Shown in pieces: positions 1-64,000 of a stretch of DNA of 64,000 bases. Positions within the stretch are counted from its first letter, which is position 1; the number at the start of each line of letters is the position of its first letter. Under the pieces are notes generated by a model, which worked only from the letters and a program-made list of their open reading frames with translations, did no database searches and was not told where the DNA came from. The DNA lies in the NCBI GenBank assembly GCA_037043015.1, contig CM073329.1, positions 15,392,648 to 15,456,647 of the forward strand, given 5' to 3'. Source of the stretch: Bryum argenteum (Eukaryota; Streptophyta; Bryopsida; Bryales; Bryaceae). A program made the position numbers and the translations under genes.

Positions 1-600
1 TTTGAAACTCGCTCACGGAAAATAACTACCGCAATTCCTCAGTCAATTTCACCATTCTAATCGCCGAAAATCAACTACTCGATTTCCACAAAGTTTCAAG
101 CTGGATTGCATTCACAGGCTTAAAGAGCTCACTGTACATGAATAAAATTCTTCGTAATTACGTTCTCTCGATGGAAGCGCAAAATGCGAGTGAAGAAACA
201 AACCTGATCAAGAATCGAAGTCTTCACCATCACTCCGTCCGGCCCCGGACGCGATACTCGACCAAAAATGCTGCAAACACGCACAGATATCGATTTCAAT
301 GGCAAAACCGGTATCAGAAACTTGAAGTAAGAAATCTGCACCGAATGATTGCATGGAAGACAGGATTTGAGGCTGGATTCCAGGGAGTGAGCGACGAACG
401 AGAAAAGGGCGGGCTGTTAGGACAGTGCCATATGGCGGGACAGAGACGGATGCCACGTGGTAGACTCTCGTGGGCCTGCACCCAGGTCCACCTGTATTGT
501 TTGTTTTGTTCTGCTGAGCTGTACTGTTGAGGGTCGCGCCAATCATGCAATGAGGAAATTACTTGGGTCAGGTTTCATTTGGGGACTGTGGCATGCCGAC
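1..600. other. Left-edge flank, no supported gene
   Basis: This stretch is visibly richer in G and C than the DNA to its right. It has short open frames on both strands, none of which I recognise. It could be the 5' end or promoter of a gene lying off the left edge, but no splice chain or domain supports that. Confidence 0.3.
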
Positions 601-977
601 CGTGCGTCGTTCTTAGTGTGATCAGCATGTTCTTTTATAGGTTGTAATTTTGGCTTATCTTATGTTTAGTATGAATTGTACTAAATTGCATTCTTTATTT
701 GTGATTGGATGATCCATGAGGAGGCACTTTTAGGGTTCCTTTACACTGTGGACCAAGAGCCATGACCAAGAAAATTAATATAATTTTCATGGTGGAGGCG
801 TGACCATGATAAATCAAAAGTGGATTTTAGAGTTGCTTGGTCACTCTTTAGTGCAAAGTGGATTTGGACGAGGAGAAGTTTAACTTCAATTTTCTAATTA
901 AATCCTCATTATTCTTTCTCTTTTTCGTCATTCTTTTTTAAATAATTAAACACTAGCCAATTAATGAATTTTGAGCC

Positions 978-1047
978 TCATGGTCTCCTTGATTGTGGTT
1001 GAGTCGAGGTATTTGCTTAATCTCAATTATGATCAAGGAGATCATGA
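978..1047. repeat. Small foldback
   Basis: A left arm beginning CATGGTCTCCTTGAT is answered by ATCAAGGAGATCATG (14 of 15 pairs), and the arms extend imperfectly inward around a short AT-rich loop. It is a possible MITE relic or a transcribed hairpin; I see no target duplication. Confidence 0.4.
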
Positions 1048-1232
1048 AAACATTTCACTATGCAAAATTTAGTACACTTTGGGGACCTCAAATTTAGTAG
1101 TCATTTACCTTTTTTTATGGTGCCAGACTTGCTGACTTACCACAGTGAACAGTGATTGAGCGCATTGTATCCTCCGCATGAAATACGCAGTTGGCGAGTG
1201 ATGCAGTTAATTTCTTTTGGCGTATCCCGGAG

Positions 1233-1349
1233 CCTGCTGGGTCTGTTGCCGCAGTGCAGCAGCTCCCATGACGTTGGCTACCTTCCAGGCAGGTAATCCG
1301 GAGTCACGGAATCAAGCTCAAAATAGTAACGGGCAACAGACCCGACAGG
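1233..1349. repeat. Inverted repeat with 18-bp arms
   Basis: CCTGCTGGGTCTGTTGCC at 1233-1250 is answered at 1332-1349 by its near-perfect reverse complement (16 of 18). The loop of about 80 bases is GC-rich compared with the surrounding DNA. It does not match a class I can name. Confidence 0.4.
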
Positions 1350-2480
1350 CAGTGTAAACGTACTAAGTATCAAATCAATACCTCTATAATCCAGAAATCA
1401 CACCAATGGGAACCGTACAGGATCAGGTAATAAGGATTTCATATACTAATCATTGCCTGTATTAAAAACTTCATGTAATTATATAGAGATAATATTGACA
1501 ATATCATAATTAGTGCTTTAAAGACAATATTGATTTTCTATGGGTTAATATCAATATGGTTTGTATAATTGAGTAGTAGTAGCAGTGGTTCTCGTATAGT
1601 TTGTGTACGAGAAAAAAAGTGTTACAGTTACCATATTGATTTAATAGTGTTTTTCTGTTAAAGCTATACTAACTCTTCACAAACATTTATAATATTTCTA
1701 TTGGATCTATATGGGAACACTGGATACTCCATATCCCTTTTATTCTCATTTCGCATAAATTCCTTCCTCAATCATGGTTATTAGGGTAGTGAGAATTGCA
1801 TGTCGTATTTGTTCTTGGAATCTTTCACATACATAAAAGTTCTTTGTTCTTTTAATGTATATAATGAATAATATTATCATAGGTATTTACAAGTACAGAA
1901 TTAAACTTTAAATATGTGTAAATCCAGCGACAAGTGTGTAGCCAACATTTGATAAGATGTTGATTGTCGATTGCCTGTAAGCTATACAAATCTCAATCGT
2001 ACAATCTTGTAGTACACTTACTGTATGTCAGGTTGTCCACATTTCAAGTCGTGACGCTATTGAGATATTGAGATTGTGACATGTTAATACTAAATAAACT
2101 AATATTAAATATATAGAATAATATTGAATGTGTTGTTAATATTCTTAGTAAAATAAAAATATCATTTACTAGAAAGATGTTTACACTAATGTCAACCACC
2201 TCCTTTGATTAAAAAAATGTTTGAGAGACATATTTCTTGGAAAATAATAGCCTTGCAATGGTGAAAATTGCCCAAATTTTAGAAAGAGAAAAATGTTCAA
2301 AACTTACTGCTTGCATAAAAATGAATGCCATAACATCCTCACATCTTATTATACTACTATTTTTAATGTATTTCTTGTATTTGGAAATCCCTTTTGTTAA
2401 GATGATTTCAAATTTTTACTATTTTAATTATACTACTATTTTTATAACAATTTTACTACTTCCCAATATTTAGAAGTGTA

Positions 2481-3315
2481 CTTAACCCCTAAATTTCCTT
2501 GTGTTTTAGGAAGCTTGAAACCTCAAAACTACAAATTTTTACCTCTATGCACTGCGAAGGGTGTAAACAAATTTTTAATACCTTTTTGAAATTTCCAACC
2601 GTAAGATCTTAAACGTAAGCCTACTTTTAGTTGTTGTTCCAAAATTTGACCGTTGGATATTTACTATTTACAAGATCCTAACATTCAAAGTTTGTGCAAA
2701 AGTTTTTAAGGACATTGCTCGAGAGGCATTGCCTCTACGGTGCGAAATTTTGTGATCTCGATATGCTTTTTAGACCTTCATGCACATTAATTTATGGAAG
2801 AAGGTACAGACACAATAAAATAGTAAAACATGCATCACAAAAACAAGAATAGATACATTTATGATTTTTTTATTTTTTAAAAAAAAGAATCTCTTAAAAA
2901 TTCCTAAACCTCGAATTCTGATGAATTTTGGAAGAAATAATTCAAAAATTACGAATTATTTCGAAGCTTGACATTGTGATGTTTGGATGCTGCCCTTGTA
3001 AAATTGGTAAACTTTTTGACTTGGGTCACTTCGGAATTTGAGTAGTGATTCGGTTGAGAATATAGATTTATTTTTTTTAAATAACCTAAAAAATCTTATT
3101 TCAAGCTGCTCGATCTCGACTTGAAACCTAAAATTTCTCGATGAAGGTTCTAAAATTTGGAATTTGGCTACGAAAATTTTACCACATAAGCCTTGTAGTA
3201 ATAGGAGCACCCAATAAAAATCTCTGGAAAAAAAAATTACTTTTGACCCCTTCCTCTAGGCTGCCTGAATAAGGAAAAAACCCGTTTTGGGTTTTGAGGA
3301 TACTTAGGGGTTAAG
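2481..3315. mobile_element. Non-autonomous TIR element, about 835 bp
   Basis: The ends are perfect 12-bp terminal inverted repeats, CTTAACCCCTAA and TTAGGGGTTAAG. No coding capacity is visible. The left interior, with its repeated AACCGT(A/T)GGATC-like words, resembles the shorter element at 51660-51928, which has the same TTAACCCCT ends, so the two are copies of one family. The termini can be read as CCCC...GGGG flanked by TTAA (piggyBac-like) or as a TA/TTA target site; the palindromic end prevents a decision. Confidence 0.6.
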
Positions 3316-4159
3316 AAGCTGAATATGATGTAAAAGCTGACAATATTATACAAAACAAAATATACAATAAAATTACAAATTGAAATCATAAAGAAAATTT
3401 ATTGAATATATGGTTTCATAAATTTTTGCATATTTTTATACTTGTTGTTGTTTATATTGTTAAATATATTTATTGTTGTTTATGCTTCTTTGTTTAATTT
3501 CTATAGTTTCTATGTTAATTTTTTAATTTTTTGTATATTCTTGTTGTATATATTTTTTTATTCTTTTATCTCTTACATCTTCATTGTATGTTATATATGT
3601 AAACTCATGTTTTATTAAAATATAATTAATTTCTTGGATATACGCTCTAAAAATCTAAAGGTTGATGCACGGAAGTAACACATAAAAATGGTTCAATAAA
3701 TATTGGTATTAGTTATATATAAAGTATTTTAATAATAGCAATTAAAATTACATAACTTCACAAATAGGAAAAAAAAAAAAAAAAAAAACTCAAGGTATTG
3801 AAATAAAGTGTATTACAATCTTATACAAAATCTCATATACAACATTCTTGTTGTTCAGTCCAATTATTTACAGGTAGATATTATTTGTGTCCATAAACAT
3901 CCATAAAACTTTGGTTCTGTTTTGAAATTGAGTTAATTTACAATTTTTGACATAGCGAGTTTTTTAACTCTAATAAATTTCATTTTAAATTTCATTCAAA
4001 TACCTACATTTAATAAACAAATACAAAAAAGAATAATGATTAGATCGAGAGAGAAACTTTCTGGTCGCCTTAATTAATCTTGGGTGGTGGGATAAACGTT
4101 TATATATCATTCATGATGAGGTCACCAAGTATTGAGAGAAAGTAAGTTCTGCTACTGAC
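3316..4159. other. AT-rich intergenic DNA
   Basis: Very AT-rich, with an A run near 3770-3788. No gene, RNA or clear repeat is seen. Confidence 0.6.
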
Positions 4160-5640
4160 CTACTGTTGCGGCCTCCTATCTGCTAGATACATGCCCAATG
4201 TGGTTCGTTTTGCAGCACCTTTGACATGGTCATTGTTCGGTAGTCTTGGAGGAGGCGTTTCGATAATAGGATCATCATCGCCAACAGGAACCATGCCCTC
4301 CTTCTGAAGAACCTCCAATAACCTTCCAACGTCATGTAGCGACTGGCCGAGTAGTACGTTATGTAGCAAACAACACGTAACAATTACGTCCGGTATGAAC
4401 GTTTCATGCAAGTCCTGTTTCTTGAGTAACTCCTTGAACATCTGCTTCAAAATACTGAAAGCGTGCTACACAAAACTATTCTCTTTTCGTAGTTTTTCCT
4501 GAATAGCCGCTCAACATATGAGCGAGGAGCGTTGGGCCCATCCCAATAGAGCGTTAGCAACCAATAGAGTAGCGGGTAGCCTTTGTCAAGTTGTCATCGA
4601 TAAGGAAGGTACTGAAGCCCTGTTGTGCATATGCAACATCAAATTAATTTATCTGAGTAGCCAAGGGGTATAGTCATGCTCCCTTCAGGCCTCGATCGTC
4701 GTGAAGCAAGCCTGACATTGCAACGGAGACGTTTAGAAAACGTGCCCTCTTGTTGACTACTACTTGACATTGCAATTAATAACCTGAGGTCTTGAAATAG
4801 TAGTAATCATGCGGAGACTATGAAGGCTTTCCAATCTCAAAATGCATCCCGTCTATTGCCCCGATTACACCCAAGAGGCTGCAATATTGTTCTGATGCAA
4901 GCATACTCTCTATCATCATGTTTCCCTTCGGCCACTCTATCTCTCCCCTCAATTCAATATTAATCGCGTGCACAACCTCCCTGAGCATTTTGCTTACCGT
5001 TGTTGTACCAACAGCAAAGCTCTTTGTGCATTCAAGTAAACTGGCCCCCTGGCTCAATTTGTAGAGGGTATATGTCACCCTAACAAGCACTGGAATAGGA
5101 CACTGAAATCTAGTGTCATCTTACTCCACGTGAGGTGCTAAAACGTTTGCTAATCTGATGAACGACTCTTTCGACCTGCGAAAGTTTTTAATCCACCGCT
5201 GGTTGTCAAACTCGAACATCTCAAACTTTTAAACCGGGTGGTGGACCTCGGAATAATCTACCAAGTGAGGTCAGGGGGGGAGAAGAACTAACGAGTGCCG
5301 GAGGTGGAAGTGATGCAAGACAACGGCGATAATGGTTTTTATATCGATCAACATGCGGTGAACATAGTCCACACCTTGGGAGTCTGCGGGCCTGCGGCCT
5401 TGTCACGATCTCGGGCACTGTCAATAGGGAACATCCCCTCAACTCTGTACTGAAGGAGAACAACAAGAGTAGGGAGGAATTTACTCTGTTCATCGTCCTG
5501 GGATCGAAACTGACCTGATTTGGGAGAAGAAGGCGACGATATCTGCTGACACTCGGCTGGTCCACCGCACCTCCTCTATAGAAGCAACGAACAAAGTAGG
5601 AAAGCAGTGACGGGACAAACTGTCCATACATGCTACTGGA
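4160..5640 (-). pseudogene. PIF/Harbinger (HARBI1-like) transposase, broken
   Basis: Read from high to low coordinates, the frames give an N-terminal block around 5222-5100 (QRWIKNFRRSKESFIRLANV), then a stop codon. The next block, 5090-4818, ends in GVIGAIDGMHFEIGKPS, the first catalytic aspartate region of DDE Harbinger nucleases. A further block near 4800-4700 contains VSVAMSGLLHDDRGLKG, matching the second catalytic aspartate. A region near 4520-4490 in a shifted frame corresponds to the conserved glutamate helix, and 4450-4160 contains DVIVTCCLLHN, the family's C-terminal 'CCILHN'-type motif. Stops and frame changes separate the blocks, so it cannot make one protein. The 5221-5631 frame has no recognisable domain. 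No Myb-like partner ORF was found nearby. Confidence 0.8.
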
Positions 5641-6616
5641 TGTGACTGCCCGTACTTAAATATTACGTGGTGTGGAGTTTAGAACCCCCTCCCCCATTTT
5701 TATTTATCATACATCTTCACTCATTCATTTATTCAGGGAGTCTAATTAATATTAGGTAATTTGGAAAAAATACTCCAATTCCTCCCGTGGCCTTATAATA
5801 TTCACTATATTTCTTATATAGCATGAATTATCTAGGAAAATCTTGAAAAGCACTCTCCACCCTACTTATCCCATACATTTGCACTCGCCCCGTTGGTTCT
5901 AATCTTGCTGGATTTGAATATACTCAATTATTCTCAAGCAAGTAGTTCCTTTCGTCCTATGGTATTTTTAACACTTACATCACATTCTTATGGTACTATT
6001 TAACTAGTTATGAGATTTAAATCCACCTTCCCTCCATCATTTTCCTTATTCACCCCCATATTCTAAGTTCTGATAGGTCAAGTAAATTATGACATATACA
6101 TGCGATTCTCATATGACTATGATGATGATTCCATGTTGTTCATAAAATACTTATTAGCCAATCCAAGAGTTCTAATCATTTCTACCCTCTTTATATCTAT
6201 TTATTTCCTAATTTTTAAAGTTTCAATGGTTTTTAATATTTGGAAATAAAATCTAGCCTATAGAATTTTGATAATTAATTATGAGTAATAGATTTAGATA
6301 ATAAATTATCAATAATATATTTAAATAATAATGTATCAAATATAATTATGGATTAGTAGTAAATTAATCCCATACATTCACACCAACTTAGATTGACCTA
6401 ATATTTCTACAATGCTAACAAGACTTGAACGGGAACTACCCAAACCAACTAATGTTAGAAATTCAAACCATATCCTAAAAGAAAGATAAAAAATGCTTCA
6501 AAGTTGCCAGAACTTCAATCCAATTTAATAATTGGACCGCTTTATTTCTCAAAATTTGAAAAGATTTACAAAATAGTGCTTGATCTTTTCAAAGTAGGGA
6601 ATAACTTGCACTACCC
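5641..6616. other. AT-rich intergenic DNA
   Basis: No gene is supported. The ends of the DNA transposon that carried the gene to the right may lie here, but I could not find convincing CACTA-type termini. Confidence 0.5.
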
Positions 6617-9600
6617 TTATGATTGCAGTTTTTCTACAACCATGTAAGATGTCTGATGTCCTTCTTCCAATCTAATCACTGGACAAAGACAAACTTCATC
6701 GGTATTCACATATTGATACATCTTTAAGAATGCCAGCTCTTTTGTCATTTTTATACCCTCACGATTAATGATATCACATTTAAATATCACTCGGAGTTGC
6801 CCATACATTTCATTGTTCTCTTCAGAGTGAAAAATCACAGTATTATACCAATCCCTACCATAAAAATCCAGAGTTGCACGCGCGTAAATAGCTCTATCTC
6901 CATATTGTGAAGTCAGATCTGGTGCCAATAAAGTGTGAAGTTGTAAAACCTGCATAAAATAATATGTAGTTGTTAGATTTTTTTCTATAGTGATATACTC
7001 CATCAAAACTTGATAACCAATGTTTCTTGGTGATAAAAAAATTAAAAAATTAAAAAAATAGAATGTTATTCATTAATTCAAATAAAAGCTATTGATTTAC
7101 ACAGGATAAAAAAAATGAAATGAAATTGCTTTGATAGGCATGTAATTTAACATGGGACAATAGAGTTAATTGGATCTACATGAAAGAAATAGATTGTAGC
7201 TTGACATCTTTCAATTCATACTTGATGCAAAATGCTTCCAAATGAGTTGGCAAATTTTAGGCAATCTCCGGTTGACTTCGCAAGATTCTCTGTAACTTTG
7301 TTAATTCTGAAGACTCCATATCTCCTGGTGCCACGATAGCATTCATATTTATAGTCTGCACACGCAAATTCTCCAAAAAACCTCCCATTATATGGTTTCC
7401 TGTCTCCGTTGCTTATCAAATTATCATAGTCACTTTCATTTTATATGAGTTGCTCATTTGAGATATATTAACATAAACTCTATCATATTATAAACAACAA
7501 CTATATGTTTCTATTTTTTAAATATATCAATGTAAAAAAATTTAAATATCTATAGTTACAAATATAAAACATTACCAAACTTGGTTTTTTATTTGGTGTT
7601 ATGCTATATTATATTACAATGATATTCCGAGGTTGTTTTCATAATAATTTATTGTTTGAGTTAATTTAATAAAAATAATTAGAGTCACTACGTACCTGAA
7701 TCACAGAATCAGTGGTGTATTCTTCCCCTCCAAATATAAAAACCCCTCCTTGCCTGCTGCTTTTTCTCTTAATGCTTGAAGCCTCCTATTACGTTTGACA
7801 ATATAGCTTAAATAATATTTTTTGTTACTTGATATGTATGCCGTCTTCATCAATGCAATGTGGAGATATTCATACATATTTGAGCTATATTCAAATGCTG
7901 CTCTAGATCTTCGGATTGCTCTACCGTAGTGACGCATTGCGTGGATTTTCACTAACTGGAAGTTGGACATTTGCCAATCTGATAATTTTTGCTTGAAAGT
8001 ATCTACCGCCCTGTAATTATAACCACAATATCAATAATTATAAAAAATAAAAATAAATTGAAAACCAACACCATTTTACTAAATAAAGTAACACCCAAGT
8101 CAAATTTTATGAAAGCAATGATAATTTAAAATTCCAAAATTTTAGATATAAAATAAATTAATTTTTAAAAATACACTTGTCAACATACCTATTCATCAGA
8201 GTATCTATTCTTGTTAAAGATTCTTAAGTATGTTCTCTCAATCGACATGCTATTTGATACCATGTCAAAAAATGAACAACTGTGGTGATGATGTCTTTAT
8301 CAAACAAATCCACCATATAGAATATTATTACCTGTTACACGAAAATACGAAAATGTTAGTTTATTATTACTCATAATCACAATTCCCAGTAACTCAAAAA
8401 TAAAAGTAATAATTAGATTATGCAACTCACCTACATAACAAAGTGATATTCAAATGCCGCAAAATTTGCATTTGAGCTAAAAAATCCACCCGAATTAATG
8501 CCTGGTAGTCGAAATTGATAGAACCTTCCGATATCTTTAATTAAATTAAGCCTACAGTCTAATTCAGAAAGAATTTGGGAAGATCTGTCTTTTGCAATAC
8601 TTCGTAGAATCTGCACAAGTATTTTGAATACCCCGACATCCGCTTGATGTAACATGTCCACATTGATAGCTAAATATGGATTACCGAAATCTGTTTCACC
8701 TCCAACGAATCACCACAAAGCACACTATTGCAAAAAATTATTAGTATAGTAAATATACACAAACTGCAGTAGGCCTATGTACATTAACAAACGACTTTGC
8801 TAAATAAGAACGCAATAAGTGATATACTTACTTCTATTGGATTTAATGATTGATTCTTCGATTTTTCAGCACGTTGTGCACGTGTACCAGTAGTAATGTC
8901 AATCAATGCAGCCTTCATACTTCTCTTTGTCCGATTAGGGAAAATCATATCAACATCGCTTAAATTATTCGACGGGCACATGCAAATACTACATGGAAAA
9001 CGACTTCTGCACAAATCATAAGTACAAGACACCTGCACATTTCATTTTGTGTATTTAATTACAATTCTAATAATCTAGTAACATAATAAATGTTTCAAAA
9101 ACCATGATCAATATTGATTGTTCAATTAAAATATCTTAATCATTCTAAACTTGGAGATTTTATCCTTATAATGAATCTCACCACCATTCTGTACAATTTT
9201 TATTAACCAACATTGTAAACTAATAATATTACTGTAATTTATTGTAAAAACATGATTTTAAATTTGTACACTTAATTGTAAAATAAAAATGCCAAATAGT
9301 TATTTTAAACACTTTGACATAATTATTTTATCCCATAATAAATGAGTTAATTGATTATATGAGTTTAAAACCCCATATTCATTAAGTTGGCTAATCTCGC
9401 CGGCCAAATAGGCTCACAGAGAGTGATTTCTATTGATTTTATCTTTTCATTTAAATAATGTGGCGACTAATCACGGTCAAGATTGGCAAATTTAATGAAT
9501 ATGGGGTTCCAAGCTTATATTTTGAAAGTAGAGTTTTACCTTGCATCCTTCGGGATAATCACAAACATATGCAATTAAATTCAGATATACCCATCTTTCT

Positions 9601-10764
9601 TCGTGAAATGGGTCAAATAACAATAAATCACTGCAACATTAAAAATAAAAGTAAATTAAAAGTACACTACTAAAATTTTAATTTTAACCAAATAAATAAA
9701 GATCAATAAAATTAAAAAATTTAGAAAATCATTATCAACAAATAAGAAGTACTTACCTTTTACTTGCTCATTTTAGAGGTTTTAAGACATATGCAAGGCA
9801 TTCTTGAAAGAGTGTCAAACGATCCTGAAAATTCGTGGAAGTTGATGGAATAGTTGGAAAAATTGCTAACAAACAATGACCCTCATCAAGATATCTATTC
9901 TCGCATGAGATGTTTCCAATGCTCATAATCAAAGGATGCCCTATCACTTTCATATTGTTGGACAGGGACGTTTGATCACTATACAATATAATTGGTGCAA
10001 CCACAATATCTGGGGCCTTTGATTCCACATATTCATGCACAATACATGTGTTCAGCTTAATTTATGAAAATTAGATTTAAATACCCTAAACATTATTTAG
10101 TTATATATTTGTTTTTACTATTATAAAAAAAATCAGAAATGTCAATTTGTACAGTCATATGTATTTTATAAAATAGATGTGTCTTTACAAGTTAAGGCAT
10201 ATTACAATTGTACAATTGAATAATAAAATAAACTTGTTGACAAACCATTATTAGAGATAAAACCAATTAGTAACTTACTTGCATATCATGCAACCACATT
10301 CCACTTGCTGGTGTCGAATACACACGTTCACTCGTACTCGCATCTGGAGGTTTTATTGTAAAACCCTCCGCTACTGATGGTGATGAATACAAGGACCGCA
10401 ATGCGTCGATAGGGTCACGATAATTCAGAAGTTGTCCCCTTATAGTGTGTTCCTTTCAACCATCATCTTTCGTATACAAGGACTTTCCATAATTTTCTAC
10501 TTCAGTCAATGTTTTAACGGAAACATCTTTTACTTTAAAAGATGGGTGGAACAATACATTTTTAAACAGTGAAGTCATGTCTTTTGTTGACAAACCTCCA
10601 CCGTTATTGCACATTCTCATCGAATGCACCAAATCAAATGTAGAATCATATGGTTGCGTTATGTGAGGAGTATCTTCACCTACATACTCCATTGGATTAT
10701 CTATATCGTCATCCATTGTTCCATATGGGGATCCATGAGAACTAGGTGTTTGTTGTGAGGTTGA
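6617..10764 (-). pseudogene. Plavaka-like (CACTA-related) transposase, main part
   Basis: A spliced minus-strand gene with exons near 10764-10279, 10055-9757, 9630-9540, 9032-8832, 8724-8431, one near 8310-8190, 8010-7696, about 7425-7223, and 6950-6617. Most have clear GT/AG borders with matching phase. Blocks typical of Plavaka/KDZ-type transposases appear in order: RGQLLNYRDPIDALRSLYSS, VAPIILYSDQTSLSNN, VYLNLIAYVCDYPEGCK, a cysteine cluster (SRFPCSICMCP), INVDMLHQADVGVFK, then NFQLVKIHAMRHYGRAIRR and YEYLHIALMKTAYISSNKK. The protein would catalyse cut-and-paste transposition. At least six in-frame stops interrupt it (including TGA near 10457, 9769 and 8711), so it is dead. Its N-terminus lies beyond the retrotransposon insertion, at 35116-35252. 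Confidence 0.72.
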
Positions 10765-11250
10765 TGTCACGGACATACACAAAAAGTTTCTAGAAGGTTC
10801 TTCTAAAATATTCTCTGAAGATTCCATAAAAGATTCCTCGAAGATTCCTTGAAGATTCCCTGTGTCACGGCCACGTACTAGGTAGACAACTTAGGAAGGT
10901 TCTAGAAGGTTCTAGAAGCTTCCGGAAACTTCTGGAAGTTCCTGGAAGTCTCTGGAAGTTTTTGGAAGGTCCTTGAAGTTTCCGGAAGGCCCTGGAAGCT
11001 TCTGGAAGGTCTTGGAAGTTCTTGGAAGGTCCTAGAAGGTCCTAGGTCGAGAAAGGTTCTGAAGAACCTTCTTCTTAGCTAGTATATATAGGAGTCGAGG
11101 CTGAGGGCAACCTCAGTCTCGACAACGCATCTCTTGGAGCTCTAGCTCATCTCTCTTGTTGTTCGTGTACTCTTCTTGTTAATTCAAGCTCTCCATCGCG
11201 ATTCTTGTTAGTTTTCACATATTCTTATCATACATTTCCGCCCCCGACGA
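10765..11250 (+). repeat. 5' LTR of the outer element
   Basis: It matches 34586-35115 along its length. It lacks two extra copies of a roughly 23-bp GATTCC...GAA unit that are present in the 3' copy. It holds a short and a long heat-shock-element cluster, a TATA box (TATATATA, 11083-11090) and a CT-rich leader. The exact 3' border is blurred by divergence: the 5' copy ends CGACGA where the 3' copy ends CTGACA. Confidence 0.88.
10788..11037 (+). promoter_or_regulatory. Heat-shock-element array and TATA promoter in the 5' LTR
   Basis: GAA occurs at 10895, 10905, 10915 and so on to 11035: fifteen copies at an exact 10-bp period. A perfect TTC lies midway (for example 10900, 10910, 10920, 10930, 10980, 11000) and degenerate TCC/TCT elsewhere, giving overlapping nGAAnnTTCn units. 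A separate perfect TTCnnGAAnnTTC lies at 10788-10800. The TATA box follows at 11083. This is the recognition pattern of trimeric heat-shock factors; LTR heat-shock elements drive the Arabidopsis Copia element ONSEN. Heat induction here is inferred. Confidence 0.75.
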
Positions 11251-11268
11251 TGGTTTGTCGAGACTACC
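11251..11268 (+). other. Possible primer-binding site of the outer element
   Basis: TGGTTTGTCGAGAC directly follows the inferred end of the 5' LTR and starts with the TGG expected opposite a tRNA CCA end. It is not the common initiator-Met type, and I could not assign the tRNA. Confidence 0.35.
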
Positions 11269-11509
11269 TTCTCACAAATATCGAGTTAGTCCCTTCTTGT
11301 TAGAGAGTGGATTACCCTCTTCTCGAAGGTGTGCTAGTGTTTTAGAGGTTGCGGATTACCCTCCTCTAAACCAATATTGTTCTCTTGTCAAATTTTTTTT
11401 TTTTTTCGTAGATTTAGTCAAAGATCAAGACGTTAGTATGGCTGAAAATTTGGAATCCAAATGGACGCCATCATGAGTGCTTTTCTTTGCATTATCACAT
11501 AGACAAGCG

Positions 11510-12430
11510 GAGATAGAAGGAGCCATGGCAAGACTTCACAATGACGGAGCATCGGGATAACATCATCCGGATTCACCGTCTCAAGCAACTACACCGGAGG
11601 AGGCGACTACACCTTTGGTTCAACAAAACCCAATGATTCAACAACGGAAGGAGCCTAGAGTTAGTCTTCCCGACAAGTTCGACGGAACGCGTTCCAAGTT
11701 TCGAGGTTTTGTCAACCAAATCAAGTTGATAACGATTTTACAAACGGCTGAACGATATCCGACGGAGGAGGCGCGTGTTGGACTTGTTGGTTTAACCGCT
11801 ACGGGCAAACTTTGTCGTGGTTTGCCTCCTTGTTCGAGAAACGATCGCCAATTCTCGAGCAACTTTGAGACGTTCTTGGAGGCATTTGCGAAGCATTTGG
11901 CGAACATACGACAAGGTCCGATGGGCTACAACAAAGATCCGATCACTACGACAAGGAATGCGCTCTGCATCGCTCTCACGATCGGATTTTAGACAACTGG
12001 CTAGTGACATCAACTGGGGCGAAGAAGCATTGGTGAGTCAGTTTTATTGGGGTTTGAGGATGATGTGAAGGACCTACTTTTATCTCTTCCCGATCCGCAA
12101 ACGCTCAACGAAGCCATTAGCCAAGCTATAAAGTGCGACAACCGTTTATTCCGTCGTCAAGACCACCGCCCAAAATACCAAACGAGTCGCTACACCACGA
12201 GTATGTTGGCAAACAATTTGAGTTCTCATTCGGGGCGAAGCCATGCAAATCGACGCGCACGTGTCGAGCTCTTACCCGTAAGAGAAGAAACGGCGTATGG
12301 AAGAAGGACTCTGTTTTCTGCTGAGAGAGAAGAAGGCCACAAGGTTGAAATTGCCCCAAGAAGCAGAACCGGCGCATTGTTAAGACTAGGAGTGCGGTGA
12401 TCCCGGAAAACGACGATGCCCAGCTACAGT
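11510..12430 (+). pseudogene. gag remnant of the outer element
   Basis: The frame at 11615 contains LPDKFDGTRSKFRGFVNQI, a retrotransposon gag capsid start typical of chromoviruses. It is followed in other frames by capsid-like fragments (around 11820-12065 and 12047-12400). Frame changes occur several times in under 1 kb. A recognisable CCHC knuckle is not preserved. Structural protein, non-functional here. Confidence 0.6.
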
Positions 12431-12437
12431 AGGAACC

Positions 12438-12929
12438 ATGCGGCTGGACGATTCAATGCCACAACAACAATCATGTTCCTCTTTCTCTGTCCAACCCGCC
12501 CGTTGTTTTACAATTCCCTTGTCTCTTGGTCCTCAAAAACACAAAACTTTAGCTCTATTAGATTCGGGAGCATCTACTTGTTTTTTAGATGAAGAATTTG
12601 CTAAGCGCCACAAGATTCGTCTAGTACAGAAGTCCAAACATGTTTATGTAGAGGTGATAGATGGACGACCTTTATTGTGCAGCGGTGTCACCCCGTGAAT
12701 CGCACCTATAGAGGTGGCGTTTAAGGACCATAGTAGTTACGTCGTTTTTAATGTCATTAGAACCCCGTCAAACCCCGTCATCCTAGATCTCTCTTGGTTA
12801 GAACAACATAACCCTACCATAGATTGGAAGTTGCGGAAAATGACTTTTTCCAAAGAACATTCCAAGAGCCAACCTAGTAGACATCCCAAGATAGGAAACC
12901 ATTGTTTATTGGAGCAAGGGCGTTCGTGA
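12438..12929 (+). pseudogene. Aspartic protease remnant of the outer element
   Basis: LALLDSGASTCFLDEEFA carries the DSGAS active-site motif of retroviral-type proteases. A second block, VILDLSWLEQHNPTIDW, is the typical end of a Ty3/gypsy protease (the LGLPWLxxHNPxIDW-type motif). A stop at about 12697 separates the two. Confidence 0.75.
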
Positions 12930-13194
12930 CGATCATCCAAAGAAGAAGCACCCTTTGTCATCTATGCAATTTCAACTAGCACGGAGAAACGATTCGACGG
13001 CAAGCAGATACCAGGAAGCAATACAAGGATTTTGAGGACGTGTTGAAGAAGAAGAACGCGGACATACTACCGGAAAGATCGGCCATACGACCGCCATAGA
13101 CCCGCAAGAAGGAGCACAACCGCCTTTTGGCAATCAATCTCAATCTCTCAAACGGAGTTAGCGGAGTGCGAAAGACATTGACGAGAATCTAGCG

Positions 13195-13760
13195 AAGAAC
13201 TTCATTCGTCATTCAAAGTCGCCCGGTGGGGCACCGATCTTGTTTGTAAAGAAGAAGGATGGCTCCTTACGAATGTGCGTGGATTATCGAGGCCTCAACA
13301 AGGTAACTAAGAAAAATCGTTACCTGCTACCCTCGATTTCTGGTCTCTTGGAGCGGCTCGGGCGTGCAAAGATCTTTACAAAAATTGATCCGGGGGAGCT
13401 TACAACCTCGCACGGATCAAGGAAGGAGATGAGTGGAAGACGGCGTTCGCATAAGGTATGACCATTTTGAATATAATGTCATGCCTTTTGGCCTTACCAA
13501 CGCTCCGGTTTGTTTTCCAACGCATGATGAATGACATCTTTCGGGAGCACTTGACGACTTTGTTGTCATCTATCCTGGATGACATCCCGATATTTTCAAA
13601 AAAAACGAAGAAGAGCACGAGAAGCACGTTCGTTTGGTCCTCGAGAAACTACGAACGAGGACTCTACGCCAAGTTGGAGAAGTGCCTATTCCACCAAACC
13701 GAGATGGAGTTTTAGGGTTCATTGCAACTACGACGGCTTGAAGATGGACCCTAAGAAGGT
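13195..13760 (+). pseudogene. Reverse transcriptase remnant of the outer element
   Basis: [20 protein letters not shown] and AKIFTKID are the first RT motifs. The following YNLxRI/PFGLTNAP region is present but frame-shifted (13400-13520). The catalytic box survives as SSILDDIPIFSK, with the LDD core. At least three frame changes make it non-functional. Confidence 0.8.
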
Positions 13761-13959
13761 GGAAGCAATTGTATCATGGGAGGTTTCAAGACGGTTAGAG
13801 ACGTACAATGTTTTCTTGGATTTGCTAACTTCTATCGAATCTTCATCAAGAATTATTCTCGAGTCGTTCGCTCCACTCACTCGGTTGACTCAGAAGGACA
13901 AGCTCGAATGGGGACCTCAAGCGAGAAAAGGCATTCCAAGACCTCAGGATGGCATTTAT

Positions 13960-14402
13960 CACAGCTCCAATCTTGGTACATCCCGACTTTACAAAGGCCT
14001 TCTATTTGGAGACCGATGCTTCGATTTTGCTTTGGGAGCCGTACTTTGCTGAGATGGACGTGGACGGAAGCTTCATCCAGGTGGCGTTCTATTCTCGAAA
14101 GTTTTCTCACTGCTGAAATCAATTATGAAATCCACGATAAGGAACTTCTTGCCATAGTAGATTCCTTCCAAGAGTGGCGACACTTTCTCGGCGCGACAGA
14201 CATCCAGGTGACCGTATACACGGATCACAAGAATTTGGAGTACTTTATGTCGGCTCGAGTCTTGAATCGACGTCTGCTCGGTGGAATATGTCGTTGTCAC
14301 GATTTGACTTTGTTATTACCTATCGGTCCGGGAAGCAACAAGGACTATCCGATGCCTTATCGAGGAGATCGTATCGCGCCTAAGGCCGGAGAAAGCGTTT
14401 GA
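13960..14402 (+). pseudogene. RNase H remnant of the outer element
   Basis: An ETDAS-type first aspartate is readable near 14010. It is followed by a frame containing INYEIHDKELLAIVDSFQEW (catalytic glutamate), VTVYTDHKNLEYFM (aspartate) and a shifted RSGKQQGLSDALSR block, the usual end of the domain. Frames change at least twice. Confidence 0.75.
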
Positions 14403-14729
14403 TCAACAATGCACCACATCATTAAAACCGAGCATTTTAGAATTTGCGCTCATGTCATGCCAATTGATACGGACTTCCTTAACCAGGATACATCTGCGAC
14501 AATTGAAGATTCTAGCTCTCGAGATCAAGAAGCGTCTTGATAATGACAAGTTCAAGGTGGAGGGAGATCTTTTGTACTTTGAAGAGCGACTGTATATTCC
14601 TAAGGGACGAACACGACTTCGAGTCCTCCAATTACGCCATGACTTTCCAGCTGCAGGACATTTTGGATACAACAAGACATTGGAGCTTATTTCGCGAGAC
14701 TTCTGGTGGCCCCAAATGTGGAAGGATGT
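14403..14729 (+). pseudogene. Integrase N-terminal half of the outer element
   Basis: LRLRHDFPAAGHFGYNKTLE-like coding with the two zinc-binding histidines, then RDFWWPQMWKDV. The inner element interrupts here, between the HH and CC pairs of the integrase zinc finger. The coding resumes at 32883. Confidence 0.8.
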
Positions 14730-16324
14730 TGTGATGAGAAAAGAGCTTTAATTAGGCTCAAATGTCCAATAGAATGTAAAAAGGTTTATAATTAGATAAG
14801 ACAAATAGACAAGATAGGAAATAATAGGACAAAATGGTTTTAGAAATAGAAAGGTGGATCTCAAAAGGTCTACATATGTACCTTTTCGTTTTAAGAGAGA
14901 TAAAAGGTGTGGGAAGACAAGACATTCTTGTCTACACCCTTCTCTCCGTGTATTCCACTTAGAACAATTTTAATTCATTAATATACTTTACATTTCAAGC
15001 TTTAAGATTGTTCATAGTTGTTTAAAGTGTAAGTGTAAATCTTATTACTCCGGGAGTAATAAGAAAGAAGCGAAATCTTGGAAGCGGACTCCAACAAAGA
15101 GCCATTGAAGCAAGAGGCTTCAATTGTCTTTGAAGCGGAATCCAACAAAGAAGAGCAATTGAAGCAAGAGGCTTCAATTGGCGATTTCAACACTTAATTG
15201 TGTAAAGCATTTCTAATTGTTATTGAATTATTAATATACTTGTCAACTTGATGGAATGCTTGTGTGAGTATGTAGAATTGTCTAATTGACATGCATAAAA
15301 TGTCAATGATATGAATAACTTGGTATTGAATGTGTAATGGCATTCATATGTGGAAGTTGATTTGAATAGACAATAGAACATAGTATGAAGAGAAATGGTT
15401 GATATAGAATAAGTCGATTAGGCTGGAGAGACCACTTGGATATGAAAGGTCAAGTGTAAGGAGTCTAATGGTCGCTATTATTAAAGTGTACACTTAGTGA
15501 AAGGAGAATCAAAATCCTTCACTATATAATTCTTATACTTAAGATTAGAAAAGAGTCTAATCTTAAGAGAAAGGGATGCTTGGAAGCATTGCCGTTGTAA
15601 TAGATCTTCTAAGGAGTAGAAGATAAGGTTGGCCAATACCATTAAGCATTATTGAAGTCTAGCTAACTTCAAATAGTGAAATAAGCATATGCAATAAAAG
15701 ATATTCTTAAGAGGGTCCCTAATTTTCTTAAAGATTAATAGTGTAAGGATTGATCAACCTCATATTATTGTCTTATATACATTTGACCCCTACTAATAAA
15801 GAAATACTATCTTAAGAATGCTTTGCAGATAGGACATGGAATGATGAAGATAGAAGCGATTTGAGGAACAAATAGGGAAGGACTAAAGCAGATCTTGATA
15901 AGTCCTCTAACCTTAAGACTTATTGAATTGGAAGAGTGAGATGATAGTCAAATGGACTTAAAGCTTTTAAATGCAGGTTGTCAATTTGACTTAAGACCTT
16001 CAGATTACCGAATGTCAATTTGACTATAACCCTCTGTCCATTTGACCACCAGTGATACTAAATGCACCCGTGACCATTGTCAATTTGACCAAACCAAAGC
16101 CTATAACATGATGTCCAATTGACCAATGGGTTCACTTAGATATTGAGTGGTTGTGGAAAGTGATCTAGAGTATTTTGGGTTGAGTTTAAGATCCCAACAT
16201 TACTATTTATTAACATATGACATTAGTTGCATAAAAACGTTAGACGCATGAAACCTTCCATCAAGGATCCCCCACTAGGATTTTATTTGGGATATAATTG
16301 TCTTAGATAAAAAACCCTTCTACA
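14730..16324 (+). repeat. 5' LTR of the inner element
   Basis: Nearly identical to 31287-32877. All differences I found lie in two patches (15062-15085 and about 15129-15137), both at the start of a direct repeat of about 50 bp (AAGCGGA(C/A)TCCAACAAAGA...GGCTTCAATTG). It contains seven GTCNANTNGAC dyads, six of them between 15947 and 16123, and a TATA-plus-hairpin promoter region. Confidence 0.93.
15521..15567 (+). promoter_or_regulatory. TATA box and adjoining perfect hairpin in the inner LTR
   Basis: ACTATATAAT at 15521-15530 is followed by the perfect 12-bp inverted repeat CTTAAGATTAGA (15538-15549) / TCTAATCTTAAG (15556-15567) with a 6-base loop. If transcription starts about 30 bases after TATA, the hairpin lies at or just before the RNA 5' end. 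The same structure is in the 3' LTR (about 32078-32124). Confidence 0.55.
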
Positions 16325-16327
16325 TTT

Positions 16328-16345
16328 TGGCGCCGCTGCCGGGGA
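16328..16345 (+). other. Primer-binding site of the inner element
   Basis: TGGCGCCGCTGCCGGGGA lies three bases after the LTR end. It is complementary to a tRNA 3' end including CCA. Close variants are common in plant Athila/Tat elements and are usually assigned to tRNA-Asp; the tRNA identity here is from memory of the family, not checked. Confidence 0.8.
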
Positions 16346-16645
16346 AGGTTCGGCTAACGGCGACTAAGATGTTAAGAAAAATAGTTCTTATTTTTTCTTA
16401 AACTCAAGAATTAGAATAGAAAGAGAAACCAAAGAATTTGTAGTCTATCGCGCCAAAATACTCGTGGGTTTTTAAGACACATTAAAACTTAAAAAGCCTT
16501 AGAAAGAGTGAAGATAGAACAATGGTTTTTTCTTTAGATTTTGAACTATCTTAAGAGAGACCAATTTAATTAAATAACACTTAAGATAATTCAACCAAGA
16601 ACTCTAAAAAGTTTAGAAAAAAATTCAAGGACTCATGAATGAAGC

Positions 16646-17392
16646 ATGTTTCCTTGGGAAGTAAATAGAGAAAGGGTTACTCAATTTTACACAGGCCCTT
16701 ATTTATTTTCCGCATTATTTAGAGCTTACAAAGGAGCGTATTTTGGTCAAGGATTTCAATTGACAGGAAATCTACCAAAACTATCTAAAGACTTTCAAAT
16801 TTTATTTGATAGATTACCCTTAGAAGTTAGGGGAATAATTTTGAGTAAAATTTGGGAAGAAGGAAGGGATTACAATATTTTTATAATAGAAAAAGGAGAA
16901 TTATTGCTACCCTTAAAGCTTCAATTTTTATTTGCCCAATATGGTAGAATAAAACACCTTACCCAAAGTCTTATTCCAAAGGGATGCGGTGCATGGAATG
17001 GCGACTTAGCATCACCAAACAGATCCCGACGCTACGTATTTAAATACGGCGTACCAAATCTCAAAAGTAAAGTTTTAATACCGGATTTTCTGAATAGTGA
17101 AAGAGGGAAACCATTGGCTATTCATTACGGATTATTATGTCCATAAATGGAAATTCCAAATGAATTAGTCCAACCTTTAATCCATTTGAAAAAATTATTG
17201 GTAGTATATGAAAATACCACAAAAAATTGTAAGGAATTAATACAGTTATTAGTTCAACATATAGAGGAACTTAGGGGAATTAATAGAAATAATTTCTTTG
17301 TAGAAACCTTGATTAAGGAATACAATTATCCAAAATCATTCCCAGACATTCCCGAGACATTAGAATTGGAGTCTTTCTACCTTAGGCGATAA
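16646..17392 (+). CDS. Upstream ORF before gag, split by one stop
   Basis: Two open frames, 16646-17146 (166 residues, MFPWEVNRERVTQFY...) and 17147-17392 (81 residues, MEIPNELVQP...), lie in the same reading frame. They are separated only by a TAA directly followed by ATG (TAAATG at 17144-17149). Neither matches a domain I know. The first part is mixed alpha/beta-looking with basic stretches; the second is helical. An extra ORF before gag is known in the Ogre/Tat group, so the pair may be one protein of about 248 residues with a nonsense codon, a readthrough product, or two proteins made by reinitiation. The leader between PBS and this ORF is 16346-16645. Confidence 0.6.
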
Positions 17393-17406
17393 GGTATGAC
17401 TAATAA

Positions 17407-20025
17407 ATGTCGGACAAGAGAAAGGGGTTATTGATTAAACAACAGACTCAAGAGAGAACCAATCGTGCTTTTACAAGAGAGCTTAAGAAGCGATTAGCTA
17501 ATATTGAATTATTGGACAAAAAATCTCAATTGCAATTGAGCAAAACCAAACAACGTAGTGTTAATAAGAAACCTCAAAAAGTAAATGTTTCCTTGGAGTC
17601 TATAGATAGTCCAACACCTAATTTATTAGGATTAGAAGACCCAATATCCGGTCAAGCTTCTCCAAATTGGGAAAGATCTCAAGAAGGAAACTTGACAGAA
17701 TATTTGTTTTCTAGACCAAAAGATTTAAATGAAATTTATGACATAGGACAAACGAGTTCTCCTAAAATAGAAATTTCAAGTGGACAAATATCCTTACATG
17801 ACTCTGATGATGTTGATATTGAAACCCCAATATTAACTATTCAATCGGTTTTAGATAGCTTTGGAGGAATCGAACAAGAAGGACATTCTCCTACTTTAAG
17901 TACTGATTCCTCTTTAAGGAGTGGAAACAATACTTCAAGAACGTCATCTTCAAGTTCAAGTTCTGGAAGTAGCTTAAATAATCCACTCCCATTATTTACA
18001 AACCCATTGGTAGGCCAAGTAATAATGGCTCAACAAAGAGTCTTAAATGTGGCTCCATATCCATTGTTTCATGGAATAATTGGGACAGATCTAGATAGAC
18101 ATGTAGACAGATTTTTAATAGTAGCTAGGGCAAATCAATTACCAGAACCCCTATATTTAACTACATTCCCGAGTACTCTAATTGACATAGCCGGTGATTG
18201 GTACTCCCAATTACCTGCTGCCCCAGCCACATGGGATGAATTACGCGATAATTTCCTAAGAAGATTTAGACCTCGATCGTTTGTACCTGGTCTAATTGAT
18301 AGGATAAGAAACATTAAAATGGGAATGAATGAGGGAATAGATTTTCATTATACACGTATGAACACACTCTTAAGGAGATGGCAAGGGCATCATATGCCAG
18401 ATGATTTCTTGGTAAGCACCTTTATTGGAGGTGTATACCCAGAAACGTTACGAATTTATTTAAGGGAGCAGAACCCCGGAGATGTTGCAACTGCTTATAC
18501 ATTAGCTAAAACTTGGGAGGAAGCTAGGGTCAATCATGATTATGTCCAAATTGAGGACCCATCCTTGTACCCACCAACTAGACATCACCCAAGTCATTTA
18601 TATGGAGTTGATCCACAAGGAAAGGATATATATTCTAGGGGGGGTGAGGAACTCTTAAGATTAGAGGCTCCACCTCCAATATATAATCCCAAACCCTTGG
18701 CGATAAAACCTCCAACAATGGATCCGGTAACAGATCCTATTTCAAAATTAGAAAGGAAATTAAATGATCTTACAATTAGGTTCACCCAAGCTAGAGAGAA
18801 ACGTCCTAAGTCTTCAAATCAAAGGACTAATATGTGGTGTACTAACTGTAAAGGACATGGGCATTTAGCCCATGAATGTCCCTCACCTACCGTAGGAAAT
18901 ATTAGTTTTGACATTAAATGTCAATTATGTGGTGGTAACCACTCAACTGAGAGGTGTTGGAATTTGGGAAAGGCTGTAGCCGCAATAAGTGAGATGCAAA
19001 ATAATAACAATAGAAACCCCCAAACCAATAATATGAAACCTCCTTACAATGTTACCTCAAAACGTCCGTTCACCCGTCCTAACAACGGACTCCCTTATAA
19101 ACCGGGAGACGGTGGGACAAGGTGGAATAACGCCTCTACCAGTTGGAATGGACCATCATTCAACATTAACCCTCGGAAGTCAGGGATGAACAATAGAGGT
19201 AGAACTTTGGAGTGTTACAATTGCGGGCAACTAGGACATTTTGCAAGAGATTGTCCTGCACCTAAGAAAGAAACAGGATACGATTTGTTTTGTAGACGAT
19301 GTAAGAAACCTGGCCATTTGGCTGAGGATTGTCGAGCACCGGAACCGGTTAAACAAGTGCAATTCTCAAACCCTGAAAAAATTCAAGAGGTCAATTGTGT
19401 TTTAAGGACAACCAATTTCTTTGATGATAAGAATTGTCAAGTAGTCACTAGGTCCAAAGCACGGGAGAGAGGAATTAATCTTGAATCCAATCAAGAAAGT
19501 AGTTCAGACACCGATTATAGAAAACCGGTTAAGAGACAATTATCTACCCCTAAAGAATGGACGGAATTAAAAGGCAATCAAATCATTAATGAACCCTTGG
19601 TACCACATACTACACCCAAAACCGTAGACGAACTTAACAATACACATGTACCACCTATTATAGAAACACCTCGAGATGTCAATTTAGACAAGTCTAATAT
19701 AAATGAAAATTTGCCTAAGGAAGATCCATTGAAAGTGTTAAATCAAGAGCAAATGGCTCCCTTAACACAACCATCATTCTACAAACCACCTAGGAAAATA
19801 ATTAAGAAAACTATAAGAGAAATTCTCCCTACCACAAAAAAGAGAAAACATAATAGAATCATGAATCTTATGGTAGGAATGAACCCTTATAACATCCTTA
19901 CAAATATGGATAGTATTCAACCTCAAATATCCTTAAGGCAATTATTGGCCGTTTCCCCCCAATGTAGGAGCGAACTTAGCTCCTCGTTGGTTAGAAAAAC
20001 GTCCAAAAATAGTCGAGGTACATGA
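17407..20025 (+). CDS. Gag of the inner element with four zinc knuckles
   Basis: 872 residues. An acidic, serine-rich N-terminal third precedes the retrotransposon gag domain (about residues 220-380, including [19 protein letters not shown] and [10 protein letters not shown]). Four zinc knuckles follow: [27 protein letters not shown] (shorter CX2CX3HX4C), [14 protein letters not shown] and [14 protein letters not shown]. It would form the capsid and bind RNA in the cytoplasm. The ATG is preceded immediately by an in-frame TAA. The frame departs from the protease frame at a run of six C (19955-19960), after which the last about 22 residues look out of frame. Confidence 0.9.
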
Positions 20026-20935
20026 TATTTCTATAGATCCTGGTGCACCAACCATAGACATTTTTATAGATGGGACTTTGATTGAAAATGCTCAAATTGA
20101 CGGTGGGTCTAGTGTAAATTTAATGAATCTAGATACTATGGAGGAGTTAGGCTTACAAACCATGACTACTACTCCTATAATTTTAAGAATGGCCGACCAA
20201 CAAAGGGTTAAACCCTTGGGAGTGCTTAAACAAATTCTTACAATGATAGGAGGGTTGAACTATAAAATTGACTATATAGTCTTTAAAATTAGTGAACCTA
20301 TCGCCGCCTATCCGGTACTTTTGGGTCGACCTTGGTTGTATTTAGCAAAAGCTAGGGATGATTGGGGTAAAGGCACAATAACCTTAGGCAGGGGAAAAGA
20401 CAAAATTACAATACCTATGTACCCAGCCAAATACCACGGGGAAACTCAAGAGGGAAACTCTGAGTACACTACGGGTAGCATAGAAGAAGATGAAACCACA
20501 AATCAAGTGGGTAAAGAGGAAACCATAGTTAAAACCTTAAAACCGGGAGAATATTACAACCCTTTAAACGGGGAGGATTCAGATGCAGCTATATTAGCAT
20601 GGCAGAATTCTCCGGTTTATACGGTTAAGGTTGAGGAGGAATCTGAGGAGGAACCCCCTTACTTAACCGATTCAGAGGAATTATTAAACAATATGTCTCA
20701 TAGTGTGTTAAAAAATTTAAAATCACCCAAAAGTACTTGTATTGACATGGAACTTGGAACACCCGAAAATTCAAAAACCATAAGGATTTATGAAAACTTA
20801 AGCCCAAAAGAAAGGGATCAATGGTTTAAATTTTTCAAAAAGTATCAAACTGCATTTGCATGGACATATAAGGACTTGAAAGGGATCCCTGCACATGTTT
20901 GTCAACACCGCATAATCCTAGAACGACGACACTAA
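19955..20935 (+). CDS. Protease region of the inner element
   Basis: Read from the C run in the +1 frame relative to gag; the first ATG is at 20078. [20 protein letters not shown] is the Athila-type active site (DGGS in place of DTGA). [11 protein letters not shown] is the family's C-terminal motif. Downstream comes an acidic linker and the start of RT ([14 protein letters not shown]). The frame ends at 20935, where RT coding continues through two nearby frame changes (about 20920-20962). It cleaves the polyprotein. Confidence 0.85.
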
Positions 20936-20961
20936 ACCCGTAAGGCCAAAGACAATACAGG

Positions 20962-22734
20962 ATGAACCCCAAATATTCATTACTAGTTAAGGAAGAAATT
21001 GACAAATTATTAGAATGTGGGTTTATTTATTCTGTACCATATAGCGAATGGGTTTCTCCCATCGTCGTTGTACCAAAAAAGAATGGGAAATTAAGGATAT
21101 GTCAGGATTTTAGAAAGTTAAACAGTGTAACTCGCAAAGATTATTTTCCCTTACTTTTTACAGATGCAATATTAGATGCAGTAGCTGGGCATGAATGTTA
21201 CTCTTTTTTAGATGGATTTTCGGGGTATAATCAGGTTCAAATTGCCCCAGAAGATAGACCTTTAACAACTTTTACAACTGATTGGGGCACATTTGCCTAT
21301 AACGTCATGCCATTTGGTTTGTGCAATGCCCCTGCTACATTCCAACGGGTTATGACTATAGCATTTCAAAAATATATGCGAAAATTTATTGAAATATTTC
21401 TAGATGATTTTTGTGTTTTTAGCACAAAGGAAGAACATGGGGAGTGTTTAAGAAAATGTTTTGAGCAATGCCAAGAATATGGCATTTCTATAAACGCGGC
21501 TAAATCCGAATTTATAGTACCTTATGGACGTCTTGTAGGACATATAGTGTCTAAAGACGGTATTGCTGTAGACCCAGAGAAGGTTAAGGCAATATTAGCA
21601 ATTGAAATTCCAAAAAATATTACCGATGTTAAGTCATTTTTGGGAGGTACGGGCTACTATCGCCGCCATATTTATTTCTTTGCTCAAATAGCACACCCGT
21701 TGACTCATTTAACCAAACAAACAGAAATGCCGGGAGTCTGGACGGAGGAGTGCACTAAAGCCTTTAATAAACTTAAGAAAAGGCTTACTACAGCCCCCGT
21801 ACTAATTCCCCCTGATTGGAATAAAATATTTGAAGTCTATGTGGATGCCTCAAATGTGGGCATTGGTAGTGTGCTAAGTCAAAAAGATGATAAGGGTCGT
21901 GATAGACCAATTTATTTTGCTAGCAGGCAATTGAGTGCGGCTGAAAGGAATTATTCTGTGAGTGAACGAGAGGGCTTAGGGATGATTTACTCAGTTCAAA
22001 AGTATAGGCATTATTTATTGGGATATAAATTTAATTTTTATGTTGATCATGATGCTCTTAAGTATATGATTAATAAACCTCAACTTAGTGGGAGAATAGC
22101 ACGTTGGGTATTGCTATTACAAGAATTTGATTTTACAATTAATGTTAGACCGGGAAGACAACATGGTAATGCGGATTTTTTGTCTAGAATAAGTAAAGAA
22201 GTAAACCCCGAGCCTATAGATGATAGCTTTCCCGATGCGCACATTTTTAACGTTGACATTATTCCATTGGAATATGCCGATGTTATTCATTATTTGACTA
22301 CTAACACTTTTCCTTTAGACTATAACGAAAAGCAGAAGCAAAATTTAGCTTATAAAGCTCAACCTTATACAATAATTGCTAAGGTTCTGTATAAGCAAGG
22401 CAAAGACGGAATCTTAAGAAGATGTGTGAATCCTAGTGAAGTACCATTAGTCTTAAAAGCGTGTCATGATGACGCTTGTGGGGGCCATTTCGCAGGAATG
22501 GTAACCGCACAAAAAGTCTTAAGGGCCGGGTATTGGTGGCCCACCTTGTTCTCAGATGCCGCAATTCATGCTCGAAAATGTGATGCGTGTCAAAGAGTAG
22601 GCAAACCAACACCAACCAAAGCCATGCCCTTAAACCCAATTCTAGCCCAAGTACCTTTTGAGAAGTGGGGTATAGACTTTGTAGGCCCAATTAAACCCCC
22701 TAGCCGTTATGGCCAAAACGATATATTCTTGTAG
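20962..22734 (+). CDS. Reverse transcriptase, RNase H and integrase zinc domain of the inner element
   Basis: 590 residues starting at MNPKYSLLVKEEIDKLL. The RT motifs WVSPIVVVPKKNGKLRICQD, YSFLDGFSGYNQ, MPFGLCNAPATFQR and the catalytic FLDDFCVFS are intact. RNase H follows with VYVDASNVGIGSVLSQ, a conserved glutamate in SEREGLGMIY, and YVDHDALKYM. The integrase zinc finger has H...H...C-x2-C (HFAGMV...KCDACQR), then the first DDE aspartate in WGIDFVGPI. The frame is lost at 22710-22720 in an A-rich stretch, where integrase continues in another frame. All active residues seen are kept. Confidence 0.92.
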   Translation: MNPKYSLLVKEEIDKLLECGFIYSVPYSEWVSPIVVVPKKNGKLRICQDFRKLNSVTRKDYFPLLFTDAILDAVAGHECYSFLDGFSGYNQVQIAPEDRPLTTFTTDWGTFAYNVMPFGLCNAPATFQRVMTIAFQKYMRKFIEIFLDDFCVFSTKEEHGECLRKCFEQCQEYGISINAAKSEFIVPYGRLVGHIVSKDGIAVDPEKVKAILAIEIPKNITDVKSFLGGTGYYRRHIYFFAQIAHPLTHLTKQTEMPGVWTEECTKAFNKLKKRLTTAPVLIPPDWNKIFEVYVDASNVGIGSVLSQKDDKGRDRPIYFASRQLSAAERNYSVSEREGLGMIYSVQKYRHYLLGYKFNFYVDHDALKYMINKPQLSGRIARWVLLLQEFDFTINVRPGRQHGNADFLSRISKEVNPEPIDDSFPDAHIFNVDIIPLEYADVIHYLTTNTFPLDYNEKQKQNLAYKAQPYTIIAKVLYKQGKDGILRRCVNPSEVPLVLKACHDDACGGHFAGMVTAQKVLRAGYWWPTLFSDAAIHARKCDACQRVGKPTPTKAMPLNPILAQVPFEKWGIDFVGPIKPPSRYGQNDIFL

Positions 22735-23519
22735 CTACGGAATATGTCACAAAATGGGCAGAGGCCATCCCCACTAAAAAGGATGATGCAGAAACCGTAG
22801 CCAAATTCTTGTATGAAAATATAATAACTCGCTTTGGTTGTCCAAACGAATTGGTGAGTGATAGAGGTACACATTTCATGAATAAAACTATAGAAGAGTT
22901 GACTACAAAATATCTTATAAAACATAGACCAACTACACCTTATCACCCCCAGACTAATGGACAAACCGAGAAAACTAACGGCATTTTGTGTAAGATTATC
23001 ACAAAAACTGTACAAGGGTCAACTACGGACTGGGATAGTCGTGTATTAGACGCACTTTGGGCTTATAGGACTGCCTATAAAGTTACTCTTAAGGATACAC
23101 CTTTCAATTTGGTCTATGGTCAAGAAGCCATACTCCCTATTGAATTAGAATTGTCGTCCTTAAGAATTGCCATAGAAGAAAGACTAGGAGACCAGGATTC
23201 TTTAAAGCAAAGATATATAATGCTAGAAAAATTGGATGAATCAAGGGCTCAAGCATATTTAAATATGCTAGCCATACAAAAACATAGAAAATTGTACTAT
23301 GATAGTAAACTTGGGACAAAGGAATTAAAAGAAAATGATTTGGTTTTACTTTATGATAGTAGATTCCAAAAATTTCCGGGAAAATTTAAAATGAGATGGT
23401 TTGGCCCATATAGAGTCTTAAAAAGCTATCCAAATGGTTCAGTTGAAATTCAGGACTTTGCAGGAAACGTTCATCAAACGCGTTATAATGGTCATCGTCT
23501 AAAACTATACATAACTTGA
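22707..23519 (+). CDS. Integrase core and C-terminus of the inner element
   Basis: It continues the previous protein after a one-base-type shift (ILVATEYVTKWAEAIPT). The second catalytic aspartate is in ELVSDRGTHF and the glutamate in NGQTEKTNG. The C-terminal GPYRVLKSYPNGSVEIQDF region is the GPY/F module. There is no chromodomain, consistent with a non-chromovirus lineage. The stop at 23517-23519 is followed within 15 bases by the internal PPT. Confidence 0.9.
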   Translation, partial: LWPKRYILVATEYVTKWAEAIPTKKDDAETVAKFLYENIITRFGCPNELVSDRGTHFMNKTIEELTTKYLIKHRPTTPYHPQTNGQTEKTNGILCKIITKTVQGSTTDWDSRVLDALWAYRTAYKVTLKDTPFNLVYGQEAILPIELELSSLRIAIEERLGDQDSLKQRYIMLEKLDESRAQAYLNMLAIQKHRKLYYDSKLGTKELKENDLVLLYDSRFQKFPGKFKMRWFGPYRVLKSYPNGSVEIQDFAGNVHQTRYNGHRLKLYIT

Positions 23520-23532
23520 GGACAAGTTATAT

Positions 23533-23549
23533 TTTAAAGAGGGGGGCTA
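23533..23549 (+). other. Internal polypurine tract of the inner element
   Basis: TTTAAAGAGGGGGGCTA right after the integrase stop differs at one base from the LTR-proximal tract TTTAAAGAAGGGGGCTA (31270-31286). Such tracts prime plus-strand DNA synthesis and normally touch the 3' LTR; this one is 7.7 kb away. Confidence 0.75.
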
Positions 23550-25512
23550 ATGAATAACAAATTTAAAATTATGAAAAATCTAAGTTACTTAACCCCAAAC
23601 ATTAAAATATCTTAAATTAAACTCTTTAAATTTTAGTCAAATAGACGTATAAGTAAAGTAATCAAATGATGCATTAATTATAGCAAAGTCAATCGGATAG
23701 CAAGAAAAGTTAGAGCAAGTGGAATCATTATGTTAGAACCTTCTTTATAAAAGTAATTATAAAGTGTTTCTGAAGTGATTTGAAGTAAATAGAAGTCAAG
23801 CCATGATGAACTTTATAGTACAAAGAAAGTTTTAACCCCAAGGAAAATAGATGTAATTATGGGATTAACTAGAAGAAGTAGCATAATCTCTTATAAGGAC
23901 AAATTTAGAATTTAGACTTATAAAGAGAGTGGGCAATAAATAAGTAATAAACTAAGGAAACGTAAAAAACAAGAAAGATCTTCCAATTTTAGACACCAAA
24001 TAGTCCTAACTAAGAAAAGGATTAGGGATACCCACTACTTTTAAGTCTTAATTATCTAAATTTTGTGAATATTTCAAACATTCTAAAATTTTAGAATATT
24101 AAACCTTGACTAACAAAGTAAGTTAGAAAATAAGAACTCTAGATTTTGTCTACAAAGACTTAATCATTAAACAAAAGGATATTGTCAAATAGACTTAACA
24201 CAAATGATTAAAAATAATAATAAAAATACAAATGGTCAAATCCACAAAGTAATCATGATAAGTATACTGGTGGCCGGTCAAATTGACTAACTGGGGTTAG
24301 TGGGGTCGAATAGACTGGCAGTTACGGCGTCATGCGCCGCCACCAAATGATCATGATTTCATGACCTTGATAAAACCACCTCCTTCTTGAGTCTCCCGCC
24401 CTCACTGCGCATTCAGTTTGAGTCTTCCGCTCCTTCCACTCCTTCGTGTTTTTGCTCCATTGTGTGTTTCGTGTTGTTGTTGTGTTGACTCGCGCGGCCT
24501 GCTAAGTGTCAAGTGGACACGCGCTGCCGCTGAGTGGGAGTACTCGCAAAACGAACAGGAGGTCGAGTCGACTGGAGCAGGAAGTCAAGTCGACCAGGGC
24601 GAGGAGAACAAGGTTTGCTCGCTGCATGTGAGTGGCGTGACATAGAAGGTAAGTTTTCCAGAAAGAAAGCTGATGTCTTGATGCGAGAAGCAAAGTTTTG
24701 GAAGTCGAGTAGACTGTGAATGAAATTGTAAAGAACGAAGAGCGAAGGAATTAGGTCAAATAAACAGTGTGTCATACGGTGTAAAAATTGTGTTAGGAGT
24801 GAACGTCAAATGGACTGTGTTGTAATAGGAAGGTCGAAGGTGTAAGTCAGAAGAAACTGTCAAATGGACCTAATTAGAGGATAATTCATGTGAGATCACG
24901 AATTGGTGTCAAATGGACAGAAAGGGTCTACATGCTGTGTTGATTATTGTAAAATAAGAGGTCAAATGGACAAAAGAAATCAAAGAACCGAGGCTGTTGT
25001 ATGCTGATGAGTGTCAAATTGACAAATAAAATGCATGAACGTGGAATTGACAAGGAGGAGTCCATTTGACCTAAGTAATTGAGTAATATACATGCCTAAC
25101 TAACTTTTGTGCAATGGATTGGCAGTTGTTTTTCTTTCAAATTTTCAAGTAACACTTCTGAATTTTCACAATGTCGAGAGTAGCTGTAAAACAGGAAAAT
25201 AATACCACAGGTAAGTAAGGAAAGAATACACCAATCTCAAAGTCTAATTGACAATGAAAGTTTGAATGAATGAGCTGTTGTAAAAGACCAATTGACCATG
25301 TGTAGGATGTCGAACGACATGATCCAATTAGGCTGAAGTCCAGTTGACAAGCAATGTGTGTATTGTATGAGTCTAATTCACATACTGTTGAATGAGGAAT
25401 GTTCGAAAACGAATCTAATAGACAATCGAAATGGATAAAGATGCTAAAAATCGTGTCAAATTGACAGAAGATATAAAATCGAATTAAGGAGGTCAAATTG
25501 ACACGGATAAGG
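23550..25512 (+). other. Non-coding first part of the accessory cassette
   Basis: No convincing ORF. The AT-rich start changes near 24300 into GC-richer sequence. From 24184 on it carries GTCNANTNGAC dyads about every 80 bases (24184, 24277, 24305, 24508, 24562, 24584, 24704, 24805, 24859, 24908, 24961, 25013, 25060, 25242, 25338, 25455, 25492). Confidence 0.7.
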
Positions 25513-26973
25513 ATGAGCACTTGTCAAGTAGACAAACCACCTAACAAAATGTTTGCTCCTGTGTCTAATCGACTACAAACAGGAGAAGCGGGAGGACAGG
25601 GCAGCATGGCACCAGTATTAAAAATTGAGAAGGCACCGACCTTCTCCTTTTCACCAGAAGGCTGGGTCTACATCGAATCGAACAAGGAGAATCTGATCGA
25701 TGCAGGGCTATGGAACTTTCTTCATGAGACACTTCCAGAGATGGATCCGCAGCTGGTGAGCGAATTCATCAAAAATTCGTACTATGGAGCTTCAGAAGAA
25801 GTCACGGTGCGAGGGAAAAATGTTCGGTTCACACCAGAGGTAGTTGCTGAGAAGCTCGGGCTGCAAGGGACAGGACTCACATTGGGAGGAGTCAACAAGT
25901 TGACTAACAAGAAGGTAGCTGAAATTTTCGGGAAGAATCCGAAAGGTGGTGCGAATTATGTGATCTCAAAAGCAAAAGGTTTCTGGAAGGAGTGGCTCCA
26001 CTACATGAACCAGAAGATTCTCATGGCGCTGAACGGAGTAGAGGTGATTGAAGAGCATGGTTTGTCAGCGGCCATCATGGCGTGGGAAGACAAGGAGCTG
26101 AACTGGGGTCGCATCATCTGGAACCAGACAAGGGTCGAGTTGAATCGGAAGCGGACGAGAAATCCTTTGATCCTGTTCAGTGGAGTATATATCTCGGAGG
26201 TGTGCCAACTATGCATGAGTCCGATTCCAACTGTGAGGCAGATCGACACTGGAAGGAGGAGCGGTCGAATAGACCCAGCAACACCAGTACCAGCGAGCAC
26301 CACCGCAACGACAAGCGCTCCATCTGGGTCAATTAGACGAAGTCAAGTGGCCGCACCAACAACTGTTACACCTCTGAGTCAGACCGAGTCTATTAGACGA
26401 GGAAAGCGGGTGCGAGATGCAGAAGAGCAGGAAGAGGACGTCTCAGAGGAAGTAATGAGAGAACCGCAAACTGCTCGAGGATTTGCTAATGCATTAGCCT
26501 TATCCCTGTCTGCCGCACCAGTTCAACTTCAGATTCCGGACAATTTGACCAAGCAACAACTTGTATGCGAGCTGAAGCAGGCCAGAGCCAAAGAAGGAAG
26601 GGTGATGCAAGAGCTCCAAGAAGTATTGGGAAGAGAGATCCAGATGAAGCTACAAATCAAGAAATTGGAGGGCGATGTCAATGTATGGAAAGGAAATGCA
26701 GCCAGGAGAAAAGCGGAACTTGACCAGGCTCTGGTGGAGAAGGTCGAATTGACATCATTGAATGATCAACTCATCCAAGCAGCCACAGAAACGGCCGAGA
26801 AGCAAGGTCAAGTCGACAATGGAACAAGAAGGGAGCAGTCCACCATGACTGATGAGTCAGGGCCGTCAAGTGGACGATTGTTGACCTTTTACGAGTCGGT
26901 GAAGGAGAAGGAGGATGATAACGTCATCTTGGCCCCAGGATTTAGCTTGCTCGAAACAGAATGTATCGTTTAA
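25513..26973 (+). CDS. Accessory ORF X, coiled-coil protein of unknown function
   Basis: 486 residues from the first ATG (25513); MAPVLKIEKAPTFSF at about 25606 is an alternative start. The N-terminal half includes a segment (TVRGKNVRFTPEVVAEKLGL) resembling the 'putative plant transposon protein' domain found in plant Athila/Tat-type elements. A low-complexity Thr/Ser/Pro/Ala middle follows, then from about residue 335 a long charged coiled coil (LTKQQLVCELKQARAKEGRV onward). No signal peptide or membrane helix is seen, so it is not an env protein. Its base composition is clearly GC-richer than pol. At least seven dyad sites are embedded, in different codon phases. Confidence 0.7.
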   Translation: MSTCQVDKPPNKMFAPVSNRLQTGEAGGQGSMAPVLKIEKAPTFSFSPEGWVYIESNKENLIDAGLWNFLHETLPEMDPQLVSEFIKNSYYGASEEVTVRGKNVRFTPEVVAEKLGLQGTGLTLGGVNKLTNKKVAEIFGKNPKGGANYVISKAKGFWKEWLHYMNQKILMALNGVEVIEEHGLSAAIMAWEDKELNWGRIIWNQTRVELNRKRTRNPLILFSGVYISEVCQLCMSPIPTVRQIDTGRRSGRIDPATPVPASTTATTSAPSGSIRRSQVAAPTTVTPLSQTESIRRGKRVRDAEEQEEDVSEEVMREPQTARGFANALALSLSAAPVQLQIPDNLTKQQLVCELKQARAKEGRVMQELQEVLGREIQMKLQIKKLEGDVNVWKGNAARRKAELDQALVEKVELTSLNDQLIQAATETAEKQGQVDNGTRREQSTMTDESGPSSGRLLTFYESVKEKEDDNVILAPGFSLLETECIV

Positions 26974-27512
26974 AAAGCACTCAATTATGTAGTCGAAGTC
27001 GACTCAAACCACCCGCCACATGATATTTCCACCATGGCGGATAGAGCAACACAAAGCGAACGAGGAGGTGGAGACATGGAAGGCGAAGTGGACAAGCTAA
27101 GGGAGGAGAATAACCACCTAAGTCTTTGAGGTGACTATTCTAATGAGTCGATTGGACCACTCGTCACGGCAATGTGGGAGCAAGAAGCTAGAGCACCACC
27201 GAGTTTTCTCTGTTCCGAGCTTACGAGCTCCAACGTTCAATCCTCTTGTCTATGTACAATCTGCAGATCCGAAGTCAAATAGACGGAGAGGCTTTCCTCC
27301 GAATACGGAATAGGGCAAGTCGATTTTCGAACCAACGAGAATTTGTTGTGTGAGATCTTGCCGGCAAGACAAGACTTGAGCCGATTTGAGCCGAGGCGAT
27401 TCTTTATACCAATTGGGCACTTGGGAGCAAGAGTCTTTGGCATATTACTTAGCACTCGAGGAGCAAAGAACAAGTTAAGCGTCGACTCGACAAGACACCT
27501 GAGGAGGTCCGA

Positions 27513-28652
27513 TTGGTGCGAGTTGGAGATAGCACAGATGAGCTGCAAAGGCTCACACAGATCCATGGCATGGGAGGTTTTGAGGGATGGCAGGCCATAC
27601 TCTGTATGATGAAGGGTCAACTCAACGATCGAGTAGAGATCCAGAGGAAAATAGCTCTGGTGCTGGAACGAGAAGCGGTAGCACTGCGTGGAGAATTCTC
27701 GGCTGGGACATATGTGTATGCTATGGCTACCATTTATGGTGAGATTCAGGCGTCGCTGAAGGGACTCGGAGAGGGTCGATTGGACATAGCACCCCTGCCG
27801 AGCCAGGTCAAATTGACAACACCGCCAGCAACATTCAGGCCACCGAAGTGGGTGAGTCTACGATCCATGGTGACAGGCTCTGAGTTGAAGAAGCGATACC
27901 TTGGAAATTACGAGAGTCTATTTGACAATCCATCGGAGCAACCAGTGCCATCCTGGAAGGCCATTGAATGGTTGCTGGAGGATTATGGGCTCTCGAGAGT
28001 AGAAAAGCGCGCCTGGGACTTGGTATACAAAGAAATGGGGCGATTTGGAGCCCTGGTCGATTGGACTATAGATCCTCCACCAGCAGTTTCTACCAACGCA
28101 CACTTCTGCGTGATGAACGCGAGGAGGAACAAATGGCCAAGGGAGGCCACCATCGACTCCATCGAATACAACTGGCCAGTGATACCAGGTCAATTTGACA
28201 AGCCAGAGGCGTGTGCGGATGCGTACAAGAGGTTTTTCGAGCAGCACAAGAGCCACACCGACCCTGTGTGCTTTCGAGCAGCTGTGTTTTGTAATTTTCT
28301 AAGTATGCTGTGCAAGGATTATGGTGTGCAGATCGATGTGAACAGGTTCGAAGAGCTTAAGCCGGAGTTTCAGCTCTCCCTGAAGTTGCAGTATCGATGC
28401 ACCAGGTGGAACCGAATGATAGAAGTGATGGCGAGTACGCATTTCCTTCACGGTGCTCATGGCTGCTTCATCAATGAGTTCAATGGAACGAGGAAAATTG
28501 CAATTGACAAATGGCTATCGGCGCAACGCAAGAACGACACGAAGTTGTTGCTGGACGATGATGTGCGCAAGGCAGTCGACCGTCTGGAGGCAGAGGAGTA
28601 CAAGAGGGAGCTGCTTAACAAGGATAGGTACCGAAATTGGCTTGCACGATGA
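27513..28652 (+). CDS. Accessory ORF Y, unknown function
   Basis: The frame is open from 27513; the first ATG is at 27570, giving 360 residues (MGGFEGWQAIL...). It has a tryptophan-rich central part (WLLEDYGLSRVEKRAWDLVY, SIEYNWPVIPGQF) and a charged, helical C-terminus (VDRLEAEEYKREL). No domain is recognised; no membrane helix or signal peptide. Between X and Y (26974-27512) lie a 31-codon ORF at 27034 (MADRATQSERGG...KLREENNHL) and fragments in several frames, so the true protein may begin upstream and be broken. Dyads fall at 27775, 27807, 27916, 28056 and 28189. Confidence 0.65.
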   Translation: MVRVGDSTDELQRLTQIHGMGGFEGWQAILCMMKGQLNDRVEIQRKIALVLEREAVALRGEFSAGTYVYAMATIYGEIQASLKGLGEGRLDIAPLPSQVKLTTPPATFRPPKWVSLRSMVTGSELKKRYLGNYESLFDNPSEQPVPSWKAIEWLLEDYGLSRVEKRAWDLVYKEMGRFGALVDWTIDPPPAVSTNAHFCVMNARRNKWPREATIDSIEYNWPVIPGQFDKPEACADAYKRFFEQHKSHTDPVCFRAAVFCNFLSMLCKDYGVQIDVNRFEELKPEFQLSLKLQYRCTRWNRMIEVMASTHFLHGAHGCFINEFNGTRKIAIDKWLSAQRKNDTKLLLDDDVRKAVDRLEAEEYKRELLNKDRYRNWLAR

Positions 28653-29880
28653 AGTATGGGTCAATTTGATGTCAGTAATGTTCCGGTTGTACATAGGCTG
28701 CCGTAGGCATTTAATGTGAGGTCGAGTAGACAGTTATTGAACATTCTCCCCCAGCACATTGCCTTGTTATATTCACTTTCACTTTTCAGTATACTCTCTT
28801 TCTCAGCATATAAGTCGTGTCGAGTAGACACCGTGTCAAACACTCAAATGCATAAGTACCTTTTACGAAAAACACTTGTTTCTCTTTTCAGTTTTAATGC
28901 AATTCCATCCATGGGAAAAGCTTTCTGAAATCTTTGTGTTACACATTTTTTCTTGCATTGGAGTGTAGGTTGAGGTCAAATAGACAGGATCAGCACATTC
29001 TCTCTCAATGCATTGCCTTGTTCATATTCGTCTTGTGTTTACTTTGCAATGAATAATGGACTTTGAGTTGAGTTAGAGAATGGAAAATGAAATTTCATCA
29101 AGGTCAATTAGACTAAGTAACATAGGTTCAGAAAGAGTCTGTCTTAGGAATCTGAAGAGTAAAGAACTCGGAGTCAATTTGACAGAGAGTATAAACAACA
29201 GAAAGTCGACTAGACAGGGAATGTCAAGTATGAATGAATACCACAAGGAGTAATAAACTCTGAGCCAATAAGATGGAGAGTTTAAGTTTTACTGAAGTCC
29301 ATTAGACTGTGTTAAGTGGTTTAGGAGATAGAAAGTAAGCTGAGAATGTGTCGAGTAGACAGGAAGCTTGAGTAAGAAGCAAGTATGAAAATAGACGGGT
29401 CAAGTAGACTGTAAACCAGAGAGTGTGAGTACAATTGAGTCGAAATGACTAAGAGAAACAGGAGGAAAGATTGCTCAGTTCCGGAGGCATAATAAAGAGT
29501 TGTAAATCAGTCAAGTAGACAGAGAAAAATGGTTCCAACAACTTGTACAAAATAATTCAAGGATTCAGTTACGTCTTAAATGTTCAAATACTTAGTTGAA
29601 TTCTGAAGAGAGAAAGGGAGAATTCTCAAGAAAAGTCAAGTAAACTTGGAAACTCCAATTGAAAAAGTTTCACTCAGCAGATCTAAAACCTTCAAAGAAA
29701 GAGTTTTTAATAGGTCAATTAGACTGACCAAAGGCTTGATAAGGAAGTCATGTAACATTTTAAAGTCAGATGGACTCAACCAATTCTTAAGCAAGACGGG
29801 AAAGTTTAAGGCTACGTCTAATAGAATTTCTTAATATTCCTAAGTTGAGTTTCTTATGTCCAATCAAAAAGTCAAAAGTA
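28653..29880 (+). other. Non-coding last part of the dyad-bearing cassette
   Basis: No ORF is supported. Thirteen dyads lie between 28721 and 29775, about one per 80 bases. It becomes AT-rich and purine-rich toward the right. Confidence 0.7.
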
Positions 29881-29886
29881 ATAAAG

Positions 29887-30075
29887 AAAACATGATAAGT
29901 AAGAAACATGATAAAAGAACATCACTAAGGTAATAAGGAAAACATGATAAATAAGAAACATGATAAAAGAACATCACTAAGGTAATAAGGAAAACATGAT
30001 AAATAAGAAACATGATAAAAGAACATCACTAAGGTAATAAGGAAAACATGATAAATAAGAAGAAATTAATCATAA
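29887..30075. repeat. 52-bp tandem repeat, about 3.5 copies
   Basis: Units begin ACATGATAA at 29890, 29942, 29994 and 30046. Each also contains a second AACATGATAA inside, so the unit itself is a partial duplication. Confidence 0.85.
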
Positions 30076-30430
30076 AGAAACATGATAATTGAACATAATT
30101 AAAATTAAGTAAAAAAAAAAAAAAAAAATCAAAAAAAAAAGAAGACAAGATGCAAAGTTGATAGGAGCAAATTGCCGAGTGAATGAAACAAATTAAAGAA
30201 AGAATCCGTTGAGTATTCAAAGTTTTATTCTCAAAAACAAAACTATTAGCATGCCGAGAGGGAAAAATAAGAGAGAACATGATAATGGAGTGAGTAGAAA
30301 TTTGTCAACAATAATGTTTTGAGAGAAGAACAATTAGCATCCTTGTCCCACAATCTAAAATATGAGTATATGTCATATAGGTTTTGAAAGAAAATAAGTA
30401 AGAATGTAAGAACATGAGTGAAAATAAAGG

Positions 30431-30560
30431 CAATAAGAGAAAATGAGCGTTCTAAGAGAAAATGAGCGTTCTAAGAGAAAATGAGCATTGTGAGAGAAAA
30501 TGCGCGTTTTAAGAAGAAAAGAGCACTTTGAGAGAAAATGAGAGACTCGAAAGAAAAAAG
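30431..30560. repeat. Short AGAGAAAATGAGCG tandem repeats
   Basis: A unit of about 20 bases (GCGTTCTAAGAGAAAATGA) repeats with decay toward the right. Confidence 0.65.
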
Positions 30561-30945
30561 AGAGACTTGAGGAGATGAGAGAGTCTTAAAAAGATAAATA
30601 TAGAAAAGTTTATAATGAGCAAAGTAAGTCATAAATAGTAGTCTCAAGTGAGGAATATGGTCAAAACATGATAATGAAAGAAAGGAAAGAAAAGTTCTGA
30701 GTAAAGTGAGAAAAATCATGAAAAAATTCCCGAGAGAATAATGAGTTGTTGAGGGAACATCATTGAGAGAAAAGTCAAGTGGATAAGAAAGTTTCAAGTA
30801 GTAAGTATCAATGATGAGGGATGATTAACAAACATTGAGTCTAATAAGTTGTAAAGTTGACAAAAATACCTCTTAAGAGGAAATGAACCAGAAATTTCAA
30901 GGACAATACCTAGACGTTACATGGAGATTTCGAGGTACGAGAAAG

Positions 30946-31100
30946 ATCAAGAAACCAGAATCCGAAAAGGGAATCTGGAAAGACGTTTAAAAGATTATGA
31001 TAAAAAAGAATCAAGAAACCAGAATCCGAAAAGGGAATCTGGAAAGACGTTTAAAAGATTATGATCAAAAAGAATCAAGAAGCCAGAAATCGAAAAGAAG
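30946..31100. repeat. 64-bp tandem repeat, about 2.4 copies
   Basis: Units begin ATCAAGAA at 30946, 31010 and 31074. The first two are nearly identical and the third is truncated and diverged. Confidence 0.85.
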
Positions 31101-31269
31101 TGTACGCGAAAATCAAAACTAAAGTTGACAACTTGTTACATCAACTAAGAAATCAAGTGAATGACATACGGACGTACAAGGACAATTCTAGCGGACAAAT
31201 AGCCTTCCTTAAGAGATGAAAAGTGCAAGAAGTACCAGGAGGCAAGCAAGGCTTGTCAGGTGCCAAGCC

Positions 31270-31286
31270 TTTAAAGAAGGGGGCTA
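31270..31286 (+). other. LTR-proximal polypurine tract of the inner element
   Basis: TTTAAAGAAGGGGGCTA directly abuts the 3' LTR (TGTGATGAG from 31287), the normal place for the plus-strand primer. Confidence 0.85.
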
Positions 31287-32877
31287 TGTGATGAGAAAAG
31301 AGCTTTAATTAGGCTCAAATGTCCAATAGAATGTAAAAAGGTTTATAATTAGATAAGACAAATAGACAAGATAGGAAATAATAGGACAAAATGGTTTTAG
31401 AAATAGAAAGGTGGATCTCAAAAGGTCTACATATGTACCTTTTCGTTTTAAGAGAGATAAAAGGTGTGGGAAGACAAGACATTCTTGTCTACACCCTTCT
31501 CTCCGTGTATTCCACTTAGAACAATTTTAATTCATTAATATACTTTACATTTCAAGCTTTAAGATTGTTCATAGTTGTTTAAAGTGTAAGTGTAAATCTT
31601 ATTACTCCGGGAGTAATAAGAAGGCGAGTGCCGGAAGCGGACTCCAACAAAGAGCCATTGAAGCAAGAGGCTTCAATTGTGCTGGAAGCGGAATCCAACA
31701 AAGAAGAGCAATTGAAGCAAGAGGCTTCAATTGGCGATTTCAACACTTAATTGTGTAAAGCATTTCTAATTGTTATTGAATTATTAATATACTTGTCAAC
31801 TTGATGGAATGCTTGTGTGAGTATGTAGAATTGTCTAATTGACATGCATAAAATGTCAATGATATGAATAACTTGGTATTGAATGTGTAATGGCATTCAT
31901 ATGTGGAAGTTGATTTGAATAGACAATAGAACATAGTATGAAGAGAAATGGTTGATATAGAATAAGTCGATTAGGCTGGAGAGACCACTTGGATATGAAA
32001 GGTCAAGTGTAAGGAGTCTAATGGTCGCTATTATTAAAGTGTACACTTAGTGAAAGGAGAATCAAAATCCTTCACTATATAATTCTTATACTTAAGATTA
32101 GAAAAGAGTCTAATCTTAAGAGAAAGGGATGCTTGGAAGCATTGCCGTTGTAATAGATCTTCTAAGGAGTAGAAGATAAGGTTGGCCAATACCATTAAGC
32201 ATTATTGAAGTCTAGCTAACTTCAAATAGTGAAATAAGCATATGCAATAAAAGATATTCTTAAGAGGGTCCCTAATTTTCTTAAAGATTAATAGTGTAAG
32301 GATTGATCAACCTCATATTATTGTCTTATATACATTTGACCCCTACTAATAAAGAAATACTATCTTAAGAATGCTTTGCAGATAGGACATGGAATGATGA
32401 AGATAGAAGCGATTTGAGGAACAAATAGGGAAGGACTAAAGCAGATCTTGATAAGTCCTCTAACCTTAAGACTTATTGAATTGGAAGAGTGAGATGATAG
32501 TCAAATGGACTTAAAGCTTTTAAATGCAGGTTGTCAATTTGACTTAAGACCTTCAGATTACCGAATGTCAATTTGACTATAACCCTCTGTCCATTTGACC
32601 ACCAGTGATACTAAATGCACCCGTGACCATTGTCAATTTGACCAAACCAAAGCCTATAACATGATGTCCAATTGACCAATGGGTTCACTTAGATATTGAG
32701 TGGTTGTGGAAAGTGATCTAGAGTATTTTGGGTTGAGTTTAAGATCCCAACATTACTATTTATTAACATATGACATTAGTTGCATAAAAACGTTAGACGC
32801 ATGAAACCTTCCATCAAGGATCCCCCACTAGGATTTTATTTGGGATATAATTGTCTTAGATAAAAAACCCTTCTACA
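31287..32877 (+). repeat. 3' LTR of the inner element
   Basis: It ends TTCTACA and is followed by the target duplication GATGT (32878-32882). Compared with the 5' LTR it carries AAGGCGAGTGCCGG and GTGCTGG in the two patches where the 5' copy has other sequence. The rest appeared identical on reading. Confidence 0.93.
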
Positions 32878-32882
32878 GATGT

Positions 32883-33472
32883 GAAGGAGTTTGTTCTCTC
32901 TTGTGATATTTGTTCAAGGTCGAAGAACCCTCGGCATCGCCCCTATGGACTTTTGCAGCCATTGCCTATCCCGCATCGACCATGGTCTTGATTTCCATGG
33001 ATTTCATTACGGACTGCCGCTTTCAAACTCGTTTGACAAAGATCTTTGTTGTGGTAGATCGGCCGACGAAGATGGCGCATTTTGTTCCTTGCAAGAAGAC
33101 ATCGTCGAGCGAAGATACAGAAGACTCTTTCTTGATAATGTATATCGTTATCACGGCTTGCCAGATGATATTGTGTCGGATCGCAGAACCCAGTTCGTCT
33201 CCAAGTTCTGGAAATCTCTATTTGAGATATTGAAGGTGGATATCAAGCTTTCTTGGCATTTCATCCTCAAACCGACCGGACAGACGGAACGGGTGAATCA
33301 AGTATTGGAGCAGTATCTACGTTGCACCATCAACTATCAGCAAGACGATTGGATCGAGTATCTACCGCTTGCCGAGTTCGCCTACAACAACACTATTCAT
33401 GCGTCGACCCAACAAACACCATTCTTTGCCAACTACGGATACCACCCGAAGCTTGATTTATGGAATTGATGG
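32883..33472 (+). pseudogene. Integrase C-terminal half of the outer element
   Basis: It resumes with [14 protein letters not shown] (the zinc-finger cysteine pair) after the inner insertion. ISMDFITDC gives the first catalytic aspartate, IVSDRRTQFVSKFW the second (G replaced by R), and TGQTERVNQVLEQYLR the glutamate. AYNNTIHASTQQTPFFANYG follows. Three frames are needed. Confidence 0.85.
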
Positions 33473-33479
33473 CCAATAA

Positions 33480-33998
33480 CAACCCAAAGAAAGAAGATTT
33501 TGCGAAGCGGCTATCGGAAACTTCAAGCAACGCGAGACTTCAATTGCAACCGCGCCAAGAGTCGTCATCTGGCGTCCATGCAGAAATTTCGGAATGAGGC
33601 ACCTACTTTCAAGATCGGAGATAAAGTATGGTCGCTTGACGGAATATCAAGACCAAGCGGTGTGTGATAAGTTGGACTATCGAAGATTGGGACCATTTGC
33701 CATCCAGAAACAAATCAATCCAGTGGCGTATCGGTTGGAGTTACCGGCTACTATGAAGGTACATCAGGTCTTCCACGTGTCTTTATTGGAACCTTATCGA
33801 GTCGACTTTTCCGGGAAGAGTGCGAGGGGGCCGCCACCTAGTATCGAAATTGAGAACCACGAGGAATATGAGGTGGATAAGGTCTTTGGATTCACGGGCA
33901 GGTGAAGGGGAAACTTGGAGTATTTTGTGCATTGGAGCGCATACGACATCAATGAAAGAACGTGGGAACATGCCGAAAATCTTGTAAATGCGTAGGAA
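33480..33998 (+). pseudogene. Integrase tail and chromodomain of the outer element
   Basis: HQVFHVSLLEPYRVDF is the conserved end of a Ty3/gypsy integrase. It is followed by EYEVDKVFGF and, after a stop and shift, LEYFVHWSAYDINERTWEHAENL, a chromodomain with its aromatic and W-x10-W residues. It would guide integration to marked chromatin. Broken near 33903. Confidence 0.85.
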
Positions 33999-34083
33999 AA
34001 GGACAGGAATTTCATCAACGATATCCTCATAAACCTAAGCCTTTCCGACGATAACTTCTCTCTGACGCTTGCCCACTCAGGAG

Positions 34084-34099
34084 AATAAAAGGGGGAGAG
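34084..34099 (+). other. Internal PPT-like tract of the outer element
   Basis: AATAAAAGGGGGAGAG lies about 85 bases after the chromodomain. It has the form of the tract that normally abuts a chromovirus 3' LTR, yet the LTR is about 490 bases further on. Confidence 0.5.
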
Positions 34100-34181
34100 T
34101 GAACACAACCTTGATTCACATTTGATTTACATATTTTGTTCTAGATAGAATTTCTCTATAGTCATAGTTTGGTTTTTAGTC

Positions 34182-34535
34182 ATGGATAGTCAAGAGATAG
34201 ATAGCATACCAGTTATGCCATCTCAACCAACCAACTCTCGAAGGCGACCCAGAGATGAAGAACCGCCTACGCCACGACGCCGACGGAGGATTCCGAGCAA
34301 TCGATCGCTGGTGATTGTATTTGAGGTCGAGCCCGCTTTCAATGGTCTGCCAGAAGGTGTGTTTGCAGGACAATTCCATAACGAAGACACAGAAGTTCAC
34401 GTTTGGTCAGAAGTGGAAGGCGTCGGCCACTATCGTTGGCTTCAAGGACCGATGAACCACTTGCCTCGTGAACAACAATTGGAGTTTATTGCAGATGTCA
34501 TGCGGCAGATTTTCATTTTCCTGCGTTGGTATTGA
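34182..34535 (+). CDS. Intact accessory ORF near the 3' end of the outer element
   Basis: 117 residues beginning MDSQEIDSIPVMPSQ, uninterrupted although every pol domain around it is broken. The N-terminal part has two arginine clusters (SRRRPRDEE, PRRRRRIPSNR) like a nuclear-localisation or RNA-binding tail. The C-terminal part is acidic and aromatic (EVHVWSEVEGVGHYRWLQG), ending in a short hydrophobic stretch. I know no homologue. It lies between the internal PPT-like tract and the LTR-proximal PPT, so it is part of the element, not host DNA. Confidence 0.6.
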   Translation: MDSQEIDSIPVMPSQPTNSRRRPRDEEPPTPRRRRRIPSNRSLVIVFEVEPAFNGLPEGVFAGQFHNEDTEVHVWSEVEGVGHYRWLQGPMNHLPREQQLEFIADVMRQIFIFLRWY

Positions 34536-34570
34536 CTAACAACAACGTTGCTTCTCGGAGACCTCGAAGC

Positions 34571-34585
34571 TAGAAGGGGAGGTGA
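34571..34585 (+). other. LTR-proximal polypurine tract of the outer element
   Basis: TAGAAGGGGAGGTGA directly precedes the 3' LTR start TGTCACGG at 34586. Confidence 0.7.
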
Positions 34586-35115
34586 TGTCACGGACATACA
34601 CAAGAAGTTTCTAGAAGGTTCTTCTAAAATATTCTCTGAAGATTCCCTAAAAGATTCCCCGAAGATTCCTTAAAAGATTCCCCGAAGATTCCTTAAAAGA
34701 TTCCCCGAAGATTCCTTGAAGATTCCCTGTGTCACGGCCACGTACTAGGTAGACAACTTAGGAAGGTTCTAGAAGGTTCTAGAAGCTTCCGGAAACTTCT
34801 GGAAGTTCCTGGAAGTCTCTAGAAGTTTTTGGAAGGTCCTTGAAGTTTCCGGAAGGCCCTGGAAGCTTCTGGAAGGTCTTGGAAGTTCTTGGAAGGTCCT
34901 AGAAGGTCCTAGGTCGAGAAAGGTTCTGGAGAACCTTCTTCTTAGCTAGTATATATAGGAGTCGAGGCTGAGGGCAACCTCAGTCTCGACAACGCATCTC
35001 TTGGAGCTCTAGCTCATCTCTCTTGTTGTTCATGTACTCTTCTTGTTAATTCAAGTTCCTGTCAGTTCTTGTTAGTTTCCACATATTCTTATCATCTGTT
35101 TCCGTGTCCCTGACA
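34586..35115 (+). repeat. 3' LTR of the outer element
   Basis: 530 bp, ending CTGACA and followed by GTTGA. It has two more copies of the roughly 23-bp GATTCC(T/C)(T/C)-type repeat than the 5' LTR (34630-34725). The TATA box is at 34950-34957. Confidence 0.9.
34762..34904 (+). promoter_or_regulatory. Heat-shock-element array in the 3' LTR
   Basis: GAA at 34762, 34772 and so on to 34902, again fifteen copies at exactly 10 bp, as in the 5' LTR. The phase is unbroken despite substitutions between the LTRs (for example CTGGAA to CTAGAA at about 34820). Confidence 0.75.
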
Positions 35116-35252
35116 GTTGATCCTATCTGTTGAGTAGAACTATATCTTGGTTTTTTGAGGAGTGGTTCACAGTTGATCCTCTTGTGCATTGCAAGAGCTC
35201 TAGCATTACGAAAACCCTTTGTGTCGCATATATCACATTTCAACTTGACCAT
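35116..35252 (-). pseudogene. N-terminal zinc-finger part of the split Plavaka-like transposase
   Basis: This is the displaced start of the transposase at 6617-10764. It begins MVKLKCDICDTKGF and contains a C-x2-C...H...H/C type finger (ALAMHKRINC), as expected at the N-terminus of Plavaka transposases. The frame runs into the GTTGA target duplication at 35116-35120 and resumes in the same frame at 10764-10760 on the other side of the LTR element. An alternative in-frame ATG lies at 35273. Confidence 0.7.
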
Positions 35253-36170
35253 GATGAAACCCAATATAACCATGATTCACAATTCTGTAATATTAGTGCT
35301 CATATTCTTTTGATCATCACTAGAATGGTTTAAAAAAAACCTAATAAACTAAAAGTTTGATAAATCGATAACAAAAAAACATAAATTATTAAAAACTTAC
35401 TTTTGAATTTCTTTTGAGAAAAAAAAACCAAATCATGGGATGATTCCAGAAACTCAAATTTTCGTAACAGGACGTTGATATTTACTTCATCCACGTTTAA
35501 TGATCTCAACCCAAAACATCAACAAATAGATGTGCTCATGTGACTTTTGATATATTCATTGAAGTACTCTTCCATCGAAACCTTGCTTACTAGCGGGCAT
35601 AATTAAAACCAATAAGAAAAACACCTATCAGAAATTCAGAATCACTAATGAAATTTACTAAAAACTCAACAGAATAAGAAAACATCGAATGAGTCTCACC
35701 AAATACTCAGCAGAATAAGAAAACATCGAATGAGTCTCACCAAATACTCAGCAGAATAAGAAAACATTGAATGAGTCTCTACAGCCTTTATGTTTTACAC
35801 TGATAAGAGCGTAATCTTCCAGAAGTCATAAAAATATCATGAGATCTAGCACTTCACAGCATGATCACATGCACTTTATATCATGCACTTGCACTTTACA
35901 ACATGCATGGTATAACCATCGAGAGTAGTGTACGGTTTTATATTGCTACTTTAAGTCTCACTGAGTGTCCCAGTTATGGAGAGCATGGTTTTATTTGTGA
36001 TTTATATTTTATCATATTAGTATTCCGCCATGGTCGTTCTGTACTAAACAAAAAGTACGTCGTTATGAAATAAACTGATTGCAAACTGAAGGAGTAGCCA
36101 CAGATGTGGGACACGCATATCTATAACAAAAAAGTAGTCACTAGTTAGTTAGCTAGGTTAGATTTTAGCA
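35253..36170. other. Intergenic DNA right of the nest
   Basis: It should hold the far end of the Plavaka-type transposon, but no terminal repeat was found. It contains the 41-bp tandem repeat listed separately. Confidence 0.5.
35660..35780. repeat. 41-bp tandem repeat, three copies
   Basis: Units around ACTCAGCAGAATAAGAAAAC start near 35662, 35703 and 35744. The first differs slightly (CAACAG for CAGCAG). Confidence 0.85.
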
Positions 36171-39100
36171 TCAGGGTATTCGACCTTTCTCTCGCAGATG
36201 CTTGATGGTGTTTAGAAGCCCATATTGTTCGACGACAATCATGGCAGCTCGGAAACCATCGTCATACACTGGCGATGAGTGAGTCTCAATCTGGTGCAAG
36301 AAAAATTTCCCCAGCTGTTTGGAAGAGGCCCTTCCGGTGCCCTTTCTATTCAGCTTCTCTAGCTCTTCTTTCAGCCAAATGTGCGCTATCACTTGGCATA
36401 TTCCCTCTATAAAATAAATTGTACAATTCAATTTACAATATGTATGACTTGTGCTTTGCAACGATTTTGGTAGGTAGGTTGGGGTTGCACTATTTATGGT
36501 GCTCAAGTCCAGAAGATGTGATCCAATTTCAGGCTACCCATTGGGGAATTAAATTAAATAGGATAGGAATAATATGGGCAAGGGCGATTCTACAGGAACC
36601 ACTTCTACCACGACAAATAACCATATTGAATTCAAAAAACATTCGATGTAAATCACCATTCAATTAAAATAACATTCCAAATCACATAAATAAATATCAC
36701 TACCCTAGTTAGTAATGCTCATCACATTCCGCATATGTACGTGCCTCCTCATTTGGATCCAAGGAGCCAACATCTCCAACAAGTGTAATACGAGAAATCT
36801 CCCGGTGATCTTTGTGAATTTTTGCTAAACCGTTTTGATTCTCATCCAATGAAGTTGCCAATCTCCGTCCCGTAGAGTTTCATCCTGCAATGTAGCCTTC
36901 ATCTGTAAAGGTAATTGTATATTAGTAATAAATACAAAAAATAATTACATTACGAATAAAAATAAATAAAAAATAAAAAATAAAATAACATAAGACGTAA
37001 GTAAATCAAGCCAATTGGCTAGGCAACAACTGCAACTCATGGTTCTGTGAGTAGTGAGCTCCATATTTAGCCCGCAAGATCGCTCCATAGATTGCGTCTG
37101 ATCCAAATGGATCAGTATCCTTGAACCGCCAGTTTTCATCTCCAAAAACATTTTCAAATCAACCAATACAATTAATTTACCAAATTAAAAAAGAATTGGG
37201 AATTAATCAAATTCAAATCAATAATTCAAATAAATAATTCAAACAAATAAAAGAGACTAGTGTTAAAAAAACATACTAACAAGGCATTCCCTCTTCTCGG
37301 CCCTCCACACAGTCATCGCTGTCTCGTAACGCGCCTAATCTGAATCATTAAGCCGTGGCTTGTTCGAAACTTCCAAGAGTTTTAAAAACTCTTCACGAGC
37401 GCCCCGTGAATAATAATTGCGCCTTTCAACAAAATATTTCACAACCTTTAGTTTTAGGCCCGGAAGTGACCTTCTTTGCTTGTCTGGGCCGCATCAAGAG
37501 CATTGCGATGCAGAACACTGTCGGACACGTTGAAAGCTGATAAAATCTCCTCCTTGACAATCTTCAGCGATGGTCTCAGGCTGCACTTCGTCGGATCACA
37601 ACCGAGCATAAGTCTCATAGAAATACTCAGCATCTTCGGTTGAACATACTCCCACGTAGAGCATTCAACCACTAGCACCTGGACCTGAATCTGTCGGACC
37701 AATATCATACTAATCATAGACAATTCCATAGTTGTCTTTTGGGATTCTCGGTGCTTTCTGTGCAAACGAGCAAGCAACACTCGCTCGCTTGCACTGAGAG
37801 GATCTGTTACAAAAACCAATTTTTGTTAATAGGAAATTTTTGTTGTAAAATAAAATAATTTACAACACTTTAAAAAATGCAAGGAAATTAGACGAATTGA
37901 GATTGAAAAAAATACCAATTAGACTTTAAAAACCTAAATTTTGCACAAACTTTAAAGAACTTTATTTTTCAATTAAGAAAACCTACTTCAGAAATTTTAG
38001 AAAACCGCTTTCAAAATTTAAATCCAATCAAATTAATTTCAAAACTTTTGAAAACCTAATTGAAATTCAAAAAAACTTCTTAAATAAGTCAAAATTTTTA
38101 ATTTTTAAAAACCAAATAATTTAATTTACAACATTTCAAAGAACCACATTTTAAAAACCTTTTTTAAGACAAGATTTTGCATAATAAAATTCTAAAATTA
38201 GAATTTTTTCTGCCTAAATTCTACCTCATATAGCATGTAAATATAGCCACATCCATACCAAACTACAACCCAAAATACCAAAGTTAAACCCTTGAACTAG
38301 GCTGCAAGAAACAACAAAGAGCCATTTCGGATTTCATGGTTCATTAGTAGTTAATTGAATTTTTTTTAAAAAAAATCTAAAAATTTAAAGTGAACTACTT
38401 TGAAAATCTTATTTTTTTGAATCAAGAACATTTCAAAAAACCTAATTTTAAAAACTTCACGAAATTAAAAAAAACACAAAAAACTTCTTCAAATTATTTG
38501 GATTTTTTAGTTTTTTCAAATGAAGTGGTGAAAGCGTTCATCAATACTTAAATGTTTGCTATTTTGGCTTGCGAAAAGGCAATATGAAGTTCAATGTGGC
38601 TAAATACATTTGGCAACTCTTGAAAGGGTTTTGTGTTCAAACATTTTTCATAAGCCTCCAAGCAAGTTCCATGTGGAAAATGTGATGTTCAGACAGACAC
38701 ACAAAAAACACCCTTACATGAAAGATAATTTATGGAAACCTAATTTAGAACACTTATAAAATATGAATGGAAATTAAAGAAGTTTACAAAAAAATTTACA
38801 AATGTTAATAAAATTTTCTTTAAAGAAAACACAAAAAAAAAAGTTTTTCTTGCTTTGGATTTGAAAATACCTTGAGATGCTTGAGAAGATGCTTGAGATG
38901 GTTGAGCAGCTTCGGATGGTTGCCCTCTCGCTGTTTCAATCGCCTTTGCTGCTGATGCCTCCTGCTTTGTCCATATTGATGATACTCGTCTGCCGCTGCC
39001 AAATTGTTGCGACGAGAAATGCAATCTAGACCAATTAGGTCGAACTCTTGGTGCCATTGGCATTCCAAGTGAAACCCGAGTAGCTCTTATCATTAGTGGT

Positions 39101-39174
39101 GCTGGAGGTGACGAAGGTTGTTCTCGCTCTCGGGGAGGCGACGGAGGTTGCTGTGAATGCGAGAAATTGGCCAT
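36171..39174 (-). pseudogene. Multi-exon gene remnant of unknown function
   Basis: A plausible first exon runs 39174-38871 from MANFSHSQQPPSPP, a Pro/Ser/Gln-rich segment ending at a GTATTT donor. Further coding-like pieces follow on the same strand: 37819-37270 (DPLSASERVLLARLHRKHRE, then in another frame KYFVERRNYYSRGAREEF), 37170-37020 (GDENWRFKDTDPFGSDAIYG), 36900-36712 (ENQNGLAKIHKDHREISRIT) and 36405-36171 (GKFFLHQIETHSSPVYDDGF). The second piece needs at least one frame change and contains a stop, so this is either a decayed gene or a domesticated-transposon relic. I do not recognise the family. Confidence 0.4.
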
Positions 39175-42100
39175 GGTGCTACTTTGTGAGTGAGGAAGGT
39201 GGTAGAAAGAGAAAGAGTGAGAGGAAGATGTCGTTTCAGTTGAGAGTGAGGTTCCGTGCGAGTGCCGGAGGAAAGAGCGGAAGACGCCCACGCGAACTCT
39301 ATGATAAGTTACTGGATTGTGCGGGCCATTCACTTTCGAATGAGAGCTTGAGGAGAAATCGACGAGCTGTTGCGACACGAGGATTGACGTGAATGTAGGA
39401 TTTGCCGATTGATACTACGAGGGCACAGCTGACTTGCAAATTTTATGTGCATAATTTATTAAAGTTCAACTACATATGAATTTCTAATGTTAAGCTAATG
39501 AAAAATGAGAAATAACTTTGAAGGGTAGTTTAGTAAAGCCGGACACCCTATTCACCCGCTTAAATCCACTAGCGATAAATTGTTAAACATGTCAAATGAA
39601 AAAATGTAGTCATAAGGAGATGCCACATATGGCGATAAACTGTCACATACATTGATAAGCCTTGCCAAAATAGTAATATTTTGGGCATAAAAGAGCCACT
39701 TTAGCAATGAAAAATAGGCTACAGTACCAGCTAAAGGCCGTAATATTAATAATGAAAATATTATAATGCAGTGAGTGTTACTTTGTAAGCATTTCCTTTC
39801 TAAACTCCTCTGTAAACCCCATGTCCCTACCCATTTTGCCTAGGCAAACCACACAGCAGCGCTTGTTTTTGGTCCGACGGTAATAGTTCTGCTGGCGGAT
39901 ATAGGAGCAATGGGTCAATGAACTAGTCCGAGATGTGGATAAACGGAATATGCACGGATTTCCTTGTCAGCCAGTCACCCACATGTTCTCGAACCAGCGG
40001 CCAACTTGTAGCGTTGAATAGTAAACTTTCACTTTCAGTATGTGTTCCGCGTACATCATGAAAGAAATGCACATGAGAATTGAATTATAGTTGTATCTTT
40101 TGAGATCTGAGATGACTCTTCGAATTATTACAAATCTCTAGTTATCTTCAAATTCTAAAATATTATTGTACCTTGTATGCTTGCTACTACAGTGAATTTT
40201 GTATAAAGGCGTCGGTTACATCCTGTCGAAATAACAGAAGTTCATGTATTTCATCGCAGTGAGTCAGTGACTGCCGTCTATGGTTGCGACGCCGATTCCT
40301 AACCTTCATAAGCTCTTAATTCTTGTAATAAAATATTTTGAGTTCCAACGCATCAAGTTTTTGCTTTGTAGGCATAACGCCTCTATAAGTTTTGGACCAC
40401 AAGTTTGATGTATTTGGCTTATCAATGGTTCAGTACCGCCCTCCTTGTTGGACGCGTCTCCGTCACAACACTTGTCGTGCTGGAATCAAATTCAACTCTC
40501 AACGGTAACCACAATTATTGATTGCTACGCCTTTTAATGTGCGTATGTCTGTGCTTGTATTTGAGCACTTGTAAATGTAGCACGGTACCCCCAACGTTAC
40601 GTACCTTAAACCAAAATATGACAGAGGAAATTCAAAAATAAAATAAAATAATAATAATAATAAAACAAATAATGATTCGAGTGCAGGTATTTGGATTGAA
40701 AGTTGAGAATGGAGGTTAGAGGACTTACCAATTGGTATTGCTCGTGACGCATGGCATACTAAAGGCATTATTTTTCGAGTTTTCAATGGAAGCTGATCTA
40801 TCGACTAAACCTCTGTTGATTTCTAGAAGCTATGCTACTTTGAACATAAAACTCGGAGTTTTTATGGTAAAGACATCATTTCTTAAGTTTTCCATGATGG
40901 AAAAACTTTGAATATGCTTGTAAGCCATCTGAATGCCTCACATATCAATTATTGAATATCTAGATGCAAAATACATTTGATTATAGTAGTTTGTGTGGTT
41001 CTTATAGATTAAATGCATTGAATTGGAATTTATAGAATTAGATTAGAAAGTTATTAGAATGATTATGAAAAAACATTGAGATTAACAACTTAGTGACAAT
41101 TACATAATTGTATGTTAGGAAGGATAACTAAATTATTAGAATTGAAGAATATTAGGTGTTAGTTAGTATTAGAGTTAAAAGTAGATAGGTAATTGAGAAA
41201 GCAGCAAGGTAAGAAGGAATGTGAGGGATGACAATTCCTCTCTCAAGTTTCTACCTCTCCCTTCATCTTTTCTTTGGTGTCCTATTTCTTTTTCTGTCTC
41301 TCATTCTCTTTCCACTTTGTCTCTCACTTCTTGGCCAGGGTTTGCTTGTTTTCTGTCTCCCTTGTTTTTGGATGTGTGTGTGTGAGTAGAGATGCTTCGA
41401 GGGTTGTAGCTATGAAAATTTGAAATGTGTGACCTAACATGAGAAGAACATCCAAGTCCTATGTGAAGGTTGTGTGTAGGTGTAAGTGTGGGTAGGTTGG
41501 GGTAGGAGTTATGAGAGTTAGAGTTTTCAACTCTAGAATGTGGCTGTCAACTTTCAAAAGCGATTACAAGCGATTGGAAACGAATTCAAAAGAGCCCTTT
41601 AAATGAAAAGAGCCCTTTAAATGAAAAGAGCGTCTTCAAGCTGGCTTCTGAAAAGCCTAGGTTCGTGGTCATAGGAGCGACAAGGAGGGAGATATGTCGA
41701 TTCTTGTGGAAGACTTCACCGGCTGGCGGCGGACGGCGCGGCTCAAGACTGCTGACTTTGGAGGAGGATTTCTACCACTAGGAGACGATTCTTGTAGCAA
41801 AATTTGGTAGAGAGGTGCGCCTTCAAGCTGGCTTTCTAAGAAACTTACACTCATCTTCATCGGATCAAGGACAGACGGGTGGTAGACACTTTAGTAGAAG
41901 TATGTTTACTGTGGAGGGCAGTTAGAAGGCCCGACTTTGGAGCGTCATATCTCAAGATTTAAGAAGAACCAGAAGACAAGCTTTTGGATTTAGATGCGTC
42001 GCCAAGCTAGTTTTCTATAGAGTTTTAGCTTGCTTCAAGAAGAGCAAGGACGCAAGACTGACGGCCATTTTAGTGGTCAAGGGTCTAACTGCCGGTTGGA

Positions 42101-43269
42101 CGCCGGTTGTAATTCTTCCCTTTGCACTATTTGTGATTTTGATTGTAATTCTTGCGCTCTTGGTGATTGTGTGAGATTGCATGTTTAGTCTAGTGTATGC
42201 ATGGTTGCTATTTTATTTTTTAGGGTTTTAGAGTCCATTGCTTGAAAAGGCTAGGTAGGTGTCTTCACTCTTCATCGGCCGAAGTCTATGGCTTTTCTTC
42301 CTATCAGTTGAATTGCTCATAATGCTCTAAACATTTATTGTAGATTCAATCATGCATTTGTGGATTAAAGATCTAACTTCGACATGTTATGTTTGAATAA
42401 AATATTGGTTGACGTTATCGAAGCAATCAAAATGGCCTCGAATGCCTTCTTTAACCTCCTTAAGTGGCCATAATTGCCCACTTAAAACCGTTAAAACCAC
42501 TTATGGGTACAGAATAATTATGTTTTTAAATTTTTAACCTGATATCCCTCCTTTTAAAACACGTTGCGAAATAAAATTTGATGTATAAAATTTGATGCAC
42601 AATCGCAAACGACATTTTTGTTACGTTAGCGCGATTTCCAAAATTCCAATATTGTATTCATATTCTAGTTCCCTTACACATAATCGAACGGAATCCACTT
42701 TATACATATGTTGTTTTAATACATTGAATATAAAAGTACTCTTCTCTCGAATGTACATCCTCCGACGCTTGCAACTTGAATTTAAATTTCGCCTTCAATC
42801 TTTTTTTGGAATATAAATTTAGAATATGTTCAACAAGTACTTGAGCCAGAGATTCAACATGGATAATCTATCAAAAAAACATCCAAACATCATAATAGTA
42901 CACAAAAATTATAAATAATACTTACTTAAGATTAAAATAATGTACATTTTCCTCTTCCAAAATTGAATTATTAATCCAACTGATAGAATTAAACTTTTGA
43001 GTCATATGAGCAAATAAAAGATAGTATTAAACTTTTGTGTCATATGAGGAAAGAAAAACTTATTCTACACTGATAGAAATCTAAGTTTGAATTATATTAC
43101 AGGAAGAGACGATAAGTTAGTAGATATTGTTAATTTTGTAGTTCAATCACGTATATTGATAAAAATTCCGAAATTGCTTTTTAGGTTAGGAAATTTTATG
43201 CATGCTTTGAAATTGAGCCTTAGAATTATTATTCAAAAAGTAAGAATCTCAATATCCTTCAAACAAACC
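39175..43269. other. Long intergenic stretch
   Basis: No gene is supported in about 4 kb. There is a short direct repeat (GAGCCCTTTAAATGAAAA, twice, near 41590-41630) and a GC-richer patch at 41640-41900 with short frames that I do not consider coding. Confidence 0.5.
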
Positions 43270-44423
43270 ATTCTTTTACATTGCTTTCAAAATGATACCA
43301 AAAGTAGAAGGTTGTGTGGCAAAAATTTGCATTACATCCTGGAAAGCCTCTCGCCGAAGTTTGAAATTCATGTATTATCTTCTCAAGTTGAATTTCATGC
43401 AAATGCTTACGACAATCATGACAACAAGAAATGCAAGCTCAATTGATTTTTATCGCATCTGTAAGCCCGTGCGATTTGAAAGATTTCGACTTGTAGAACA
43501 ACCTTCAGGGGATGTATTACAAAACCATGGTGCACCCTTAAACCTTGATGAAGTTATCACTTATCATTCAATAATTTCAGTCGATGAAGTAATTGACAAT
43601 AGGAGATCTTCAAATAAACGACGTCAAGCTTCGGACAATAATTATGAAACTGAAGACGGTGATGAGGAACCTTTAAATAGTGATGAGTGACCTTTAAACA
43701 ATTATGAGAAATGTTTAACTGGTGATAAAGAACCTTTGGATGATGGTGAAGAATCTATAGATGATGGTGGTTCTTATTTTTTATAGATATATTATGGAAG
43801 CTTTTCAGAAGTACTTGAAGGAATTCGAACTTCAATCAAAAAGTATTTTTATCGAACAAGAGAAATGGAGAACTATATAAGAGGCAAACCTGAAAAGCTT
43901 ATGATTGAGAACGTTGAGGTGACCGGCAAACTTGTAAAATACGAAAAAAGATTGAAAGAATTCAAAGAGACGGTTGTTAAACATGATAAAATGATGGAGT
44001 CATTGAAACGGAAACTTGTTGAATTACATGCTACATCTCACGATAGTGAGGTGAAGATGAAGGAAGAAATTCTCAAATTAAAGCTATGAGAAATCTTTCA
44101 ATGGTGATAAAGAACTTTTGGATGATAGTGTGGAATCTATAGATGATGGTGATTATTATCATGACAAATATTCACCTCATGATGATAATGACTCACCTAA
44201 CGAACAGAATGTAAATGATAACACAAAATTTGTTATTCCATTTATAGATGCGCTTGAGCATTACACCAATAATAACTCTGACATTAATAAGGAACCAAAT
44301 TACGATCCATGTGCTATTCGTTTATGTGAATTCAAATTAAAAGAATTGACAATTACATTAAAATGTAAACATGAGTTCTACGATGTTTGTATGCATAAGC
44401 GCAAGTATAAGTCCAAGGCTTAA
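43270..44423 (+). pseudogene. Gene-like region encoding acidic and coiled-coil segments
   Basis: Three successive frames: 43292-43690 (ends in the acidic ETEDGDEEPLNSDE), 43865-44089 (74 residues, strongly coiled-coil: KLVKYEKRLKEFKETVVKHD) and 44118-44423 (acidic, then CAIRLCEFKLKEL and a CKHEFYDVCMH cysteine/histidine motif). The DNA for GDKEPLDDGEESIDDG occurs twice, near 43719 and 44101, so the region contains an internal duplication of about 380 bases. An in-frame TGA at 43688 breaks the first part. The family is unknown; it may be a lineage-specific gene or an old transposon product. Confidence 0.35.
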
Positions 44424-44535
44424 TGGACAATAATAACTCTCTTCAGAATCCATTGCATCAAAACCCAGAAACTTGGTTAAATTATTAAACTGAAATGCTA
44501 CTTAAAGTTCAACATAAAAACTCATAAAAACTAGC

Positions 44536-44854
44536 ATGGCTAGAGTGGAAGATTTTTCATTTACAAGTATGTCTCTCACAAAAAATTATTCTTGCAACCC
44601 TCACGTGAACGAAGATGATACGAATTACGGATTCATGGTGTGGTTAGATAATAATGGTATGAAAATCAAATCTTTCAAAATTTAATGTTTGTTGTTATCT
44701 TTTCCGTTATTAAAAATTGTATGTATTTTTATTATAATATTAGTTTGTTTGGTTTTTAATTTTTTTTATTTTTTATTTTTTTTGCAGGATCAAACGACAA
44801 TGAAGATAACAGATCAAAGTTTATTTTTCCTGATTTGCATTACGTTATGGAACC
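44536..44854 (+). CDS. Two putative small spliced exons
   Basis: MARVEDFSFTSMSLTKNY...MVWLDNN (about 44536-44656) ends at a GTATGA donor. A T-rich tract and TTTGCAG precede a second exon (about 44788-44853) reading GSNDNEDNRSKFIFPDLHYV in matching phase, which ends at GTAAGT. The splice signals are good, but no downstream exon is evident and the protein is unknown. It may belong with the region at 43270-44423. Confidence 0.3.
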
Positions 44855-44899
44855 GTAAGTTGGTGATATTTTACTTTGCAAAAACAGTGAATTAGTACA

Positions 44900-47800
44900 T
44901 TGTACTAGAACATCAGGAGACTCAGGGCAGTTCGGCATTGCATTATTTCAGAAGTCCACGTTTTTTCGCGAATACCAGATTCTCAGAAACAGGCTTAATG
45001 ATGGTATTGATGACAAACTCACTCGGAGTTGGATTGCTTTCGAGTTATACTATGGCGATATTTAAGAGTTAATTGTTATATTTTGTTTCAAAATTTATTA
45101 CTTTCAGGAGACAGTAATATATTCGGTTTATGTCAAAAATGATGTATTAGAGAATTTGTTATCCAACTTTATGCTTTAAATAAAATTTCTTCTTGTATAT
45201 TCTTGTTTATATTTGTAGAATGTCAGAGTTTTAGTTTTTTAATTACGGAGTTTTACCAGTTTGAAACTCAGTTTGACGGTCAGTGAAATAGACAAAGAGA
45301 AATAAAGATACTGAGTCCTTGGAGATTTTACATTGTATAGTTCAATTCTAGGAGTTTGTTTCATTGCCATTCAATACCATTGCCAGTCCGTTCTGATAGC
45401 AGTCTCCATTCATTTGAGTGTTCAGTCCCTTCTAAAGTTCGTTCGTTTAGTTTGTTCAGTAAGTTTATTCCGTTCCGTTCATTTATCCGTTTACACTCCA
45501 CATACTCATCGCCTATGAATACACATTCAGTGTGCAATGAATGATGAGCAATTCAATAAGAAACTACATGCACTGTAACCTCTCAGTAAGTGTTTCAATG
45601 ATTATCATCTTATTGAAAAGACCAGCACAATGTTCTCAAAACTTTACCTACATTTACTGGGACAGCGCCTACTAATAATTAGCATCGTTGTCAACCGCTT
45701 ACTTTGCTTCAGTGAGCAGGAGCTTGCGAGCAGCTGCGCGTATCGGTTGATGCTGTTATTCAATATGTACTGACAATCCACTAACATCAAAACTTGCAAA
45801 TGGAGACATAACAACATCAGAAACATTCGCACTGCAAGGCTAAATTTAGGGCTCAGGTTTCAGGTTCACGGTTCAGGCTTTGAGGTTTTAGGGTTTAGGG
45901 ATTAAGTTCACGCTTTGAGATTTTTTGTTTAAGGGTTTTTTGGCTTTAGGTCTATGGAGCCAAAAATGCCCTATGGAGGATCGATTTGTTATTTGAAATG
46001 ATCTAGCAGCGTTTCTTGTCCCGCTTCCAGTAAATACCCGTAAATCATGCAATAAAACTTCGATCTCACGCGGCCACTGCCATGTTTTGTGAGCGATGAC
46101 AACAATGCTTCCATGATATGCGTGTTGCGATAAGACTTGAATGTAGAAAATTCCTAAATATTCTTTGTATTCAGATGAACATTCTCTCTTCAGCCAAAGC
46201 GCTAGGGATGAACCCCGGCTAATTGCACTTCCTCCGCGTTTGGTAATCTTGTACTTGCTGTCCTAAACAGTGAGTTGTTGTAAATTCGGTAGTAGGAGAA
46301 CCTTACACCCCTGAGTGACGTGCGCACGGACCTGACGGCCTGAGCTTAAAGAGTAGTATTAGGAAAGTATTTAGACAAGACAGAGAAGAGAGATACATAA
46401 TGAAATAAATTAAATAAAACAACATAAATTTGAGTCTTGAGACTTGTTTGGACTTTGTGCTTGTAGTTGCAAATAGGGTCAAATACATAAATTTAGACTT
46501 GAAGCAGATATTAAATTCACAGACGCTAAACTCATCGGCTCAAAAGTTGCGTTTATTTAATAATTAGAATCACCCAGTTAAAGCTGTTCTAATCTTGATA
46601 TTAAAAACGTAAGTATTGTCGCTTTTTTCAATGAATCAGTAAGAGTCTTTCTAGAGAAAAAACATCCAAATTCACATTCTCTAACCTACACAATTATCAC
46701 CTAAATCATACATACAATTATATTTATAATCAAATGATGTACGTCGTGACTTATACGGGCATGAATGCATACATTACAATTCTCAAGAATGAGAATTTTA
46801 GCTTGGGACAGTCGGCTTTGCTCATCAAAATATCGCACTTAAAGTTTGTCATGAATTCACACTTTGAGAAATAAACAGTTTGTTACCGAGAGCAATGCAA
46901 CGCAACACTCGACAAACCTGTTCACTGACATAAGTCTCGTTTTTGTCAAGTCCAATGACAAAATATTCACTTTAATACTTTTAATTTGAGATGATTTTTG
47001 AGAAGTTATAACTTCTTTGTCTTTACTTGTTGAGATTAATTTAGATTATAGTCTAATTTTAGTGATGGAAACCTTGATCCAATAAAAGATATATTGATGA
47101 TTAGACATGATTGTAAGTGCGAATGATTTAGTGAAAACTATTTTTGCATTGTAAAATGTTTCGCAGTTTTTACCATTGCAAGACTACTAATTTACCCAAG
47201 ATATTTTTTTCATGAATTTTCCTAGTACAATAGTCTTTGAGATGAAAATGAATAACTTTCTGATAAGTCATTTTTGATTGCAAATTTCATATTAGTAGTA
47301 TTTATATTTGAAATCAAATGTGATTGTTTTTTGTAAGTTGTTTTGCGCACTAAAACATTGTGAGGATCTCACAATCCATAAGGTTCCATGAGTCAAGTCT
47401 AGGTCTACATGATCTACAAGTAGTTTGTACGGTTGAGATTTAAATAGCTTAGATTTATTTTCAACAATGTTATTTTGAATAAAAATGAATTTTTGGCTAA
47501 AAATACGCCAAAGACATCGAGGGATCAAATACAAAGAAACATTATTAGCACACTAAAGAATAGCAAGCATTAGTAGAGCTGATATAAGGACGTACAAGAT
47601 TGAATAACCCTAGGTCAATGCATAGATAGCTTTAGCACACTAAAAGATAATACTTTATTCTTTTAAGAATTTTCAAACTTGATATCAACCAAAATCTAGT
47701 CATATTGTATTTGAAATAACCTATAAGAAATTAAGAATTCTAGCTTCTCTAGAACCTTCATAATCATAAACTCCATTGTTCTACCACCTTGTTCAAATTT

Positions 47801-48060
47801 GAGTATGGTTATTTTATTTTTTTTACTATACTTTTCTACTCTCAATCATAGGATCTCAAACCTTGCTAGTATGATTACTATTATTTAAAATATCAATCAT
47901 TGAATCTTTACCAAATATGAGATCATAATGTTCAAAGGTCATGGAAGTTTTTTTTGGACACTTTAACCAATTTTTGATAAACATAGTAACTGATATTTCA
48001 GTAATTCTGGACAAATTCATAGTCGAGAAATAATGTCAGCTGTCCGCCGATATTACCTTT
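44900..48060. other. Intergenic DNA
   Basis: No gene is supported. It contains the telomere-like stretch at 45845-45902. Confidence 0.55.
45845..45902 (+). repeat. Degenerate telomere-like heptamer stretch
   Basis: About eight consecutive 7-base units related to TTTAGGG (TTTAGGG, TTTCAGG, TTCACGG, TTTGAGG, TTTTAGG, GTTTAGG) with a clear period of seven. It is in the plant telomere register but decayed. Confidence 0.6.
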
Positions 48061-48076
48061 AAACTCCATCAATAAT

Positions 48077-48220
48077 CTTTGAAAGGTCATAACTCACTCA
48101 AATTTTGTCCAAATTAAACATATGAGGTGTTTTTTGATATCTACGAAAAATGTAGATGTCAAAAAACACCTCATATGTTTGATTTTGACAAAATTTGAGT
48201 GAGTTATGGCCTTTTGAAAG
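48077..48220. repeat. Near-perfect foldback with arms of about 68 bases
   Basis: 48077-48144 and 48152-48220 are reverse complements with few mismatches around a 7-base loop. Weaker pairing extends to roughly 48020-48275 (CCGATA/TATCGG region). It has no coding capacity. A transcript would form a long hairpin; a foldback MITE is the alternative. Confidence 0.75.
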
Positions 48221-49898
48221 TCGCTGATGTGGGGATGTATCGGTTGGCTGCCGATAAATGCAATGTTCTTCATTAGTTGCAAAAAGTCCATAAGTTACAA
48301 ACAAGTCCATAATTAGTTAAATGTCAGTTTAGTCTACTTTGTGCAAAGGGAGATTTTATGATTGTTACTCCAATGATTTTGTTTGTATTTTAATTTATGT
48401 CAAGAACTAAGTTAAGTACGCTCAAACAAGATTTTAGAGACTCATCTTGCTCTTTGAACCTTCATGTAATCTATTTTCTAGGAGAACATATAAAAACAAT
48501 AATCAAATAAACATACATTGGGTGAAACATATCTCCTTAATAAATAAATTTTTAAAAAAAACAATAATTAGATACCTATAAAAGTCTTCAAATTTTAGGC
48601 AACATTTACTTTGAGAAATTCCCAAATCTCAAATTTAGACAAAATTAGAAAGAATCAAATGGAGAATAACCAAAATTGTAAAGCTTTTTCATTTGAACTT
48701 CCTCAGGCTGCCCTTGTTGATTCAAACCTGGGTCAATTGAAAATCTCAGTATCAGTGTAATAAAGAAAATGGTGGTAAATAGAGATATTGAAAAAATGTT
48801 ATCTTATTCCGCAATTGGGCTTAAAGTAAAAAAGAAAATTTTGCAATCTAAGATTCTAAATTAGGAATTTGACTGCGCAGTTTTGACTTTGTAGTACAAG
48901 GAACATCCTAAATTTTACGCAAAATGTACCTGTCAGGTACATAAATACATCCACACTTGTGTGTTAAAAAATAAAATAAAATAAAGTATTACACTCAAAC
49001 CGTATATATTCTTGTCCAAACGTCCTCAGACCTCTACTATGACATGTATGCACTCTTGCAGTGATCATGAATGATCTACTTTGTCCTCTACTCAGACCTG
49101 TGACTTTTCAATACATTACTCTGGCGAGTCATTAACCCTTAAATGCCCATGGGGACTGTACCGGGCAGCCCAACATTGGATCACAACATCTTTTGGACTT
49201 GGGCATCATGAATAGTGCACTTTTTGAACTTGGGCATCATGAATAGACCAATCAATGATGAGCTTGCAACCTCCTACAAGGTTATGTACAACCCCAACCT
49301 ACCTACCACAATCCTTTCAAACCAAAAAATCATTCATACAAATTGTGATTTGAATTGTGAAATTTCACTTTTTGAATGCATTACAAGAAGGTGACCAATT
49401 TGACATCAAAATATAAGTGAAATGTTGAGTACAGTGAGAGCTACAGGGAAGATTCTGTTGGAATCATGCCCCTCGGGCTTGCTTGGGCGTTTAAGGGTTA
49501 ATATCTGGGAAGGAGAATCAACCCATAGCTTCAAAATAAAACAAGGAAATCAAAGAATATTCACATGTTTTTTAACTTCACATACCTTGTTCGAGGACCA
49601 AAATCACAAGATAGTTGTCGTGAAGATCCCGGGAATCATGATTACAACAGCTTTTTTTGAATCGGGTCAAAAACTCAAAATCCCACAATGATGCTCGTGC
49701 ACACGAGTCTCAGTACTATAAGTTTCGATTCTGGACTAATGAACCCAATGCAAGATAGGGTCTTACAACCAGGCCTTTCGATTCTCACAGAATCACTTGC
49801 CGTAGAATCTTTCGATGGGACTGAGCCATTTCTAGCAATTGAAATAGACTTTCATTTGTTTCAGAAACAGTAGCTAGGCACTAGTTTTTCAGAGCAAG
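48221..49898. other. Intergenic DNA upstream of the ABP1-like pair
   Basis: No gene is supported. A 24-base direct repeat with core ACTTGGGCATCATGAATAG occurs twice at about 49190-49240. No TATA box is obvious before 49899. Confidence 0.5.
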
Positions 49899-52800
49899 AT
49901 GGTGCAAAGGCTATGGACAGCCTTCTTCGTGCTCGCCATCAGCTTGCTTGCTGCGGGAATAGCAAGCAGTCGGTACAAACCCCAGCAGCCTGCAGGTACG
50001 ATCTTTCCATAGTAAGTAGCATTCAGGATATTAGAAAAGAGTGCGGTTATTGATCGATGCAGCATTCAGGATAGTAGAAAGGAGTGCAGTTATTGATCGA
50101 TTCGTTTCTTCTGTTGAATATCGAAACCAGCGCATCTGGTTTGTTGTGAATTTGACAATCTAAATTGCATATTCTTAACAATATCTGTATCTGTTCGCTA
50201 TGTTAGTCATTCCGTACGAAAATGTCATCTACTTCTGTGTGGTACTGTCTAGCAATCTGTGAAAATAGCCAAGTTTAATATTCAGAGTATTAATGACAAG
50301 TGCAGGTTCTACATGTTGTTGATCGATGCGTTCCTTCTGTTGAATATCGAAACCTGAGCATCTCTTTTGTAGTCAAGAATAGAACAGTCGAAATTGCACG
50401 TTTTCTAACAATATCTGTATCTCTTCTCTACGTCGGTCTTTCTACGAAACAGCATCATCTACTTCTGTTACGAAAAAGCCCAAGTCAAACCCTAATGTCG
50501 AAATCGACTACAATGGCCATGCTGTTTTGCAAAAACTGAAACTTTGACTGATTTGTACGGTCAAATTTGATAAAAATTGCAGGGTAGGCTAATTAGACAG
50601 TATTAAACAAGATCCTACAGTTGGATTTTCTAAAATCGAAAAAAATAATTATCCATGGATTCCAAGATATGGCCGTCTAGAGGTTCTCACTCGACTGAAT
50701 ATGGTTTCAGAGTCGTTTGTGGTGCGGAACATTCCCGACTTGAAGACATTCTCCCATTTCCCAGGGCTAACGCACACAACGATTGCTGGAGCAGTTCGTG
50801 ATGGACTGAAAGAGGTGAAGTTCTTATATATCATCGTTTTATAATTTGCATGAAATGCGTATTGGGGAAAGGAGTGTGATGGCTATGGAGTTGTTTCGAA
50901 GTGAGACTAGTGCGTGCAGGTGGAAGTGTGGATGCAAACAATAGCGCCGGGGAATGGTACACTGATCCATCGCCACGACATGGAAGAAGTTCTTGTGATT
51001 GTGAAAGGACATGGCACGGTGCAGATTGCTCCGAAATTGGCGAACAACCAACCTGGCGAGCCTGTGGCTCATGCTTTTGGTCCGAACTCGACGTTCATCG
51101 TCCCTGTCAATGCAAGACATCAGGTAATTTTGGTTCTTTTTGCTCGTTTTTTGCTGTGATTCTCGTGTCTCAAGGAGGAACTAGTCGAATGAAATTTCCA
51201 AAACGTGGGTTTCAACAATGCTACTGTACCTGTATAAATGATTTGTGGCATCGCCCAATAGGTGTCCTTACAGTTCATCATGAACTAATATGTATCTCTG
51301 TTTTTGAACACACAAATACTTGTAAAGATCATCTTACCAAGCCTGAATTCTATATTGTGCTTATCAAAAATGTTAAAAAGAACAAATATAGTGAGTACAT
51401 ATGATTTTGTCTTTTGATGTTGATTTATGGGTACAGATTATCAACACTGATAAGCATGAGGATTTGTTTCTCTTCGCCATATTTTCCAGACCTCCTATGA
51501 TTCTGTAAGTACTCAAATCATTTTTCTAATTTTGGAATAATCCCCTTGCATGCTCGAAGAGTTTGGTTTATAAGGTAACTTGCTTAGTATGACACAAAAG
51601 TAAGATTGGAGAAATTTTTGAAAAAATAGTTATGGAGAAAATAGTTTAGAATGAGTAAATTAACCCCTCAAGATCCACGATGTTTTGAGAGCTTGAAATC
51701 CCAACAGTGACCACTATGTACTAATGGGGTTACGTCCAATATTCTTAAAACTTTTTGAGAATTTCAACCGTAGGATCTTGAAGTAGACTACCATCGGTAG
51801 TAGTGTGAAAATCTTCAACCGTTGGATCATCTTTAGATGTAAAATCATAACATTTGAAGTTGACTGTAAATTTTTTTTGGTCTTGACGGTAAAAGCCGAA
51901 TCGGTGGCTGTGGTCGTGTAGGGGTTAAGAAGAGGTCAATTCAACAATATATGAAATATTTGTGCATGTAAGAGATTTTAAATATGATAAAAAGAAGGAA
52001 GGCTTCTAGATGGGCGTCTTGCCAAACATAGTGTTTTGCTAAGTAAATCTCTTGTTTGAGCAATTTTATTCATTGGATTTGGGTTCCCTATGCTAAAGTA
52101 TGTTGTTCTTAACCTTGTTATTGTAAACAATAAATAAGAATTTCGAGCGACAATGATAGAAAACTACCGTGATTAGAGAATGTAAACTTTTGGAACTTAC
52201 ACCAAGCAAAACATAGTTTGAAATGATTTCTTCAATCATTATAGAATTTCTTGTGACAAATATTGTTAAATTGTGTATTTTAAGAACATTCAATTAATTG
52301 CGTTTTCAAATTTAGTTGAAGATTTTATGAAGATATTTGTCATAGAATATGGGAGATATAACTCAAAGAACATATCAACTATAATGGCCAAATTCATGAT
52401 CATTATGTTGTGTCTTTTTGACAAAGTTTCACCCTTATACAAATAATTTCTTATTTTAGTACAAAAGTCTCAACATAAAAGTTTAGTCATAGTAGTTTGT
52501 ACTTGAGCTAATTATACTTTCAAGTATTGAAATCTCTTTGATAATATAAGAGATTACAACATAATCATCTATAGTAATATGTTTAAAAAGCAGCACATTT
52601 GGATTTCGGTATGATTTCCCAATGCGGTAATTTTAAACATACAAAACATACATGTAGTATTATATCTTAATAAATATGGATATAAAAAAGAGTTCAAAGA
52701 TTTGTTAAAACAAATAGATTTTAGATACTTACCTTTCTAAGTGTTAAGATTTAATTTGTATAAGTTTGGAATAATGAGTTTTATTTGTTTGGAAATACTT

Positions 52801-52908
52801 TGGTGGGTGAGCAGGTATATGTATAACTCTTGGAATTCATCTTACACTTCCGGTGCAAAGGTGCCCGTACTTCCATGGGATGAAAAGTCATGGAATGTTA
52901 ACTCTTGA
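49899..52908 (+). CDS. Auxin-binding protein 1-like, gene A
   Basis: Five exons with consistent phase: 49899-49995, 50621-50814, 50920-51123, 51437-51504, 52815-52908; 218 residues. Exon 1 is a signal peptide (MVQRLWTAFFVLAISLLAAG). The cupin core has THTTIAGAVRDGLKE, then TLIHRHDMEEVLVIVKGHGT with the H-x-H and E metal ligands, and NARHQ with the third histidine. INTDKHEDLFLFAIFSRPP and a C-terminal PWDE motif complete the ABP1 pattern. In flowering plants ABP1 is a zinc-binding, auxin-binding glycoprotein of ER and apoplast. This one ends NVNS with no KDEL, so secretion to the apoplast is likely (inferred). Exon 2 carries about 30 residues before the usual start of the domain. Intron 1 holds two repeat units and intron 4 a MITE. 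Confidence 0.88.
50018..50480 (+). repeat. Duplicated repeat unit in intron 1 of gene A
   Basis: Two copies of a unit of about 230 bases, each containing TTGATCGAT, TTCTGTTGAATATCGAAACC and AACAATATCTGTATCT. The first copy begins with a doubled GCATTCAGGATA(T/G)TAGAAA segment. Related units occupy intron 1 of gene B. Confidence 0.7.
51660..51928. mobile_element. MITE in intron 4 of gene A
   Basis: 269 bp with ends TTAACCCCT and AGGGGTTAA. Its interior resembles the left part of 2481-3315 (CAACCGTAGGATCTTGAA, CAACCGTTGGATC). It is an internally shortened relative of that element. Confidence 0.65.
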
Positions 52909-54908
52909 TTAATCTTTTAGACTCACAAAGCCTAAATCCTCTTAGCTTCAAATTTCTTCGGTGTATTCTTTACAATGCTTGTACTTAATATACTGAAGAA
53001 AGACTACAAGGTACATTTCCAACTTCCACTATGAAACAACCTTTGTACTATGACTTAATAATGATTCACCTACAACTCAAATTTTTTTTTGATCTCGCAC
53101 TAAACAAGTCGTATGGAACACCATTTCCTTTTAGTTTAAGAAGGGAAGGAATTTCCAAAATGATTGTGACAAGTACAAAATTATAAATCATTTTCCTAAA
53201 ATGGTTCTCTTAAGAATAAGTACAAAATTTTAGTTGTCCAATTTTGTTATATTGACACTTCTTCAAGGCTCTATATGATTTTATGTAAAAGATTACACCA
53301 TATATCAAGAGAAGGAAGTACTTAGAATTGATAGCAACTTCTTGTCAACAAGAGGTTGTATTGCAAAAATACTTTTATACGCCTTTGTAAGATCAGATAC
53401 GTGTACAAAAAATACAAAAATATTGTTGTTATGACTCAACCTTATCTTCCATTCACAAGTAAGTATTAAGGAAAAATCGTGCAAAATCTCACCTCACAAA
53501 AGCTGAATTTTCCTATATATATTTTGGTTATCACTCGTAGAAGATGGCACTAAGACTGACGTCCCTAATGACACACCTGCTTTAACTATGCTTCTAATGA
53601 CATCAATACTAATAATAATATTTATCAATTGTATTCTTATTGTGAACACATTACTTAGACAATTGAGTTGTTATTGTGAACACATTACTTCGACTTATAT
53701 AGAACAAAATCAAGGCAATTCTCAAGATGAAACCAAAAAACCAAACCTTGTCAAACTTTAACTTTGAAACCATATCAGGTACTGTAGATGTAAGACTTGA
53801 AACCAAAGAAAGTCATTGTGAGGATCATGGTTGTCATATTGGACAAAGTACTATTCATTTCATGTCCTATAGGATGAGTTACCATTTATCAAATGTACAT
53901 TTCAAGTACATGTGATGAATAGTATCTCGTCCTGTAGGACATGAAATGAATAGTAATTTGTCTGATATGACAACCATGGTGAGGATCCCTTGCATGCAAA
54001 CCTAGTAATGAACCAAGCCGTTTAGATAAGAAGCTCACTATGAAGCATAAATAGTCCAATTTTCCCTGATTTCTCCATTCTGAAAGTGAACATGGAGCAC
54101 TGGATAAGAGACCTGCATGCCAAGCACAAAGACACTGACACCAGTTTGTACAAAACTGCGGCTAACACCTCAATTTGTACATCAATTCTGCGGCATTCCT
54201 CAACTTGTAAGCTACTTCTTGCAGAGGCAAAGCTGCACTCAACATACACAGAACAAAATCACTGCAACAGATGACGTTCAATGGCGAGATCCAGTACTGT
54301 ACAATGACGCCTTTCAGTCGTCCACAATGACGTGTATGTACTCTTGCAATAATAATATCAATATTTGGACCCACTCCATTTGACCGCTCATCCTTGACTC
54401 TCTGTCAGGGTTGTCTTACATGACACACTTTCGGTAATGTCTTTCTAAATTGTGGTGTTCGACATGTCCTCATGTCCGTCTCTCGTAGAGTCCGACGGGA
54501 ATGTCCAACCATACTAGAAAATACACAGTAAAAACATAAGCATTTGCCTCTTTGATGTCGTGAGCCTCCTCCGAGGGCGAATGTCAGTCAGACTCTCCTG
54601 TTAGTCTAACATTCAACAGTGTTGCATAAGGCAACCCTGCAGTCAATGAAGTTGATCATGTGAACCAAAGGATTCCAGAAAGAATAGGAACTCAATCTTC
54701 TGAACAGAAGTAACTTGCGTATGAAAATCAAAGGATTTTTTCCAACGTGACAAAATTAAAGCTCACCTGTCATCTCGACAGTGATATTCTCGCACAAAGG
54801 TGATTGCGAAGGGATGGATTACCGAGTTTCAATGTTAGTTTTGAGTATATAGATAATGAATGCAATTACTTTCTTCAAGATTTGAGGATTGGTTGCATGT
54901 ATATGTAG
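52909..54908. other. Spacer between the two ABP1-like genes
   Basis: No gene is supported. It contains the MULE-type MITE at 53827-53978. Confidence 0.55.
53827..53978. mobile_element. Foldback MITE with 9-bp target duplication
   Basis: The arms are long inverted repeats (about 53827-53878 and 53926-53978) starting ATGGTTGTCATAT and ending ATATGACAACCAT. They are flanked by the direct repeat GTGAGGATC at 53818-53826 and 53979-53987. A 9-bp duplication is the hallmark of Mutator-like elements. Confidence 0.75.
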
Positions 54909-54946
54909 ACAGTCGACCAGTACTGGACGATCGACTGTGTATAAAA
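54909..54946 (+). promoter_or_regulatory. Core promoter of gene B with palindromic element
   Basis: TATAAAA at 54940-54946 lies 35 bases before the ATG at 54981. Immediately upstream, ACAGTCGA (54909-54916) and TCGACTGT (54931-54938) form an inverted pair around the perfect palindrome CCAGTACTGG (54917-54926). This suggests a binding site for a symmetric regulator next to TATA. The very short leader implies either a start just after TATA or a longer true 5' end. Confidence 0.5.
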
Positions 54947-54980
54947 GCTCACATTCAGCAGAGTTTCGTAGTCATTCAAG

Positions 54981-57343
54981 ATGCCGCACAAGTTGCTGCA
55001 GATCTCTCTCTTCGTGCTAGTCATCAGCTCGCTTGCAGCGGGAATAGCAGGAAGACGATACAAAGCCCCTGCAGGTACTCATTCTCTTTCATTCTTTCCA
55101 GCAGTTGGATATCAGGACAAGCTTCAAAATGCTTGCTGAATGTTCCTCCTGTTGAATATCAAGATTCTAAGCATCTCTCTCGTAAGCACGTGAGTTTGAT
55201 AGTCAAAACTATAAAAGTCTAAGTAGCATCTTTTCTATCTGTATGTTGGTCTTTCTGTCGAGCAGCATCATCTCCTCCTGTGGGTACTAAGAAATATACT
55301 TGAGATTTCAGGGTCACCGGTACTCCATCGATTCTTTCCTTCAGTGGTATCGTATTAATCCAGGATATTAGAAACAAGTGCTGTGGATCGATGAATGTTC
55401 CTTCTGTTGGATATCGAGATCCAGAGCTGAGAGTTTGATAGTCAAGATTATAATAGTCTAAATAGCATGATTCAGATGTCGGTCTTTCTGTAAACATCGT
55501 CATCTACCGAAAGAGGCTAATTCTTGAGATTTCAGGAGCATCGGTGGTGCACTATCTACCCGACTTGAAGACGTTCGATCTTCCAGGGATGACACACATA
55601 ACAATTGCTGGAGCCGTCCGTGATGGAATGAAAGAGGTGAGTCATTTTCATAAAAATTTGCATCATAAGATAGTTTGGGCTGGCTATGGTGTTTATTTAT
55701 TAGTGTCTGTGGTTTGTGCAGGTGGAAGTGTTTATAGAAACAACTGCACCAGGGAAAGGCACACCGATCCATCGCCATGAATGTGAAGAAGTGGTGACTG
55801 TTGTCAGTGGCCATGGCACGGTGTACGTTGCTCCGGCAGTAGCGAAGGGTCCTACTCCTGTTGCGCCTATCGCTTATCCGTTTGGTCCGAACTCGACGTT
55901 CACCGTTCCATTCAATGTCAGACATCAGGTATGATTGGAGAATCGGATGAACATTGGATGCACTTTGTTTACAATGGATTCTTATGGGGGTTAGTTATGG
56001 AGTTTCAATTAACAATGGTGTAGTGTGGAAACTGGAGCTTTCGTAATCTTCACTCACATGTACATAATAGCTTCTCCATACAACAGAAGTACCATGTACT
56101 CCCCTGCAGAAGAGATGCTCTAACCTATTTAGAGGCCAGCCTAAATAGAATGTTTGTTCAACCTATCTTTGGATGTATGCTTGGTGGTCATCACACCAAT
56201 CTAATCCCTTTTGGAGTGAAAACTTTGCTAGTTCCTACCTAACCACTACACTAAATAGGTAGATTAGTGTTAGATACACTAATTTCTATAATCATGTTAT
56301 AAGTTTTTACTGTTGGTCAATATTTTTATCCTCTACATTGGTCAAGATGGGGATCCTTCCATAGTATTGGAATCAATACTCTTGGTAATTTTTTTTACTA
56401 AAAGTTGAAACTTATAGCATTTTCAAATCTTATAAAAATCTAACACTAATCTACCTATTCAGTGTAGTGCCTTAGTTAGAGACACCTTAGAGAGTATCCT
56501 CTCAAAGGGCTTTGAAGTACCGATATAATGAGGTTCAAAACCCCTCACTATAGTTGGGTGGACTATGGTGGTGATGTGCTCATTGCAAATAACATGGGGT
56601 GTCATTTTAGGAACACCTATATTTCCAACTTCAAGAATATATAACTGATTATAGAAAAAGTCCAGAATTGATAATTTCACTTGCTCTAACTTTCTACTAA
56701 TTTTCCCCCATGTACAAAAATTGCTTGCAGTGCTAACCTCTGTAGATTTCCTGTGCTGAAAATTGTACCATTATTGGCCACCTTACTACAGAGATTAGTG
56801 TGAAGAATTTGTGTGTGGGAATGGGATGGAATGTGGGTGCAGATATGGAATACAGGACAGGAGGATGTTTTCTACTTTGCGGTGGCTTCTAGACCTCCTC
56901 TTATTGTGTAAGTAATTAGGATAATATTGATTTGTATATTTCGTACATGAACTCAAATTTGGATTATGTATAAACAAGTTGACCATTATATGATAATATT
57001 GGTATATATTTTTTTTCATACGTCATTAAGTTCCTTTATCAGGGTAATTATCATGTAATGATCCGGGGTAATTATCATGTAATGAACTAAAACATAGGGA
57101 CGTGCCAATAGTTATCATCCTAGGAGCATACGGGCTTGTATATAAAGATTCGTACAAATGCATCTTTTAATTTTTTTTTAAAATTAATTAAAAATTAATT
57201 AATGGGCATCAATGTGGTGGAGGTAACTTAATTTACTCACATGTACTTTTGGTTGGTTTTGCAGATATACATATGAGTCTTTTGAGGAACCTTACAAGGC
57301 TGGTGTGAAGGTAAAACCGGCGTTATGGGACGTAGATCCATAA
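54981..57343 (+). CDS. Auxin-binding protein 1-like, gene B
   Basis: Five exons in phase: 54981-55074, 55536-55636, 55722-55928, 56843-56907, 57265-57343; 181 residues, close to the usual ABP1 size. The signal peptide is MPHKLLQISLFVLVISSLAA. The core has THITIAGAVRDGMKE, TPIHRHECEEVVTVVSGHGT (H-x-H and E ligands) and NVRHQ, then IWNTGQEDVFYFAVASRPP, the WNT-type box of ABP1 (gene A has INT). It ends ALWDVDP with no KDEL. It shares exon borders and intron-1 repeats with gene A, so the two arose by tandem duplication. Exon 2 lacks the N-terminal extension of gene A. Expected in the secretory path or apoplast. Confidence 0.88.
55090..55510 (+). repeat. Duplicated repeat unit in intron 1 of gene B
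   Basis: Two diverged copies (about 55090-55280 and 55344-55510), each with TGTTGGATATC, AATGTTCCT(C/T)CTGTTG and a GTCGGTCTTTCTG or TTGGTCTTTCTG end. They match the units in intron 1 of gene A. Confidence 0.65.
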
Positions 57344-58944
<1,601 letters not shown>

Positions 58945-58997
58945 CTTGTGTTGAATATATCTCAAGATCAGTACGGTGAAATGTGATAAAAAATTGG

Positions 58998-59090
58998 TAG
59001 GTAGACTTATTAGACAGTTATAAACAAATTATTAGACAGTTATTGGTCCTACGGTTAGATTTCTCCAAATCAGAATTTTTTTACAATAAT
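58998..59090 (+). repeat. Relic resembling the intron 1/exon 2 border of ABP1-like gene A
   Basis: The order GGTAGACTTATTAGACAGT, TAAACAA, TCCTACGGTTAGATTT parallels 50583-50640 (GGTAGGCTAATTAGACAGT, TAAACAA, TCCTACAGTTGGATTT). It may be a fragment of a third gene copy or a dispersed repeat that also contributed to gene A. Confidence 0.45.
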
Positions 59091-59502
59091 TTGAATTAAT
59101 TATAAAATTGTTCACAGATTTCAGATATCGCCTCCTCCTATACGGGATACACCAAAGATGAAATTATTGAATGTGCCATGAAGGGCGTTTGGGTCGTCCC
59201 TCCCATTCCTGATACCCTCGAGGACGAGAACCGGGGGCACATGACCACCCGGGTATTTTTGCCCGAGCTTCTAAAAAATTACGCTTTCGGGCAGCGCCGA
59301 CGAGGGGAGCCCTGCCGAAGGAGCAACCGCGATGAACGGGGGCATCTGCGACGCGGTGACATGCATTCCGATTCCCTCTCTTCCCCTCAAACAATCGATC
59401 TCCACCAAATCCCACCTCGCAAGTTTCAATACATCGCGTTCCTCACTTTCTCAGACCACTCAATTGCTGTTTTAGTGGCGATCGATCCTTATTTGAGTGG
59501 CG

Positions 59503-59682
59503 ATGGCGGTCGGCAAGAGCGAGAAGGTGGCCATCGGATTGGGCTTCGTCGGCGCCGCGTTTACGCTGCTGGCGTACGAGCAGACGTTTATGTCCACCAC
59601 ACACAGCATTCTACTGGGGTTCGCCATCTCGCTCGTCGCTCTAGGAATCAAAGAACTCGACCTTATCGAACTTTTGACGTGA
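59503..59682 (+). CDS. Small two-helix membrane protein
   Basis: 59 residues, single exon, beginning MAVGKSEKVAIGLGFVG. It has two hydrophobic segments (about residues 9-25 and 37-50) separated by a short polar loop containing YEQTFMSTTHS, and an acidic C-terminus (KELDLIELLT). The frame is GC-rich with good codon structure, unlike the surrounding intergenic DNA. Start chosen at the first ATG after an in-frame GTG at 59497. The upstream 59150-59500 is GC-rich and could be its promoter and leader. The function is not recognised; a small organelle or ER membrane protein is possible but unproven. Confidence 0.6.
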   Translation: MAVGKSEKVAIGLGFVGAAFTLLAYEQTFMSTTHSILLGFAISLVALGIKELDLIELLT

Positions 59683-60810
59683 TTCCAGGAGAATGGCTCA
59701 ATTGTAGCATGATTATTGTGGTCGGGCAATTTTCCGGCCTTATTAAACCCTACTGATGCTGGGTTTTAGGATCTTACAGCCTTTTATACTTCGATCTTTT
59801 GTTAGTCTTTCTCCGAGGAGGTGCACTCTGACGAGGTTGTAAAATAGTACTTCTAAATTGAAGCTCAATGTATGTGTAAGGGTTTTGCATTTGCCATTCT
59901 CTATGCATCGGAGATTGTAGCTTTTTGTACATGTCCTCGGACAATGTTGATATGTTTCTTGCGATTGCAGCAAATTGTACAGGAATCAAGTTAGACTCTG
60001 AGCAAATTTGAGCATAAGGAGCTGCCTAAGTTGTACTGTGACCGTCATACTCGCTATTTTGTTGATTTCGAGGTTATTCGTGAGTAATGTTGATCTTGTT
60101 ATTGACTTTCCAGAAGTGTGTAGCTATTGATTCATATACACGTATTGTAAATTTGATGAACATATCGCAAGATGTTGACATTCTGATGTTTAAAATTTAT
60201 AACTGATTCCAAAAACTACAAAGATTTGCTGAATGTGAAACAAAAGTCAAAAGTCAGTAACTAAGCTACTCATAGATGCTTCGATGTTACAATCCTTTCA
60301 ATTAGCTCAACTGGTGGGTGGTTAGGTCAAGGCATTTCTACCTTTGTGAATTCTTTGTATAACTCCCCAAAGCCACCTCATGGAAAAATGAATAGAAAAT
60401 GTTTCTGAGAGAACAATACATTACCTCCTTCAAACTGATGGAGATTCGAAGCTTGGTGCTTGATTTCCTTCGACAACGAGGCATGGTCATCGATCGTTCT
60501 TCATTGGCTGTTAATACTCTGGTGGAGAGAGTCCACTGATGGTGTCCTTTGTTGAAATCCAGCTAAGAGAATCCATAAGATTTTGTGTTCGAGATTTCTC
60601 AGTGTAGAATCAGTACTGACGGATGAGGAATGAAGGTAGTCACGATCGAAACCGCTTGAATGATATACAATTTTCTGCCTGCACTTTTGAGAAGGAACTG
60701 AGCTAGACAAGTAGACTTGGAAATTCTCCAATCGTAAGTGCTTCCACTTTCTAACGTCCCGGTGCGATTGGGTGCCAGAAACGAAGGCAGTGAATCTATG
60801 AACACCACCA
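59683..60810. other. Spacer and probable 3' ends of convergent genes
   Basis: No further gene is supported. It should contain the 3' UTRs of the small membrane protein gene (plus) and the zinc-finger gene (minus). Confidence 0.5.
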
Positions 60811-63460
60811 CTAGCCGCGGAGCTTTGCTCGTTGCGGACAATTGAAGTCCAAACACAACTTGTTAATCTGGTTAAAGCGGCCAGCGCCTGGTCCCATTGC
60901 CATGAGAGGGGGCTTCCTGAACAACTCAAAACATATCGGACACTCCCGCTTCCTGCAACCAAACCACCGCAGCTTATTTCCCCTCCGTGTACAATAACTA
61001 CTTCTAGGGCGAGGGTTTTTGAGAGTATCATACTTGGCGAGGTATGCTTTGGTGTGGACTTTATCATGTATAGTCTGGAGGCGCAGACGTTCATTCTTCG
61101 CTTTACATGACTCTCGCCACAACCTTTGGTACTCTTCAATCCACGTCTCCACCATCAACTGCCCTTCCGTATCGCGCTGCGATCCAGAAATCAAGGCATC
61201 AGACTATTGTGGTCCGGAGATCATTAGAATGCAGCATAATGTTCTATGAATGCACAGGTGTACCTTGTACTTCTTCGATACCATATCGGATCTGACTCGT
61301 CCTAACCGCTGGAGATTTTCTAAGCGTAGCTGTTCGTGTTCCATCCTTTGTTGCTTCTTCATGCTTCGTTCTTTCCATCGCAAGTTTCTCAAACTGGTTG
61401 CCTCCCTGTCAATCAGGGCAAAGTGAGCTGTTAGCGAAAATTATGGCTGTGAAGATGGTTCAGTGGCTTGAGATACTGATGCAATTCGTGGTACATACTC
61501 TTCTTTTTTCATGTTGTCCGCCATTCTTTGAAATTGCTCTCGGACGTCCTCCACCTCTTGTAACCACACGAGTTGTTCTTTTTTGAGCTCGCTTTCGATG
61601 GCTACGATTTGATTCCGCACTTTCTTTTTGGTCAAGGGGGCGTAACTTTCGATTCGTTTCAAATCGTCTTGCCAGACTCGGTCCAGCTCGTACATCTGCA
61701 ATGTTGAATTTTACACGTTGCTGATGGAGGAGCCCTTTTCTTTTAGCGGCAGAGTGTATCCATTGTAAAGACTTAAGAGGCGGAGAATTTTGACGTACTC
61801 TGCGGCCATCCCTGAAGGAACGTTGAACCTCAAAACTGCGATTGATGGCCTTGAAATTGTTCGCCCAGCGCGTCATGATTTTATTGATACGATCAAACTT
61901 GCCGTCATCGAACAACTCGCCCCTCCGCCCGTATACCTCTTTCTCGGGTAAGAGCTTCAATCCGTTCTTCTCCTTCATATTCTTGAACCTACGGCATACA
62001 AGTGAAAATCGGTATACAAGGTTTGAGTTGATCCTCCAGGTTGATTTATACAGTTAATTAGAAACATGTACCCTTTCATTGTCATGCCAATAGTAGAGGC
62101 CGATGCTGCCTTCTCTTCACTTTTCATATCGAGATTACGATGGTCGTCGCAGTTAAATTCAAGTGCTTTGTGCTCCTTCTGACATGCGAGTGTCAATTCC
62201 TTTCCATCGATGTAGCCGACCTATTGTCATAAAAGAACGAAGTAACAAACGTTTGTCATTAAGTATATGCACTTGCTTGTCTGCCTGTGTGTGCTTTTAC
62301 ATGAATAGTAGCGAAACGATACTAGACGCGCTGACAATGTATTAAGTGCTGACCTCTTCAGCTGGAAATACGAACACATTGCGTTTTTCATCTTTCCCGG
62401 AGCTGTACACCGCAAGTATTTCCTTAAGCCGAGGTCTTGCTGCCCTGTCAAGAACGGTGCAAGTGTGGCGCCCGTCGTTACTCTCTCGATGTGAGGGCCA
62501 TGGGCAAATGATTCGTTCCACTTCATTGAGCTTGTCATCTCGCACAAGCAAGATGTTCGGCTTCCAGCTCACCAGCTTGGAATTCGCATCTGCAACAAGA
62601 GAATGTTAAATCCAGTGAATACTCTCCCCAAGATAGTTGCTACGACCCCATACATTGTTGGCTATGACTTTAACAAAATCAGTCTCCGAGACAAGACTAC
62701 TCTCACAAGGAAACAAGGAGTCGTACAGAATCAATACTTCGCTGCCTTCAAGGAACTTTGGCGACACTTGTTTTTTATTTACAGAACGACAGGAGAGGCG
62801 AGGAATATCGTATGGACTTACCTCCCTGGTTGGCGGAACAACACGGAGGAGGAGGAAGAGTTGTCTCGGAGTTCTTCCGGCCGAAGTCGGTATGACATTT
62901 ATTGCTCGAGGTTGCTCTTTCCTCGTCCTGCAGGGCTTCTTTGAGAGCTCGAAAATATCCGCGGTGCTGTCGAGCATTTTCCTTCATAAATCGTTCAGCA
63001 TGAATTAGCAGAGCGTCCCAGCCCTTGAATGTTTTGTCTTGTTGACAAATTGCGCAGATCATTTCCTCTTTGTCAGTCGTGCTCGTCCGCTTCACTCCTC
63101 GGCGGACGAGTGCCATGCCTAAATCTCGCTTGAGCTCCAGCTCCTTCACAAAATACAAGGAATTGCAGTTGTTGAGGACTTCCAAACATTGAGTGCATCT
63201 TTGTGCTCTACAGATCCAAGAAAACTTTAGAATTCACGAGATCTTACCCTCTTCACTACCGGCAGCATCTCCCTGTACGCACTGTCTTCCACCATTCTGT
63301 CCAAATCATTTGGATCTCGAGCCCCGGCGTTTCTTGTCGACTTAGGCGGACCTTCGAGCTGAAACATCACTGACGAAGGGGAAGAAGCCGCGTGCGACTG
63401 ATCTTTCAAGCGCTTACGCGCAAGCGGTCCTTCTGCTGAAACACGTCTTTTATGATCCAT
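60811..63460 (-). CDS. Zinc-finger and coiled-coil protein, possibly XS-domain related
   Basis: Eight exons on the minus strand: 63460-63248, about 63208-62822, 62589-62354, 62220-62072, 61988-61799, 61695-61499, 61405-61264, 61203-60811; roughly 635 residues. All junctions from exon 2 onward keep phase. The exon 1/2 junction does not keep phase with the best sites, so it is uncertain (or a base is wrong there). The N-terminus is basic (SAEGPLARKRLKDQ). Exon 2 has EMICAICQQDKTFKGWDALLIHAER, resembling the zf-XS finger of SGS3-type plant RNA-silencing proteins. Exon 3 (KPNILLVRDDKLNEVERI) is weakly XS-like. Exons 6-8 form a charged coiled coil, and the C-terminus has a cysteine-rich motif (RECPICFELF...CLDFNCP). 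An XH domain is not seen. The gene model is good; the family name is tentative. Confidence 0.6.
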
Positions 63461-63692
63461 TGCGATTTAAGGAAGCTTCAAGTAAAATTTGAACCGCTTA
63501 TTTCAAGTACTCGCGCATCGCAAGCTAAAATTTCTGCTCATTCAAGCGCTTCCGCGCAAGCGATCCTTTGAGATCCATGGCGATTTCAGAAGAGGATCCA
63601 TGTAGAGAATGAAACGCGTTATGCAAGTACTTGCGCATCACAAGCTGTATATTCTGCTCATTCAAGCGCTTCCGCGCAAGCGATCCTTTGGC
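63405..63692 (-). repeat. Repeated start-codon segment upstream of the zinc-finger gene
   Basis: The box TTCAAGCGCTT(A/C)CGCGCAAGCG occurs at 63405 (inside exon 1), 63541 and 63661, spaced 136 and 120 bases. On the minus strand each copy encodes a (G/P)(S/P)LARKRL(K/N) peptide. The 63541 copy also keeps the ATGGAT(C) start and neighbouring leader, and it continues an upstream open frame (63740-63525). Confidence 0.7.
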
Positions 63693-64000
63693 AATTCTAA
63701 AAGAAGCTTCAAGTAGAGATTGAAGCGCGTCCTCGCGCATCGCAAGCTAGGTTATCTGCTCATTGGAGCTTCATTACTTCAATTTCTGCTCGCTGCAGCT
63801 GTATAGATCCGATTTTTGCACTGAGCTTTACAAGAGAGCTTCAAGGGAAGGCGGCCGTCGTTCCTTATAAGGTGGAGGGAGGGAGCGGGATTCCAAGAGA
63901 GGTGTGTATTAATTGGTTACAGTGGCCATTAATTACGGCATTAGCAAGAGGAGGCGAACAGGTGCGGCCATCAGGACCTCGCATGCAACGGCCGAACGCA
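63693..64000. other. Right-edge upstream region
   Basis: GC-richer DNA upstream of the zinc-finger gene with a further decayed copy of the leader repeat (to about 63770). It is probably the promoter of that minus-strand gene; no TATA box is evident. Confidence 0.4.

Follow-up and report, generated by a model that had tools for sequence, protein, structure and literature searches.

An 18.1-kb Athila-like Ty3/gypsy retrotransposon in Bryum argenteum carries a dispersed array of a short dyad, GTCNANTNGAC, whose fixed positions are kept by selection, and sister subfamilies carry other dyads, interpretable as versions of the same half-site, that co-occur with sequence for a conserved protein domain, Y. 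The element lies in a 64,000-nucleotide stretch of contig CM073329.1 (assembly GCA_037043015.1, positions 15,392,648 to 15,456,647 of the forward strand), referred to here as the window, in a genome of 259 Mb (258.8 Mb scanned). We hold with moderate confidence that the array represents putative sites for a dimeric protein, probably the product of the element's own 3′ open reading frame (X+Y), controlling silencing or transcription.

The element is bounded by a target-site duplication, GATGT (5′ copy at 14725..14729, 3′ copy at 32878-32882), and its 5′ LTR (14730..16324, TGTGATG...TTCTACA) and 3′ LTR (31287..32877) are 99.3% identical; these and all other features lie on the forward (+) strand, except for the array, to which no strand is assigned. 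The flanks were read directly, as were the primer binding site TGGCGCCGCTGCCGGGGA (16328..16345), which we take to be of the tRNA-Asp type, and the polypurine tract AAAGAAGGGGGC (31273..31284). Pfam searches identified a gag ORF of 872 amino acids (17407..20025; Retrotrans_gag plus CCHC knuckles, without the strict motif), a protease-region ORF (20078..20935; a weak Asp_protease_2 match below the cut-off), an RT-RNaseH-integrase zinc ORF (20962..22734), and an integrase core ORF (22809..23519; rve at 25.2 bits, below the cut-off of 32.6). The resulting RT-RH-IN order is that of Ty3/gypsy elements, whereas in Ty1/copia elements IN precedes RT. Downstream of pol lies an extra sense ORF, of which ORF X (25498..26973) is the N-terminal part, with a weak match to Transposase_32 (PF20167) below the cut-off and a stretch that is read as coiled-coil-like, and ORF Y (27513..28652) is the conserved C-terminal domain and the candidate DNA binder. 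The frame from X to Y is broken in the window copy, and other copies with a single open frame exist. A motif-free, A-rich tract (29878..31097) with tandem repeats at 29878-30061, 30434-30557, and 30942-31097 lies upstream of the 3′ LTR.

An exact scan of positions 23636-29775 gave the same counts that the initial annotation had reached by hand, 47 GTC-N5-GAC words and 45 sites of the strict form GTCNANTNGAC, and its estimate that about one GTC-N5-GAC word would be expected by chance was borne out by 300 first-order Markov shuffles of this region, in which the looser form occurred 1.29 times on average (at most 5) and the strict form 0.08 times (at most 2). Chance is thus excluded as the source of the array. 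GTC..GAC words with other spacers (0-4 and 6-15) occurred only 0 to 7 times each, and beside the 45 exact sites we found only 15 with one mismatch (2.0 in shuffles), which also speaks for selection on the sites. The strict sites of the main array (23636..29724) are dispersed and have unique flanks; 18 lie before ORF X, 8 within X, 3 in the gap between X and Y, 5 within Y, and 11 after Y, placing 13 of the 45 inside ORF X or Y. The array was correctly placed at 23636..29775, but 7 further strict sites per LTR fall outside this interval, at 15280, 15947, 15980, 16014, 16036, 16079, and 16113 in the 5′ LTR and at 31833, 32500, 32533, 32567, 32589, 32632, and 32666 in the 3′ LTR; the LTR cluster is 3′ of two TATA-like words, which start at positions 794 and 1045 of the 5′ LTR. 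The inner gag-pol, described earlier as free of the motif, indeed has no strict site (0 in 16325-23519) but does have one looser GTC-N5-GAC word at 22463, and the exact scan found no strict site in 29776-31286. The free positions vary, although not quite as freely as had been proposed, position 4 being A in 26 words, G in 14, C in 3, and T in 4, and the centre base being C in just 2 of 47. Across the 258.8 Mb scanned, strict sites numbered 3572 per strand, compared with 1848 for the backwards control, and triple clusters numbered 119, compared with 2. The density of strict sites is ~0.014/kb in the genome, compared with 7.3/kb in the array.

The initial annotation had taken the pattern of fixed and variable bases as a sign of recognition rather than of copied sequence, and the unlike flanks of the sites, together with their retention in a relative, strongly support this. 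The array did not arise by tandem duplication, since the 40 bases flanking a site match those of any other site at 15 to 23 positions at best. In the relative L021, with flanks ~74% identical to those in the window, 24 of 27 aligned sites were retained, whereas a matched control gave a mean of 3.34 and a maximum of 9 in 2000 draws, and identity was 98.6% at the fixed positions compared with 75.3% at the free positions and 74.4% in the flanks. We concluded that the fixed positions of the sites are kept by selection. Furthermore, the outer two free positions were complementary in 10 of 45 sites, where 10.4 would be expected; since they do not pair beyond chance, the dyad appears to act as double-stranded DNA and not as RNA.

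Sister subfamilies have other dispersed dyads. Of 21 long regions, 7 carry GACTATAGTC and 2 carry CRANTYG, which is also present in a 2.5-kb piece of a deeper relative (L039), where CGANTTG occurs 20 times in asymmetric fashion (20 forward, 6 reverse). We interpret these dyads as versions of a single half-site, (G)NCNA, separated by a spacer of 1 or 0. Site retention was weaker in the CRANTYG class (21 of 29 sites against a control mean of 11.6, and 23 of 33 against 13.2), and for CAANTTG alone it was 7 of 14, with 3.5 expected. Genome-wide, we found 30 GACTATAGTC pairs, compared with 1 in the control, and 26 of the 30 (13 of 16 distinct places) were at most 6 kb from a Y match, as were 0.4% of random positions; CGANTTG triples showed no genome-wide enrichment over the control (51/82 versus 596/572). 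Sites are not restricted to coding DNA, their density in upstream non-coding DNA being 0.75 to 1.8 times that in coding DNA at seven loci (higher in four and somewhat lower in three).

Y sequence is carried by or adjoins 18 of the 19 dyad-bearing regions. When the dyad classes are mapped onto trees, the changes required are as few as possible both for integrase (19 rows, 5 labels, 4 changes) and for Y (18 rows, 4 labels, 3 changes); on the Y tree, the GTCNANTNGAC class takes 2 changes and is not one clade (it is one clade in 30% of bootstrap trees). In the subfamily comprising L025, L029, and L040, we found no dyad despite the presence of X and, in L025, of part of Y; Y matches covering residues 25-244 and 246-376 lie just past L040. 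The initial annotation had proposed an element-encoded or a host dimeric protein as the binder; association with the dyads points to the element's own X/Y product as the candidate, and this subfamily is an exception to it. ORF Y has no Pfam match above noise and no recognizable DNA-binding family, and a fold search gave no useful match; it is under purifying selection (dN/dS, 0.13 to 0.18 in the 3 of 15 pairs that were not saturated). The X of L020 is just 28% identical to the window X although the motif is the same, so specificity is not simply a matter of X by itself. Because motif class follows phylogeny, another element-encoded protein would fit equally well.

From these sequences we infer the dimeric nature of the binder, its identity, and the effect of its binding as follows. 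The array would consist of double-stranded DNA sites for a two-fold symmetric protein, maintained by selection in the LTR and in the part of the retrotransposon that follows pol. The most likely binder would be the product of the 3′ sense ORF (X+Y), contacting DNA through the conserved Y domain or its junction with the coiled-coil-like part of X, and many dimers on the DNA of their own family might maintain its chromatin in an open state or activate transcription, by VANC-like anti-silencing or by activation. Divergence of the protein among subfamilies would be accompanied by changes in half-site and spacer and by replacement of the array, with the outcome that every subfamily addresses itself. 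The parallel with VANC drawn in the initial annotation is strengthened insofar as sister subfamilies with different dyads, readable as variants of one half-site, make co-diversification more likely. More tentatively, and at somewhat less than even odds in our judgment, there may be a self-recognition code across a radiation of plant Ty3/gypsy elements, in which the 3′ ORF protein of each subfamily, from a domain family without a Pfam entry, would bind as a dimer to its own version of a (G)NCNA dyad, present tens of times across LTR and post-pol DNA, and protect or activate that subfamily only, half-site and spacer shifting with the protein. Such a code would be an independently arisen LTR-retrotransposon counterpart of VANC, with the repeated motifs of Sireviruses as a further parallel.

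It is possible but unlikely that the sites instead belong to host transcription factors, with elements recruiting differing host dimeric factors (for example, stress-related ones) via palindrome arrays. The W box of WRKY factors has a TTGAC core, and the host reading draws on GTCAANTTGAC, which we take to contain two facing W-box-like TTGAC words, and on the site cluster inside the LTR. However, for a W box on both sides the outer free positions would have to be A and T, and of the 47 words 26 have the A and 13 have the T; a TTGAC core is not present on each half-site, and WRKY W-box arrays do not fit. Moreover, the sites run from just after pol across coding and non-coding DNA and not only beside the LTR promoter, and the sister dyads, being readable on one half-site scheme and clustered on the Y tree, would require several related host factors. 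Recruitment of host factors is also the published reading for the nearest precedent, the Sirevirus repeated motifs, in the account on which we draw (PMC2829016).

A little less likely again is an element-encoded binder that acts on linear cDNA or the pre-integration complex (in compaction, nuclear import, or protection) or that is integrase or gag and not the 3′ ORF product. The clustering of motif class on both the integrase and the Y trees would fit, as would the three of seven loci in which the site density of coding DNA equals or exceeds that of the non-coding DNA upstream, but the lack of a strict site in the window gag-pol DNA would be odd for a cDNA-wide role, and Y sequence lies in or beside nearly all of the dyad-bearing regions (18 of 19). 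We consider it very improbable that the dyads work at the RNA level, as genomic-RNA hairpins, packaging signals, or siRNA-templating palindromes. Palindrome clusters of maize Sirevirus elements do attract small RNAs (Bousios et al. 2016, as described in PMC10760457), but here the outer free positions pair no more often than expected (10/45), and, by reasoning, CRANTYG leaves a one-base loop across which the arms cannot form a hairpin, and a three-base stem is weak. That the array is an artifact, made of copies of one longer repeat or shaped by protein-coding constraint, is scarcely credible, because although coding sites fall mostly in one frame in the four GACTATAGTC elements tested (9/9, 7/9, 8/9, and 8/9), all three frames are used in the GTCNANTNGAC class, and the uniqueness of the flanks (at most 23 of 40 bases shared) and the presence of sites in upstream non-coding DNA at 0.75 to 1.8 times the density in coding DNA (seven loci) refute it.

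The repeated motifs of Sireviruses (Ty1/copia), as presented in the published description (Bousios et al. 2010, PMC2829016), are dyads that differ from family to family, with half-sites separated by a variable number of bases, 8 to 32 copies, and divergent flanks. They are located in LTRs and close to an additional 3′ ORF in sense orientation ("ENV"), the linker copies being confined to elements with that ORF. According to the same description, a CGG-CCG core is present in 12 of 13, with CpG islands, 77 of 79 linker copies are upstream of the ORF, LTR copies are upstream of the promoter, and the role of the motifs was left open in 2010. Our array is likewise palindromic, present in many copies, and located in the LTR and near a sense 3′ ORF, and the initial annotation's "new system" was therefore too strong a term. 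It differs in that the pol order of the window element is RT-RH before IN (gypsy and not copia), in that the cores are GTCNANTNGAC, GACTATAGTC, and CRANTYG ((G)NCNA) without CGG-CCG, and in that the array, with more copies, extends over the ORF itself and the DNA on either side of it and has its LTR cluster 3′ of the TATA-like words and not upstream of the promoter. In addition, site-by-site conservation has been measured here.

VANDALs are Mutator-like DNA transposons with an encoded protein, VANC, that binds their word and takes away methylation; the window element instead has LTRs, gag, RT, RH, and IN. In the published accounts on which we draw, Arabidopsis VANC is an element-encoded binder, and sister VANDAL families have different words specific to each family (YAGTATTAY and AGTTGTCC), which are not perfect dyads, lie for the most part outside coding DNA, and have multiplied through tandem repeats (PMC5735166, PMC10398659). 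The systems share a family-specific short word enriched in the element and sister families with different words; the binder is element encoded there and a candidate here, and the words here, unlike those of VANDALs, are dyads with unique flanks (at most 23/40 alike), 13 of the 45 lying in ORF X or Y. En/Spm likewise encodes a protein, TNPA, with many dispersed 12-bp subterminal sites within the element, which resembles our array and its candidate binder, but En/Spm is a CACTA DNA transposon, and the TNPA sites are near its ends and required for excision.

The window element shares with Athila the RT-RH-IN order, a long post-pol region, and a sense extra ORF. In the clade classification of Neumann et al. 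(2019, PMC6317226), Tat has an additional RNaseH; a Pfam scan of seven ORFs of the window element matched only RT-linked RNaseH models and no second RNaseH, as in Athila and unlike Tat. Athila ORF-1 (PF03078) had no Pfam match in the window ORFs, and it is present in 16% of Athila elements in that classification, most being without one too. The portions of that account used here make no mention of a dyad array. Retand elements also have a long region between pol and the 3′ LTR, and the product of the extra ORF located there is predicted to bind DNA, but their ORF (TRP28) is antisense and encodes a Transposase_28 domain, and their repeats are tandem, as described in PMC11963269.

Systems of anti-silencing or activation that are sequence specific and encoded by the element itself are known in small number, VANC being the example in the literature consulted. 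Here, a single retrotransposon tree in one genome includes three or more related dyad codes, with a candidate protein family alongside, and specificity switching is therefore open to simple binding assays. The system suggests a testable explanation for the retention in plant LTR elements of 3′ extra ORFs, the function of which is called unknown or unproven in the literature on which we draw (including PMC2829016 and PMC11963269), and also for the palindromic motifs of Sireviruses. Evolution has kept the palindrome intact while the surrounding DNA changed, and sister families have other versions of it, which suggests that each family may encode or use a protein that recognizes its own DNA.

An exact scan of the main array recovered 47 GTC-N5-GAC words and 45 copies of the strict dyad GTCNANTNGAC, a half-site GTCNA facing its complement across one base. 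These are precisely the counts of the initial annotation, and its estimate of about one word by chance agrees with Markov shuffles, in which 1.29 GTC-N5-GAC and 0.08 GTCNANTNGAC were expected. When the spacer between GTC and GAC was varied from 0 to 15 bases, enrichment to 47 was found at 5 bases only, the other spacers giving 0 to 7. The strict dyad was absent from gag-pol, in which the initial annotation had seen none; one loose GTC-N5-GAC lies there, at 22463. The scan also found no strict site in the A-rich tract at 29776-31286. Each LTR carries 7 further sites, 6 of them clustered at LTR positions 1218 to 1384, 3′ of TATA-like words at LTR positions 794 and 1045. In a genome-wide scan, which the initial annotation had proposed as a check, we counted 3572 GTCNANTNGAC sites per strand, compared with 1848 for the pattern written backwards, and 119 triple clusters against 2 for the control. 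When the 40 bases flanking each of the 45 sites were compared with the flanks of the others, the best match per site was 15 to 23 of 40, and exact sites (45) outnumbered one-mismatch sites (15, with 2.0 in shuffles). Judged from these comparisons, and in line with the initial annotation, the sites are not copied units.

The array lies in an LTR retrotransposon at 14730-32877 of the window, which covers positions 15392648-15456647 of contig C9 in a genome of 258.8 Mb in 25 contigs. Judged by its retroelements, the genome is probably that of a plant. The element is delimited by 99.3%-identical LTRs with TG...CA ends and a GATGT target-site duplication, and it has a polypurine tract and a TGGCGCC-type primer binding site, which we take to be of the tRNA-Asp type. 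Pfam models place gag, protease, RT-RNaseH, and integrase in the Ty3/gypsy order. Downstream of pol is an extra sense open reading frame (ORF), which in the window's element is interrupted and so falls into two parts, X (25498-26973) and Y (27513-28652). In three relatives (L019, L023, and L027), X and Y form one open frame of 1059, 1008, and 964 amino acids, stop to stop. Because the 3′ ORF is in the sense direction and a second RNaseH model had no match in the seven ORFs scanned, the element resembles the Athila clade. Three motif-free A-rich tandem repeats (29878-30061, 30434-30557, and 30942-31097) separate the array from the 3′ LTR. Direct repeats at 10793-11231 and 34661-35095 (95.7% identical) flank the 18-kb element at a distance, and pol fragments were read by eye around it at 13579-14402 and 32891-33469; taken with these fragments, the repeats look like the LTRs of an older gypsy element that was interrupted by insertion of the 18-kb element. 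A dense short-period tandem repeat, ~98% alike in the registers listed, occupies 58421-58944.

For comparison, we chose 20 family members from 74 scored RT matches (the window's own included), took from each the 10 kb that follow RT, and measured site retention against 2000 draws of neighboring words under the same mask. Wherever the post-pol DNA of relatives could be aligned, sites were kept far above local identity. Between the window and L021, 24 of 27 aligned sites were retained (control mean, 3.34; maximum, 9), with identities of 98.6% at the eight fixed positions, 75.3% at the three free positions, and 74.4% in the flanks. The window retained 14 of 20 aligned sites with L022 (control, 6.1; maximum, 13), 5 of 7 with L020 (0.37), 4 of 4 with L023 (0.18), and 4 of 6 with L024 (0.12); L023 and L024 shared 11 of 14 (2.4), and L020 and L021 shared 6 of 6 (0.4). 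In the nearest copies, L019, L035, and L037, retention (45, 40, and 44 of 45 sites) was about what overall identity predicts (38.6, 37.6, and 35.6). Just 1.3 to 2.7 of 8.2 kb of post-pol DNA in L020, L023, and L024 could be aligned to the window, yet these regions hold 34, 16, and 19 strict sites, respectively; thus, the array is replaced over time but its word is retained. The RT proteins of L020, L021, L023, and L024 are 89 to 97% identical to that of the window, whereas large post-pol parts are 68 to 77% alike or unalignable, pointing either to mosaic elements or to a 3′ region that evolves very fast. Athila elements have been described as recombining with one another (PMC2410132).

Nine of the 21 long regions (the window and 20 relatives) carry the GTCNANTNGAC array, with 15 to 48 sites; the other 12 have 0 to 2. 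A motif-blind scan of these 12 revealed GACTATAGTC dispersed in seven (L028, L030 to L034, and L038), with 6 to 19 exact sites, or 14 to 26 allowing at most one mismatch, and CAANTTG in L026 and L027 (37 and 44 sites), where it broadens to CRANTYG (73 and 78 sites). The CRANTYG total was 3 to 11 in each of the ten other regions that lack the window's array; the window itself has 26, the pattern there overlapping the GTCNANTNGAC motif. No dyad array was found in the remaining three regions scanned. Of these, L025 and L029 belong to a single subfamily, and L036 matches the window only as far as ~1.1 kb past RT. Two extra pieces of 2.5 kb each were included. L039 (RT 64% identical) contains 20 copies of CGANTTG, where 1.7 were expected, and a CRANTYG total of 34; in the L040 piece, 94 to 95% identical to L025/L029, we found no dyad. 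A dyad array is therefore present in 19 of 23 regions. The other four are a truncated copy and three members of a single subfamily. That dyad-less subfamily has X and Y sequence, and on the integrase tree L025 and L029 group as the sister of the CRANTYG class. The counts of AAGANCAA, 7 in L025 and 10 in L029 with one orientation predominating, are near the noise level.

A half-site scan of the three long-region classes gave GTCNA-1-TNGAC, GNCTA-0-TAGNC, and GNCNA-1-TNGNC, the last for a subset of the CRANTYG sites (22 and 24 with distinct flanks); we read all three as fitting one common half-site scheme. Within the GACTATAGTC class, retention was 13 of 16 for L028/L030 (control, 6.4; maximum, 13), 4 of 5 for L028/L034 (0.5), and 2 of 3 for L028/L031 (0.4), three other pairs having no aligned site. 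The CRANTYG class exceeded its control less (21 of 29, control 11.6; 23 of 33, control 13.2).

On the integrase tree (19 of the 21 regions; L022 and L035 had no usable piece), the dyad-class labels need the minimum number of changes, 4 for 5 labels, and L036, labeled separately because it is truncated, sits within the GTCNANTNGAC class. The labels likewise need the minimum on the Y tree, 3 for 4 labels (shuffled mean, 8.1; 18 rows, without L022, L029, L036, L039, and L040). There, the GTCNANTNGAC class does not form a single clade, a branch made up of the CRANTYG class and L025 arising within it; details of this tree are unsure owing to long or partial rows. A profile of Y relatives, extending further N-terminally than ORF Y, matched 18 of the 19 dyad-bearing regions and missed only L022, in which the stretch of post-pol DNA that can be aligned ends early. 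The pieces of L039 and L040 hold only the N-terminal part of the profile, with Y proper just beyond; the L025 match covers part of Y, and L029 and L036 had no profile match at all. Y sequence thus goes with the array in most regions, yet it also occurs in the dyad-less subfamily.

GACTATAGTC pairs (30 to 60 bases between sites) provided a test independent of our choice of loci. Genome-wide there were 30, against 1 for the control, and 26 of them (13 of 16 distinct places) had one of the 111 Y matches no more than 6 kb away, compared with 0.4% of random positions. Single GACTATAGTC places were compared for the first 50 entries of the listing, all of them on contig C1, and 32 of these had a Y match at the same distance or less. 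Of the first 50 GTCNANTNGAC triples listed, 29 had a Y match no more than 12 kb away, compared with 0.9% of random positions, but counted as distinct places just 5 of 15 did; many of the rest look like LTR clusters without internal parts. CGANTTG triples as a whole fell below control (51/82 versus 596/572), many listed matches being tandem repeats, and 11 of the first 100 listed (6 of 56 distinct places) lay within 6 kb of a Y match. At these six places, the clusters were on the Y-match strand in four, the opposite strand in one, and both in one, which fits double-stranded recognition.

A large protein collection contains 36 relatives of Y, which has no convincing Pfam match and no NCBIfam match. 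Many W, C, H, and Y residues are near invariant, including C199, C201, C234, H245, H248, and C253, and could be zinc ligands. Its dN/dS was 0.13 to 0.18 in the 3 of 15 pairs unsaturated at synonymous sites. AlphaFold2 models were mostly helical and fairly confident (mean pLDDT, 80.8 for the whole and 87.0 for residues 120 to 379); a fold search with the model gave no informative match. X matched Transposase_32 weakly (21.8 bits; cut-off, 45), and from a subthreshold hit we read a coiled-coil-like stretch in it, which would suit dimerization.

The dyad array is best explained as sites for a putative dimeric double-stranded-DNA binder, because the center and outer positions are free, conservation is deep on both coding and noncoding DNA, and there is no sign of RNA pairing. 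Since related subfamilies appear to shift half-site and spacer within one scheme, the best explanation for the changes of dyad is a single element-borne protein family that has been diverging, for which Y is the best candidate: as the Y-family protein diverged between subfamilies, the half-site and spacer it recognizes would shift with it. Covering the LTR and post-pol region and sparing gag-pol, the array resembles the pattern of VANC, the VANDAL-encoded Arabidopsis protein that protects stretches of its own element, more than it does a single promoter. The predicted binding may serve anti-silencing, activation, or a cDNA role. The dyads keep CNA/TNG around their cytosines, with CAA and CTA frequent; these contexts are methylated by plant CHH pathways, and binding could be methylation sensitive.

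In the literature searched, we recognized no description of the present system. The nearest published likeness we found is the repeated motifs of Sireviruses, described in PMC2829016 as family-specific palindromes in the LTRs and upstream of the 3′ extra ORF, the linker motifs being present only when that ORF is; its authors liken them to host stress-factor sites. The window's element, however, belongs to another LTR superfamily, its dyads have another core, and here selection acts at the level of sites and different codes lie on one element tree. VANC demonstrates that an element can own a code of this kind (PMC5735166).
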